Source: Bolinopsis microptera (Eukaryota > Ctenophora > Tentaculata > Lobata > Bolinopsidae). Taken from it: a DNA stretch of 64,000 nt. The stretch is taken from contig NC_087078.1 of the NCBI RefSeq assembly GCF_026151205.1, forward strand, positions 1,877,675 through 1,941,674, in the 5' to 3' direction. Numbering within the stretch: the stretch's first letter is position 1; each line of letters opens with the position of its first letter. The position numbers and the translations under genes are program-made. The notes below the pieces were generated by a model. It made no database searches. It saw only the letters and a program-made list of their open reading frames with translations, and was not told the origin of the DNA. Below are positions 1 through 64,000 of this stretch, piece after piece.

Positions 1-640
1 GAGGGGAGGAGGGGAGGAGGGGAGGAGGGGAGGAGGGGAGGAGGGGAGGAGGGGAGGAGGGGAGGAGGGGAGGAGGGGAGGAGGGGAGGAGGGGAGGAGG
101 GGAGGAGGGGAGGAGGGGAGGGGGGAGGGGGGAGGGGGGGGGGCGGGGAGGCGGGAGGGGGGGCGGGGAGGGGGGGCGGGGAGGAGGGGAGGAGGGGAGG
201 AGGGGAGGCGGGCCGCGGGGAGGGGGGAGGGGGAGGGGAGGCGGGGAGGCGGGGAGGCGGGGAGGCGGGGAGGAGGGGAGGAGGGGAGGAGGGGAGGGGG
301 GAGGGGGGAGGGGGGAGGGGGGAGGGGGGGCGGGGAGGCGGGGAGGCGGGGCGGCGGGGCGGCGGGGCGGGGGGGAGGGGAGGAGGGGAGGAGGGGAGGA
401 GGGGAGGAGGGGAGGAGGGGGGAGGGGAGGAGGGGAGGAGGGGAGGAGGGGAGGAGGGAGGAGGGGGGGGAGGGGGAGGGGAGGAGGGGAGGAAGGGAGA
501 AGGGGAGGATGGAAGGGGGGAGGGGGAGGGGGAGGGGGGAGGAGGGGAGGGGGGAGGAGGGGAGGGGGGAGGGGGGAGGAGGGGAGGAGGGGAGGGGGGA
601 GGGGGGTAGGGGGTAGGGGAGGATGGAAGGGCCGGGGGAG
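1..640. repeat. G-rich purine tandem repeat
   Basis: The first 640 bases are almost pure G and A on the + strand, built mainly from a 10-base unit (GAGGGGAGGA) with interruptions by GGGGGA and GGCGGG variants. The many runs of three or more G could form G-quadruplexes or triplex DNA. No coding potential is seen. Its position at the window edge may reflect a sequence break at a hard-to-read repeat. Confidence 0.95.
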
Positions 641-2933
641 GGCAAGTGTCCATAACTCCATACTGCGTGATTAGTAATTTTTGCTCATCATTGTATGATT
701 GTGGCACACCCGTGGGTAACCGCCATTGGTCATTTATTGCATTTACCTTTATAATTCTTGTCTAAGGTATTGCTGAGTGGTGAATTTTTCTTTGCATTTC
801 TCTCAAATTAAGAAATTACCGCCTATTATTTAAGACTTATTAGCTTGATTATTCCTAGTTAGGGTGACATTGTCTTTAGGTTTAATCATCCTCTTTCAAG
901 CAAAGAAAAATTCTCAAACAAAAAACGATATTTTATACTTAAAATGTGATTTGGAAAAGAGATTAACTTCGCCTTGCTTAAATACTTTGAACATTCCAAC
1001 TGTTCCTCACTCCACTGTTTCTTACTCAACCACGTATCTCTCTCAAACCCAGACATTTTATACACACCTGTCCCAAACAATGCTGGTAAAATAGTTGTAA
1101 CATTTTCCTACAAACTGGCACTACAATACTATCAGTACAGCTGCCAATACAAACAACTTATCACTCTCAAACCGTGACTGTAATAATATCTCAAACCAAG
1201 ACATTTATACTCGAATCTGTCTTAAACTATGTTATTTACTCCTCTGTTAACTGGTACACAAACTACCCAACATGTGCCTATCAGCTGTCAATAACAATTA
1301 CACCAGTAAGTATATCCGGGTAGCAAGTAGTGAAATAGTGCCTTACTTTCATCCGGGTAGTACAATGCAGGGAGCCACTTACTGGTTAAACATTACCTAG
1401 TACATTATACATTACCGTATACATTATACATTAGTGGTAGGTACTGAACATTGGAACCTGTACAGTGTACATTATATTTAAATGCAAACCATTCAGCTGA
1501 ATTACATATCAATATAATAATGTAGAACTAATATTATATATGTGTTATGTTGTTTGAATAAATCACAAGGACTGGATATTCTACACGCGCATCATGGTTA
1601 TTCAACATTCGGATGACACCTATTTTACATTCTGGGGTATTCTGTATTTGAATATATGATGGCCCCGACTCAGAGACCAGAATCTGAAACATCTTCACTT
1701 TAAAACAAAAGGCTCTAAAGTTTCCCCCGGGAAAGATTTACACCACACGTTACACTCAATATTACTTAAAACTCAGCCTCCTCATGAAGACAAATGTTGC
1801 GCTCGCTGGGAGAGAATATGCGCATATTCAGAGTACATACCGTGCATATCACACAACTATGTGACATACCAAATACCTGCTGTGGAGAGAGGGGGCCTCT
1901 TGGGAGAACGGGTTTCTGTTTTGATAGGTGACATTGAGTCGGCATTCTGTCAGGTTATCCTTTTAGGGTTTTAAACATTGTTGTAATCCGCAATAAAATA
2001 CATTATAAAGGGACCTATAAACTTCTTAAATTTACCATGATGCGAGCTGTGCTATGTAAAATTGTAAACAAAATAACATCACTTAGATCCAAACCTGAAC
2101 AAGAATCCCCCAAAGAATACCCGATTTGATATAATTATAAAAGTTATTGCGTGACGTACAAGTGACGTATTTATTTTATTGGCTCTGATTCAAAGCTACT
2201 GTTTACAAGATATCACCCACTAAGGGCTATAACGATCTGCTCACATCTCTAACTTTACACACACACAGTACACACGCGTGTGCACAGAAGATCACATTAT
2301 TCATGAGATGCAGCAAGTGTGGTTCTAATAGCTCGCTTACCTGGGCCTAGTAGAGGTCGACATCTTCTGACAGTTATACTTATAGTATAGCCAGCTAAAT
2401 TCACACACATAATTTACTGTATTATTTTAGAGCAGCGTAATGAGTTTGGTAATCCTTAAATTTATGCTGCTGTAATAATACATAATTTATAAGAGTATAA
2501 TTAATAAGTGCCAGGTTTCGAATGTTTGTGTGATGCTACAGTATCCAAACTAAGATCTGTCCAACGTACCCACGTTTGGAAAGTTTCAGGTAGCTGAACG
2601 AGACTTGTTGATTATATATTATTATATTATAATACGTTATACTAAATCTTGATATTGTGAATTGTGATTATTAATAAGTTTGATTTGTCAAATGTTACAT
2701 GTTATAGTAAAGTGTTATACGTGCCAAGTGATTGCGCGGCAATTTTAATAGTAAGAGTTGGGTGTATTATATTTATATAATACACCCTACATGTGTTTAT
2801 AAACAAATGACGTTAGTAACTTTAAAATATGATTACCATGCAGTGATTACATTATAATAATTATTGATAAACCATAAATGATGCATATTATTGGATAGTA
2901 GTAGGGTGTTACATTGTTTAACGGCCTTGAAGG
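641..2933. other. intergenic, no gene recognised
   Basis: AT-rich unique-looking sequence. The open frames at 864-1177 overlap on both strands, are short, and show no domain, signal peptide or convincing splice context. A short CA/GTGTGC tract lies near 2270-2285. Nothing else is supportable. Confidence 0.6.
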
Positions 2934-3840
2934 TAATTTATAGACTATCTCTCTGACTGGGCACTTAGAAACAAAATGCGATTCCATCCAGCAAAATGTA
3001 AAGTGCTTATTGTTTCAGGAAAACCATCTTTATCTCCTCCATTCGCATATAATCTTGATGGCTCTCCTCTTGTGTATGTAGAGTTAGAAAAAGATCTTGG
3101 AGTCGATGTTACTCCTAAGCTCAGTTGGAATAGTCAGTGCGACAGAATTTATACTAAGGCCTGCCAACAACTTGGTATGGTCAGAAGAGATGGCCATATT
3201 GTCATTGATCAGAAACGTCGCCGGGCGCTTTACCTCTCCCTGGTTCGTAGCCAATTCGAAAATTGTTCCATAATCTGGCGCCCTTGTAATAAATCACTTA
3301 GTGATAAATTAGAAAGTCTCCAAAAGAGAGCTATTAAATGGATTCTGTCTGAAGAGGGCTGCAGTTATCCACCTGAGCAATATGTCAAAAAGTGCAAGCT
3401 TGTCGACATTCTCCCTTTGTCTCAAAAGTTTGACTTGAATGATCTTATTTTTTTCCACAAAGTTCTGAACAATTTAATTCCTGTATGGCTGCCTCACTAT
3501 CTCACTTTATATCAGGGCACTTCTCGACTAAGACGTTGCCACCTCGACAGTCTGTCTATTGTGTCATCAATTTTACCTAAGTTAAGTCAGAATTCACACA
3601 CCTTATGTACCTCAAATAGCCCACTGGCAAAATCATTTTTCTACAGAACTCATATACTGTGGAATGGACTCCCTTTACAGGTAAGACAGATTGTGTCTAC
3701 AAGTGTTTTCAAAGCTGAGGTCACTAAGCATCTATGGAAATGTTTATTGGATAGTGAAACAACAGCCTAGCCTAGTCTCTTTGCTCCCCATATTATTATT
3801 ATTTTTGTTTTATTAATTTTTTTATCTACCTTCCTATACT
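2934..3840 (+). mobile_element. 5'-truncated LINE, reverse transcriptase C-terminal part
   Basis: An open frame to 3770 encodes about 275 residues matching the C-terminal half of a non-LTR (CR1/jockey-like) reverse transcriptase. It includes the thumb/connection stretch with a DYLSDWALRNKMRFHPAKCK-like start, then 'LGVDVTPKLSW' and 'LYLSLVRSQFENCSIIW' blocks typical of LINE RTs. The catalytic FADD-type core and the endonuclease are absent. Upstream of about 2934 the frame is closed, so this is a 5'-truncated copy. An ATT/T-rich tail follows the stop at 3786-3830. The first listed Met (2976) lies inside the domain and is not a real start. It is a dead fragment, not a host gene. Confidence 0.85.
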
Positions 3841-6031
3841 TTCAACATCATATCACACTTCACCCGCACACCTCACACATTAATGACCATATCAGACCTG
3901 TATCTAATGTATCTGGAATTTGACGTATTGAAATACCAATTTTGACTATATATCCACAGTTATTCACCATGGATTTGTTTGTTATTAAATAGTTTTTCAT
4001 AAATTTTTGGATTTAGATTAATTCGATGTAATGGGTCCAAGTTACTGCGGACATAGTTCACTATGTGTTTACCGTGTTTGGGTGCCCATCATATTTTACA
4101 GATGGGGGCGATATTTTGAACGATTCTATTTTATATTCATCTATTGCTGTACTCTGTAAAATTTGAAAAGTATTTAATAAAAAAAACACTACCTCTGATA
4201 TTACATTAATATGTTTTAATACTTTCAACACTATTATGTGTATAATATAACAAATACTTTGAGTCGTATGGATCTCTAATGATCATTATTTACATATTTC
4301 AAGATTCCATCATGTTTAGTCACTAGTCACTCCCCCACCAAAATATAAATTACTCTAATATTTAATGAGCAGTATACAGTGGTTTTATCTTGAAATTGGA
4401 ATATTCAGCTGGGATAACTTTGTACAAGCTAGAAAACTACTTGATGGATACTAAAGACCTTGTACAATGTATCTCTTAATTGGATATTGAAGCAATGTTA
4501 ACCGGCGGGTTAGATAGATGTCTGGACATTTGACAGTTTAAATTATATAATACTATATTATATTATAATGTATGTGATATATATCTAGTACAGTATCTAT
4601 AAGCGTAACAAATTAAACGATAGTACAATAACATATTTTCTTTGTTACGCTTATAAAAAGCTCCTATTTGTTATCAGAGCACTTTGTCGAACACGAGAAA
4701 CGAACAAGTTTGTACTACAGTATCTAGATATAACATGAAATATTATATATAATCTGGTATATAGATCGGTAAATGTGGTATAATTGGTAGTTTACATGAC
4801 CTATTCATGATATAAGTCTGATAAAGCACACTGTGTACCGTCTACCATGCTTGGCTTTCATGTCAACAGGCGATGAATAGTGAGTTGTAGCTCAGTATTT
4901 ACTATTTATATTTATAATTATACATTTACATAATTACACAATTACAAGGTTGTACGTGATTTACAGTTTGCAACAGGGGACCAATGATTGCAGCGACTCA
5001 ACTATAATAAATAGTAATCATTATTCTAACAGACTAGAGGAATTTATAGCATGTAAAAACAACTTGTTGCTTATATTAACTGCGTTATAAGTCGTGTGTA
5101 AATAAGATTATAATAGCAAGTATTCTTTACACGCTAGTCACTACTTCAATTTTTATAATATAAATAAAATAATATTTAAAGATGTTTGTAAAGAATAATT
5201 GTATATTGCATTGTGTAAGTAAAGAGCAGTTTTACAATTATAATATAATATGTAATCTGTTTGGTGCTTATTAAATTTATCTATGGCCTTGCAATAATTA
5301 TATCATTACTGGGCCCCATTGATTAATTAATAATTACATTAATTACATTATCCTTGTATAGTAATCACATACTACTTAAATGACCACATTTGTTAAAATA
5401 ATGACTAAAACAAAGATAGACATTTAGACGAACATTAATTTACACACAACTAATAAAAGAGTTGAATTGAGTAAAGAAGTTTCTAGAACACGGGGGTGTC
5501 AATTGCCACATACAATTTTATAAGGTAGTGTTTAATTATCGTTGTTATGCATTTAATTCATATAATACATAATATCCGCAAACAATGGAATAAAATCTAG
5601 ATGTATGTGCCCTGTAGAGCGCAAAATATTGACACTTTAAATCTTTGTTATTATTACGTTGTTAGATCCAAGGGTATTATAATTATGGATACCAAATTCT
5701 TGTCATTTATTAAACTCACTCATCACTGTATAATGTACATATTTAGAGACATTTATAACGATAAGGGTAAAGGGGAGGGGGGTCAGTGGGCACTGGGGAG
5801 GGAGGGGGTCAGTGGACACTGAGGAAAGAGGAGGGGGTCAGTGAATAATTATTTAAATACCTATTTAACATACAAATGTTAAATTATAGGTATTTTGTTA
5901 GACTGACGGCTGGAGTATTTAGAAAGTGAATCCTTATTGAAGTTATCAGTAAGATTAAACATGACAGTGTAAGAATAATGCAATAAATCTGGTAGAGTAC
6001 CCACCGTAGATACACTAACACACTTTACCAG
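3841..6031. other. intergenic AT-rich DNA with a small inverted repeat
   Basis: No gene recognised. A 14-bp inverted repeat (ATAAGCGTAACAAA at 4599-4612, complement at 4640-4653) makes a hairpin with a loop of about 27 bases. It is flanked by related CTAGTACAGTATCTA segments at about 4586 and 4711, so it may be a decayed MITE. A purine-rich GGGGTCAGTG repeat lies at 5772-5842. The short open frames here are not convincing. Confidence 0.5.
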
Positions 6032-7760
6032 GCGTGCAGCACCGTGAATCGAGCGTGAGCTCGTGTAACACGCTAGGTAGTGACGACAGCGTCCTATCAC
6101 GTGACTCCAGGACACGGAGCTCCAGCAGGATCATCACGTCCCCCAAGTTGAAAGTAAAGTCGGAGCCGGGCTCCAATAATGTCACTGTAATACCAGGTTT
6201 GTTATTATTTGTGTTTTGTGTTTTGTTGTGGCATATGTTTTATAATGACTGATAGGCGGTGTTTGTGTGCAGTGTTAACAGTTATTTTCATCGGTACTTC
6301 ATAGTAGTTAACTAGTGATTACGTTACGTGTGAACGGTTCCTAACTGTAGGACTGTATTTAATAAAGTTTAAGTTCAATGAGTTCCGAGACGTTGGCTTT
6401 TGGCCAACCCCCTGTTACACTCGGTTGTAATACAGTTGTCGGGAGACGTGAAGTAGCCTTGAAATCGCTGTTAACAATTAAACATTGGAAAACTTTAAAA
6501 TCCTCAACAGTTGTTGATTTTGTAAAGTCCGTCAGTTGAATTCACATTATTATTATTTAACCCTCCACCCATAACTCACGTTTAATGAAAGCTTCTCAAA
6601 CGTATCAATTATATAATTCCACAAATCCACCTGCAGTATAATAATGATAACTGGGAATTACTAGTTCAATTCCCTTAAATTACAACTAATATTTTGGCCG
6701 CGACGAATCCTCCACTTTTATTTCCAAACGTATCTCTCAAATCCTCTGTCAGTCAATACAGACAGTATCTCTCTGAGAGAGCCGTCAGAAAACTCAGGAT
6801 TTACAAACAACAGATTGTCATATTTTCTTGCCGTTGTGGACGAATCAGTTTTAGCAAACGCACCGGACAGAATCAAAACCAAGCGTGACAGAAAAAAGTT
6901 CGATATATTTGTCCACAAGTTTACCTCGCCCACTGAGGGTGGTAGTTCACCAGAACCAGATATTCAGACTACTGTATCTCAAGGTTGAGTTATCATTTTT
7001 CTTTAATTTACGAACATACGCTCTCTTTTTGTACCTGGTTTAGTCTTGGGATATATAGCAGTCAATGTAGTTCCTATCTGTAGAACTTGGACAAATTAGG
7101 AAAAGCGAAACTTATTAAAGCTTGATGAACTTGGAATGAAATATCTGTGCCGAAGTTCTGATTTCAGTTTTTAATTTACTTAGTACGTTGTTTACCAATT
7201 TGTTCCACTTGTCTACTGCGCGCACTCGCGTAGGTGTTGCTAGTTTTGACAATATGGTTTAAAGAAAAGTATCCGTATTTTCGCGCAGAACTTCCCACGC
7301 GTCCCGCGCGCTATCGATAAATTTTAAAATCCGGATAAAAAACATAAAAGACATTTATTCCTCATTAATATTTAATATGTCACATCTGTTCATCTTGAGT
7401 TGAAGATGATCGAAACTTTCACTGTCCACTGAGCAAATGTCACGGCACTGATCCCACATGGAAAACATTGCTTGTAACGTCGGTAAAAAAACACGCATTC
7501 GCACTATCGATGTTAAAGCATCTCTGTTAACTGTTTCTAAAATAAACATAGTTTCAGACAGAAAGGAAAAGAAGCTCCCCAAGTTTTTATCTCGAGCTGC
7601 GTCCTTCGGTCGAAAAGATAAAAACAAAGTGAAGATCCGAGGTACAGGAGAATACAGGAGTTTCAGGAAAACGTCGAGTACCACTGATCCCCGGCTGTCT
7701 CGTAAAGATGCCTTTTTAACAGCGAAGGGGGAAGTTCTTCCAAAGGAAACTTCCGTTTAG
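6032..7760 (+). CDS. C-terminal exons of an unrecognised gene ending in a PDZ-binding motif
   Basis: Three exons join without breaking the frame, every junction being phase 1: 6032-6196, 6753-6983 and 7558-7760. The first has an acceptor at TTACCAG and a donor at CCAG|GTTTGT, the second starts after CTCTGTCAG and ends CAAG|GTTGAG, and the third starts after TAGTTTCAG and runs to TAG. Together they give about 199 residues. The first part is Ser/Thr- and Arg-rich (VSSCNTLGSDDSVLSRDSRT). The middle has an ordered-looking stretch (LSYFLAVVDESVLANAPDRI). The end is basic, with FLSRAASFGRK, a possible basophilic-kinase or 14-3-3 site. The last residues are ETSV, a class I PDZ ligand (Thr at -2, Val at 0). 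Upstream exons are not identified. This looks like the cytoplasmic tail of a membrane or scaffold protein, but the family is not recognised. A run of open frame before exon 3 (from 7458) is intron read-through. Confidence 0.55.
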
Positions 7761-8226
7761 ATGTACATAGTAGATATACCTCATCCTGCACAAGAAATTG
7801 CTAGATGAACTTATTTGCATGTCATATTATTTCATGAGATGCATGGCATATTATCAAGATCTTACCGATGATGGTATTTGGTAAACTGATAATAAGCAGA
7901 AATTTACCCTTTATCGTTTATGTTCTTAAGATTATTGTATGATTAGAGTCTATAAGAATCGCATTATTAACAATTGAGTGATTTTCAGTTATGATTTGCT
8001 TGGTTGAAAAGCATGGTTTTGATTTTATTTGGTCAGACAGTTTTTAGATGCTGTACGGTTTAAGACTTTCTTTGAAATGTGTGTCGAAATTGATTGCGAA
8101 GTTTTAATCTGTACATAATATGAAGTGTAAAAAGTTTTATAATTTATCGTTGTTATATAAACTTGTTTTAGTTATTCGTATTTGGATTAAGGAGCGAGGA
8201 AAACTCGGAAAAATGTACAGAGAACA
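7761..8226. other. probable 3' flank, no gene
   Basis: AT-rich sequence after the stop of the preceding gene. No clear AATAAA signal was found in the first 400 bases, and no coding exon is seen. Confidence 0.45.
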
Positions 8227-8230
8227 GAAG

Positions 8231-8951
8231 GTTCTCCGCTCCATATCAAAATTTACCCCAAATCATTAAAAATTTCTTCACCCCTTTTATTTGGTGTTAT
8301 TTGTAATTTAAAAGGAATACAATTCGGTTTATTCTTTTATTATTTATAAACATTCCGATCAATATCTCTCAGATTTACCTCCAGGGTGAACTAATTCATA
8401 AATTTCAACAAACTGATTTGACCTAGAGTATCTGCTTTATTGTTGGAATCGTTCATTTCGATAACTTGGATGGACATGTCCATGCCTATTCCAAATTCCA
8501 ATGTCTACTGCTCGGATCCGTTTTTCAGATGTTTCTTGAAAAGAATTATGCTCACTGGCGTGTTTCTGGTTTACATGGAGCTTGTGATCAATATCCGAAG
8601 ATGTAATAGATACCAAGAACTATTGCAAACTGCTGAGCTGTTTTTCGTGTACCTGCAACGTTTTAATTTCAGTAAATCGGCCGCACTGATTTTAATTTCT
8701 GTAGCGTGAATCTTTCGAACAGGAATTCTCGCGAATTCCTTGATAAACGTTTTAAAGTGTGTGCAGTGGTATATATTATGATTTATATAATTATAAGTTA
8801 TAACGTGTATCAACGCGAACGAATTCTTATGTGCGTGATGTTTAAAGTCATGCATGAAAACTTGATAGTGTAATACGTGAATGACAGTGAGCGTACCCTA
8901 TATATATATCTTAATTAAGAGTGTGCTTATGCCATATACAGATATTCAATT
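8231..8951. repeat. 0.7-kb direct duplication, copy A
   Basis: Nearly identical to 14051-14762. The only differences I see are a few substitutions and a small indel in the TTTATTTGGTGTT stretch (8287 against 14101). It contains a plus-strand open frame (8440-8709, 89 codons) and an antisense one. Both are identical in the two copies and have no recognised domain, so conservation here reflects recent duplication rather than selection. Confidence 0.9.
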
Positions 8952-10490
8952 TTACCAAAACCCATATTCATGGGTAGAGTGGACCGCTGCCAGTGTCTCT
9001 CTTTCCCAAACAAAAGGAAATGATATTAATTTGATTGACCGTTCTCAAATGCAAAATGATACCGAGAATGAAATCGGTCGCTCGCTTTTCCCATTCATTC
9101 ACGGCTTACGAATTGTAATAAATTTCGATTGATTACATCAGTCAGATGCTGTAAAAATCTCTTTGGGTTGCGTTCGGATCGATACCTAGTATTTCGGGGT
9201 AAGGGTAGTAGTTATTGCTTATTGAATTAGCTGAAGTTTATTGAATCTTTATTGCCGAGTACAGCTGCCTTTGGGTAGATCTTCTTAATCTATTACAATT
9301 GTAAATGAATGGGAAAAGCGAGCGACCGATTTCATTATCGGTATCATTTTGCATTTGAGAACGGTCAATCAAATTAATATCATTTCCTTTTGTTTGGGAA
9401 AGAGAGACACTGGCAGCGGTCCACTCTACCCATGAATATGGGTTTTGGTAAAATATCATCTCTTTTTGATTATAATGTCAGGGTACTTTATAAAGTCGAA
9501 ATATAAACTGATATCTTCATTAATTAATAAGGAGGAAGTTTCAACGATTTAGAAATTTTCCTTTAAAAACATTTCCTTGTGTTTAGGTAAGCATATCGGT
9601 CGATCACTGACTGAATATGCCACCTAATACTCATTCAAGTTGGCATTAAATTCATATATAATGACATTAAACTGTCGTGGCAAAGCAGAATTTGTTGGAA
9701 ATCACGAATGAGCAAAATTCTCACCTTTCGCACGTGCAAACTTTGAGCGGACGTTGCGTGCGCATCCAATATTGAATCGCCGTAAATTTTTTCATGTAAT
9801 TGTTTTATATATAGCTTGATAAGCATGCAAAGTTTCAAAGTATTTCAAGAAGAACTGTAATCACAACGGCACTCTAAAGTTGACAGAAAATGACGAAAAC
9901 AGCAATTTTCAGTGATTTTAGCAATTTTCTATCAATTTGGGCGTGTCCCCACGTGTGCAACTTTTCGATTTTCAACTTCAAAACTAGCCTAATGCACAAT
10001 TTATACCTATAGGAAGCAGAACTGAGCTCCTCAACTTAAGGCATGGCCCAACACCAGAGAATACTAAATCGCAAAATTGACGTTTTTATAAAATAATTCT
10101 TCAAAAAAGCACAAACTTCAATGACGAATATCTTTATGAAGGAGCAAGCTAGAAAAACTTTCCGGTAGATTTTCAGAATGCTTGAACAATTATCTAAGAT
10201 GAAAATCTCCTCAGATTTTGAATAAAATTACTCCTTAATGGTTTAAAATTAATTTTAAAAGTTATTACTTTGTCAAAAATCAAGTTTTAAAAACGGTTAA
10301 CTTGATGACGTCATCAAGGGGTGTTTATGACGTCAAATAATTTTTTTATACAATGTAAACTAAAGTGTAAACAATTATTTTCAAGACCTGTGGTCGGAAA
10401 TGGCTTTATCTTTTATACTTTTGAATCTATGGACAATTAAATACAGGCTACAATTGACTGGCAAAGCGTCTATCCCTGAATATGTATATA
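8948..10490 (+). mobile_element. foldback element X, copy 1
   Basis: Begins with an imperfect inverted repeat of about 150 bp: left arm 8948-9100, right arm 9303-9454. The arms carry ACCAAAACCCAT, GGGTAGAGTGGACCGCTGCC and GGAAATGATATTAATTTGA. The spacer matches 60590-60705. About 1 kb of non-coding sequence follows (9460-10480), including TTGATGACGTCATCAAG at 10301. The same order recurs at 37623-38975, and the 1-kb part recurs inverted at 59440-60400. Three copies at similar divergence show a dispersed repeat family. No transposase is encoded, and the open frames in the arms are mirror images of one another. Confidence 0.75.
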
Positions 10491-10496
10491 TATATA

Positions 10497-11040
10497 TATC
10501 ACGACAATCTGTCGTAAAACAGGGGTTCTAGAAAACCCATTTCCCGATACTCCTGAAACCTGAAACTTTTTTTGCAGTCGATTTGATCAACGTCTAGACG
10601 CCCTGAAAAATTTCAGATCTCTAACTCAATTTTAACATGGTTTTTAAGGCACCTGAATATGGCGATTTTGGGTTTTTTACCGAATTTCGTATAACAGTGC
10701 TGGCGAGTATTTTATGCAAATTTCTTAAAAATCTGAACATAACTATTTTTTATTCCTGTCATCTTTGACATCAAATTAGAATGTTTTGAACTAAAAATAA
10801 TTCTGCTTAACGACTTCCGATGAGTCTTAATGCCTGGAAAACTCCTGCCGGAGGCGGCGGCCTTCGGCCGCCGCCTCCGGCCGGAGTGCACGCTTCGCGT
10901 GCACAAAAGAGGCTTGTAACGTGTACCAAAGGGGGTATAATAGTAAAGGGGGTATAATAGTAAAGGGGGTATAATAGTAAATGGGGAACATAGTATACCC
11001 ACAATAAATGCAACGGTCGTGCTTGCCAGCACTGTGATAT
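10497..11040 (+). mobile_element. element Y, copy 1
   Basis: Starts CGACAATCTGTCGTAAAACA directly after the TATATATA tract that ends X. Related copies lie at 43838-44255 and 61271-61690. All share a CCCGATACTCCTGAAAC block, a TTTTAACATGGTTTTTAAGG block and GGGGGTATAATAGTA repeats (three in this copy, 10928-10975). An internal inverted repeat (ACAGTGCTGGC at about 10693, GCCAGCACTGT at 11027) could be the terminal repeat of a short nested MITE. It is non-coding. Confidence 0.65.
10847..10904. repeat. two adjacent GC-rich perfect hairpins with TTC loops
   Basis: The first hairpin pairs 10847-10862 with 10866-10881 (16 bp, loop TTC). The second pairs 10886-10893 with 10897-10904 (8 bp, loop TTC). 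Surrounding DNA is very AT-rich. The related Y copies at 44165 and 61607 lack this stretch, so it is an insertion specific to this copy. Confidence 0.85.
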
Positions 11041-14000
11041 TGCATTGCTGCCGTTCCCTGAGAAAACGCATTAAGTCACATCGATGTCATTTTGAGAAAA
11101 TGGGACAAACGTGTTCGTCGTTTTTTAAGTAATTTTATTCGCATAAACGGGGTTAATTTTGACATCTATTTGTAAATAAATTATTGTCATATGTCCTAAA
11201 CATGCTTAAATGCATAAATTCACCAACACTGATCTACAAAAACCATTTTCCTCCAGAATAACTGAACTATTTTCCCATCCGCATTGGACTTAATGCCTTT
11301 TCTGAGGGAATTGCGGACTTAATGCCTTTTATCAGGATCGATTTCAACCGATTCCTCTCTAGAAAGGCAGTAAGTCCATTCTTTCTCAGATAAAGTCAAC
11401 ACAGAAAATACAACATTTCTATATTTTTTATCATATCTTTGCAATATAATTAAGTGGGCCTCCTGTGCATTGCAAGTAAGTAATATTGACGAAAAATGGA
11501 TAATTTTTCGCTCAAAATGCCTATAACTTCTTAAACATCAAATATTTTGGAATAATTTTTACAGCATCGTATTCAGCTCGGTCATACGCATTAATTTGGG
11601 TAAAAATATTTAAACATACAATATTTAAAGCACCAAATTTGTTTCAATAATTCACACAAGGGGGGACCCTTGTGTTCAGGTTCAAAAATTTTGAAAATCA
11701 TATTTCTTTAAAGGATGAGGGGACCTTAGAAAAAGTTTTTTTCTCGTGCAAATCATATTATTGCATTAATCGTAAAAACCACTTTAGTGAAATCCGCAAA
11801 GTTGTATTTCATTCGCGCGCCGAGATATCCAGCCATAACAATTTGAACCTGTGACGTCAATTATGTGAGTTGCTCTGATCCGCGCATATAGAAATACAGG
11901 TAAAATGAGCGTGCGGGCTGACTAAATTACTAATTAAGAATACATAAACAATTTACAATACTAACAAGCCTATAACCAATGGAGAGGAGACTTTTTATGA
12001 CCGGTTGAAAAAAGAATTATCACCCTACGATAACCATGAGCCGAGATACACCTGAAATAAGATTGAAGTCACACAGAAAGGCATGTAAATTATGTATATT
12101 TATAGCTCCCAACGTAACACCTAGTAACTCCCTGTATCGTACCACAGTTGATATATCAACATGTCATATCAACACAACACGGTCCTAATAAAAACGGATC
12201 GGGTAGGTATGAAATGCATGTCTTCATTCCAGTTGGACAAGCACCAAGCACCAAGCTTTTAAGTTCTAACTCACTATGTGACACTATTTATAACGTAAGC
12301 AAGATTTGAAACTATTACACCAAGCAATATTATACCAAGCATAGCAGACGAACACATCCACATTCGTTACGCTTTACACTCAAGTCACAGCAAACTAAAA
12401 CGGTAAATTATAAATGAGTGTACAACTAAGCTAAAGGCCGGTACACGCGCAGTGCCAAACCGCACGTGCGCACTCAGATAGGACTAGAGGCGCCAAGGGC
12501 CAGCTAGTAAAATGTATTCTACTACATCATACATTCAATCGATTTTTAGATCTTCTGTTGCGGCGCTTTGCTGTCTTAAAAGTTTGTTCATTTGAAAGCT
12601 TTTTCACTATAAATATAAAGAGTGTCTTTATACATCCAATTATAAGCCACCCATATTTTAAACTGTACTTTCATCTGGCATTTATATTTGGTTTTTGATC
12701 AATTATCATATTTCAATGTACAAATAAGATACTATAATTCATTGAGATAATAATGTTAGGTAATGTTGAATACAGTTACAATACATTGCATATATAATGT
12801 ACCATTATAAAACTATCACCCTAGCTCTATACTTGGAGCAGGCTTTGACATCCTTGTTAGCCGCTCGTCTAGCAGGACTTGCTTGCTGGGCTTAGGAGTG
12901 CCGTGAAATGTCTTAGGAATCGGCTTACGGATGTATTCGTGAGTATACAGCGGCGGTTTGTCGTCCCTCTTGACGTAATCCACAACACTAAACGAACAAG
13001 TTTCGGAAAAGCTAAACATATATTAAGTGGGTCGGTCAACATATCTTTTATTTCATATGTAGTGCTCTGCCAATTGCAACACTTGATTTGATTGTGCTCT
13101 GCCGATTGCAACACTTGATTTTATATTGTTCGTCGCACATTTCATATGAAAATACATTCCTTTATTCTTGTATAAAGAAATATGCCGATTTTTAATTGTG
13201 TCCATATCGGGTTTCAAACAAGTCAAAACAAAATAGCAGTTTGTGGTTTAGTTAGCGGATGCTACTTATCTTAGCTATTTATAAATAGAAATACCTACTA
13301 CAACTACAAGAAAGCCTTTCTGAGTTACATTTAACTATTAAAGAGAATTATTCGTAACTTAGACTAATTCAGTGCAACCAAAGATACCGCTCTCGCAAAC
13401 GCCAAAGGTAACACGACGTAAGTAAAACAGAACAGGACAAAATGTTGACACGAGCGAAGGGTGTGCGCGCACGCACGTTGGTCTTACACATAATTGACGT
13501 CACAGCCCAAAATTGCTATCAGCCAATAGGAGCGCGGCGTGATATTGCACGAATTATCGATTTCACAGTCCGGCGTATTTTTTGATTCTACACACTTTCA
13601 CAGGACTTAAACGCGAATATTTGAAAGTAAATTCTAAGGTCCCCTCATCCTTTAAATTTTGAAATATTAGTACCAAAATTGTTTGCTTGCTGAGCTGATT
13701 ACGACCACATAAAAATTGTTTCGATATAACTAAAACTGTGGAAGTTATAGGCCAAAAACTATAAAAACTGCAAATAAAGTCTGGACTTAATGCCTTTTCT
13801 CAGGGAATCTCAAGGAACAGAAAAAGTTCCCTCAGAGAAGGCATTACAAATGGACTTAATGCCTTTTCTCAGGGAAGGTTTTGGAATAACGAGCTAAATA
13901 TTCACGTTTTGTGTGACTTAATGCCTTTCGCGGCAGCTAAAACAGTATTTTGATAACTTGATTCATAGCTTAAGTTGTAGAGAATCTTCTCCTGAAAATT

Positions 14001-14050
14001 TTGGTACCAATATCTCAAAATTTCGAAAAAATGGACTTAATGCGTTTTCT
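11041..14050. mobile_element. large inverted-repeat element T with repeated ACTTAATGCC motif
   Basis: Outer ends carry GAGAAAACGCATTAAGTC: forward at about 11060, complement at 14033-14050. Sub-terminal zones repeat an ACTTAATGCCTTTTCTCAGG motif in both orientations, near 11050, 11288, 11312, 11366, 13791, 13835 (inverted), 13853, 13917 and 14034. Inner parts of the arms are diverged inverted copies (11450-11740 against 13640-13800), ending in a matched AAAGGATGAGGGGACCTTAG pair at 11711 and 13660. The 1.9-kb centre (11740-13630) is unrelated to the arms and holds a probable exon. No transposase is seen, so it would be non-autonomous. The exact left boundary against Y is uncertain. Confidence 0.55.
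12816..12987 (-). CDS. isolated 3' coding exon, unrecognised
   Basis: Minus-strand exon with acceptor TTCGTTTAG at 12988-12996, phase 2, running 56 codons to TGA at 12816. The peptide is Pro/Lys-rich (VVDYVKRDDKPPLYTHEYIR early, RLTRMSKPAPSIELG at the end). It is clearly richer in G+C than its surroundings, which supports real coding use. Small basic Pro-rich tails like this occur in ciliary/axonemal proteins, but that is only an impression. No neighbouring exon was found, and it sits inside element T, so it may be a captured gene fragment. Confidence 0.4.
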
Positions 14051-14762
14051 CCGCTCCATATCAAAATTAACCCCAAATCATTAAAAATTTCTTCACCCCT
14101 TTGGTGTTATTTGTAATATAAAAGGAATACAATTCGGTTTATTCTTTTATTATTTATAAACATTCCGATCAAATATCTCTCAGATTTACCTCCAGGGTGA
14201 ACTAATTCATAAATTTCAACAAACTGATTTGACCTAGAGTATCTGCTTTATTGTTGGAATCGTTCATTTCGATAACTTGGATGGACATGTCCATGCCTAT
14301 TCCAAATTCCAATGTCTACTGCTCGGATCCGTTTTTCAGATGTTTCTTGAAAAGAATTATGCTCACTGGCGTGTTTCTGGTTTACATGGAGCTTGTGATC
14401 AATATCCGAAGATGTAATAGATACCAAGAACTATTGCAAACTGCTGAGCTGTTTTTCGTGTACCTGCAACGTTTTAATTTCAGTAAATCGGCCGCACTGA
14501 TTTTAATTTCTGTAGCGTGAATCTTTCGAACAGGAATTCTCGCGAATTCCTTGATAAACGTTTTAAAGTGTGTGCAGTGGTATATATTATGATTTATATA
14601 ATTATAAGTTATAACGTGTATCAACGCGAACGAATTCTTATGTGCGTGATGTTTAAAGTCATGCATGAAAACTTGATAGTGTAATACGTGAATGACAGTG
14701 AGCGTACCCTATATATATATCTTAATTAAGAGTGTGCTTATGCCATATACAGATATTCAATA
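14051..14762. repeat. 0.7-kb direct duplication, copy B
   Basis: Second copy of 8231-8951. The two copies bracket the nest of X, Y and T elements. After 14762 the sequence differs from what follows copy A, so this is a direct duplication with different right flanks. Confidence 0.9.
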
Positions 14763-15909
14763 TTGCATTGGTCACATGAATCATCAAATATTTATTTATT
14801 TAAATATTTATAGATTGTTCTACTTGTGAATTGCACTGCACTTGATGGTTTTAACGTTCGAATATTTTATAGGAGTCTGCGTATTGAGTTGGTTTTGCAT
14901 AAGGGTCAAGGGACTCGGGACGGTTTTTCAGGTTTGCAATATATCAATTTCGCAAGATTTTCAATTCGGCTTCCTACTCGATCTTATAGTCCATAGTCCC
15001 ATAACCTTCTTCCCAGTTACACTGACAAAGGAGAATCAGGAGGCCAACAATTTAACCAAAGTCAGTACCCATACTGCATACGTTGACGCCTCGTTGATGT
15101 TAATACTTAATACTAATAGTTCAGTCACTGAGTGCCCAATTGAAATAATTCTTTTTGGTACCACCACTGGTTCGAGGAATTTATCAAATCGAAAAATATT
15201 CGTGTTCATTTTTTTCAATTGAAGGTTCATTTTCGCAATTATTTGATAGTTTAGATTAGATAGTCGGATCGAGCCAAATTTTATTGAATTGATGGCCATT
15301 TAAATTACGTTTGTCCTGAAAAATGATAGATCTAGCTTCTCAGATGACCGAGATATGAAGCATAACGAGTTTGTTCATTACGTGTGATTAGAAGATTGGG
15401 TTGAGGCTAGAACTGCATTATGGGAATTATCGTTCAGAGAGCCCAATTACGGTGTCGTTATTGGGTAATCATTGAGTACCCAATCAATTTTGCTAACGAG
15501 ATAAACAAATTGCTTGATAACTTCGTCATTTTAAACCTGTTTCTTACCATCTTTTCAGATTATATTCCGGATTAAAGGACCTATTGCAATATAGTACAAC
15601 GGAGTCTCTAACATGTTTACCAACATGAGTATAAGCAATTAAATGTTGATTGGGTGTGGCCCCCAAAAACCGAATTTTCAAATTTTGGTGACGGAATCCT
15701 CGAACAAGTAGGTACTTGACACACGCTGCAACCTCTTTTGATCGCGTGCACGAGAGGTGTGCAACGTGTAGCAAGTAGGTACAGTATGCCATCTGCAAAG
15801 CAACAACTCTGATCAAATATAAAACACAGGCGGTGGTATAAGACCCAACGTATGGGTATTGACTTTTGCCTCCCCCCCCCCCTCCCTGTACATCTTCCAT
15901 TCCACCAAC
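14763..15909. other. downstream region of the first mucin-like gene
   Basis: No confident gene. A plus-strand frame (14842-15222) begins with a hydrophobic stretch but has no recognisable domain. On the minus strand this must hold the remaining exon(s) of the mucin-like gene that starts at 17158, but I could not place them firmly. A C-rich run lies at 15872-15886. Confidence 0.4.
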
Positions 15910-17158
15910 CTTTTGCTGCGTTGGCGTTGTCATCATCTATCTGACGATCCGACCTAATCACATAACGATACTGAGGGTCAGTACCAGCCTCTGCCTCAGC
16001 ATTTAACTCCACTCTTTTTTCGAATAATGGCAAATGTGGTTGGGTCAGGTGTTTCTCGGGCATCTCCGTCGTAGTTACCACTTCACTCTCCGTAAGTGTT
16101 GATTCTTCGGTAGAAGCTACTTTCGACTCGTTCTCACTCTCACTCTCAGTTGATGAGGTGTCTGAGGATCCACCTAAAGATGCTGCATCGGCTGTGCTGG
16201 TTTCATCAGTTCCCGTTTCACTTGATCCAGCAGTGCTGTCACTGGTGCCCGCTGTGCTCTCTTTATCAGAGGCAGAGCTTGCTGCGGTAGTACTTTCAGT
16301 ACTTCCAGATGTGAAGGTTGTATAACTTGTAGCTGAGGTTGCCATGCTAGGAGAAGAACTACTGCTCGAATCACTATCAAATAGATCCTCGAAGAACTCC
16401 TCTATTTCTTCCCATAGTTCTTCATACCAGGATTCTGTGCTGGTCGTGAAAGAGGATGATGAGGTTATAGTGGTAGAACCAGTGGTGCTTACTGCTTCGG
16501 TTGTAGTAGCCGCTTCTGTTGAAGTAACTTCACTTGAAGTAGCCGCTTCCGTTGATGTAACTTCACTTGAAGTAGCCGCTTCTGTTGAAGTAACTTCACT
16601 TGAAGTAGCCGCTTCTGTCGATGTAACTTCACTTGAAGTAACCGCTTCTGTTGTAGTGCCCTCTGTCGTGGATTTATCCGTTGTTGATTCTTCTGAAGTG
16701 GTTGCTGCCTCGGTTGTTCCTGCCTCGGTTGTTCCTGCCTCGGTTGTTCCTGCCTCAGTTGTTCCTGCTTCAGTTGTTCCTGCTTCAGTTGTTCCTGCTT
16801 CAGTTGTTCCTGCTTCAGTTGTTCCTGCTTCAGTTGTTCCTGCTTCAGTTGTTCCTGCTTCAGTTGTTCCTGCCTCGGTTGTTCCTGCTTCAGTTGTTCC
16901 TGCTTCAGTCGTTCCTGCTTCAGTCGTTGTTACTTCCTCAGTTGTTGTTACTTCCGTAGTCACTTCTGTAGAAGGCTCCGTTGATGTCGCTACTGCAGTT
17001 GTCGTTGCAACAGTTGTGGTGTCATCTGTGCTTGCCTGAGTTGCCGAGGTCGCACTTGACGAAGCGGAAGTAGCAGCTACTATTTGTACCCCTCCAATCA
17101 AGGTTACCGCAAGTAGTAACCTTAACAGCCCACCACCTCGTTTAGCAAGCATTTGCAA
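15910..17158 (-). CDS. secreted Ser/Thr-rich mucin-like protein, first exon
   Basis: Starts at ATG 17158 with a signal peptide (basic MQMLAKRGGG then a Leu-rich core, cleavage near residues 28-30). About 416 residues are dominated by Thr, Ser, Glu and Ala. These include about 15 tandem TTEAG pentads (15-nt repeat, 16710-16930), then four SEVTSTEAAT decads (16510-16630), then an acidic patch (EELWEEIEEFFEDLFDSDSS) and a Ser-rich tail. The exon should end at 15910 (GCAAAAG|GTTGGT, phase 1). The open frame beyond to 15617 changes composition and is intron read-through. Such sequence is expected to be heavily O-glycosylated and extracellular. The gene is a tandem paralog of the gene at 17968-19059: both share a YRY-x(3)-S motif before the same phase-1 donor. 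Later exons are not identified. Confidence 0.75.
16510..16935 (-). repeat. coding minisatellite in the mucin-like gene
   Basis: A 15-bp unit (TTCCTGCTTCAGTTG on the + strand) repeats about 14-15 times, followed by about four 30-bp units. Unit sequence is nearly uniform, apart from C/T variants in CCTCGG against CTTCAG. Copy number is expected to vary between alleles. Confidence 0.9.
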
Positions 17159-17967
17159 AGAAAACTATTTCTAACTATAAACTCTAAGTAAAATTGTCTG
17201 GTATATTAGAAGAAACATTAAGATACATATAAACGAACAAAGGTGTAAACATCAACAAGCGAGAATGGTGGAATTTTGATATTGTGCAAGCTTTTTTCTA
17301 GTTTCCGAGTGTGACCTTGTTTGTTGTAATGATTCGAAGTAATTGTATGAAAAAATATCGGACAAGGTGTAAGCGCGGTTGCATCTGCATCAATATAAAA
17401 ATTTTGCATTTCCAGCCGAGGAAACATGCTACAAAATTAATGGTATTTACTTCGAGCCACAGATTAGAAAGACTGAGAAGATAAGTTCTCATGTTTTTAC
17501 AGTACAATTCAAAATGAGCAAAACATATCTAAAATCATACTGTCCAGCAATTTAAACGTCCAGCATTCTAATTAATTTCGAAATGTTCTTGCAGCATAGC
17601 TTTGTCATTGAACTTGAATGCGAAGAAACCAAGCTGCGATAACGATAACAGAGAAGCTTGATTTTAGTCCTGGGAAAGATATGGATTACAATTTAATACA
17701 GTCAGCGTCTACAATAAATGAACATTGAACATGCCTAATTTGCAGTTATAATAGCTGAAGCAGCCAACTTCCGGTTTGGTTCGAACCAATCAACTAATAG
17801 TTCGTACTGGAACAGAAGAACAATCTTACGAGCCTTTGATTATAATGAAACCACAGAAATAGTTATCCTCTAGCCTCATTATGCCAAATTTGATCTTACT
17901 CCCTCAGGCTTGGTAATTCAAACAAAACCTCAAAAAACTATTTTTTGTACAAAAGAATTAAGCTTAC
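17159..17967. other. spacer between the two mucin-like genes
   Basis: Contains the 5' flank of the gene starting at 17158 and the intron/3' part of the upstream paralog (- strand). No exon could be assigned with confidence. Confidence 0.4.
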
Positions 17968-19059
17968 CAATAGCAGCTGAACTATCGTCGGTTCCACTTT
18001 GCATCATATATCTGTAGGTTCGTCCCCCGTATGCTGTCGTTGAGTCGCTTCCTGTCTCCTCCGAACCTTCTTCAGTGGTTGAGACAGTCTCGTCTCTGTT
18101 TCAGTAGAACTTGTCGTTTCATCATCTTCCTCATCTGTTGTGGTATTGTCGGACTCTTCAGCTGATACCTCAGTTGCTGCTGTATCGTCTGTTTCTTCGG
18201 TTGAAGAAACTTCGGTTATTTCTTCCGTTGACGAATCTTCGTTTGATGCTTCAGTTGTCGATGTTTCGTCTGATTCGTCAGTTGAAGAAACTTCATTCGA
18301 TGTCTCCGTTGAAGATACATCATCAGATTCCTCAGTCTCAGTATCATTCGACATTTCAGTGCTAGATTCTTCAGCTGCCTCAGTTGTTGTTTCTTCGTCA
18401 GCTGCCTCAGTAGTACTGGAATCTTCATCGGTAGATTCGGTGCTCTCTTCTTCTGCAGTCTCAGTGGTCGCTTCATCTGATGCCTCAGTAGATTCTTCTG
18501 AAGATGCATCAGTCACGACTTCAGTTGTATCTGCTTCAGTAGTATCTTCTTCAGTTGTAGATTCATCTGTTGTAGATTCATCTGTTGTAGATTCATCTGA
18601 AGAGGAATCTTCTGTTGTTGCGGCATCGGTTGCCGCTTCAGTTGTAGATTCATCTGTAGAGGAATCTTCTGTTGTTGCGGCATCGGTTGCCGCTTCAGTT
18701 GTAGATTCATCTGTAGAGGAATCTTCTGTTGTTGCGGCATCGGTTGCCGCTTCAGTAGTTGATTCATCTGTAGATTCTTCTGCAGTAGTAGCTGCTTCAG
18801 TGACTGCTTCAGTCGTCACTTCAGTAGCAGCTTCTGTTGATGCTGCAGTATCAGTTGTGGCAGCATCAGTTGTGGCAGCATCAGTTGTGGCAGCATCAGT
18901 TGTGACAGCATCAGTTGTGGCAGCATAAGTTGTGGCAGCATCAGTTGTGGCTGTCTCCGTGGTCGAAGCTGTAGTAGCTGTAACTAGGTTATTTCCTATT
19001 AGAGAGATCAGAAGGAGAAGTACCCAAAGGGTTTTGCTAGTTTTTGTTCGTTGTGCCAT
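17968..19059 (-). CDS. secreted acidic Ser/Thr-rich mucin-like protein, first exon with a frameshift
   Basis: ATG at 19059 begins a signal peptide (MAQRTKTSKTLWVLLLLISL). What follows is Thr/Ala/Asp/Glu/Ser repeat sequence: TTDAA pentads, three near-identical 19-residue units of the TTEAATDAATTEDSSTDES type, then irregular acidic Ser/Thr sequence. The uninterrupted frame ends at 18004 after an out-of-character basic tail (LKKVRRRQEATQRQ). From about 18100 downward a second frame keeps the expected composition (DETVSTTEEGSEETGSDSTT) and reaches YRYMMQSGTDDSSAA before a strong donor (ATTG|GTAAGC, exon end 17968, phase 1). That ending parallels the paralog's YRYVIRSDRQIDDDNANAA and its phase-1 donor. 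One small indel near 18091-18105 therefore breaks the gene, by mutation or by sequence error. Predicted extracellular and O-glycosylated. Confidence 0.75.
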
Positions 19060-20095
19060 CTCCTGGTAAAGATTTGTTATTAATTAATTTATAACGTTTA
19101 TAATATCTTCTAGCAGTTTAGCTGTCGGACTGGTAAAACAAAGTTTGAATGGCAAGGAATAAGGAAGATTAAAAGGTTTTTTTCTGCGACAACACCTTCA
19201 TCATGGGCCAGCTAATTCTTATAAATTGATTAACCAAAATTACTACACTTAATAGTATATATATAATCTGTGGGGATGACCCACCAACATTTACGATGAA
19301 TACTGATTTGGACCGTTTCCCAGTACCTAAAAATGGGCACCTGCACACAAACATATTCACGTATTAACTTATCCTCAAAATATTCTGAGGTAGGACAGCT
19401 CTCTCTTTAGAGTATTGTACTTATTACAGGTCAAATAGTATACATTTAAATGTTTCTATCGGAAGAACATTAAACCCAAAAATCTTCAATCAAGTGCAAA
19501 CATTTAGAAAAAAATCAAAGTTGGGATAATTTGGACTGGACTACGCTACACTCACTGGTTTTGTACTGCAGTTTGTCTATGTATTTCATTGCTATATCAC
19601 GTGACTTTGCAAATTACAGTGCTTTGCTCAATGTTGATGGTGGTGTGCCCACGCAATCGATATGAATATTTATGATGCTACTGTTCACTCATGGGTGCAT
19701 CAATCTACCGTACCGTCGAATAAAAGAAAATACTACCTAGTCTCCGAGATTTTTATTTATTACTACATATAGTGGGTAGGGTTTCCTTGTGCTCCAATAA
19801 TTACGGGCCAGTATCCTGACCCGATTCTTATTATTACTAAATAAATAATCTACAAATATTTCAAATAAAGGCTTTCCATAAAAGGGACTTTTAAGTAGGC
19901 GATTTTTATTTGATTCAGCATTTTTACATTCTAAAAGTTCTAAAATGTATTCACAATAATATGCTCTCTGGCGACTGTAATATCGTCTGCTATTATACTC
20001 TACCTATTAAGTTATTAAAATTGTTTTAATGAAGACTTTTTTCGTGTTACTCTTGTTCGGTTAATCGTTGATAATTGAAGATATCTGATTATCTG
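19060..20095. other. intergenic, divergent 5' flanks
   Basis: Lies between the divergently transcribed mucin-like gene (-) and Ly6-like gene (+), so it should contain both promoters. No clear TATA element or further exon is identified. Confidence 0.45.
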
Positions 20096-23000
20096 ATGCC
20101 AGTTTTAAGTGCCAACAGAGAGATTTTCCTTAATTTATTTATTGTGGGTGTTGTTTTTGTAGCTTACATTTTCCAAGGTGAGTGGTACTGGTAGTTAAAT
20201 GAGCACATATGATCGGTTTAGTTTAGTTCAGTTTGAGGTCTACATAACATGCTTATGTTTAAAATTACAAGTTACTGATAGACGAAATAAAATGCGTATG
20301 TTTTCAGAGATGCCCTCGATTCACCATTATCTGCATGGTAAAATACAAGCTTTAAAATGAATGATTAAATGTCGGCCCCTCATGCTGAGCATGGCCCTAA
20401 ATCCAATTCCTTTGGAGTCTCTCATGTTGCGTGATCTTAACTTTTTGGTAATTTTTAAACCCAGCCCCCCGTAACCATGCCGTCATTATTTGAAAACCTC
20501 CTCCCCCTCGGCAGATTAAGTAAAATTTGAACGACTCCTTCACTCCTTATTGGATGTTTAACCAATTTATTCAGTTGGTGCTGTTAACCTGGAATGTTAT
20601 CAATGCGGAACTAAGTCTTTAGTAAACGAGTCCATGGTATGCAATGACCTTCTTCTCGATGAAGTAACAGGTAAAACTAAAACAGACAGCGGCAAAGTTT
20701 TATAGTTTAGACTACCCGAAATTGGTCATTATTTTTATAATTCCACCAAATTTATTCCTCTGGTATATTAATATGCTTATAATAACACTCAGTCCCATTT
20801 TCAAATATGAAACTTTCTGAACACAAATTTGACAGATTGGATGAACTTTTTGCCCTGAAACTAATTAATCAGTTAATTAAACCAAATTGAGGTACTGGAA
20901 GTCAAAATCCCGAAGAAAATTGCAAAATCATATAAAACGAAAATTTGTATTTTTCAATATTACTTATTTATATGATTATCACTGATCATATCATTTATTA
21001 TTATTATAATACTTATTTATTAGTTTATTAGTTTATACAGATCATGAAACAGAACATAAAACAAATAACTCTACAAAAGGATATAGCGTCAAACTCAAAC
21101 TGTGGGTTAAGTCGATAAGCTGGTTGGTGTTTATAATATACCCTGTTCATGACAGAACAAAGACGGTAGAATTAAATAGGAATTAAACAGTGGCCAGGAA
21201 TTCATTATGAGGGGCCAGGAATTTAATACCCTCATTCAAATTATCAGGCCTTGATTTGTTGAATACTCGGCCAATACTAATGGCGTGGCTTAACTCCCCA
21301 TGCCATGGCCCATGGCCCTACAACTTGCTTGTAATAGTTGATACCAAATTGCACATTATAACAATAATAGTCGAAGCATAATCCCTAATATGCACCATGC
21401 ATATACCAACCGTCCGCTTTATCATTATACTTGATATTTGCTGACAATACCAATCTACAAGACATGCACCCTAAACAATATTAGGTAAACAATATCCCAG
21501 ATGAGATGCTAACTTACACTTGCAGGTGTAACGAACATAACCAACCAGAACCTAACCACTACCAAGTGTTACTACAACTCAGGAAGTTGCTACTCCTTCT
21601 ACCTGCACTATGTTTTTGAGTACGAGCCCGTTGAGAAGAACAGAATTCGTGAGTCCTTAATTTGAGTTAAATTGATGACTGATTATTGTTTGATAAGTGA
21701 GTCATTATACTTCATTCTACCCCTGCTGTATGAATTAGCCCTGGTACTGTCTGTTAATGTATAACTCCAGTTGTTGGGCTGCACCTAAGGCTGTCTTGGA
21801 GAAGTTGGATATTGTACACAGGCGTCATTTAAGAACGATTTTGAATTATAAATACCCGGGGGTATTTTCTAACGCCAATCTGTATAAACGCTGCAACAGT
21901 GAACCACTGTCAGCTAGAGTGGAGAAAAGTCAATGGAGAATGCTTGGTCATGTGCTGAGAGGTCCAGATAATGGACCTGCCTATACCTCCTTGGTATTTG
22001 CTATTAATAGTTTGCAGATGCCAGGGAGAGTTGGACGGCCTCAGTCAAACCTGTTCTCGTTGATAAAGCACGACTTCAGGTGCCGAAATTTATTTCTTAA
22101 TAATATATATGATTTAAATTATCTTAGGAATATTGCTTTTGATAGAGCAAATTGGCGCAGAATGTTTAATAATTCTGTTTTTTAGAGAAAGATTAGAGCC
22201 TTGTGTTTACACTATCTGTTATTTATAACTTTATTATGTGTATATATACACATAATAAATATATACACATAATAAAATATATACTTCTAAAAGTGAAAAT
22301 GTACTCGGAGTGAAAAAATTAAAATAATGGTGGGATGGGTTTGCGTTGTGGGTTGGTAATAATTTTGTGGGATCATGTCCGTTATGAATGTTTGGTGCCA
22401 ATATATTTTGTAGAACAGAAATATACTGCAGAGCCATTGAAAATACACAATCAGTAGCCACAAAAATAACAGAACTTAGTTTTGAAAAACATAACATAGC
22501 TGTTTCTATCACTACCACTATTAACAATAGTAAAAGTACTATATATGATAACAATAACTAAGTAAAAGTATACACGCGACTGTACGGGATATTGAGGGCA
22601 CAGTATTTATGTTTATCGCTATAACATCAAGTATTCCATTTCTTCAGACCTGCTGTACTAATGAGTCAGTAGAATAGAGCAAGTATTATGGTCTAGGCCA
22701 GTACAACCGGGGTCTCTAATCGAACTTCTACTGATAGCTCACGGGCAGCATTTGCCTGGTAATCATGACCTGGCTATAGGGAAGGTCGTGAAGTAAACTA
22801 CAAATGAGATAAATACTTTGAACGGTTCTATTGGTGATTTATTTATGCAAATGATGGACCGTATACTGTAGAATATCGTTACAGGAATTATCAAGGAAGG
22901 TATAATTCTTTCAGCTTGATATTTTAAACAAGTTAAGTGTTAAAGTGGTAAATGTAATGGCAGGGACAGAAAAATTATTTTTAAACGCTTTGTTAAATAA

Positions 23001-24998
23001 CACTAATATTATAGTTAAATAACATTAATATAGTTAAATAACATTAATATATATATATAATACGGTTATGTCTCAGTTAACTGTTCGTGGGAGGAAGAAA
23101 AAAATTGCACAGAGATTTTGGGGGAAGATATTCTTTTCCTGAATAATATAACACTCCTTACGAATGGATCTTTTAACTACACTGGCGAGGATTATGCTGG
23201 ATGGTGAGATTTCTTAATTGCTTCAATCTTCGTTATCAATCACAAAGCTTGATAACCCGTCCATAATCATAAATTTAGCTCGGATATATTTGATCGTCTT
23301 GTATCTTGAAATATATCCAACAAGAAATCGTCATCGTTATGTTCCATTTAATGTTTTAATTCGTTAATCGCTACACATTCACACGAAATATTCGAATTGC
23401 ACTCCTGTCTCTGTCAACAAGAGTTTAGTTGGAATACAGGGGATTGTGCCTGATTCTTATTTTCTCCATATAATTAGAGTCATGTTTTCAAATGTTGTAG
23501 TGAAAATAAAGGGTCAATCTTATTCAGTTTTGATCTCGCATAAAGATTAGAGGCTCAACTCCACTGTTAACGCAGGCACTACAGAAACGAAACGTACGAG
23601 TATATTCAGCCACCGGAGGATTACCGAATGTTCCAGAAAGGTTGCACTGACAAGGTGAAATCTTTCTGTTTCGAAGCAGAAGAGTTTGAAAATGAAACTA
23701 CGGGAGAGAAAGAATGGACTGAGGTAAATATTATGTATCATAATAAAAGCATAAAATATGACAAAATTGGAAGGTACAAGTTAAACTAAATATAAAAGCA
23801 AGAATTAAAATGCATGACGATAATTCACTCGCTAAACGTTACATTTTCGTGCAAACGTGTACCAATAAATCACTCTACGATGGACTATCACGTTACTAAG
23901 TACAACACGTTCTCTAGATGGCTCTGACAAACAATTCAAAGCACTATAAAATATCTAGTACACTGAGTCTGACTTACTTACTTCGTTACTTCGTTGAGTT
24001 CATCCGTGGAGCCGGAAGGGTCATCAGATATTGAGATATCTGACCACCTAGATGGCGAGTAGTCAACCAGTGAGTTTGACCAACTGCAGTTGTAGCCGGC
24101 GATCGGAGGGTTGTCCGGTATCAAAGCAAGAAAGTTCGTCAAACTACACTTAAACATGTCAAACTCAAAGGATGAATCTATTGAATCAGCCTTTACTGTG
24201 TGAGGCACTTCAACCCTAAGCCTAACCCTATCCCTTACTCGAGCATCTGCTAAAACCAGCTAACCCTTTAACCCTAAAGTCAAAGAGAAATTTAACCTAG
24301 TTCCTCATATGTATATCAATATGTCACGTGATCAAAACGGTTTTTAGCCAATAGATCGCCAAGGAAACACTCTGTGTCATCTGATGGGCTGATTCAGAAT
24401 CAGCGCTCAAAAATAATTGAATCAAATTGGTTTCAACTACCGGGGTCCTTAGAAAAATCTCGAAGTTTCAGTTTGGAGTGATTTAGCACGCTCGAATGTT
24501 ATTTGGGGACCTCAGGCTTTTTCTGTTCATAAACAGATTAAAGCTGCGGCAGAATGACAGGCTGAGCGCCGCCCAGTTAGCTCGAATTAAAATAGATATG
24601 TAAGCATTTATAATTTTCATTTTCCATACTCAAGCTGAAATCTGTAACATAATTTAACATAGACTATGTCGTTTGCAAGCATGTCATTCTCCAAAAACAT
24701 ACATTTAGAATTATTAAGCTCTCATTGATTGTAGTTCCGGAAACTTTAATTTTCTATTAATACTCAGCGTGAAGACTGGCAGATAAATGTGACTGCTATA
24801 AAAGAAGAAAAAGAAAAAGGAAGAAAAGCGTACGTCGACTGCCAGTACTACACGTGCAACAAAGCGTTGGATGACGAAAAACCATGCAATCACATGTTCA
24901 ACGACAAACATTTGTTGGGATCTAGTTATGGAATGATTCCTCAACTAAGCTTGTTATTGCTAACATCAATATGCTCCATATCTCTGTGCCCTTTGTAA
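20096..24998 (+). CDS. Ly6/uPAR-like GPI-anchored surface protein, six exons
   Basis: Exons 20096-20177, 20575-20670, 21526-21648, 23077-23203, 23576-23723 and 24768-24998 join with consistent phases (1,1,1,2,0) and GT/AG borders into 807 nt (268 residues plus stop). Residues 1-27 form a signal peptide (core FLNLFIVGVVFVAYIF). The mature start, VNLECYQCGTKS, has the L-x-C-x-x-C opening of three-finger (LU) domains. Further Cys pairs follow (KCYYNSGSC, NCSWEEEKNC, KGCTDKVKSFC), then a closing DCQYYTCN plus PCNHM, like the terminal C-N of Ly6 folds. There are several N-x-S/T sites. The C-terminus (PQLSLLLLTSICSISLC) is a hydrophobic GPI-attachment signal. The protein is longer than a single LU domain (about 80-100 residues), so it is divergent or made of two domains. 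Intron 3 contains a LINE fragment. The exact ligand or role is unknown. Confidence 0.75.
21700..22185 (+). mobile_element. LINE 3' fragment in intron 3 of the Ly6-like gene
   Basis: A frame of at least 142 codons ends in TAG at 22185. It matches the C-terminal tail of LINE reverse transcriptases (LDIVHRRHLRTILNYKYPG, then W-R-M-L-G-H-V-L-R and GRPQ blocks). Catalytic parts are absent. It is truncated, in the same orientation as the host gene, and outside the exons. A TATACACATAATAAA repeat lies at 22240-22280. Confidence 0.8.
24504..24580 (+). repeat. short dispersed repeat W, copy 1
   Basis: Shares GGGGACCTCAGGCT ... TTCATAAACA ... GAATGACAGGCTGAGCGC with 28486-28560, 51037-51146 and, inverted, 62111-62207. 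This copy is the most diverged and lies in intron 5 of the Ly6-like gene. It is probably a short non-autonomous element. Confidence 0.7.
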
Positions 24999-25389
24999 AG
25001 AATTTTTGTTGCCTCATTGAAGTGCCGTGCCTAGTACTATAATATATACATTATATATTACAACTCAGCTCTTGGTAAGCTATAAGCCCTCTTATAATTG
25101 CATTAATAATCACTGATCAGCCAATAAAAAGACGGTATAGCACAGCTTTCGGCAAGCGATATTTATAAGCCCTCTCAAAAAAGTTTTGTTTTCATTGATT
25201 CGAGTCTGTTTGTTTCAGCGTCACGAAAAAATTTCTAAAATTACAGATTCCAGCTCCCCCAATTTTTTTTTCTTCAGCAAACTAGGTCCGAGAACTTCAA
25301 GTGTTCAATTTACTTCTTTATAGTAGATCCACTGTATAGACAACAACTATTTACGTCATTAATCAAGCATTGAATTGCTTGAAACTTAA

Positions 25390-25790
25390 CACACGTTTTT
25401 AACACGATCCTACTACTATATAATAAGGGTATAAAGTGATTTTAAAGTTGAAGGTCACAATTTTGGAACTTGACGTACGTTTTTAAGTCACGATCCTACT
25501 ACTATAAGGGTATAAAGTGATTTTAAAGTTGAAGGTCACAATTTTTTGAAACTTAACACACGTTTTTAACACGATCCTACTACTATATAATAAGGGTATA
25601 AAGTGATTTTAAAGTTGAAGGTCACAATTTTGGAACTTGACGTACGTTTTTAAGTCACGATCCTACTACTATAAGGGTATAAAGTGATTTTAAAGTTGAA
25701 GGTCACAATTTTTTGGAACTTGACGCACGTTTTTAACACGATCCTACTACTATAAGGGTATAAAGTGATTTTAAAGTTCAAGGTCACTCA
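25390..25790. repeat. minisatellite, 81-86-bp unit, five copies
   Basis: Units begin at the CGATCCTACTACTATA motif (about 25405, 25491, 25572, 25658, 25739) and contain GGGTATAAAGTGATTTTAAA. Alternating 86- and 81-bp lengths suggest a two-unit higher-order repeat. Copy 2 has a five-unit counterpart at 44600-45000. Confidence 0.9.
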
Positions 25791-26192
25791 ATTTGTCGCC
25801 TCACACCTACGTCCTACAATAGGTCGGCTTCGAGTTAGATCAATCAGACCTTGTAATACGATGCATGCACTACTATACCGAGTCGCACTTTATTTTAAAA
25901 TTTATGACCGAGATTCCCTAAGTGTGTGGCCTCTCCCTTTATGCTTATTTGGGGTCTTACCCTCATGGGCTCATGTCTTTCCAGGAGGGTCTTTTCAATT
26001 CAGATGGATATTCTGTTGCGTTTAAATTGAGTCAATAACTGTATGGAAGCATACAATTTTAAAATTCTATCCTATTCACCAATCAAGAGTATCAATATCA
26101 AAGCAAAAAATTGTTTTTGTTGGCAAACGTAATAAGTTGATGACATTTTCGGCAAGCTATGTTAACAATTGATGTCTGAATTACCGAATCGG

Positions 26193-26425
26193 TCATTGCT
26201 GAATGCTGATGTATCGTAAAGGGTTTGACACTTTTGTGCATGGCATGTGCAACGTACTAATACACCTATAACGCGCTTTTTCTTTATTTAAATCTAAAAT
26301 TTGGGAAAATACCACCCCGCTAAGGCAAACATTTTTCCGTAGTAGTACTACTACTAGTAGTACTGTGTATCGGCCCGAAAGCCATCCAACATCAGAAGAG
26401 GGTGCGTTTTTAAGTTTTGGAGTAC
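26193..26425 (-). CDS. possible last exon of the lectin-like gene, copy 1
   Basis: A 233-nt minus-strand stretch starts after CGCAGCAG and reads in phase 1 from the lectin exon (GAG then TPKLKNAPSSDVGWLSGRYT) to a TGA at 26193. The copy at 45374-45606 has the same length and only a couple of residue changes. Part of the reading frame comes from a GTACTACTAGTAGTAG microsatellite-like run, and no domain is recognised, so coding is plausible but not proven. Confidence 0.35.
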
Positions 26426-26738
26426 CTGCTGCGATCTCATATCCCAGCACTATACTATTATGAGTATAGTGCTTCCAGAGTTACAGATGATGAAGATTAG
26501 CTAAAGCTATGCGATATGATTATTAGTCCAGATATCTATGTTAAGTTAAGTTATATGATGTTTAATCGAATTCGCGCACCGCGGGCGCGTTTAGATAAAA
26601 GGGCCTTGAGATCTGATTTTGTCCGAGCGTTCTATTTGCAGTGATAGTAGGAGCTTAATGACATCGCACATAACCTTTCAGTGAAATATATATCTGAAGC
26701 GAAATCTTGATAAAAACTATAATGTTATAATAAATTAC

Positions 26739-27170
26739 CTGCACCAAATGCCGTAATTTCTTTCATGTGAATACACGCTTTATTTTCGTAGCTCCCTTGG
26801 TAATGTCTCACCGTCAGCTTCACTTTATTTCCACACTTCAGATGACAAGGAATTCTATACGTTTGGCCCTCTATAGTCAAAACAGAACTGATTTTGAGAA
26901 CTCCGCAGAGATTATCAATTCCTGTATCTGCGTTGACTACAAATACTTTCGTATCCTGCATACGAGCAGCACTCGAGTCGAGATGATGAGACTGGATGAT
27001 CACCACTTCAAAGAAGCAGAAGGCTTCATCAAACTTCATTTTGAACCACAAATCAATGTTCCATCCACACTGAGTGTGCGATTTTGTTCCCAGATCACCG
27101 TCAGTAGCATGCTCTGCCTTATTTGCATTGAAAGTACTGCTTTGGGAAACTGATGCGGGTTCAACTTTTT
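26739..27170 (-). CDS. F5/8C-type (fucolectin-like) lectin domain exon, copy 1
   Basis: Minus-strand exon of 432 nt with acceptor ATATTTTCAG and donor GGTGCAG|GTAATT, phase 1 at both ends. It encodes about 144 residues with the discoidin/fucolectin pattern: SVSQSSTFNANKAEHATDGD at the start (the 'QSST...A.DGD' block), W-F-K-M-K-F as the sandwich core, F-F-E-V-V-I-I, K-V-F-V-V, then C-x-x-M-K-E-I-T-A-F-G as the final strand. The usual fucose-binding H...R-x-D triad is not evident, so sugar specificity is open. An upstream in-frame Met at 27264 would add a hydrophobic leader (ILYILHGFNLKLCSAALKYF), an alternative to splicing. Neighbouring exon candidates are 27294-27458 and 26193-26425. Confidence 0.7.
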
Positions 27171-27293
27171 CTGAAAATATTTCAATTATTAATACGAAGT
27201 ATTTAAGAGCTGCGGAACATAATTTCAGATTGAAGCCATGCAATATATATAGTATCATTGTCACTGCACTTAAAAATTTTTATGTTTACGTAC

Positions 27294-27458
27294 CTGTGCA
27301 TGTAACACCATTTTCCACCATCAAGAACATCAGAAGATAAAGGAGGATATTCCATTTTGCCGTGATAGGTCGGATAACACAAGTCATCATCTAAGTTATT
27401 CGAATCAGAAGGATAAAAAGAAAGCCAAGTTATTCGGTTTAAATTGTATTTGATGCCT
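27294..27458 (-). CDS. probable exon upstream of the lectin domain, copy 1
   Basis: About 55 open codons (GIKYNLNRITWLSFYPSDSN ... GGKWCYMHR) end at a strong donor (CACAG|GTACGT). The same frame is open in copy 2, with a mix of silent and replacement changes. The donor is phase 2 while the lectin exon needs phase 1, so the two cannot be joined directly. Either an exon is missing between them or they are alternative first exons. Domain not recognised. Confidence 0.4.
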
Positions 27459-28079
27459 CTGTGGCCATCGAAGTATTATATTTACAACTTTATAAGGTTT
27501 AAAGCAGACAGCGGTGTGCCGTTCAATACTATAACTAAATGAAAAGCAATGATACAAAAAACTAATGATTAATTAATGGGTAATACCAATGGGTCAACGA
27601 TTTGGGGCATTATTCATTAGCTTGCAAAGAGCCATAAGTCACAAATAAATTGGCCATAACTGAGTATTATGCTACTAGTATCTTTTTGACTGAAATGTAA
27701 AATAACGGAGCTTGTTGGAAAAGTGCAGTAATTCGTTTAACTACAACTATGATAATAATCACCATATATAGTTATAGTTTTAGTTGTGTTGGACACAATA
27801 CTGCTCTAGTACGGGGTATAAGAAAAGTTATAATATTAGTATTGTTATTCCATGACATATCCTGGCCAGAGTTTATCAACTTTAACGTTCGGTAAGGAAA
27901 TGGTATTGTTTATGATGTAGGAAGCTGGAAAGTATATTTATAGATTTATAAGCGATAATCTACTAAATTGCACTGTTTCAACTCTCTAAGCGATTACTGT
28001 AACCTGCCACACGGAGATGACATTATCATGAGGACAGTTTAAAAGTTTGCTGCTAACTGCTGCAAATGGCGCGCGCACG

Positions 28080-28245
28080 CGACAGCAGCAGTTAACAGCA
28101 GTCAGTAGCAGTTAGCAGCAGTCAACAGCAGTTAGCAGCAGTCAACAGCAGTTAGCAGCAGTCAGCAGCAGTTAGCAGCAGTCAGTAGCAGTTAGCAGCA
28201 GTCAGCAGCAGTTAGCAGTAGTCAGCAGCAGTTAGCAGCAGTTTC
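28080..28245. repeat. GCAGCAGTTA minisatellite
   Basis: About ten imperfect GCAGTTAGCAGCAGTCA units. Copy 2 keeps only a remnant at 50855-50880, with the following 80 or so bases also missing there. It follows a short GCGCGCACGCGACAG stretch. Confidence 0.9.
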
Positions 28246-28481
28246 TTTGCACTTTGGTCCTCCTGTGGGGAAGGAATTATTGCTCTATCCAGAGCCCTTG
28301 CGCTTGCAGTAGCGCGCGCCCGCCTCACGCCTTGCCCTTGACTTGTGAAACAAGCGCACCCGCGCAGTGGCACGAAAGCACATGGTTAAGTGAAGAGTCC
28401 TGTTGTTCATTGCATCAATTGCTAGCAACCAATTTTACTTACCTACTGCTAGGTCAGAACTAACTCCTAATTCAGGTATCT

Positions 28482-28562
28482 TACCTGGGGACCTCAGGCT
28501 ATATCATGTTTATAAACAATAGAGATTCGGCGGAATGACAGGCTGAGCGCGGCCCAGTAACA
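28482..28562 (+). repeat. short dispersed repeat W, copy 2
   Basis: ACCTGGGGACCTCAGGCTAT through GCGCGGCCCAGTAA. Corresponds to 51037-51146 in the second segmental copy, which has extra TACATACATGTT repeats inside. Confidence 0.75.
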
Positions 28563-28794
28563 GGTATCCTCCTCCATAAATTGCGCGTAAGTACCAGAGC
28601 TTGCATTCTTTGTTCTTGCAGCGCCACTTTAAAAAGTTAAATCTCGTGCTTGTGCAGTGGGCCTGCATGATTACATTTTATTCCTTTTATGAGTGTGGCG
28701 GTTGTCACTTTGTACGCTCCCACTAGACTATAAATCGCTCGCCCAAATAAAAAATTCTTGTGAAAAAGGCCCTGATCTGAAGGTATGATACTGA

Positions 28795-29617
28795 CATACA
28801 TGCTACATGAAGAGGTCTCCTCCTAGTCGTTGGAGTGGCCTGCATCACACACATCTCTTCTACGGCGTAACATGTTCCTCCATTCCACTCGCTTTAGAGC
28901 CAATTGTTTTACTGCATCTCTGCTGATGTTATCGACACCTGTAAATTCAGCCGCATCCTCGAGTACACAGGCCATCCAGCCTTTGCGGGGTCGTCCTCTC
29001 AGTCTCTTTCCATAGTTTGGTTTCCAATCCAGTAAGAAATTGGGAAACCGCGTCTCTGGCATTTTGACAACATGTCCGTACCACCTTAGTCCAGCGGCAC
29101 CGATGAAAGTTTCGATAGACTTAATTCCAGCACGCCTGAGAACTTCTTCATTGGAGACATGGAAGAACCACTTTATCTTCAAGATTCTTCTCAGGGAGGT
29201 CAGATGGAAGACCTCAAACCGTTTCATCTGCTTCTTTGTTGTGTTCCACACTTCAGCTCCATATAACAGAGTGGTAATAACAGCAGCCTTGTAGATACGG
29301 ATCTTGGTGGGCGTTCTTATAGTTCGACTGTTCCATATCTTCCAAAGCTGATGGAACGCACCATTAGCACGCTGGATCCTGATGTCAAGATCTCGGTCAA
29401 TGGTACCATCCCCACTGATGTTGGCACCAAAATAAACAAAGTTGCTGACCTGTTCAACAGGTTCTCCCTCCACTGTTAGCTTTATACTGTCTCTTTCGGT
29501 GTAAGGTCGCTGGGACGCACACTTGCTGATCGCCATGCATTGTGTCTTTTTAGCGTTGATCTTTAACCCAGCATAAGAGGTGTAATAAGCTATAAGATCA
29601 GTGGACTCTTGATCCTG
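28795..29617 (-). mobile_element. 823-bp truncated LINE present only in copy 1
   Basis: The matching site in copy 2 (around 51390) reads straight through ATACTGATAGTAAT, so this is a clean insertion, with CTGA repeated at both ends. The minus-strand frame 29536-28823 (237 codons) encodes the C-terminal part of a LINE reverse transcriptase: QVSNFVYFGANISGDG, ITTLLYGAEVWNTTKKQMKR, LRWYGHVVKM and LRGRPRKGW. These are the typical post-catalytic blocks of RTE/CR1-like elements. The catalytic core is missing, so it is 5'-truncated. Confidence 0.85.
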
Positions 29618-29685
29618 ATAGTAATCTAATTCGGTGTATTTTTAAACGCTGATTCCGATCAATCACCCCCACAACGGTAAAAATG

Positions 29686-29834
29686 TTGATTGACGATGTC
29701 AATCCGTCGAGATCGTTGCTCTGCGAAGCAGAGCAACGATCGTCGACGAAGCAAGAATGCTAGTTTGCAAGAATGCTAGTTTGCGAAGCAAGAATGCTAG
29801 TTTGCGCGGCGCGTCGAAGCGGCGAAGTCCTCCA
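29686..29834 (-). mobile_element. hairpin-bearing short insertion present only in copy 1
   Basis: Copy 2 has an uninterrupted GGTAAAAATGTTTTCCTGG at 51447. Here GTAAAAATG is repeated on both sides of a 0.15-kb insert. It begins ATTGACGATGTCAAT, which is the reverse complement of the 3' tail shared by the 3.4-kb LINE (ending 49280) and the 123-bp element (ending 50539). It also contains a perfect 14-bp hairpin (29711-29724 with 29728-29741, loop GAA) and three GCAAGAATGCTAGTTT repeats. Best read as a LINE-mobilised short element in minus orientation. Confidence 0.65.
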
Positions 29835-29934
29835 AGTAAAAATGCTTTCCTGGAGAGTTATGGGCAAAAAACCATTTTGGTCACGTGACAGGCTAGTAAA
29901 ACACGAATTCGATTGTTTAGGGCTCGGGTTAGAG

Positions 29935-30000
29935 TAATAAGGGTTGTGGTTAGGGTTACGGATAGCTTCGGGGTTAGGGTTAGGGTTAGGGTTGGAATCA
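29935..30000 (+). repeat. interstitial telomere-like TTAGGG tract, copy 1
   Basis: Degenerate GGGTTAGAG/GGGTTGTGG/GGTTAGGGTTACGG followed by about three perfect GGGTTA units. Same tract at 51538-51610. A more diverged relative, with the same flanking TACGCTGATTCCGA and AATCACCCCC sequence, occurs at 60900-60990. Confidence 0.9.
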
Positions 30001-30328
30001 GGGTATATGTAAAACCGTATTTTTCGGCTTCAAAACAATAAAAACAAAACTAAAAGTTACGTGATAATTTTCGGGCGAGCGAATTATTAAAATAAAAGTC
30101 CACTTTGTATTGTCCCTGGGCGAAACTTTCTTTCATGGATTTATTGTGATTGTTGCCCCTCTTTAAGGCCTAAACACCACAGAAAATTTGAGTGCTTTTA
30201 TATCAAGCTATTATAGCGGCGATGCTATAGGCATAGCATTATAAGTGGTTTTTTATGTATTTGGTATTGGTTTATTTTACTACATTTCTGAGTTTTGAAA
30301 CTTCAGCTAAGTTTGCCCAAGAAAAAAG

Positions 30329-31534
30329 ATGCTGTTAGCAGTTGTAGCGATGCTTCTTATCGGATCTGGAGAATCAACAGATCGCTACGAACCGATGGAA
30401 GCTAGTGATCCCCAACTCAACACCTCCCCCAACGCAACAACAAACTTGGGTCGCTGTTACAATTACTGCACTGCTGATAGTGATGGATACTGTAACTTTG
30501 CCTTATGTCAAGCGATATCAAATTTCTCAGTTGAAAGCATGGCAGCTTGCAAAATGTATTGTTGGTACCACAAGAATTGCCAGTCGTTCTCTTTCAACTT
30601 TGAAACATCTGCTTGCAGCCTTTTCTACGCCTGTCAAAAAAGGCCGCAAGAAAATAATTCCTCTTTGACTCCTCTCATAGGAAATATTGGTTGCTTAAAG
30701 AATTGGGAGAAGAGTCCTTCGGTACCGTGCAGAACAATTGAAAACACTCTAAAAATAAGTCAGGATTCCGGAGGAGTTTTAATCAAAAACTTTGACCAAA
30801 GACTGTGCTTAGGATTTGGGAGGTCGATGGAATTGAAGTGGAAAGATTGCACATCGGCTATCCAGTGGCTTTTTGAGGAAAACCCTAATGGAACCGGAAA
30901 TGTGACCAGAATAAAAATCATTCAAGCAGATTCTCTGAGCAAATGCTTGGAACAAAGCTTAGACAGTTATTTTGACAAAGTGGTACTTTCAGTAGCTTTT
31001 TGTCAAGAGGATAATGAAAACCAGGTCTTTGAAATAACTAGTGGTACACTTTACAAGTTATCCAGCATGACATATTCCGAAGAAAATGTCAACAAATGTT
31101 TTTTTTCGATAATGAGTGAAAAAAGGTACATTTACCCAGGGTCTTCAGAAGATGTGCCCCTTAACCTCCTGAGAATTTTACTTCCTGTGGAGCACCTGGC
31201 TCTGTGCCAAAGAAACAAGTTCAAGGTTCCTAACGGACAGGTCGAAGGTAAATTACCTTTCTACTTACCGGGCAGCAACATCTCAGTCAGGTGCAAGCCC
31301 GGGTTTGGCTTCAAGGAGCTCGACTTTCAATCTGCTTTGAACATCACGTGTCAAAACGATAAGGCACGTGGTTTGCAGTGTGTGAAACCCAATTCAAGAG
31401 AGGAACATCCACTGATGGAAATACTGGTTTGTTGCAATGTCGGACAGGCCGTCCTGATCATCGTCTTGGGTGTCTTGGTTGTTGTGATGACAACAAAGGT
31501 ACGTGCATTGAAGGCTGACCTTCGCAATAAATGA
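30329..31534 (+). CDS. PAN/Apple + ricin-type lectin + Sushi single-pass membrane protein, copy 1
   Basis: An uninterrupted 401-codon frame. Residues 1-16 are a signal peptide. About 41-125 form a Cys-rich PAN/Apple-like module (CYNYC ... C-K-M-Y-C-W-Y-H-K-N-C-Q-S-F-S-F-N). About 135-270 resemble a ricin-B beta-trefoil (QRLCLGFGRS, a Q-W motif in TSAIQWLFEENP, then CQEDNENQVFEI). About 297-353 form a Sushi/CCP module (LCQRNKFKVPNGQ ... SVRCKPGFGF ... NITCQ ... LQC). About 365-392 are a transmembrane helix (VLIIVLGVLVVVM), followed by a short basic tail. Many N-x-S/T sites. The domains suggest a glycan- or cell-recognition receptor with little cytoplasmic signalling capacity. No intron interrupts it, unusual for such a multidomain gene. 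An AATAAA at 31526 overlaps the last codons and the stop. Confidence 0.8.
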   Translation: MLLAVVAMLLIGSGESTDRYEPMEASDPQLNTSPNATTNLGRCYNYCTADSDGYCNFALCQAISNFSVESMAACKMYCWYHKNCQSFSFNFETSACSLFYACQKRPQENNSSLTPLIGNIGCLKNWEKSPSVPCRTIENTLKISQDSGGVLIKNFDQRLCLGFGRSMELKWKDCTSAIQWLFEENPNGTGNVTRIKIIQADSLSKCLEQSLDSYFDKVVLSVAFCQEDNENQVFEITSGTLYKLSSMTYSEENVNKCFFSIMSEKRYIYPGSSEDVPLNLLRILLPVEHLALCQRNKFKVPNGQVEGKLPFYLPGSNISVRCKPGFGFKELDFQSALNITCQNDKARGLQCVKPNSREEHPLMEILVCCNVGQAVLIIVLGVLVVVMTTKVRALKADLRNK

Positions 31535-33150
31535 GGGGTTATACTTATAGATGTGGATACTGGCGGGGAGGTGATAATTGCTAGTATACATTTTAGGGCG
31601 ATTTTACGTATTAAATTATTCCGTCGTGAGTTATTGTATGTATCCACTGCTCAATCTATTTACCTTGATGTCAGAAGCTCAAATCTGGCCCCCTAAATAA
31701 GTGTACTTTAATAGTCTTGAGAACACAAGTGAAAAGAAGGGTCACAAGCCAGGAACAACCTGAGCTGTAAATTGTCATTGAAAGTCTAACTTCAATTCCC
31801 TTACATTGCCCCGTCATTACTGGTGGTCGGGTGCCTCCAAACTCTGGAACGTTACGAGCCCGAGACCTGAAGGAGGACGTGATGCAGGTGAGTACGAACC
31901 CACTTACTCGGGCTAACCAGGTTCGATGATGTTTCAAGAGCAGTCGTGACGCTCATGTAGAGCCTTAAATAGATACTCCTCCTAGGTTTAACTAAGTTTT
32001 TTTGGTCCACCATTGTAGATTACGGTAGTTTTCCATCAAACGGTCGGGTCTTACAATCTTTTCAAACGACTTTTCAATCAACTGATTATCGACCGATGAA
32101 GACACATATTCTTAAAGATATTTATCGCTATCGTATATCGCCAAGAATCATACTATGCTCATTCTATCGTTTTAAGGCCGTTTGTAAAATATTTTTAGTT
32201 GTGAGCATCGCGTCGTATCAACGAAAAAAAGTTTTTTCTTATCTTTCGAAGATATAAAATTTGACTCCTGTATGCTTTTATGGCCATAACTGAGTTGAAT
32301 TGTGGCTGATTTCATTTAGTCCATTGTTGCTGGCCTCCCTGAGCTGCCTTCCAGTCGTTTCTTTGTTTCCCTAGTTTTTTTTGCCTTCTTTGACTTTGAG
32401 CTGGCAGTGAGCCTATAAGAGGCTTAAGATTTTTTTTTCTCTCTATATCGGGGAAACGAAAAGTGCACGGTATAGAAAAATCTCGGTATAGAGAGGTTCA
32501 CATATTCACAATCCTAGGTACTAGTAGCCTCTAAAATAGGGAACATATTTTAAACTAATTACGACACTACAAATCTATTACATTTATTGAGAATTATGTA
32601 ATGTAACGTGATGGAAATATTTTAAACGAGCATATCCTGTCCAAACCCAGGATGCACTACATGAAGAATTCGTTGTAACTTTGTATGAAAAGCATTAATA
32701 TATGTACGTATTGTGTCGTATTGTGATGGAACACTGAAGTATTTAGTATGAGCTCTGACAAATCACATTTCTTGCACAACTCCGTCTGATTTTGGTGGAA
32801 AGAAGAGGCCCGTAATTATGTGGAGGTACCCGGTATAGATTGGTAAAGTTAAAATAACGTACTTTTAAATATCTCTGTACTTTTCATGTTTGAGTGTTTT
32901 TGAACGGTTGAACAAATTGTATAAATTTGAAATTAAAAACCAACAAAAATATATCAAAAACAAACAAATACACAGCCCTGTAACGTTGTTGTTGCCAAAA
33001 ACCCCTCGAAATAATAATAGGCACGTGACCCGTGCTGTGAGCTTAACTTAATTTTTCCTATAGATTAATAGACTTGAAGGAGTTTGCGAGCAGGTAAAAT
33101 AACAGCATCTTAAACAAATTAGTTATCAAGTCATAAAATCATAATACAGC
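31535..33150. other. intergenic, conserved between the two segmental copies
   Basis: No exon recognised. Contains TATAGAAAAATCTCGGTATA-type short repeats around 32440-32510. Nearly identical to 53755-55360, and the similarity includes clearly non-coding parts. Confidence 0.5.
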
Positions 33151-33535
33151 AGGTTACTGTTAGTAAACAGTATTAGTATTAGTAAACAGCAGTATTATTA
33201 ATAGTAAACTATTAGTAAACAGCAGGTTACTGTTAGTAAACAGTATTATTATTAGTAAACAGCAGTATCATTAATAGGAAACTATTATTAAACAGCAGGT
33301 TACTATTAGTAAACAGTATTATTATTAGTAAACAGCAGTATCATTAATAGGAAACTATTATTAAACAGCAGGTTACTATTAGTAAACAGTATTATTATTA
33401 GTAAACAGCAGTATCATTAATAGGAAACTATTATTAAACAGCAGGTTACTATTAGTAAACAGTATTATTATTAGTAAACAGCAGTATCATTAATAGGAAA
33501 CTATTATTAAACAGCAGGTTACTATTAGTAAACTC
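33150..33535. repeat. 73-bp minisatellite, expanded in copy 1
   Basis: Units starting CAGCAGGTTACTATTAGTAA recur at 33293, 33366, 33439 and 33512 (exact 73-bp spacing), after more diverged units from 33150. Copy 2 has a contracted version at 55370-55465. Confidence 0.95.
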
Positions 33536-33724
33536 TGATTAAGTCAGTTGATATCTTTTCTGTAAGTGTGTATTGTCAAGGATACGAATATGGCAGCATA
33601 TAACCACATTGGGACAAACATCATTATCATAAGCCAAGACGTTGCTGAGTGACAGTCTTTCTGTTTGATTTTTAATACTCGCGTCAATTGCTCATATCTG
33701 AGGGTAAGTTAACGTAAAATTTTA

Positions 33725-33847
33725 CAATCCCCAATATGGCATAATCCCACTCAGCTTTTATTGTAAATTAAAATACAATAAACATTGATGTTTACTGTAT
33801 TTAAATTTATATTAAAAGCTGAGTGGGATTATGCCATATTGGGGATG
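33725..33847. mobile_element. palindromic MITE-like element, copy 1
   Basis: Perfect 34-bp inverted arms at 33727-33760 and 33813-33846 (starting ATCCCCAATATGGCATAATC) around an AT-rich centre of 52 bases. The whole could fold into one hairpin. Same element at 55659-55778. It looks like a MITE or a cruciform-forming site. No target duplication is obvious. Confidence 0.8.
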
Positions 33848-33924
33848 CTTCACAAACACAAACAACAACATTAATCTCTGTGCCTCAACAATCATTGAAA
33901 GTTTTCCATCGTTGCATCTTTAAA

Positions 33925-34495
33925 AAAGCAAGAAATAGACTACAAATAGACTCTGACTACAAATAGACTACAAATAGACAACAAACGACTACAAATAGAC
34001 TACAAACGACTACAATAGAATACAAATAGACTACAAACGACTACAAACGACTACAAATAGACTACAAATAGAGTATAGACTATAAATATACTACAAACGA
34101 CTACAAATAGACTACAAACGACTACAAATAGACTACAAATAGACTACAAACGACAACAAATAGAATACAAATAGACTACAAACGACTAAAAACGACTACA
34201 AATAGACTACAAACGACTACAAATGGACTACAAATGGACTACAAATAGACTACAAATAAAATACAAGTAGACTACAAACGACTACAAATAGACTACAAAA
34301 AACTACAAATAGACTACAAATAAAATACAAGTAGACTACAAACGACTACAAATGGACTACAAATGGACTACAAATGGACTACAAACGACTACAAATAGAA
34401 TACAAATGGACTACAAATGGACTACAAACGACTACAATTAGACTACAAACGACTACAAATGGACTACAAATGGACTACAAATAGACTTCAAAAGT
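33925..34495. repeat. ACTACAAATAG/ACTACAAACG minisatellite
   Basis: More than 40 short units of 10-11 bp (GACTACAAATA, GACTACAAACG, GACTACAAATG) in irregular order. The second copy (55860-56485) has a different unit order, so the array is unstable. Confidence 0.95.
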
Positions 34496-34562
34496 TAAGA
34501 ACACTTTTTATCTATTGAAGCTATACGTTTTATGTCACATGTCAGGTCATCGAAAGGAATAG

Positions 34563-36480
34563 CTACACAGCACACAACTGTTGATATAAACAAAACCTTC
34601 GAGTGATGTCGCGAATATTATTAACTACGGCGTCTTGATCGTTGGTGAGCTCTTCCTCCATTAGCAGAAACTCTTCCATATTCGTCGTCTCAGAGGTAAC
34701 TTCATGCTCTTTCAGTCTTCTTATCTGAGTAAACATGTTTAAAAGCAGAAAATTGCATTTATCTCAGTATACTATCTATCAATATACAAATTTTTCAATT
34801 ATTGTAATTGTCGATTTACCTTTACAGCGAGTGGCTTGATAAAATTATCTCCACATTTTTTTCTCTCACTCGCTGTTAAGAACGGAAATTTTGCAATCAT
34901 AGTCAAATAAACAATTGTTGTAGAAACAAAAGACCTTCAGAACAAAGTATTTCTGAACAGAGATAGAAATTATTAGTTATAAACTGAAACAATGCTGAGA
35001 ATGAGACCAAAGAGATTCACCAGGATGTGAGACACCTATGTAATTATGTAAGTACATACTTACCCTCATATTAAACTTAGGAAAGTACTTAATATTTAGT
35101 AAGTTCTGGAATTAATTCCAGGAAATGGGCGCGTTATATTTAAAATAATTGTTGATACATTGGTGGTGTAACCGCGTGTGGTAGATTAACTTATATATAT
35201 ATATGAGGGTGGTAGATTAACTTATATATATGAGGATAACGTTTATATACGTCATCCCTTATAAACAATTATTATTAAATATATATGTATACCTTAACTG
35301 GCAATGAGTCACATAGGTCCTCCATCTCTAGCTTCTTATTTTGACGGACAGTGAAAAAGTTTTTTATGCCAATGATTTCACCCATTTTGAAACAAGAACT
35401 TAAGCCAAACAAATGTCCAAGTAGATTCAAAGTAATGAAAGTTTTAGAAGGAATAAACGTCATGCCAGCGTGGTCCGGAAGTACCCAGGAAACTTGGAGT
35501 TTTCCAGAGTGTGAATTTGCAATTTAATACCATGTGACATGGTTTACCATGGTAACCATGTGCCATATGGTACACCTCATACCTTCCGGGTCTTATATTG
35601 TTCACGTATCAGTGTAGTGTGTTTCATACACTGGCTTTCAGTCTTACAACCAGTGTCAACTGTGAATTGTGAAACTGCAGTTTTGATACAATTACAATAT
35701 GATAATGAAAGATTGATACACTGAAAATGAAATGAATGACATGATACATTCTCACGTGCTATAGAGTTTAGAAAAAATCCCATTATTCAGTTTAACTATT
35801 CCTGTCAGATCTCAGATAATGTTCAATTAAAATTAATTGGATTTAATTGATGTACAGTGTAATTAATGTTGAATACTGTTAGTTGTGGCGACGCAACCTC
35901 TCAGAATGACTCTAGAATAATGTATGTAAACAGTATTTATGATGGCCGTTTTAAAAGGATAAACAATAGTCGAGTGATTAGTAAACGTTTAAAAATGACT
36001 AAGAGTAAATACAGCCATTCTTTGGGCACATAGGTCAAAATCGGTCCGAGCCGACTGAGAGGGTTAAACTCGAGTAAGGGAGCCTTTTATCTCCGTAGGA
36101 TCTGGTGGTAGTGAGATGGAACCATATTATTGTAAAGCCGATACATCCTGATCTAGAAAATTCTAAAAATCTCCATCTTTCCACTTTCCACGTACAAAGT
36201 ATTCATTGCAGTTTTTAGTGACTACACTCATATAGTGCCTCCTGAGTCCGATGATTTATCAGTTCCAGTCATTCTAGCTAATTGGCCGATATGATTTAGT
36301 TTTGGTTTTAGGTTGTTAAAATCATGGTTGAACAGATTGAACTAGTGAATGTTAACACTTCATAAAATTCAGGTAAATGACAGTGTTACATGAGACTTCA
36401 CTTAAAATCAAAATTAAGAAATTAACCTTATGAGTCAGAGGCGCATTCGATGTTCCCTTCTCTTTCTTTTTAGCTGGCAT
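34563..36480 (-). pseudogene. unidentified multi-exon gene, copy 1, with a broken exon
   Basis: Five minus-strand exon candidates are conserved with 56553-58472. They are 36480-36427 (ATG start, MPAKKKEKGTSNAPLTHK, donor phase 0), 35674-35583 (TGCKTESQCMKHTTLIREQY), 35492-35293 (FIPSKTF ... NKKLEMEDLCDSLPVK), 34934-34820 (FPFLTASERKKCGDNFIKPL) and 34724-34563 (IRRLKEHEV ... MEEFLLMEEELTND ... TAG). Exon 4 here lacks one A (CAAATAAAC against CAAATTAAAC), which shifts its frame. Not all junction phases fit, so exons may be missing or misplaced. KKLEMDDL and EEFLLMEE faintly recall ABCC transporters, but no transporter core is seen, and I do not assign a function. Confidence 0.4.
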
Positions 36481-37622
36481 CTCTCTCTCTCCCAACCTAA
36501 ATTAAACCAGCTCTAAAATTCGAGCTTAACTTGGAAAAGAGACAGATCAAATAGAGCTATTAACGAAGCTTAGCTGAGAAAAGTTTACGGAAAGAATTTC
36601 ATGCAATTTCAATCACATTCATAAGCCCATAACCAGAACACAGAAATCTTATTCAAAATCACTAATTTGTTAGCGCACACATCACTAAAACCAAAAGCTC
36701 AAAATAAAGTTAGATAACGGCTCTTACACAGATCAGTACGCCTAATTAGGACCCGAAATAATACACTGATCACTCACGTTGGGCTAAATAGAAGAAGGTC
36801 ATTTGATGCTCACGGAAATGGAGTTGGTTAAGAGTAAGATTGGTTAACATGGATATAGGTTCCACAGGGAGGTAATTACCCGAACCAACTGCAGGATGGA
36901 TCGTTTGTTCTCATACCTGACTCACATAAGGCACGTTAAGTCATTATGTATATATATTTTGAAATCCTTGAAATCCTTTTTTGAAATCCCTTTTATGGCG
37001 GTCACTTGGAGAAATGCGGATTGCTGGAGCTTGTTGTATGTCTTCATATACTGAAGGATACACAATAAATAGCTCTCCCGTGTGGCCGTTGGCTCTAACA
37101 GATAATAGGCTGTTCAGAATCAGTATATCACTATAACGATCAATAGCCAATTTTTAATCGAAAACTAGATGATTCAGTTTGATAAACAAGGATAGCTGTT
37201 GTGTCCTGGATATGAATATAAATTAAGACACACACACAATGAACCAAAAATGTCTACTGGAGCGTCATTAATTTTAGTCTGGATAATCATGGAAAATTTC
37301 ACCAGCATTCACAGTAGAGGATCTGAAAATTAGCTGAGCGAAGTATAAAGGGAAATGTGCGCGTGATGCATTGAGGCCAAAAAGAGAACAAGTGCTTGTT
37401 AAGAATAAATAATATAGATGGGTCTACCTGCTAGACGCATTGGCAGTCAATATATATTTCAATTATAAATTGATGACCAATTATATAATGGCAAACGGAA
37501 ATTCAGTCCAAACCCTGAAAAAACATGACTAAAGATTAGTTTTACCTTGATTAGATTGAAAAGCACTATAGGTTATAGATGTAACAGATTCCGGACCGTG
37601 CCTAGTACTATAATATATATAT
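36481..37622. other. no gene recognised
   Basis: 5' flank of the minus-strand gene and the diverging right end of the segmental duplication. A minus-strand frame at 36944-37150 is not preserved in copy 2 and is not convincing. A GAAATCCTT repeat lies at 36958-36990. Confidence 0.45.
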
Positions 37623-38975
37623 TATTTGACCAAAACCCATAATCATGGGTAGAGTGTACCGCTGCCAGTGTCTCTCTTTTCCAAACAAAAGGAAATGATA
37701 TTAATTTGAGGAACAGTCCGCTAATGCAAATTGATACCGAGAATGAAATCGGTCGCTCGCTTTTTCAAATCAATAAGCTTTATTACAATTCGTGAGCCGT
37801 GATCGGATGGAAAAAGCGAGCGACCGATTTCATTCTCGGTATCAATTTGCATTAGCGGACTGTTCCTCAAATTAATATCATTTCCTTTTGTTTGGAAAAG
37901 AGAGACACTGGCAGCGGTACACTCTACCCATGATTATGGGTTTTGGTCAAATATCATCTCTTTTTGATTATAATGTCAGGATAATTTACACAGCTAGTCG
38001 AAACTTCATTAACAAGGAGGTAATTTCGACGATTTCGAAATTTTGCCTTTGAAAACGTTTTCTTGTGTTTAGTTAGGTATATCTGTCGATAACCGACTGA
38101 ATATGGCACTTTTTACTCATTCAAGTTGGCATTAAATTCATATATAATGCCATTTAAATATCGTGGAAAGCAGAATATATTCGAAATCACGAATGAGCAA
38201 AATTCTCACCTTTCGCACGTGCAAACTTTGAGCGGACGTTGCGTGCGCATACAATATTGAATCACCGTAAATTTTTGCATAGTGGTATTTAATATATAGT
38301 TTGATAAGCATGCAAAGTTTCAGAAGATTTCAAAAAGAACTTGGATCACAACGGGACTCCAAAGTTGATAAAAATCGTGAAAATCAAAATTTTTAGTGAT
38401 TTTAGCTATTTTAAATCAATTTGGGCGTGTCCCCACGTGTGCAACTTTTCGATTTTTAACTTTAAAACTAGCCTATAACACAATTTACACCTTTAAGAAG
38501 CAAAATTGAGCTCCACAACCCAAGGGATAGCCCAACACCAGAGAATACTAATTCACAACTTTTGTGTTTTTATAAAATTATTCTTCAAAAAAGCACTAAC
38601 TTCAATAGCAAATATCTTTATGAAGGAGTAAGGTAGGAAACTTTTCCGGTAGATTTTTAGAATGCTTGAACAATTATCTAAGGTGAAAATGTCCTCAGAT
38701 TTTGAATAAAATTACTCTTTAATGGTGTAAAATCGATTTGAAAAGTTGTTGTTTTGTCAAAAATCAAGTTTTAAAAACACTTAAATTGATGACGTCATCA
38801 AGTGATGATGATGATGATAAATTATTTTTCAATATAAAGTAAACTAAAGTATAAACGATTATCTTTAAAACCTGTGGTTCGAAATGACTGTATCTTTTAT
38901 ACTTTTGAATCTACGGACACTTAAATGTAGGCTACAATTGACTGCAAAAAGCGTCTATACATATTATTATTATAT
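37623..38975 (+). mobile_element. foldback element X, copy 2
   Basis: Inverted arms of about 144 bp (37623-37766 and 37809-37952) around a spacer of about 40 bases, then 1 kb of non-coding sequence parallel to 9460-10480. Arms match each other almost perfectly, better than in copy 1. It ends in a TATTATTATATATAT tract into which element Z is inserted. Confidence 0.8.
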
Positions 38976-39045
38976 ATATGGACACGTTCATTGAAGTTTG
39001 AGGATATTGGTAAATATTAGTGACCCTACTGAATGGCACGATGAT

Positions 39046-42000
39046 GTAAAATGTGTCACACTATGAAACTATATAAACCCTCTAACCCTAAGATAATCGT
39101 TTCATCATCTAGATAAACTTTGTCGCATAACGATATCTTTATCAGACGATAAGATATCGCTTAAATGCAGCCGGCAGTGAGTTGTAAACTTTGTCACACT
39201 ATAAAAACGTGACGGAGTTTATATGGACCCCTTGTTACCGTGTTTGACCAAATTTTCGAATTTCCAATTCATAGAATAGCTGTATATGACTATTATCTAC
39301 ATATTTAGCGACTTTTTTCCTTAAATGGTAGCACCATGTAAACTCCGTCACACATTTAAGAAATTTATATGAGGGATGTTTATGACATCCTGACAAGAAA
39401 TGCCGAATAGTCTAGCATTATTTTGTGAGCTGAATGTGTTTGGAATTGTTCACATATTTCATTGTTATACGCAAATACAAATACAGAAGGCAGAAATAGG
39501 TAAATTTAGTCACATAAATTTGTATGATATCTCAACATGTGTGAAATTGAGTAAATATTAGTATACCAACTTAAACGCCCTATATTACGTACTATGGATC
39601 AGTTAACAATATTTCAACCATATGCCGGTCATATGAATTATTATATGGCAGTGATATGTTAACATTGGATAAATTTCAACACCTGAACAGGGTAAAAATT
39701 TGTAAATTTCGTCACAAAAAAAATATTATAACTTTATTTGCTCCGTGTTGGCAAAATAACTTATTTATCGACATAGTGATGGTGATAAAGTAACATTATA
39801 TACTAATTGAGGTATGATTCTTCAAAATAGGGGCAAGAAATGTAAATTTCGTCACATCAGCCATTGCATTAGTTAGATAGATTTTCTTTCATATCAACTG
39901 CCCTTATTATAGTTGGAATGGATTTATACAGGAAATATAGAAACCCATGCCCATTTTTCATCACATTGAAATTATACTGTTGGGGCAGGAAAAGTAAATT
40001 TTGTCACATTTCGGTAAATTAGTGATATCAAACTCAGCATTGTTAAACTTGAGTTCTGATTTGCTGAAAAATAACCTACCAATAATTATTAATTCAGAGA
40101 TAAGGAAATATAGAAACCCATGACCATTTTTCATCACATTGAAATTATACTGTTGGGGCAGGAAAAGTGAATTTCGTCACATTTCGGTAACTTAGTAAAA
40201 TTAAACTCAGAATTGTTAAACTTGAGTTCTGATTTGCTGAATAATAACCTACTAATAATTTATGGAAGAATATTGAATTCTAATCGGGGTATGGTTCTTC
40301 AAAATAGAGTCAAGAAATGTAAATTTCGTCACATACGTCATTGTAAAATTTAGATACATTTTCTTTCACATCAACAGTCCTAATTATAGTTTGAAATGAT
40401 TAATTCAGAGACAAAGGAAATATAGAAACCCATGACCATTTTTCATCACATTGAAATTATACTTTTGGGGCAGGAAAAGTGAATTTCGTCACATTTCGGT
40501 AACTTCGTATAATTAAACTCAGAATTGTCAAACTTGAGTTCTGATGATCTGCTGAATAATAACCTACTTATAATTCCTGGAAGAATATTGAATTCTAATC
40601 GGGGTAGAAATGTAAATTTTGTCACATACGTCATTGTAAAATTTAGATACACTTTCTTTCACATCAACAGTCCTAATTATAGTTTGAAATTATTAATTCA
40701 GAGATAAGGAAATATAGAAACCCATGACCATTTTTCATCACATTGAAATTATACTGTTGGGGCAGGAAAAGTGAATTTCGTCACATTTCGGTAACTTAGT
40801 AAAATTAAACTCAGAATTGTTAAACTTGAGTTCTGATTTGCTGAATAATAACCTACTAATAATTCCTGGAAGAATATTGAATTCTAATCGAGGCATGTTT
40901 CTTCAAAATAGGGTCAAGAAATGTAAATTTCGTCACATCAGCCATTGCATTAGTTAGATAGATTTTCTTTCATATCAACTGCCCTTATTATTATTGTGAC
41001 CATTTTTACATCAACTGCCCTTAACTTGAATCAGCTCTATCCGTGCATCGTCCTTATATACAGTTTTCCCGCCTTCCAAACCAAAATCAGATATAAATGA
41101 TTTCGGCAATTCACCCAAAATTTTAAATTCCATATAATGTGACAGAATTTACATCATTTCCCAATAAGTGCATGTATTTGCTAACTTTTCAAAACAACAT
41201 ATTTTAGGGCTATGATTAGAAGAAAATCATCAAATAATGAGTTGAAAGGATTTTGAGGACACCTCACAGTAGAAAAGATGTATCGTATTCTGAGTGTGAC
41301 AAAGTTTACGAAATATTGCCTTAAAACCGTTCGATCCCTGCCCTTTAGCCAAATGTTGTATCATAATTGTTAGAATGACCTAATCTACTATATTTTAAAC
41401 CAAAAAATACTAATTGGGCAGCTATGGTTAACACAGTCAACAGTCCTAATTATAGTTTGAAATTATTAATTCAGAGATAAGGAAATATAGAAACCCATGA
41501 CCATTTTTCATCACATTGAAATTATACTGTTGGGGCAGGAAAAGTGAATTTCGTCACATTTCGGTAACTTAGTAAAATTAAACTCAGAATTGTTAAACTT
41601 GAGTTCTGATTTGCTGAATAATAACCTACTAATAATTCCTGGAAGAATATTGAATTCTAATCGAGGCATGTTTCTTCAAAATAGGGTCAAGAAATGTAAA
41701 TTTCGTCACATCAGCCATTGCATTAGTTAGATAGATTTTCTTTCATATCAACTGCCCTTATTATTATTGTGACCATTTTTACATCAACTGCCCTTAACTT
41801 GAATCAGCTCTATCCGTGCATCGTCCTTATATACAGTTTTCCCGCCTTCCAAACCAAAATCAGATATAAATGATTTCGGCAATTCACCCAAAATTTTAAA
41901 TTCCATATAATGTGACAGAATTTACATCATTTCCCAATAAGTGCATGTATTTGCTAACTTTTCAAAACAACATATTTTAGGGCTATGATTAGAAGAAAAT

Positions 42001-43650
42001 CATCAAATAATGAGTTGAAAGGATTTTGAGGACACCTCACAGTAGAAAAGATGTATCGTATTCTGAGTGTGACAAAGTTTACGAAATATTGCCTTAAAAC
42101 CGTTCGATCCCTGCCCTTTAGCCAAATGTTGTATCATAATTGTTAGAATGACCTAATCTACTATATTTTAAACCAAAAAATACTAATTGGGCAGCTATGG
42201 TTAACACAGTCAACAGTCCTAATTATAGTTTGAAATTATTAATTCAGAGATAAGGAAATATAGAAACCCATGACCATTTTTCATCACATTGAAATTATAC
42301 TGTTGGGGCAGGAAAAGTGAATTTCGTCACATTTCGGTAACTTAGTAAAATTAAACTCAGAATTGTTAAACTTGAGTTCTGATTTGCTGAATAATAACCT
42401 ACTAATAATTCCTGGAAGAATATTGAATTCTAATCGAGGCATGTTTCTTCAAAATAGGGTCAAGAAATGTAAATTTCGTCACATCAGCCATTGCATTAGT
42501 TAGATAGATTTTCTTTCATATCAACTGCCCTTATTATTATTGTGACCATTTTTACATCAACTGCCCTTAACTTGAATCAGCTCTATCCGTGCATCGTCCT
42601 TATATACAGTTTTCCCGCCTTCCAAACCAAAATCAGATATAAATGATTTCGGCAATTCACCCAAAATTTTAAATTCCATATAATGTGACAGAATTTACAT
42701 CATTTCCCAATAAGTGCATGTATTTGCTAACTTTTCAAAACAACATATTTTAGGGCTATGATTAGAAGAAAATCATCAAATAATGAGTTGAAAGGATTTT
42801 GAGGACACCTCACAGTAGAAAAGATGTATCGTATTCTGAGTGTGACAAAGTTTACGAAATATTGCCTTAAAACCGTTCGATCCCTGCCCTTTAGCCAAAT
42901 GTTGTATCATAATTGTTAGAATGACCTAATCTACTATATTTTAAACCAAAAAATACTAATTGGGCAGCTATGGTTAACACAGTCACAAAAATGTGACATT
43001 TTTTATATTATAGTGCCTAAAAACAATAAATTGTATTTCTGAGCCGTGTATATGGAAGTATGGGTCACGTGGCTAATGTCCAGAACTTCTGAACACGCTA
43101 TTTTTTTGGTTTACCAATATCCTTAAACTTCAACATGAACGTGTCCATTTACTATTTCGTATCATTTTGTGACGATGTTTACATCAACTGCCGGGCTATA
43201 CTTCAATCAACTGTATCCGTGTATCGTCCTCATATAGAGTTTTCCCGCCTTCCAAACCAAAATCAGATATAAATGATTTCGGAAATTCACCCAGAATTTT
43301 AAATTCCATATAATGTGACAGAATTTACATCATTTCCCAATAGCCAAGTGCATGTATTTCAAGTTAACTTTTCAAAACAACATATTTTAGGGCTATGACT
43401 GGCAGAAGAACTATCAAATAATGAGTTGAAAGGGTTTTATGGACACCTCACAGTAGAAAAGAGGTCTCGTATTCTGAGTGTGACAAAGTTTACAAAATGT
43501 TGCCTTAAAGCCGTTCGATCACTGCCCTTTGGGCCTACATTGTATCATAATTGTTAGATTGACCTAATCTACTATATTTTAGACCAAAAAATGCTAATTG
43601 GGCAGCTATGGTAAACAATGTCACAAAAATGTGACATTTTTTACATAATA
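39046..43650. repeat. dispersed GTAAATTTCGTCACA motif series
   Basis: The motif GT(A/G)AA-N(5)-GTCACA occurs forward at 39046, 39184, 39338, 39500, 39702, 39842, 39994 and about 40166, 40318, 40478, 40611, 40769 and 40921. It occurs inverted (TGTGACAGAATTTAC, TGTGACAAAGTTTAC) at about 41134, 41298, 43315 and 43478. Each 773-bp unit adds two forward and two inverted copies. The overall polarity is rightward in the left part and leftward in the right part, mirroring the TIRs. This is the layout expected of sub-terminal protein-binding sites. Confidence 0.8.
40665..42985. repeat. three identical 773-bp tandem units inside Z
   Basis: The landmark CCTAATTATAGTTTGAAATT occurs at 40672, 41445 and 42218, exactly 773 bp apart, and I see no differences between units. 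The last unit departs from the pattern at about 42985 (AACACAGTCA then CAAAAATG). A shorter, diverged repeat of the same block lies to the left (about 39930, 40090, 40400). Confidence 0.95.
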
Positions 43651-43837
43651 GTGCCTAAAAGCAATACATTTTATTTTTGAGCAGTGCATATGGGAGTATG
43701 GGTCACGTGGCTAATGTTCAGAACTTATGAACACGCTAGATTAATATATGTTAAAATTAAACCACTATCGTCAAAAACGCTGTTTTAGAAATTTACCAAT
43801 TTCCTCAAACTTCAATGAACGTGTCCATATATCTTCA

Positions 43838-44257
43838 CGACAATCTGTTGTAAAACAGGGGTTCCAGAAAACCCACTTCCCGATACTCCTGAAACATGAT
43901 TTTTTTTTACTGTCGACTTGGACAAGGTCTAGACGCCCTGCAAAGTTTCAGATATCTAACTCAATTTTAACATGGTTTTTAAGGCACCTGAATATGGCGA
44001 TTTTGGGTTTTTTACCTAATTTCGTATAACATGCTGGCGCGTATTTTGCGCAAATTTCTTAAAAACCTCCATATAACTATTTCTTATTCCTGTCATCTTT
44101 AACATTGAATTAGAATGTTTTGAACTTAAATGTATCTGCTGAACTACTTTCGAAAAAGTCTTAATGCCTGGAAAACAATAAAGGGGATATAATAGTATAG
44201 GGGGTAAATAGTATTGTGAATATAAGGGCGACGGTAATGCTTGCCAGCATTGTGATA
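43838..44257 (+). mobile_element. element Y, copy 2
   Basis: CGACAATCTGTTGTAAAACA, then the same block order as 10497-11040, with shorter GGGGGTATAATAGTA repeats and without the GC hairpins. It abuts the left end of the second segmental copy at 44258. Confidence 0.7.
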
Positions 44258-44594
44258 TATTACAACTCAGCTCTTGGTAAGCTATAAGCCGTCTTATAAT
44301 TGCATTAATGATCACTGATCAGCCAATAAAAAGTCGGTATAGCACAGCTTTCGGCAAGCTATATTTATAAGCCCTCTCAAAAAAGTTTTGTTTTCATTGA
44401 TTCGAGTCTGTTTGTTTCAGCGTCACGAAAAATTTCTAAAATTACAGATTCCCTCCCCCAATTTGTATTCCTTTTCAGCAAACTTGGTCCGAGAACTTCA
44501 AGTGTTCAATTTATTTATTTTATAATAGATCCAGTGTATACACAACAACTAGTTACATTATTAATCAAGCCTTAAATTGCTTATATTAGAAATT

Positions 44595-45000
44595 AACGCA
44601 CGTTTTTAACACGATCCTACTACTATAAGGGTATAAAGTGATTTTAAAGTTGAAGGTCACAATTTGTTGGAACATAACGCACGTTTTTTAAAACGATCCA
44701 ACTACTATTATAAAGGTATAAAGTGATTTTAAAGTTAAAGGTCACAATTTTGGAACTTGACATACGTTTTTAAGTCACGATCCTACTACTATAAGGGTAT
44801 AAAGTGATTTTAAAGTTAAAGGGCACAATTTGTTGGAACTTGACGCACGTTTTTTAAAACGATCCAACTACTATTATAAAGGTATAAAGTGATTTTAAAG
44901 TTAAAGGTCACAATTTGTTGGAACTTGACGCACGTTTTTAACACGATCCTACTACTATAAGGGTATAAAGTGATTTTAAAGTTAAAGGTCACTCAATTTG
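44595..45000. repeat. minisatellite, five units, copy 2
   Basis: Counterpart of 25390-25790, with units anchored on ACGATCC(T/A)ACTACTAT and spacings of about 80-90 bp. Individual units differ from copy 1 (AAAACGATCCAACTACTATT variants), so the array has evolved independently. Confidence 0.9.
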
Positions 45001-45373
45001 TCGCTTCACACCTACAATGGATCGGCTTCGAGTTAGAATTAGATCAATCAGACCTTGTAACACGATGCACTACTGGGTCGCACTTTTTAAAGATTTATGA
45101 CCGAGATTTCCTAAGTGTGTGGCCTCTCCCTTTATGCTTATTAGGGGTCTTACCCTCATGTCTTTCCAGGAGGGTCTCCTCAATTCAGATGGATATTCTG
45201 TTTCGTTTAAATTGAGTCAATAACTGGAAGCATACAATTTTAAAATTCTATCCTATTCACCAATCGAGAGTATCAATATCAAAGCAACAAATTGTTTTCG
45301 TTGGCAAACGTAATAAGTTGATGACATTTTCGGCAAGCTATGTTAACAATTGATGTCTGAATTACCGAATCGG

Positions 45374-45606
45374 TCATTGCTGAATGCTGATGTATCGTAA
45401 AGGGTTTGACACTTTTGTGCATGGCATGTGCAACGTACTAATACACCTATAACGCGCTTTTTCTTTTTTTAAATCTAAAATTTGGGAAAATACCACCCCG
45501 CTAAGGCAAACATTTTTCCGTAGTAGTACTACTACTAGTAGTACTGTGTATCGGCCCGAAAGCCATCCAACATCAGAAGAGGGTGCGTTTTTAAGTTTTG
45601 GAGCAC
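45374..45606 (-). CDS. possible last exon of the lectin-like gene, copy 2
   Basis: Same length and phase as 26193-26425, with replacement differences only at about two codons (for example T to A after the splice and N to K later). In this copy the intron before it has been invaded by the 3.4-kb LINE. Confidence 0.35.
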
Positions 45607-45877
45607 CTGCTGCGATCTCATATCCCCGCACTATACTATTATGAGTATAGTGCTTCCAGACTTACAGATGATGAAGATTAGCTAAAGCTATGCGATATGA
45701 TTATTAGTCCAGATATCTATGTTAAGTTAAGTTATATGATGTGTAATCGATGATGTGTAATCGAATTCGCGCACCGCGGGCGCGTTTAGATAAAAGGGCC
45801 TTGAGATCTGATTTTGTCCGAGCGTTCTATTTGCAGTGATAGTAGGAGCTTATTAATGACATCGCACATAACCTTTC

Positions 45878-48800
45878 GTAAGGTTCGTAAAAAAGCTGTA
45901 TCTGAATATTATTCTGACAAGTTTCTTGAAACTCAGGGAAATTCCAAGAAAACCTGGGAACTGATAAATAAAATTCGTGGCAAACAGAAACGTGATATCA
46001 GACCTATATTTACCATAGACAATGAAAAGATAACTGATCGCAGAGTTATAGCTAATGAATTCAATAAGTATTTTGTATCCCTAGCATCTAACCTTAATGC
46101 AGCCTACACAGAACTAGAAGAGATACAAATAAATCAGCTTCCAAGTTTCTGTGACTTCTTACCTAAATCGAATACAGCTAATATATATCTACATGACTGC
46201 TCACCTGAGGAGGTGGCTAAGATCATATCGGAACTTAAGAATGGCAAGGCTAGCGACATACCAGTACATATAGTAAAGGCAGTATCAGGCAAAATTAGCC
46301 CACTACTATCGGTATTGTACAACGAATGTATGCAACAGGGATTTTTTCCAGACGACCTAAAAGTAGGTAAAATAAGTCCAATATATAAGAAAGAAAATGC
46401 TGAGCTTCTTGAAAATTACAGGCCTATCTCAACCTTAGCGATATTCGGTAAAATACTTGAAAAAATCATATTCTCCAGGCTTTACAGTTTCTTTCAGTCG
46501 CAAGGATTATTATATGAAAATCAATATGGCTTTAGAAAAAATCACTCGACAAGCCATGCACTCAACTTCTCTGTCGACTACATTGAAAAATCTTTAAGAG
46601 ATAAAAATCACGTACTAGGCATCTTCATTGATTTAAGTAAAGCTTTTGACACAATCTGTCATGATAAACTGCTTAAAAAACTGAATGATTATGGAATTCG
46701 AGGGACTGCAAATAAATTGATAGCCAGTTACCTTTCTAATAGACAGCAATATGTTTCAGTACTTGGAGAAGAATCCGAAAAACTGTCTGTAATATTTGGT
46801 GTTCCTCAGGGGTCAGTATTAGGTCCCTTGCTTTTTATTATCTACATCAATGAAATATATAGAGTATCAGACCTAGGTAAGTTTATACTTTTTGCCGATG
46901 ACACCAACATATTTGTTGTAGATAAATGTATAAAAACACTTTACTGCAAAGCTAATAAAATTCTTAAACTTGTTCATCAGTATATGAAGAGTAACTTGCT
47001 GCATATCAACATAAAGAAATGTTGTTATATCCACTTTAAGCCGAACTGTAGAAATGAACCAGATTCAAACACCAATGAATTAGAACTGACACTAAATAAT
47101 ATAGTAATTAAAAAGGTGGAGGAAACTAAGTTTCTTAGAGTCATTATTGACCAAAAACTGAACTGGGATGCTCACTTAAGAGCGTTAAACCGTAAATTGA
47201 AATGTGAGATAGGTAGACTATGTGGAATTAGACGCTGTGTACCTAAAAAACTATATAAGGACCTGTACCACACCCTTTTTGAATCACACCTATGTTATGG
47301 AATATCTGTTTGGGGAGGTGTATCAAATAATAAACTAGAAGCCATATTTAAAACACAAAAGAAATGCATAAGAATTCTCTTTGGTGATAATGATGCGTAC
47401 TTCAATAAGTTCAAAACATGTGCCAGAGTAAGGCCTATCACTAGGGATAAGACCGGTAAAGTTATCAAGCAGATGTTAGGCAAAGATTTCTTTGAACTAG
47501 AACACAGTAAACCAATCTGTAACGAGTATAACTTCCTGACTGTCCACAATCTTCATAAGTTACACTGTTTACTGGAAATGTTTAAAATTAATAAGTTCCA
47601 ATCACCAGTCTCAATGTTCTCTTTATTCAACAGGTCACCAAGACGAGACAACTACTTCATCCCACCCACTCCATCCTCACTATTCATCTATCAATCAACT
47701 AGTATTTGGAATCACTGCCGTAAGTCAACAAGTGAAATAGACTTCTCCACTCCCATCAGTATATTCAAGAATAATCTTAAGAAATCTTTGTTAGAACTAC
47801 AATCTAAATATGACCGACAACTTTGGTGCAGTTACAACTTTGATGCAAATGAATTATCATTGAAATAGGTTGATTTAGTAAACATAATCATATGAGTAAA
47901 CCACGGTGTTATTGCAAAAAACCATGACAAGGGTATCAGACCTATATTAATCTAAGAGACGACACAAAACAAATCATCATACAACAAATTTTAAAATCCT
48001 GCGGCACAGGATCCTGTTGTTTTCCTACTCTACCTCTCCCAAACCCCTCTCTCCTTCTCCTCTCTTCAGGTTTATTCTTCAATTTTTTTAAAATTAGATA
48101 GCAGATATATTTTCTTTTAAATGAAGTAATGGCATTATACATTGTTTGTTATCGTATGTATGTTGTGTATAGTGTTTGCTGACTGGGTATATGCTATATA
48201 TTTTGAGGCTCACGACGTCTCGTCCCATGGATGGAGTTGTAGGCTGAGTATGTGTTCAAATCTCCTTACTTCGTATGGTGAAACATTGAAAGGTTTGCCT
48301 TAGCCTTTGGGACGAGTGTTTGCCCACCGGGGATCCAAATATATGATTATCATGGACATTACTTTGACACATAAACTAATCAAACGACTTTAATGATTCC
48401 AGAAAATTTTACTAACTGCATTTAGCTAGTTTATAGTAAATACACACGATCGCAGAATAGAGGAGCACAATTGGGTTCCTTGTTCTGCGACTGTGTTTCC
48501 TCGGTGGGCCGACAGGTTTTTGTTGTGTAGTAGTGCTGGGGGAAAAAACGCTTTAACTATCAATGAGAGTACAAATTTTTAATTCTTGACCTTAGTGCCA
48601 CAGTTTCTGCTATGTGGTAAAAACAAATTTATAGTTAAACGTTATATATTGTAGAAGGGCATGATTTACTCACATCACTAAGCATCTGGATGGATAATTA
48701 GCACACAAAGATAAACTGACCTTTAAACATGACCACCAGCTATACCACGTAACCATAGCTCCGAAATAAATAAATTGCTCTACATAGAAACATCTGGCCT

Positions 48801-49280
48801 GATCCTATCACATTGTGGTCCCCAGGGGTTCGGTAAAGCCCTTACAGGCAACTGGGTCCTTTTACCAGCCACAATAAAATTGATCATGCCAGTACTGTCA
48901 TAAACTGTAACCAACTATTTAAAAATTAGATATCTTTTGCTAAATTTTAAATTTTAAGTCATAGAGCAATCTTCTAAATTTCAAAATCTTTAAGAATTAT
49001 ATTTTACCCTAACTATGATGTGGTGGCATTTCATACTTAACTAAATTTCAACTTTGAAAGTAAATAGATTATTAGTGACAACAAAATTATAGTTTAAGAC
49101 ATCCATTCTGCATTGTGTTTCCAATATTAGAATTTATGATATGTATTGATTGAATAATTGGTAATAAATTTAACTTTTGTTTTATTAACTTTTGTTTTAT
49201 TAATGAGGCTTCTCACAGCGATCGGCGAGATGCGCTACTGTGTCGCGCCGAGCTGCCAATGAATTGACATCGTCAATTAA
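45878..49280 (+). mobile_element. 5'-truncated LINE, 3.4 kb, present only in copy 2
   Basis: Flanked by an 8-bp target duplication AACCTTTC (45870-45877 and 49281-49288). Copy 1 has the unoccupied site at about 26665. The coding frame runs to 47868, about 660 codons inside the insert. It encodes a reverse transcriptase with NYRPISTLAIFGKILEKI, YGFRKNHST, F-I-D-L-S-K-A-F-D, GVPQGSVLGPLLF and the catalytic FADDT (46890-46904). The endonuclease domain is missing, so it cannot move on its own. About 1.4 kb of non-coding 3' sequence follows, ending in a hairpin tail (AATTGACATCGTCAATT) at 49261-49278. It sits antisense in the last intron of the lectin-like gene. Confidence 0.9.
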
Positions 49281-49361
49281 AACCTTTCAGTGATATATAT
49301 ATATATATATATATATCTGAAGCGAAATCTTGATAAAAACTATAATATTAAAATAAATTAC

Positions 49362-49799
49362 CTGCACCAAATGCCGTAATTTCTTTCATGTGAATACATG
49401 CTTTATTTTCGTAGCTCCCTTGGTAATGTCTCACCGTCAGCTTCACTTCATTTCCACACTTCAGATGACAAAGAATTCTATACGTTTGGCCCTCTATAGT
49501 CAAAACAGAACTGATTTTGAGAACTCCGCAGAGATTATCAATTCCTGTATCTGCGTTGACTACAAATACTTTCGTATCCTGCATACGAGCGCGAGCAGCA
49601 CTCGAGTCGAGATGATGAGACTGGATGATCACCACTTCAAAGAAGCAGAAGACTTCATCAAACTTTATTTTGAACCACAAATCAGTGTTCCATCCACACT
49701 GAGTGTGCGATTTTGTTCCCAGATCACCGTCAGTAGCATGCTCTGCCTTATTTGCATTGAAAGTGCTGCTTTGGGAAACTGATGCGGGTTCAACTTTTT
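49362..49799 (-). CDS. F5/8C-type (fucolectin-like) lectin domain exon, copy 2
   Basis: Same exon as 26739-27170, with identical splice signals. It is longer by two codons (an in-frame AR repeat from GCGAGC, 49588-49593) and differs by a handful of replacements (N to T, M to I, A to V, P to L, K to E). The frame is intact, so the domain could still be made. The downstream intron contains the 3.4-kb LINE. Confidence 0.7.
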
Positions 49800-49928
49800 C
49801 TGAAAATATTTCAATTATTAATAGTAATACGAAGTATTTAAGAGCTGCGGAACATAATTTCAGATTGAAGCCATGCAATATATATAGTATCATTGTCACT
49901 GCACTTAAAAATTTTTATGTTTACGTAC

Positions 49929-50091
49929 CTGTGCATGTAACACCATTTTCCACCATCAAGAACATCAGAAGATAAAGAAGGATATTCCATCTTGCCGTGA
50001 TAGGTCGGATAACACAAGTCATCATCTAAGTTATTCGAATCAGAAGGATAAAAAGAAAGCCAAGTTATTCGGTTGAAATTGTATTTGATGC
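49929..50091 (-). CDS. probable exon upstream of the lectin domain, copy 2
   Basis: Counterpart of 27294-27458, open through the same 55 codons with a few replacements (L to F, P to S). Same donor and the same unresolved phase conflict with the lectin exon. Confidence 0.4.
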
Positions 50092-50416
50092 CTGTGTGGC
50101 CATCGAAGTATTATATTTACAACTTTATAAGGTTTAAAACAGACAGCGGTGTGCCGTTCAATACTAAATGAAAAGCAATGAGACAAAAAACTAATGATTA
50201 ATTAATGGGTAATACCAATGGGTCAACGATTTGGGGCATTATTCATTAGCTTGCAAAGAGCCATAAGTCACAAATAAATTGGCCATAACTGAGTATTATG
50301 CTACTAGTATCTTTTTGACTGAAATGTAAAATAACGGAGCTTGTTGGAAGAGTGCAGTAATTCGTTTAACTACAACTATGATAATAATTACCATATATAG
50401 TTATAGTTTTAGTTGT

Positions 50417-50539
50417 AGCGCGATGCGTTACTGTGCCGCGCCGCGCACTTAATAAGGCTTCTCACAGCGACACTGGCTAGATCGGCGAAATGCGCTACTG
50501 TGCCGCGCCGAGCTGCCATGAATTGAAATCGTCAATTAA
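50417..50539 (+). mobile_element. 123-bp SINE-like element sharing the LINE 3' tail
   Basis: Inserted between 13-bp target duplications TAGTTTTAGTTGT (50404-50416 and 50540-50552). Copy 1 has the empty site at about 27775. The last 75 or so bases (AGGCTTCTCACAGCG ... CGTCAATTAA) match the 3' end of the 3.4-kb LINE. Internally a CGATGCG(T/C)TACTGTGCC block occurs twice, so it is dimeric. No tRNA-type promoter boxes are obvious. Confidence 0.8.
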
Positions 50540-51036
50540 TAGTTTTAGTTGTGTTGGACACAATACTGCTCTAGTACGGGGTATAAGAAAAGTTATAATA
50601 TTAGTATTGTTATTCCATGACTTATCCTGGCCAGAGTTTATCAACTTTAACGTTCGGTAAGGAAATGGTATTGTTTATGATGTAGGAAGCTGGAAAGTAT
50701 ATTAATTATAGATTTATAAGCGATGATCTTCTAAATTGCACTGTTTCAACTCTCTAAGCGATTACTGTAACCTGCCACACGGAGATGACATTATCATGAG
50801 AACAGTTTAAAAGTTTGCTGCTAACTGCTGCAAATGGCGCGCGCACGCGACAGCAGCAGTTATATAGCAGCAGTCAGTAGCACGCCTTGCCCTTGACTTG
50901 TGAAACAAGCGCGCCCGCAGTGGCACGAAAGCACATGGTTAAGTAAAGAGTCCTGTTGTTCATTGCATCAATTGCTAGCAACCAATTTTACTTACCTACT
51001 GCTAGGTCAGAACTAACTCCTAATTCAGGTATCTTA

Positions 51037-51148
51037 CCTGGGGACCTCAGGCTATCATTACATACATGTTCATACATGTTACATACATGTTCATAAACAA
51101 TAGAGATTCGGTGGATCGAATGACAGGCTAAGCGCGGCCCAGTAATAT
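51037..51148 (+). repeat. short dispersed repeat W, copy 3
   Basis: Counterpart of 28482-28562, carrying extra ATTACATACATGTTCATA repeats in its middle and a GATC insertion before GAATGACAGGCT. Confidence 0.75.
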
Positions 51149-51537
51149 AACAGGTATCTTCTTCCATAAATTGCGCGTAAATACCAGAGCTTGCATTCTT
51201 TGTTCTTGCAGCGCCACTTTAAAAAGTTAAATCCCGTGCCTGTGCAGTGGGCCTGCATGTGCATGAATACAGTTAATTATTTCTTTTATGAGTGTGGCGG
51301 TTGTCACTTTGTACGCTCCCACTATAAATCGCTCGCCCAAATAAAAAAATTCTTGTGAAAAAGGCCCTGATCTGAAGGTATGATACTGATAGTAATCTAA
51401 TTCGGTGTATTTTTAAACGCTGATTCCGATAAATCACCCCCACAACGGTAAAAATGTTTTCCTGGAGAGTTATGGGCAAAAAACCATCTTGGTCACGTGA
51501 CAGGCTAGTAAAACACGAATTCGATTGTTTAGGGCTC

Positions 51538-51610
51538 GGGTTAGAGTAATAAGGGTTGTGGTTAGGGTTACGGATAGCTTCGGGGTTAGGGTTAGGGTTA
51601 GGGTTGGAAT
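51538..51610 (+). repeat. interstitial telomere-like TTAGGG tract, copy 2
   Basis: Same degenerate-to-perfect GGGTTA tract as at 29935-30000. Confidence 0.9.
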
Positions 51611-51669
51611 CAGGGTATATGTAAAACCGTATTTTTCGGCTTCAAAACAATAAAAACAAAACTAAAAGT

Positions 51670-52263
51670 AGGGGGTGCACGATAAAAATAAACTTGCTCG
51701 GATTTAAAAATTTTTTGTACCATTGTTTTCTAGAGACTGTGAGAATTTTCACAATACCAAATTTGTCATACCTTTTTGGAAAGATCAGTGAGTTTCGCCT
51801 AGGTGCCATATTTGATGGTGCGCGGCTTTTGGAGCAAAAGTAGCTGTAAAAGTTGCGTAATTTGACCAAATTTGACCAAATTCGTTGATTTTTGTTGTAT
51901 TATTTGGATATATCTTCGGTTCCTTGAATGAGATCATTCTGAAAATTGGCGACGACCTTCCAATAGGGCTTTCACAAATGTCCGAAAAATTTGGTGGATA
52001 TCGGAGTTGATATAGTGATCAAAATGGGGCAAAATGCGCTGCTTTTAGCTGTAACATAATGTCTGATGGTTGGATATGCTTTAAATTTTTCGGACACTTT
52101 CCTTGTAAGTCAATGAGTAAGCTAACCAATTTTTGTTGCAATCGGAGGTCGGGAAGTATACTGAATATCTATTTGTTTGAAGAAAATTGTGCTGGCCGAA
52201 ATAAGCGCTAAAAAACCATCCTACAGTCGGCACGCGCGGCTCACTGTCGATGGCGCACTACCT
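51670..52263. mobile_element. 594-bp non-autonomous DNA element present only in copy 2
   Basis: Flanked by ACTAAAAGT at 51661-51669 and 52264-52272, with the empty site in copy 1 at about 30047. Ends are weakly inverted (AGGGGGTGCACGAT against AGGTAGTGCGCCAT on the opposite strand). An 8- or 9-bp duplication with AGGG-type ends suggests a hAT- or Mutator-like non-autonomous element. No coding frame is convincing. Confidence 0.65.
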
Positions 52264-52543
52264 ACTAAAAGTCACGTGATAATTTTCGGGCGAGCGAATT
52301 ATTAAAATAAAAGTCCACTTTGTATTGTCCCTGGGCGAAACTTTCTTTCATGGATTTATTGTGATTGTTGCCCCTCTTTAAGGCCTAAACACCACAGAAA
52401 ATTTGAGTGCTTTTATATCAAGCTATTATAGCGGCGATGCTATAGGCATAGCATTATAAGTGGTTTTTTATGTATTTGGTATTGGTTTATTTTACTACAT
52501 TTCTGAGTTTTGAAACTTCAGCTAAGTTTGCCCAAGAAAAAAG

Positions 52544-53753
52544 ATGCTGTTAGCAGTTGTAGCGATGCTTCTTATCGGATCTGGAGAATCAACAGATCGC
52601 TACGAACCGATGGAAGCTAGTGATCCCCAACTCAACATCTCCGTCAACGCAACAACAAAATTGGGTCGCTGTTACAATTACTGCACTGCTGATAGTGATG
52701 GATCCTGTAACTTTGCCTTATGTCAAGCGATATCAAACTTCTCAGTTGAAAGCATGGCAGCTTGCAAAATGTATTGTTGGTACCACAAGAATTGCCAGTC
52801 GTTCTCTTTCAACTTTGAAACATCTGCTTGCTTGCAGCCTTTTCTACGCCTGTCAAAAAAGGCCGCAAGAAAATAATTCCTCTTTGACTCCTCTCATAGG
52901 AAATATTGGTTGCTTAAAGAATTGGGAGAAGAGTCCTTCGGTACCGTGCAGAACAATTGAAAACACTCTAAAAATAAGTCAGGATTCCGGAGGAGTTTTA
53001 ATCAAAAACTTTGACCAAAGACTGTGCTTAGGATTTGGGAGGTCGATGGAATTGAAGTGGAAAGATTGCACATCGGCTATCCAGTGGCTTTTTGAGGAAA
53101 ACCCTAATGGAACCGGAAATGTGACCAGAATAAAAATCATTCAAGCAGATTCTCTGAGCAAATGCTTGGAACAAAGCTTAGACAGTTATTTTGACAAAGT
53201 GGTACTTTCAGTAGCTTTTTGTCAAGAGGATAATGAAAACCAGGTCTTTGAAATAACTAGTGGTACACTTTACAAGTTATCCAGCATGACATATTCCGAA
53301 GAAAATGTCAACAAATGTTTTTTTTCGATAATGAGTGAAAAAAGGTACATTTACCCAGGGTCTTCAGAAGATGTGCCCCTTAACCTCCTGAGAATTTTAC
53401 TTCCTGTGGAGCACCTGGCTCTGTGCCAAAGAAACAAGTTCAAGGTTCCTAACGGACAGGTCGAAGGTAAATTACCTTTCTACTTACCGGGCAGCAACAT
53501 CTCAGTCAGGTGCAAGCCCGGGTTTGGCTTCAAGGAGCTCGACTTTCAATCTGCTTTGAACATCACGTGTCAAAACGATAAGGCACGTGGTTTGCAGTGT
53601 GTGAAACCCAATTCAAGAGAGGAACATCCACTGATGGAAATACTGGTTTGTTGCAATGTCGGACAGGCCGTCCTGATCATCGTCTTGGGTGTCTTGGTTG
53701 TTGTGATGACAACAAAGGTACGTGCATTGAAGGCTGACCTTCGCAATAAATGA
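52544..53753 (+). pseudogene. PAN/ricin/Sushi membrane protein, copy 2, frameshifted
   Basis: Nearly identical to 30329-31534, with the same signal peptide and 5' flank. A tandem duplication of 4 nt (CTTG, giving GCTTGCTTGCAG at 52827-52838) shifts the frame within the PAN module after the ETSAC codons, and the original frame stops at 52876. The ricin-like, Sushi and transmembrane parts stay open to 53753, but in a different frame from the signal peptide. Differences before the break include NTSPNATTN to NISVNATTK and a Y to S change. Little other decay is seen, so the lesion is young, an allelic variant, or a base-call error. Confidence 0.8.
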
Positions 53754-55366
53754 GGGGTTATACTTATAGATGTGGATATATGGCGGGGAGGTGATAATTG
53801 CTAGTATACATTTTAGGGCGATTTTACGTATTAAATTATTCCGTCGTGAGTTATTGTATGTATCCACTGCTCAATCTATTTACCTTGATGTCAGAAGCTC
53901 AAATCTGGCCCCCTAAATAAGTGTACTTTAATAGTCTTGAGAACACAAGTGAAAAGAAGGGTCACAAGCCAGGAACAACCTGAGCTGTAAATTGTCATTG
54001 AAAGTCTAACTTCAATTCCCTTACATTGCCCCGTCATTACTGGTGGTCGGGTGCCTCCAAACTCTGGAACGTTACGAGCCCGAGACCTGAAGGAGGACGT
54101 GATGCAGGTGAGTACGAACCCACTTACTCGGGCTAACCAGGTTCGATGATGTTTCAAGAGCAGTCGTGACGCTCATGTAGAGCCTTAAATAGATACTCCT
54201 CCTAGGTTTAACTAAGTTTTTTTGGTCCACCATTGTAGATTACGGTAGTTTTCCATCAAACGGTCGGGTCTTACAATCTTTTCAAACGACTTTTCAATCA
54301 ACTGATTATCGACTGATGAAGACACATATTCTTAAAGATATTTATCGCTATCGGATATCGCCAAGAATCATACTATGCTCATTCTATCGTTTTAAGGCCG
54401 TTTGTAAAATATTTTTAGTTGTGAGCATCGCGTCGTATCAACGAAAAAAAGTTTTTTCTTATCTTTCGAAGATATAAAATTTGACTCCTGTATGCTTTTA
54501 TGGCCATAACTGAGTTGAATTGTGGCTGATTTCATTTAGTCCATTGTTGCTGGCCTCCCTGAGCTGCCTTCCAGTCGTTTCTTTGTTTCCCTAGTTTTTT
54601 TTGCCTTCTTTGACTTTGAGCTGGCAGTGAGCCTATAAGAGGCTTAAGATTTTTTTTTCTCTCTATATCGGGGAAACGAAAAGTGCACGGTATAGAAAAA
54701 TCTCGGTATAGAGAGGTTCACATAATCACAATCCTAGGTACTAGTAGCCTCTAAAATAGGGAACATATTTTAAACTAATTACGACACTACAAATCTATTA
54801 CATTTATTGAGAATTATGTAATTTAACGTGATGGAAATATTTTAAACGAGCATATCCTGTCCAAACCCAGGATGCACTACATGAAGAATTCGTTGTAACT
54901 TTGTATGAAAAGCATTAATATATGTACGTATTGTGTCGTATTGTGATGGAACACCGAAGTATTTAGTATGAGCTCTGACAAATCACATTTCTTGCACAAC
55001 TCCGTCTGATTTTGGTGGAAAGAAGAGGCCCGTAATTATGTGGAGGTACCCGGTATAGATTGGTAAAGTTAAAATAACGTACTTTTAAATATCTCTGTAC
55101 TTTTCATGTTTGAGTGTTTTTGAACGGTTGAACAAATTGTATAAATTTGAAATTAAAAACCAACAAAAATATATCAAAAACAAACAAATACACAGCCCTG
55201 TAACGTTGTTGTTGCCAAAAACCCCTCGAAATAATAATAGGCACGTGACCCGTGCTGTGAGCTTAACTTAATTCTTCCTATAGATGAATAGACTTGAAGG
55301 AGTTTGCGAGCAGGGAAAATAACAGCATCTATCAACAAATTAGTTATCAAGTCATAAAATCATAAT
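53754..55366. other. intergenic, second copy
   Basis: Counterpart of 31535-33150. Only scattered substitutions, no exon. Confidence 0.5.
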
Positions 55367-55466
55367 ACAGCAGGTTACTATTATAAAACAGTATTAGTAT
55401 TAGTAAACAGCAGTGTTATTATTAGTAAACTATTAGTAAACAGCAGGTTACTATTAGTAAACTCTG
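55367..55466. repeat. 73-bp minisatellite, contracted copy
   Basis: About one and a half units, against more than five in copy 1 at 33150-33535. Confidence 0.9.
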
Positions 55467-55658
55467 ATTAAGTCAGTTGATATCTTTTCTGTAAGTGTGT
55501 ATTGTCAAGGATACGAATATGGCAGCATATAACCACATTGGGACAAACATCATTATCATAAGCCAAGACGTTGCTGAGTGACAGTCTTTCTGTTTGATTT
55601 TTAATACTCGCGTCAATTGCTCATATCTGAGGGTAAGTTAACGTAAAATTTTACAATC

Positions 55659-55778
55659 CCCAATATGGCATAATCCCACTCAGCTTTTATTGTAAATAAA
55701 AATACAATAAACATTGATGTTTATTGTATTTAAATTTATATTAAAAGCTGAGTGGGATTATGCCATATTGGGGATGCT
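55659..55778. mobile_element. palindromic MITE-like element, copy 2
   Basis: Same 34-bp perfect arms as at 33725-33847, with small changes in the AT-rich centre. Confidence 0.8.
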
Positions 55779-55859
55779 TCACAAACACAAACAACAACAT
55801 TAATCTCTGTGCCTCAACAATCATTGAAAGATTTCCATCGTTCCATCTTTAAAAAAGCA

Positions 55860-56485
55860 AGAAATAGACTACAAATAGACTCTGACTACAATAGAATACA
55901 AATAGACTACAAACGACTACAAACGACGACAAATAGACTACAAATAGACTATAAATAGACTACAAACGACTACAAATAGACTACAAACGACTACAAATAG
56001 ACTACAAATAGACTACAAACGACTACAAATGGAATACAAATAGACTACAAACGACTAAAAATGACTACAAATAGACTAAAAACGACTACAAATGGACTAC
56101 AAATGGACTACAAACGACTACAAATAGACTACAAATAGACTACAAATAGACTAAAAATAGACTAGAAACGACTACAAATAGACTACAAATAGACTATAAA
56201 TAGACTACAAACGACTACAAATAGACTACAAACGACTACAAATAGACTACAAATAGACTACAAACGACTACAAATTAAATACAAGTAGACTACAAACGAC
56301 TACAAAAGGACTACAAATGGACTACAAACGGCTACAAATAGAATACAAATGGACTACAAATGGACTACAAACGACTACAATTATACTACAAACGGACTAC
56401 AAATAGACTACAAACGACTACAAATGGACTACAAATGGACTACAAACGACTACAAATAGACTACAAACGGACTGCAAATAGACTT
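55860..56485. repeat. ACTACAAATAG/ACTACAAACG minisatellite, copy 2
   Basis: Counterpart of 33925-34495, with different unit order and number. The plus-strand frame it creates (RLQIDYK-type repeats) is a by-product. Confidence 0.95.
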
Positions 56486-56552
56486 CAAAAGTTAAGAACA
56501 CTTTTTATCTATTGAAGCTATACGTTTTATGTCAGGTTATCGCAAGGAATAG

Positions 56553-58472
56553 CTACACAGCACACAACTGTTGATATAAACGAAACCTTCGAGTGATGTC
56601 GCGAATATTATTAACTACAGCGTCTTGATCGTTGGTGAGCTCTTCCTCCATTAACAGAAACTCTTCCATATTCGTCGTCTCAGAGGTAACTTCATGCTCT
56701 TTCAGTCTTCTTATCTGAGTAGACATGTTTAAAAGCAAAAAATTGCATTTATCTCAGTATACTATCTATCAATATACAAATTTTTCAATTATTGTAATTG
56801 TCGATTTACCTTTACAGCGAGTGGCTTGATAAAATTATCTCCACATTTTTTTCTCTCACTCGCTGTTAAGAACGGAAATTTTGCAATCATAGTCAAATTA
56901 AACAATTGTTGTAGAAACAAAAGACCTTCAGAACAAAGTATATCTGAACAGAGATAGAAATTATTAGTTATAAACTGAAACAATGCTGAGAATGAGACCA
57001 AAGGGATTCACCAGGATGTGAGACACCTATGTAATTATGTAAGTACATACTTACCCTCATATTAAACTTAGGAAAGTACTTAATATTTAGTAAGTTCTGG
57101 AATTAATTCCAGGAAATGGGCGCGTTATATTTAAAATAATTGTTGATACATTGGTGGTGTAACCGCGTGTGGTAGATTAACTTATATATATGAGGGTAAC
57201 GTTTATAAACGTTTATATAACGCGAACGTATATAAATATACGTCATCCCTTATAAACAATTATTATTAAATATACGTGTATACCTTAACTGGCAATGAGT
57301 CACATAGGTCGTCCATCTCTAGCTTTTTATTTTGACGGACAGTGAAAAAGTTTTTTATGATTTCACCCATTTTTAAACAAGAACTTAAGCCAAACAAATG
57401 TCCAAGTAGATTCAAAGTATTGAAAGTTTTAGAAGGAATAAACGTCATGCCAGCGTGGTCCGGAAGTACCCAGGAAACTTGGAGTTTTCCAGAGTGTGAA
57501 TTTGCAATTAAATACCATGTGACATGGTAACCATGGTAACCATGTGCTATATTGTGCGCCTCATACCTTCCTGGTCTTATATTGTTCACGTATCAGTGTA
57601 GTGTGTTTCATACACTGGCTTTCAGTCTTACAACCAGTGTCAACTGTGAATTGTGAAACTGCAGAAATTGGTTTTGATACAATTACAATATGATAATGAA
57701 AGATTGATACACTGAAAATGAAATGAATGACATGATACATTTTCACGTGCTATAGAGTTTAGAAAAAAATCCCATTATTCAGTTTAACTATTCCTGTCAG
57801 ATCTCAGATAATGTTCAATTAAAATTAATTGGATTTAATTGATGTACAGTATAATTAATGTTGAATACTGTTAGTTGTGGCGACGCAACCTCTCATAATG
57901 ACTCTAGAATAATGTATGTAAACAGTATTTATGATGGCCGTTTTAAAAGGATAAACAATAGTCGAGTGATTAGTAAACGTTTAAAAATGACTAAGAGTAA
58001 ATACAGCCATTCTTTGGGCACATAGGTCAAAATCGGTCCGAGCCGACTGAGAGGGTTAAACTCGAGTAAGGGAGCCTTTTATCTCCGTAGGATCTGGTGG
58101 TAGTGAGATGGAACTATTATTGTAAAGCCGATACAGATCCTGATCTAGAAAATTCTAAAAATCTCCATCTTTCCACGTTCCACGTACAAAGTATTCATTG
58201 CGGTTTTTAGTGACTACATTCATATAGTGCCTCCTGAGTCCGATGATTTATCAGTTCCAGTCATTCTAGCTAATTGGTCGATATGATTTAGTTTTGGTTT
58301 TAGGTTGTTAAAATCATGGTTGAACAGATTGAACTAGTGAATGTTAACACTTCATAAAATTCAGGTAAATGACAGTGTTACATGAGACTTCACTTAAAAT
58401 CAAAATTAAGAAATTAACCTTATGAGTCAGAGGCGCATTCGATGTTCCCTTCTCTTTCTTTTTAGCTGGCAT
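56553..58472 (-). CDS. unidentified multi-exon gene, copy 2
   Basis: Exon candidates 58472-58419 (ATG start, MPAKKKEKGTSNAPLTHK), 57658-57567, 57477-57284, 56925-56810 and 56714-56553 (stop TAG). All are open here, unlike copy 1, whose fourth exon is shifted. Exon 3 lacks the two residues (GI) present in copy 1. Exon 4 reads LLFLQQLFNLTMIAKFPFLT then SERKKCGDNFIKPLAVK and joins exon 5 in phase 0. Other junction phases are not all compatible, so the model is incomplete. The final exon is acidic and helical in character (EEFLLMEEELTNDQDAVVNN). Function not recognised. Confidence 0.45.
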
Positions 58473-59439
58473 CTCTCTCTCTCCCAACCTAAATTAAACC
58501 AGCTCTAAAATTCGAGCTTAACTTGGAAAAGAGACAGATCAAATGGAGCTATTAACGAAAATTAGCTGAGAAAAGTTTACGGAAAGAATTTCATGCAATT
58601 TCAATCACATTCATAAGCCCATAACCAGAACACAGAAATCTTATTCAAAATCACTAATTTGTTAGCGCACACATCACTAAAACCAAAAGCTCAAAATAAA
58701 GTTAGATAACGGCTCTTACACAGATCAGTACGCCTAATTAGGACCCGAAATAATACACTGATCACTCACGTTGGGCTAAATAGAAGAAGGTCATTTGACT
58801 CACGGAAATGGAGTTGGTTAAGAGTAAGATTGGTTAACATGGATATAGGTTCCACAGGGAGGTAATTACCCGAACCAACTGCAGGATGGATCGTTTGTTC
58901 TCATACCTGACTCACATATGGCACGTTAATATGTCATTATGTGCGGCTCACTTGGAGAAATGCGGATTGCTGGAGCTTTGTTTTATGTCTCCATATCTGA
59001 AGGTTACACAATAATTAGCTTCCCGTGTGGCCGCTAGTAACAGTTAATAGGCTGATCAGAATCAGTATATCACTATAGTCTATAACAGATCAAAGCCAAT
59101 TTTTAATCGAAAACTTAGATGTTTCAGTTTGATAAACAAGGATAGTTGTGTCTGGATAATGAATATAATTAAGACACCATGAACAATGAACCAAAATGCC
59201 TACTGGAGCGTCATTAATTTTAGTCTGGATAATCATGGAAATTATCACAGTAGAGGACTGAAAATTAGCTGAGCGAGTATTGGAAATGTGAGCGTGATGC
59301 ATTGAGGCCAAAAAGAGAACAAGTGACTAGTTAAGTCTTTAAGTATATATTATATAGATGGAGTCTACCTGATAGACGCTTTGGCAGTCAATTATATTCA
59401 ATTATAGGTTATAAACTTATATTCAAGTGTCCGTAGATT

Positions 59440-60400
59440 TAAAAGTTTTAAAGATACAGCCTTTTCGGACCACAGGTCTTGAAGATAATCGTTTAGAATA
59501 AAGTGTACATTTGATTTTTCTTGGAGAAGTTATCTTTTGACTCTTATATTAAGGTTGCGAACAAAATGAAGAAGCAGACTTTAGGCTAGAAACTTTATTG
59601 AATTGAAATAATCAATTTTATATCAAAAAAAATGTATCTTCATCATCACCACTTGATTACGTCATCAAGTTAATCATTTTAAAAACTTGATTTTTGACAA
59701 AGTTACAACTTTTCAAATTGATTTTAGACCATTATATTATTAAGGAGTAATTTCATTCAAAATTTGAAGTTAAATAATTGTTTAAGCATTCTGAAAATCC
59801 ACCGGAAAGTTTTCTTTGTTTGCTCCTTCATAAAGATATTCATTATTGAAGTTAGTGCTTTTTTGAAGAATAATTTTATAAAAACACCCATTTTGTGATT
59901 TAGTATTCTTTGGTGTTGGGCCATCCCTTGGGTTGTGGAGCTCAGTTCTGCTTTCTATGAGTCTACATTGCATTGTGCATTAGGCTAGCTAAATTCGATT
60001 AGATTCTGATTTCAATTAGATGTAGTCACGGAGGCACGAAAACGATGTACTTCATCACATCATTACTTTGGGGTGACTGCAGCTACTAACCAACATAACT
60101 GCTCACGTGCATTTTTATCACAACGTAAGCTCAAGACAAAAGATTCTGCTTTCCCACGACAGTTAAATGGCATTATATATGAATTTAATGCCAACTTGAA
60201 TGAGTACGAGTATGAAGTGGCATATTCAGTCAGCGATCGACAGATATGCTTACCTAAACACAAGGAAATGTTTTCAAAGGTAAAATTTCGAAATTGTTGA
60301 AATAACCTCCTTATTAATGAAGTTATCAGTTTGTATTTCGACTTTGTAAAGAACCCTGTCATCAATAAAAAAGAGATGATGTTTAATGGGTTTTGGTCAA
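59440..60400 (-). mobile_element. element X, inverted partial copy 3
   Basis: Reverse complement of the 1-kb part of X (9460-10450). It includes CTTGATTACGTCATCAAG at 59652 and AACATTTCCTTGTGTTTAGG-like sequence at 60250-60275. The TTTTGGTCAAATTATAA at 60392 corresponds to the arm end. The full foldback arms are missing here. Confidence 0.75.
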
Positions 60401-60589
60401 ATTATAATTTTATGAAACCAATTGCATCTCTGTACTGCGGTTTATCAAACGCGATATGCAAATTTTCCAAAATTTATACTTATGACCGTGTGCTCTGAGA
60501 TCACCATGGCTAGATTTATACAATTATACCTAAATTTCTAAATTCGAGAAATTGAATATTATATTTTCCCAATACATTTTTCCACTGCT

Positions 60590-60705
60590 TACGAATTGTA
60601 ATAAGTTTCGATTAATTACATCAATCACACGTACACGCTGTATAAATCTCTTTGGGTTGCTTTCGGGTCGATACTTAGCATTTCCGAGCGTACTAAATCA
60701 CTTTA
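60590..60705 (+). repeat. fragment of the X foldback spacer
   Basis: CTTACGAATTGTAATAAGTTTCGATT ... TCTCTTTGGGTTGC ... TCGATAC matches the spacer between the arms of X copy 1 (9103-9200) with about 10-15 percent difference by eye. Confidence 0.7.
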
Positions 60706-60764
60706 CAGTCGATCTTCGAGATTGTTCTAAAAAGGCCCCCGACAGTTGAAACCAACTGCAATGT

Positions 60765-60995
60765 AGGTATTTTTATACGCTGATTCCGAATCACCCCCCA
60801 TAACATAGGGTTAAAATGCTCCCCTGACGAGATATTGGCGAAAAACTGTCTCGTCGTCTCGATCACGTGATATGACCGTATAAGGAAGTTAGTCTAATTT
60901 CTCGTTAGGGTTAGGGTTAGCATATGCTTTAGTTAAGGATTGGGTTAGGGTTAGGGTTGGGATCAGATTAGAGGGTTAGGGTTTCAAATAGTCGT
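60765..60995 (+). repeat. diverged relative of the TTAGGG-bearing block
   Basis: TACGCTGATTCCGAATCACCCCC, AAAATGC, GGCGAAAAACTGTCTCG, CACGTGAT and several GGGTTAGGGTTAG runs follow the same order as 29640-30000 and 51410-51610, with many changes. This block is therefore a dispersed repeat in its own right. Confidence 0.65.
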
Positions 60996-61270
60996 TCAGG
61001 ACCAGCTATAAAACGGGTCGAAAAAGTCACGTGACAGTTGAGTGTAAAGTGATTTAGATTAATCATCATCCAGACTGCTAATAGTTATAAGACAGCAACC
61101 GAAGCGCTATATAACGCGAACTTCTTTGATTTTAAGGAAAGTCACCATCAGTATTCACTCAAAGTGATCAGATCGTCATCCCCGAACATACTCGGTACCG
61201 CCTAATGAGGCTCATTATTGCCCTCGAGCGAATAGTTCAATAGCTCCCGATGAGATGACGAAATCACTGA

Positions 61271-61690
61271 TTACAATCTGTTGTAAAACAGAGGTTCCAG
61301 AAAACCCACTTCCCGATACTACTGAAACATGAAACTTTTTTTGCAGTCGATTTTGTCAAAATCTAGACGCTCTGCAAAATTTCAGATCTCTTACTCAATT
61401 TTAACATGGTTTTTAAGGCACCTAAATATGGCGATTTTGGGTTTTTGGCAATTTTGGGTTTTTTACCGAATTTCGAATAACAGTGCGAAAAAGTTTTAAA
61501 ACCTTTACATAACTATTTCTTATTCCTGTCATCTTTGATATTAAATTAAAATGTTTTGAACTTAAAATATGCCTGCTGACTTTCGATGAGTATTAATGCC
61601 TTGAAAAACGGTTAAGCCTAAGGGGGTATAATAGTATATATAGGGGGTATAATAATAATATGTGGTATAGTGAGTGTAATGGCGGTGGTC
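61271..61690 (+). mobile_element. element Y, copy 3
   Basis: CAATCTGTTGTAAAACAGAG followed by the same block order as the other Y copies, with a local duplication of GGCAATTTTGGGTTTT at 61430-61460 and two GGGGGTATAATA repeats. The terminal part is diverged. Confidence 0.7.
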
Positions 61691-62110
61691 GGAAAGAGGT
61701 ATATAGACTATAGAGAGCTTTCGTGATTTTGTCAATTCGAGTGCTTTCCGTAAAAGGAACTGGAATATGAAGCACATTCAGCCAGTAGTCCATCTGGAAC
61801 ACAAGCAATTGTCACAAATCATCAAATTTATAAACCGTCTGTGAACGCGAATGGCGAAGTAACGCAAAGTTCGAGCCGTAAGAGTTGAGCCCCACTTTTC
61901 CTTAAAACACTTTCCAACTACAAAACTTAATTACAAAACCAGCTCTGAGCACTATAAATACTATTTCTAAGTTGTGAAAACACTAAATGATGCGAATTAT
62001 GAATCCCAGCCCCCCACTCTTTCTTGAAAACACTTTCCAACTACAAAACTTAATAAAAAAACTAGCTCTGATACTATTTCTAGGTTCTGAGACGACTAAA
62101 TGATGCTTGC
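61691..62110. other. no gene; internal short duplication
   Basis: A segment CTTTCCAACTACAAAACTTA occurs at about 61911 and 62032 with similar flanks (AGCTCTGA...CTATTTCTA), giving a 120-bp imperfect tandem duplication. No coding signal. Confidence 0.5.
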
Positions 62111-62207
62111 TACTTACTTGTTACTGGGCGGCGCTCAGCCTGTCATTCCGTGTAATCTCTATTCGGTTGTTTATCATTATGAACATGATAGCCTAAGGTC
62201 CCCAGGT
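62111..62207 (-). repeat. short dispersed repeat W, copy 4
   Basis: Reverse complement of the W repeat (TTACTGGGCGGCGCTCAGCC through AAGGTCCCCAGGTA). Confidence 0.75.
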
Positions 62208-64000
62208 ACGTAAGTTCTAACAATACCAAATAAATGATAATGAAAACTCGCGCAGTAAGCCCACGTACGTGTGGCATCTTAAGCTTATAACTTTTTTCGT
62301 TAGTGTTATAGATGGTTTTCGCTGGGTTGAGGCGAACATGGTGGATTTCATTTAGTTCTTTATTCGCCAGTTGTAGTGTAATGGTATGGATGATATTCCC
62401 TGAGTCGAGGCGATTTAAGGACCTTCATTTATTTTCCTTATTTACCATAACTAAGTTCAACTTTTATCTTGGGTACGTTGGCCTGGTGAACTCTGCTGTA
62501 ATATTACGATATTAACATTACATGTCATGCCATACGGATTCATCCATAGTTGTCAGGTTACCCTCAAGATAGTCAATATGTCATCTAGGCCTTTATCTCT
62601 TGCCTGTCAAGCTCTTTAAAATGCAACACGGCGTGACAAGTGAACTTAATCCACTCATCACTTCACACCCAGTTATTGTTATCACCTCAAAGATGTATAT
62701 AGCTTCTTGGTGACAATAGCACCCTACAAATTCATCCTGTGCCCCACTTAGGAAGACCTATAAGTCTCCCATGATATGATAGCTGGTAGCAGCTGTTATT
62801 TAGGTAAAGGATTATTTTCCCAAACCGTACAGTATACTTTTATTCACACCTGAAGCGGGTCTTCCACCTCATGTGACATCGACTGTGACAGCCCTGGTAC
62901 AGGCGAAGCCTCTTCGATGCGGAGAGATGCAAGATATTAACATTCTCAAATCATCACGTACCTTGTATACCCGCTCCAGTTACATTATCACAAAATCACT
63001 GTCACATGAGCACTCAAACACGTGTGTCACATGATCACTCACGCAACTATATAAAGCGACTGAACTTCCAGAACAGCAGAGTTTTTAGCGGGAGAGTTCA
63101 GCACCACAATCCCGATGTGTATTGCCAGCTCTCATATGAGTGACTGTCTTAAACCTTAGTAGATAAATTAGTTAAGTTAGGAAAGTAAGTTATAAGTTAG
63201 GAAGTTCATTATAAGTTAGTTATTAGTTAGGAAGGATATTGATATATGCTATCCATTGTAGTCCACTCTCTCTGTAACTAAGGGTGTCTACCGTATTTAT
63301 TCTATGGGTTACTTTAACCAACAATTTTAGTGTCTTTATTTTGTAACCCTTAGCATTAGGAATGGCCGTTTGGCTCATGGTTTAGAATCAAGTATAAGTA
63401 ATTAAATAATGTCACAAATACTAATCTCAAGGTTACAGTCCTAAGTAAATCTTAATCACTAAAGTATCTAGACGTGAGCATTAATAATCGCACTACGTAT
63501 GAGCATCGTATCAATTATCCTAGTACGGCTCCCTCCCTAGCGTATTGATGAGGTTAGCTCGAACCCGGAGTCATTTTAATACCACTGCAGTCTTTAACAT
63601 ATGGAGCCCAATACAGCCTCTTTCTCGTGAAGGGGGAGAGTCGCTTGATACTTTGCTTGTCGAGGCGATAAGAAAAGCCGCTCATTTTTTCGTATTATTT
63701 TTAGAATTAGTACCGTAGTTGATTTTCACGCGTTTCTTGCTTGTAGTTATACCTAAAGTCGTTACAAGAGATTGTTAATAGAAGCCAATTCGCTGAATTG
63801 GGTTATTTTAGATGGACCAGAAGTGTCGATTCTTATTGTTATAGTTATAGTTAATTGACATATTTCATATCGGTAAATTTCCTATTCCAAATTAATGTGG
63901 AGTCGTTTAAGTTTAACAAGAGACATATAAAGACAGTCAGGTATATATTTCAACAATCAGGCACATACTCTATTTTGACAGTCAGGCCTATATTTTGATA
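62208..64000. other. no gene recognised; possible LTR-like promoter region
   Basis: No exon or domain is seen. A good TATA box (TATATAAAG, 63050-63058) stands about 30 bases before CAGAACAGCAGAG. The stretch beginning TGTGACAGCCCTGG at 62886 looks like the start of an LTR, but no end, primer site or partner LTR can be shown. GTTAGGAAAGTAAGTTA-like repeats lie at 63170-63235, and three GACAGTCAGG-type units end the window. Confidence 0.3.

Follow-up and report, generated by a model that had tools for sequence, protein, structure and literature searches.

The 64,000-nucleotide stretch of Bolinopsis microptera DNA analyzed here (the window) harbors a segment of ~4.85 kb, termed Z, which lies between two other repeats, X and Y, and is bounded by terminal inverted repeats (TIRs). 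The question raised by this locus is what kind of element Z is and what the many repeats in its protein-less interior are for. The features referred to below are, in window coordinates:

38979..43827, plus strand: element Z at full length, a non-autonomous TIR transposon (from TIRs, TA flanks and target composition, and an empty site)
38977..38978, no strand: left TA target-site duplication of Z (from the empty site and the TA flanks of copies)
43828..43829, no strand: right TA target-site duplication of Z (from the same evidence)
38979..39015, plus strand: left TIR, its inner end (GTAAAT..) resembling the first half of the internal motif
43791..43827, minus strand: right TIR (from repeat comparison)
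39045..40937, plus strand: left array of GTAAA-N4-GTCACA sites pointing inward from the left end, many with GGCA 10-11 nt upstream
43168..43494, minus strand: right array, sites pointing inward from the right end; from 40995 onward, the tandem units add more minus-strand sites
40664..42985, plus strand: three tandem 773-bp units, 99.9% identical
43092..43148, minus strand: degenerate internal duplicate of the right terminus of Z (repeat families D11 and D14)
10480..10497, no strand: TA tract in a related X-Y repeat without Z, a paralogous empty site (from alignment)

The window also contains a large broken duplication (25053-37467 and 44255-59406, local identities ~86-99%), one copy of which includes a reverse-transcriptase ORF at 45814-47868. 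Paired 11-bp tandem arrays of AAATAGACTAC are located at the two duplicate copies (33933-34494 and 55862-56489). Positions 1-610 form a tandem repeat of GAGGGGAG, and the first 2 kb show a strong G skew. Elsewhere in the assembly, a glutamate-receptor stretch of 367 aa gave, among the 60 listed of 363 distinct Protein Data Bank sequences, its three highest scores with chains of ML032222a iGluR from the comb jelly Mnemiopsis leidyi (155-156 bits, the next being 142).

An earlier note had described Z as a TIR-bounded segment of about 4.85 kb without a transposase, and this description was borne out. The TIRs share 97% identity over 36 nt (37 nt counting the outermost T/A), the termini are TGGACACG, and a frame scan of 38979-43827 showed no wholly contained open frame longer than 72 codons. 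The other genomic copies that the note had proposed to look for were found in abundance: Z is one of several hundred, with TIR ends dispersed by the hundred (1,010 ends in the whole assembly). From C1 to C4:9.14 Mb, 37 Z-type TIR pairs were found to span 2,012-8,862 bp (median 3,140 bp), Z being longer than typical copies owing to expansion of its 773-bp units. Miniature inverted-repeat elements (MITEs) are by definition under about 0.8 kb; Z resembles them in being non-coding, in its TIRs and in its high copy number, but not in size, as the 37 pairs show. The copies sampled in the following analyses were not a random draw, L001-L008 having been taken from the top of 40 scored candidates (1,112 in all) and the others from exact TIR matches on C1-C4, so that conservation of TIR positions 1-25 is built in.

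The junction of X and Y without Z at 10480-10497 had been taken to show that Z is an insertion into the TA tract. The two repeats are joined without Z near 10.49 kb and align through the TA tract at 983/1136 positions, and copy L039, judging from its flank letters, apparently occupies the corresponding TA tract in a further X-Y repeat. A single X-Y pair could not by itself discriminate insertion from the converse history, i.e., an ancestral 4.85 kb that was subsequently deleted at 10.49 kb. The hundreds of dispersed TIR ends and the 19 distinct insertion sites with TA on each side leave the converse history with a negligible probability; it is counted as refuted. The target duplication, which was also to be defined from copies and flanks, is TA: it was present on both sides in 20/20 complete copies, representing the 19 sites, and adjoined 56/57 distinct ends. 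The two positions before it were enriched in T (50/57) and A (50/57), indicating a target close to TATATA. The outermost TIR base, outside GGACACG, is variable (T 45, A 7, C 3, and G 1 among 56), whereas the TA farther out is nearly fixed, so that AT is not the duplicated sequence. Support independent of the TA-rich flanks was obtained from copy L040, which interrupts a reverse-transcriptase fragment. Excision of Z with one TA restored a continuous frame, ...MIAIYKALIRPHLEYC..., and was the only one of the three joins tried to do so, while taking out none or four bases left stops upstream of the MIAIYKALIRPHLEYC motif.

A TA duplication is the hallmark of Tc1/mariner elements, and both the TIRs and the TA duplication of that superfamily (IS630) are present in Z. 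P and Galileo elements generate duplications of about 8 bp, and membership in this group was rejected as Z is flanked by TA only. Membership in CACTA was likewise rejected, the termini being TGGACACG next to TA instead of CACTA termini with a 3-bp duplication. The PHIS/ISL2EU group, for which the cited passages give a duplication of AT within A|AT|T (PMC4482050), was rejected on the nearly fixed TA and the target near TATATA.

A tripartite site, GGCA-N6/7-GTAAA-N4-GTCACA, recurs within the repeats of Z. In the window, TGTGACRAARTTTACA at no more than two mismatches gave 26 matches, all within Z, as compared to a mean of 0.40 and a largest value of 3 in shuffles. In the genome, exact TGTAAANNNNGTCACA occurred 2,254 times versus 128 for the reversed control, and of the 100 listed occurrences (C1 to 16.03 Mb), 85 were either clustered or adjacent to a Z TIR, the remaining 15 being elsewhere. 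At C1:14850779-14853280 (G000), TGTAAACGCAGTCACA is present three times, 1,243 bp apart; this is a different repeat that fits the Z motif pattern by chance. In the 13 sites outside the tandem middle of Z, TAAA is fully shared and GTCACA nearly so, the flanks are mostly unrelated (column identity ~0.24-0.42, a few pairs sharing 24-31 nt), and GGCA is found at -10/-11 from GTAAA in 8/13 sites, where its frequency in Z would predict ~0.12. With one core mismatch allowed, 21 copies contained 10-33 sites each. These followed a mirror order, plus-strand sites in the left part and minus-strand sites in the right with a single switch, in 355/396 cases, a figure that favors the mirror since the best switch point was chosen for each copy. 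In Z itself, 27/33 sites fit, and the misfits are mainly due to the 773-bp units, each of which contains sites of both directions. Neighboring sites are most often 120-180 bp apart, and a smaller group is spaced by less than 20 bp. The left TIR runs at its inner end into a degenerate site, GTAAA-N5-GTGAC, and the right TIR is without the second half of the motif. This conserved mirrored array, which goes beyond the earlier note, is the most informative part of Z.

Base-level variation was evaluated in 54 of the 57 distinct ends (33 left and 21 right); the alignment rule left out the right end common to L012, L014, L045, and L046, as well as L016 and L018, the last an end with an odd interior that looks like a diverged left end truncated by other sequence. 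Variation amounted to 0.44% (15/3380) in the core, 0.22% (2/920) in GGCA, and 1.22% (15/1231) in the spacer, in comparison with 2.04% (507/24807) elsewhere in the Z ends. Relative to the rest, variation is thus reduced ~5-fold in the core and ~9-fold in GGCA, with weaker constraint on the spacer. The neighbors of the sites are unconstrained (2.33% upstream and 2.65% downstream), and variation is slightly raised, relative to the rest, in the bases directly downstream of the core (176/6643, P = 0.003); P values of this rate comparison treat cells as independent though the copies are related. The more cautious test, which counts single-copy changes per column, gave 8 in 132 core columns versus 267 in 1,599 others (P = 0.003). 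Under a looser site definition, core variation was 0.66% at left and 0.18% at right ends versus 2.11% and 2.37%, respectively. When the mask was shifted circularly 5,000 times at each end, the rate never fell as low as that of the core, and the reduction was observed at every consensus base of both ends. As GGCA was picked by its position in Z and not by its conservation, its low rate checks the result independently.

The depletion of variation in core and GGCA gives the appearance of purifying selection on the sites although nothing is encoded, and suggests that the conserved sites are what let Z move or persist. The protein-less element seems to have been filtered over many rounds of copying for their retention. 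It is very improbable that the repeats are functionless tandem duplications passively accumulated: the 773-bp and ~300-bp units are plain duplications, as that explanation would have it, but it accounts neither for a core and a GGCA several-fold less variable than the rest beside neighbors that are not, nor for a core common to sites whose flanks are mostly unrelated. Any protein aiding the spread of copies would be compatible with such selection.

End recognition is indicated by two features: the sites are mirrored with respect to both ends, and a degenerate site is found at the inner end of the left TIR. Both the selection and the geometry are read directly from the copies, the identity of the binder and its role in pairing being inferences: the sites are most likely binding sites of a transposase, or of its helper, acting in trans. 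The transposase or a TNPA-like helper would load along both arms of Z, and the loaded protein would pair the two arms. Unequal exchange or slippage within the arrays may alter site number and length. Counted against end recognition are the small number of binding sites in known Tc1/mariner ends, far below the 10-33 seen here, the half motif at the right TIR, the mirror fit of just 27/33 in Z, and the outcome of a partial search, in which no transposase with Z ends was found.

That search addressed the autonomous partner with the same ends that the earlier note had asked for; none emerged, TIR pairs having been covered over ~30% of the genome. Profile searches of the genome gave 13 matches for DDE_3, 123 for DDE_1 (150/219 candidates scored), and 114 for DDE_Tnp_4; Transposase_1 gave no match in the genome, and its control was also silent. 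Inside the 37 TIR pairs (C1 to C4:9.14 Mb), no DDE_1, DDE_3, or DDE_Tnp_4 match was found, the matches counted where TIR places were listed on C1 to C4 being 5 for DDE_3, 38 for DDE_1, and 25 for DDE_Tnp_4. Within 10 kb inward of unpaired ends, one DDE_1 match (0.33 expected) and one DDE_Tnp_4 match (0.22 expected) were observed. In L080, a diverged Z right end is followed inward, after ~3-4 kb without sites, by the DDE_1 fragment, and the DDE_Tnp_4 fragment lies 3.5 kb inward of the TIR at C4:750162; given the chance expectations, the two cases are neither proof of a partner nor excluded as one. Five TIR pairs of 7.1-8.9 kb were rejected as partners, being Z copies with insertions at different places; a reverse-transcriptase ORF is present in each of the five. 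In a domain scan of 14 frames of at least 200 aa from seven Z copies, none matched a transposase family, and five had no retroelement-domain match. A retrotransposon-like insert inside a Z copy (L042:2740-4830 and 4834-8232) has a first frame (697 aa) matching a 2OG-Fe(II) oxygenase domain and a second matching a reverse transcriptase plus a weak PHD finger. A single genomic position (C7:19919975) has the 36-nt TIR with C or G as the next base, and hence no second family with the same full-length TIR was seen. L061, L062, and L063 represent a young mariner-like family with a 398-aa open frame, copies ~99% identical, and ends TACAGGGTG...; these different ends led to its rejection as the partner.

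Drawing on analogy with plant elements, the chief rival to end recognition is a protein that would counter silencing. The array would in that case bind a protein shielding Z from silencing, in the manner of VANC on VANDAL elements, and not the transposase. Z has the dense, oriented, element-specific motif array of the VANC type, and the account of VANC21 motifs cited here, which describes them as dense, TE-specific, oriented, and multiplied by tandem repeats (PMC5735166), is comparable. The motifs of Z are mirrored, as expected for end recognition, while that account describes VANC arrays in one orientation (PMC5735166), and shielding from silencing is considered rather unlikely. A further possibility, judged improbable, is that a host chromatin or looping protein docks on the array and helps copies persist or be expressed. 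In favor of it, an association of chromatin loops with transposable elements has been reported in ctenophores (PMC12221973), and the site spacing, with its 120-180 bp peak and its group below 20 bp, points the same way; against this, the loop motif given there is GC-rich with two CpGs (PMC12221973), whereas that of Z is AT-rich, and 85 of the 100 listed genome matches (C1 to 16.03 Mb) belong to site clusters or adjoin a Z TIR, leaving 15 elsewhere. The loop motif was accordingly rejected as the same motif. Also unlikely, though still to be reckoned with, is a more far-reaching reading, in which a sequence-specific ctenophore protein different from the transposase, for anti-silencing or chromatin architecture, uses the arrays as mobile docking platforms and Z spreads by its binding sites alone. 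If true, hundreds of oriented site clusters would have been seeded through the genome.

Taken singly, these features have precedents: non-autonomous TA elements, transposons with internal tandem repeats, and motif arrays are all known. Similar to Z, non-autonomous Tc1/mariner (IS630) elements have TIRs, a TA duplication, an AT-rich target, and no coding capacity; Z differs in its length (median 3.1 kb), its 10-33 internal oriented sites, and in that no transposase partner was found. Galileo and Tetris, foldback-like elements of Drosophila, likewise have non-coding copies with internal tandem repeats, and those of Galileo hold extra transposase binding sites, as stated in the Tetris paper citing Marzo et al. 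2013 (PMC4079207). Tetris, as described in the passages cited, has 8-10 bp duplications and repeats within long TIRs (PMC4079207), in contrast to the TA and 37-nt TIRs of Z. CACTA elements (En/Spm, Tgmt*) share with Z many short subterminal motifs, bound by TNPA-like proteins. The source cited, so far as quoted here, describes these motifs as cis-determinants for transposition and provides in TNPA a precedent for a helper protein (PMC2613891). CACTA elements differ from Z in their CACTA ends, 3-bp duplications, and direct plus inverted motifs in subterminal regions. VANDAL elements with VANC arrays resemble Z in TE-specific oriented arrays evolving by tandem duplication (PMC5735166), but they are protein-coding elements of Arabidopsis with the motif YAGTATTAY, and the cited description contains no mirroring (PMC5735166). 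Coral CMITEs are non-coding with a conserved internal region, as is said in the portion cited (PMC2872659); unlike Z, they are linked to piggyBac-like transposons, and it is the internal region that is conserved rather than dispersed motif cores (PMC2872659). In the portions of the open-access literature available, no report was found of a long protein-less element with mirrored, tripartite, constrained sites; a named family may exist.

In an element without proteins, base-level constraint reveals which sites are important for its spread, and does so from the sequence by itself. Z thereby yields an exact, testable motif, GGCA-N6/7-GTAAA-N4-GTCACA, together with hundreds of natural copies differing in site number. 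If the binder is the transposase, Z would be an animal TA-inserting element with many-site mirrored ends comparable to the ends of plant CACTA elements; if it is not, Z would be an animal parallel of VANC targets.
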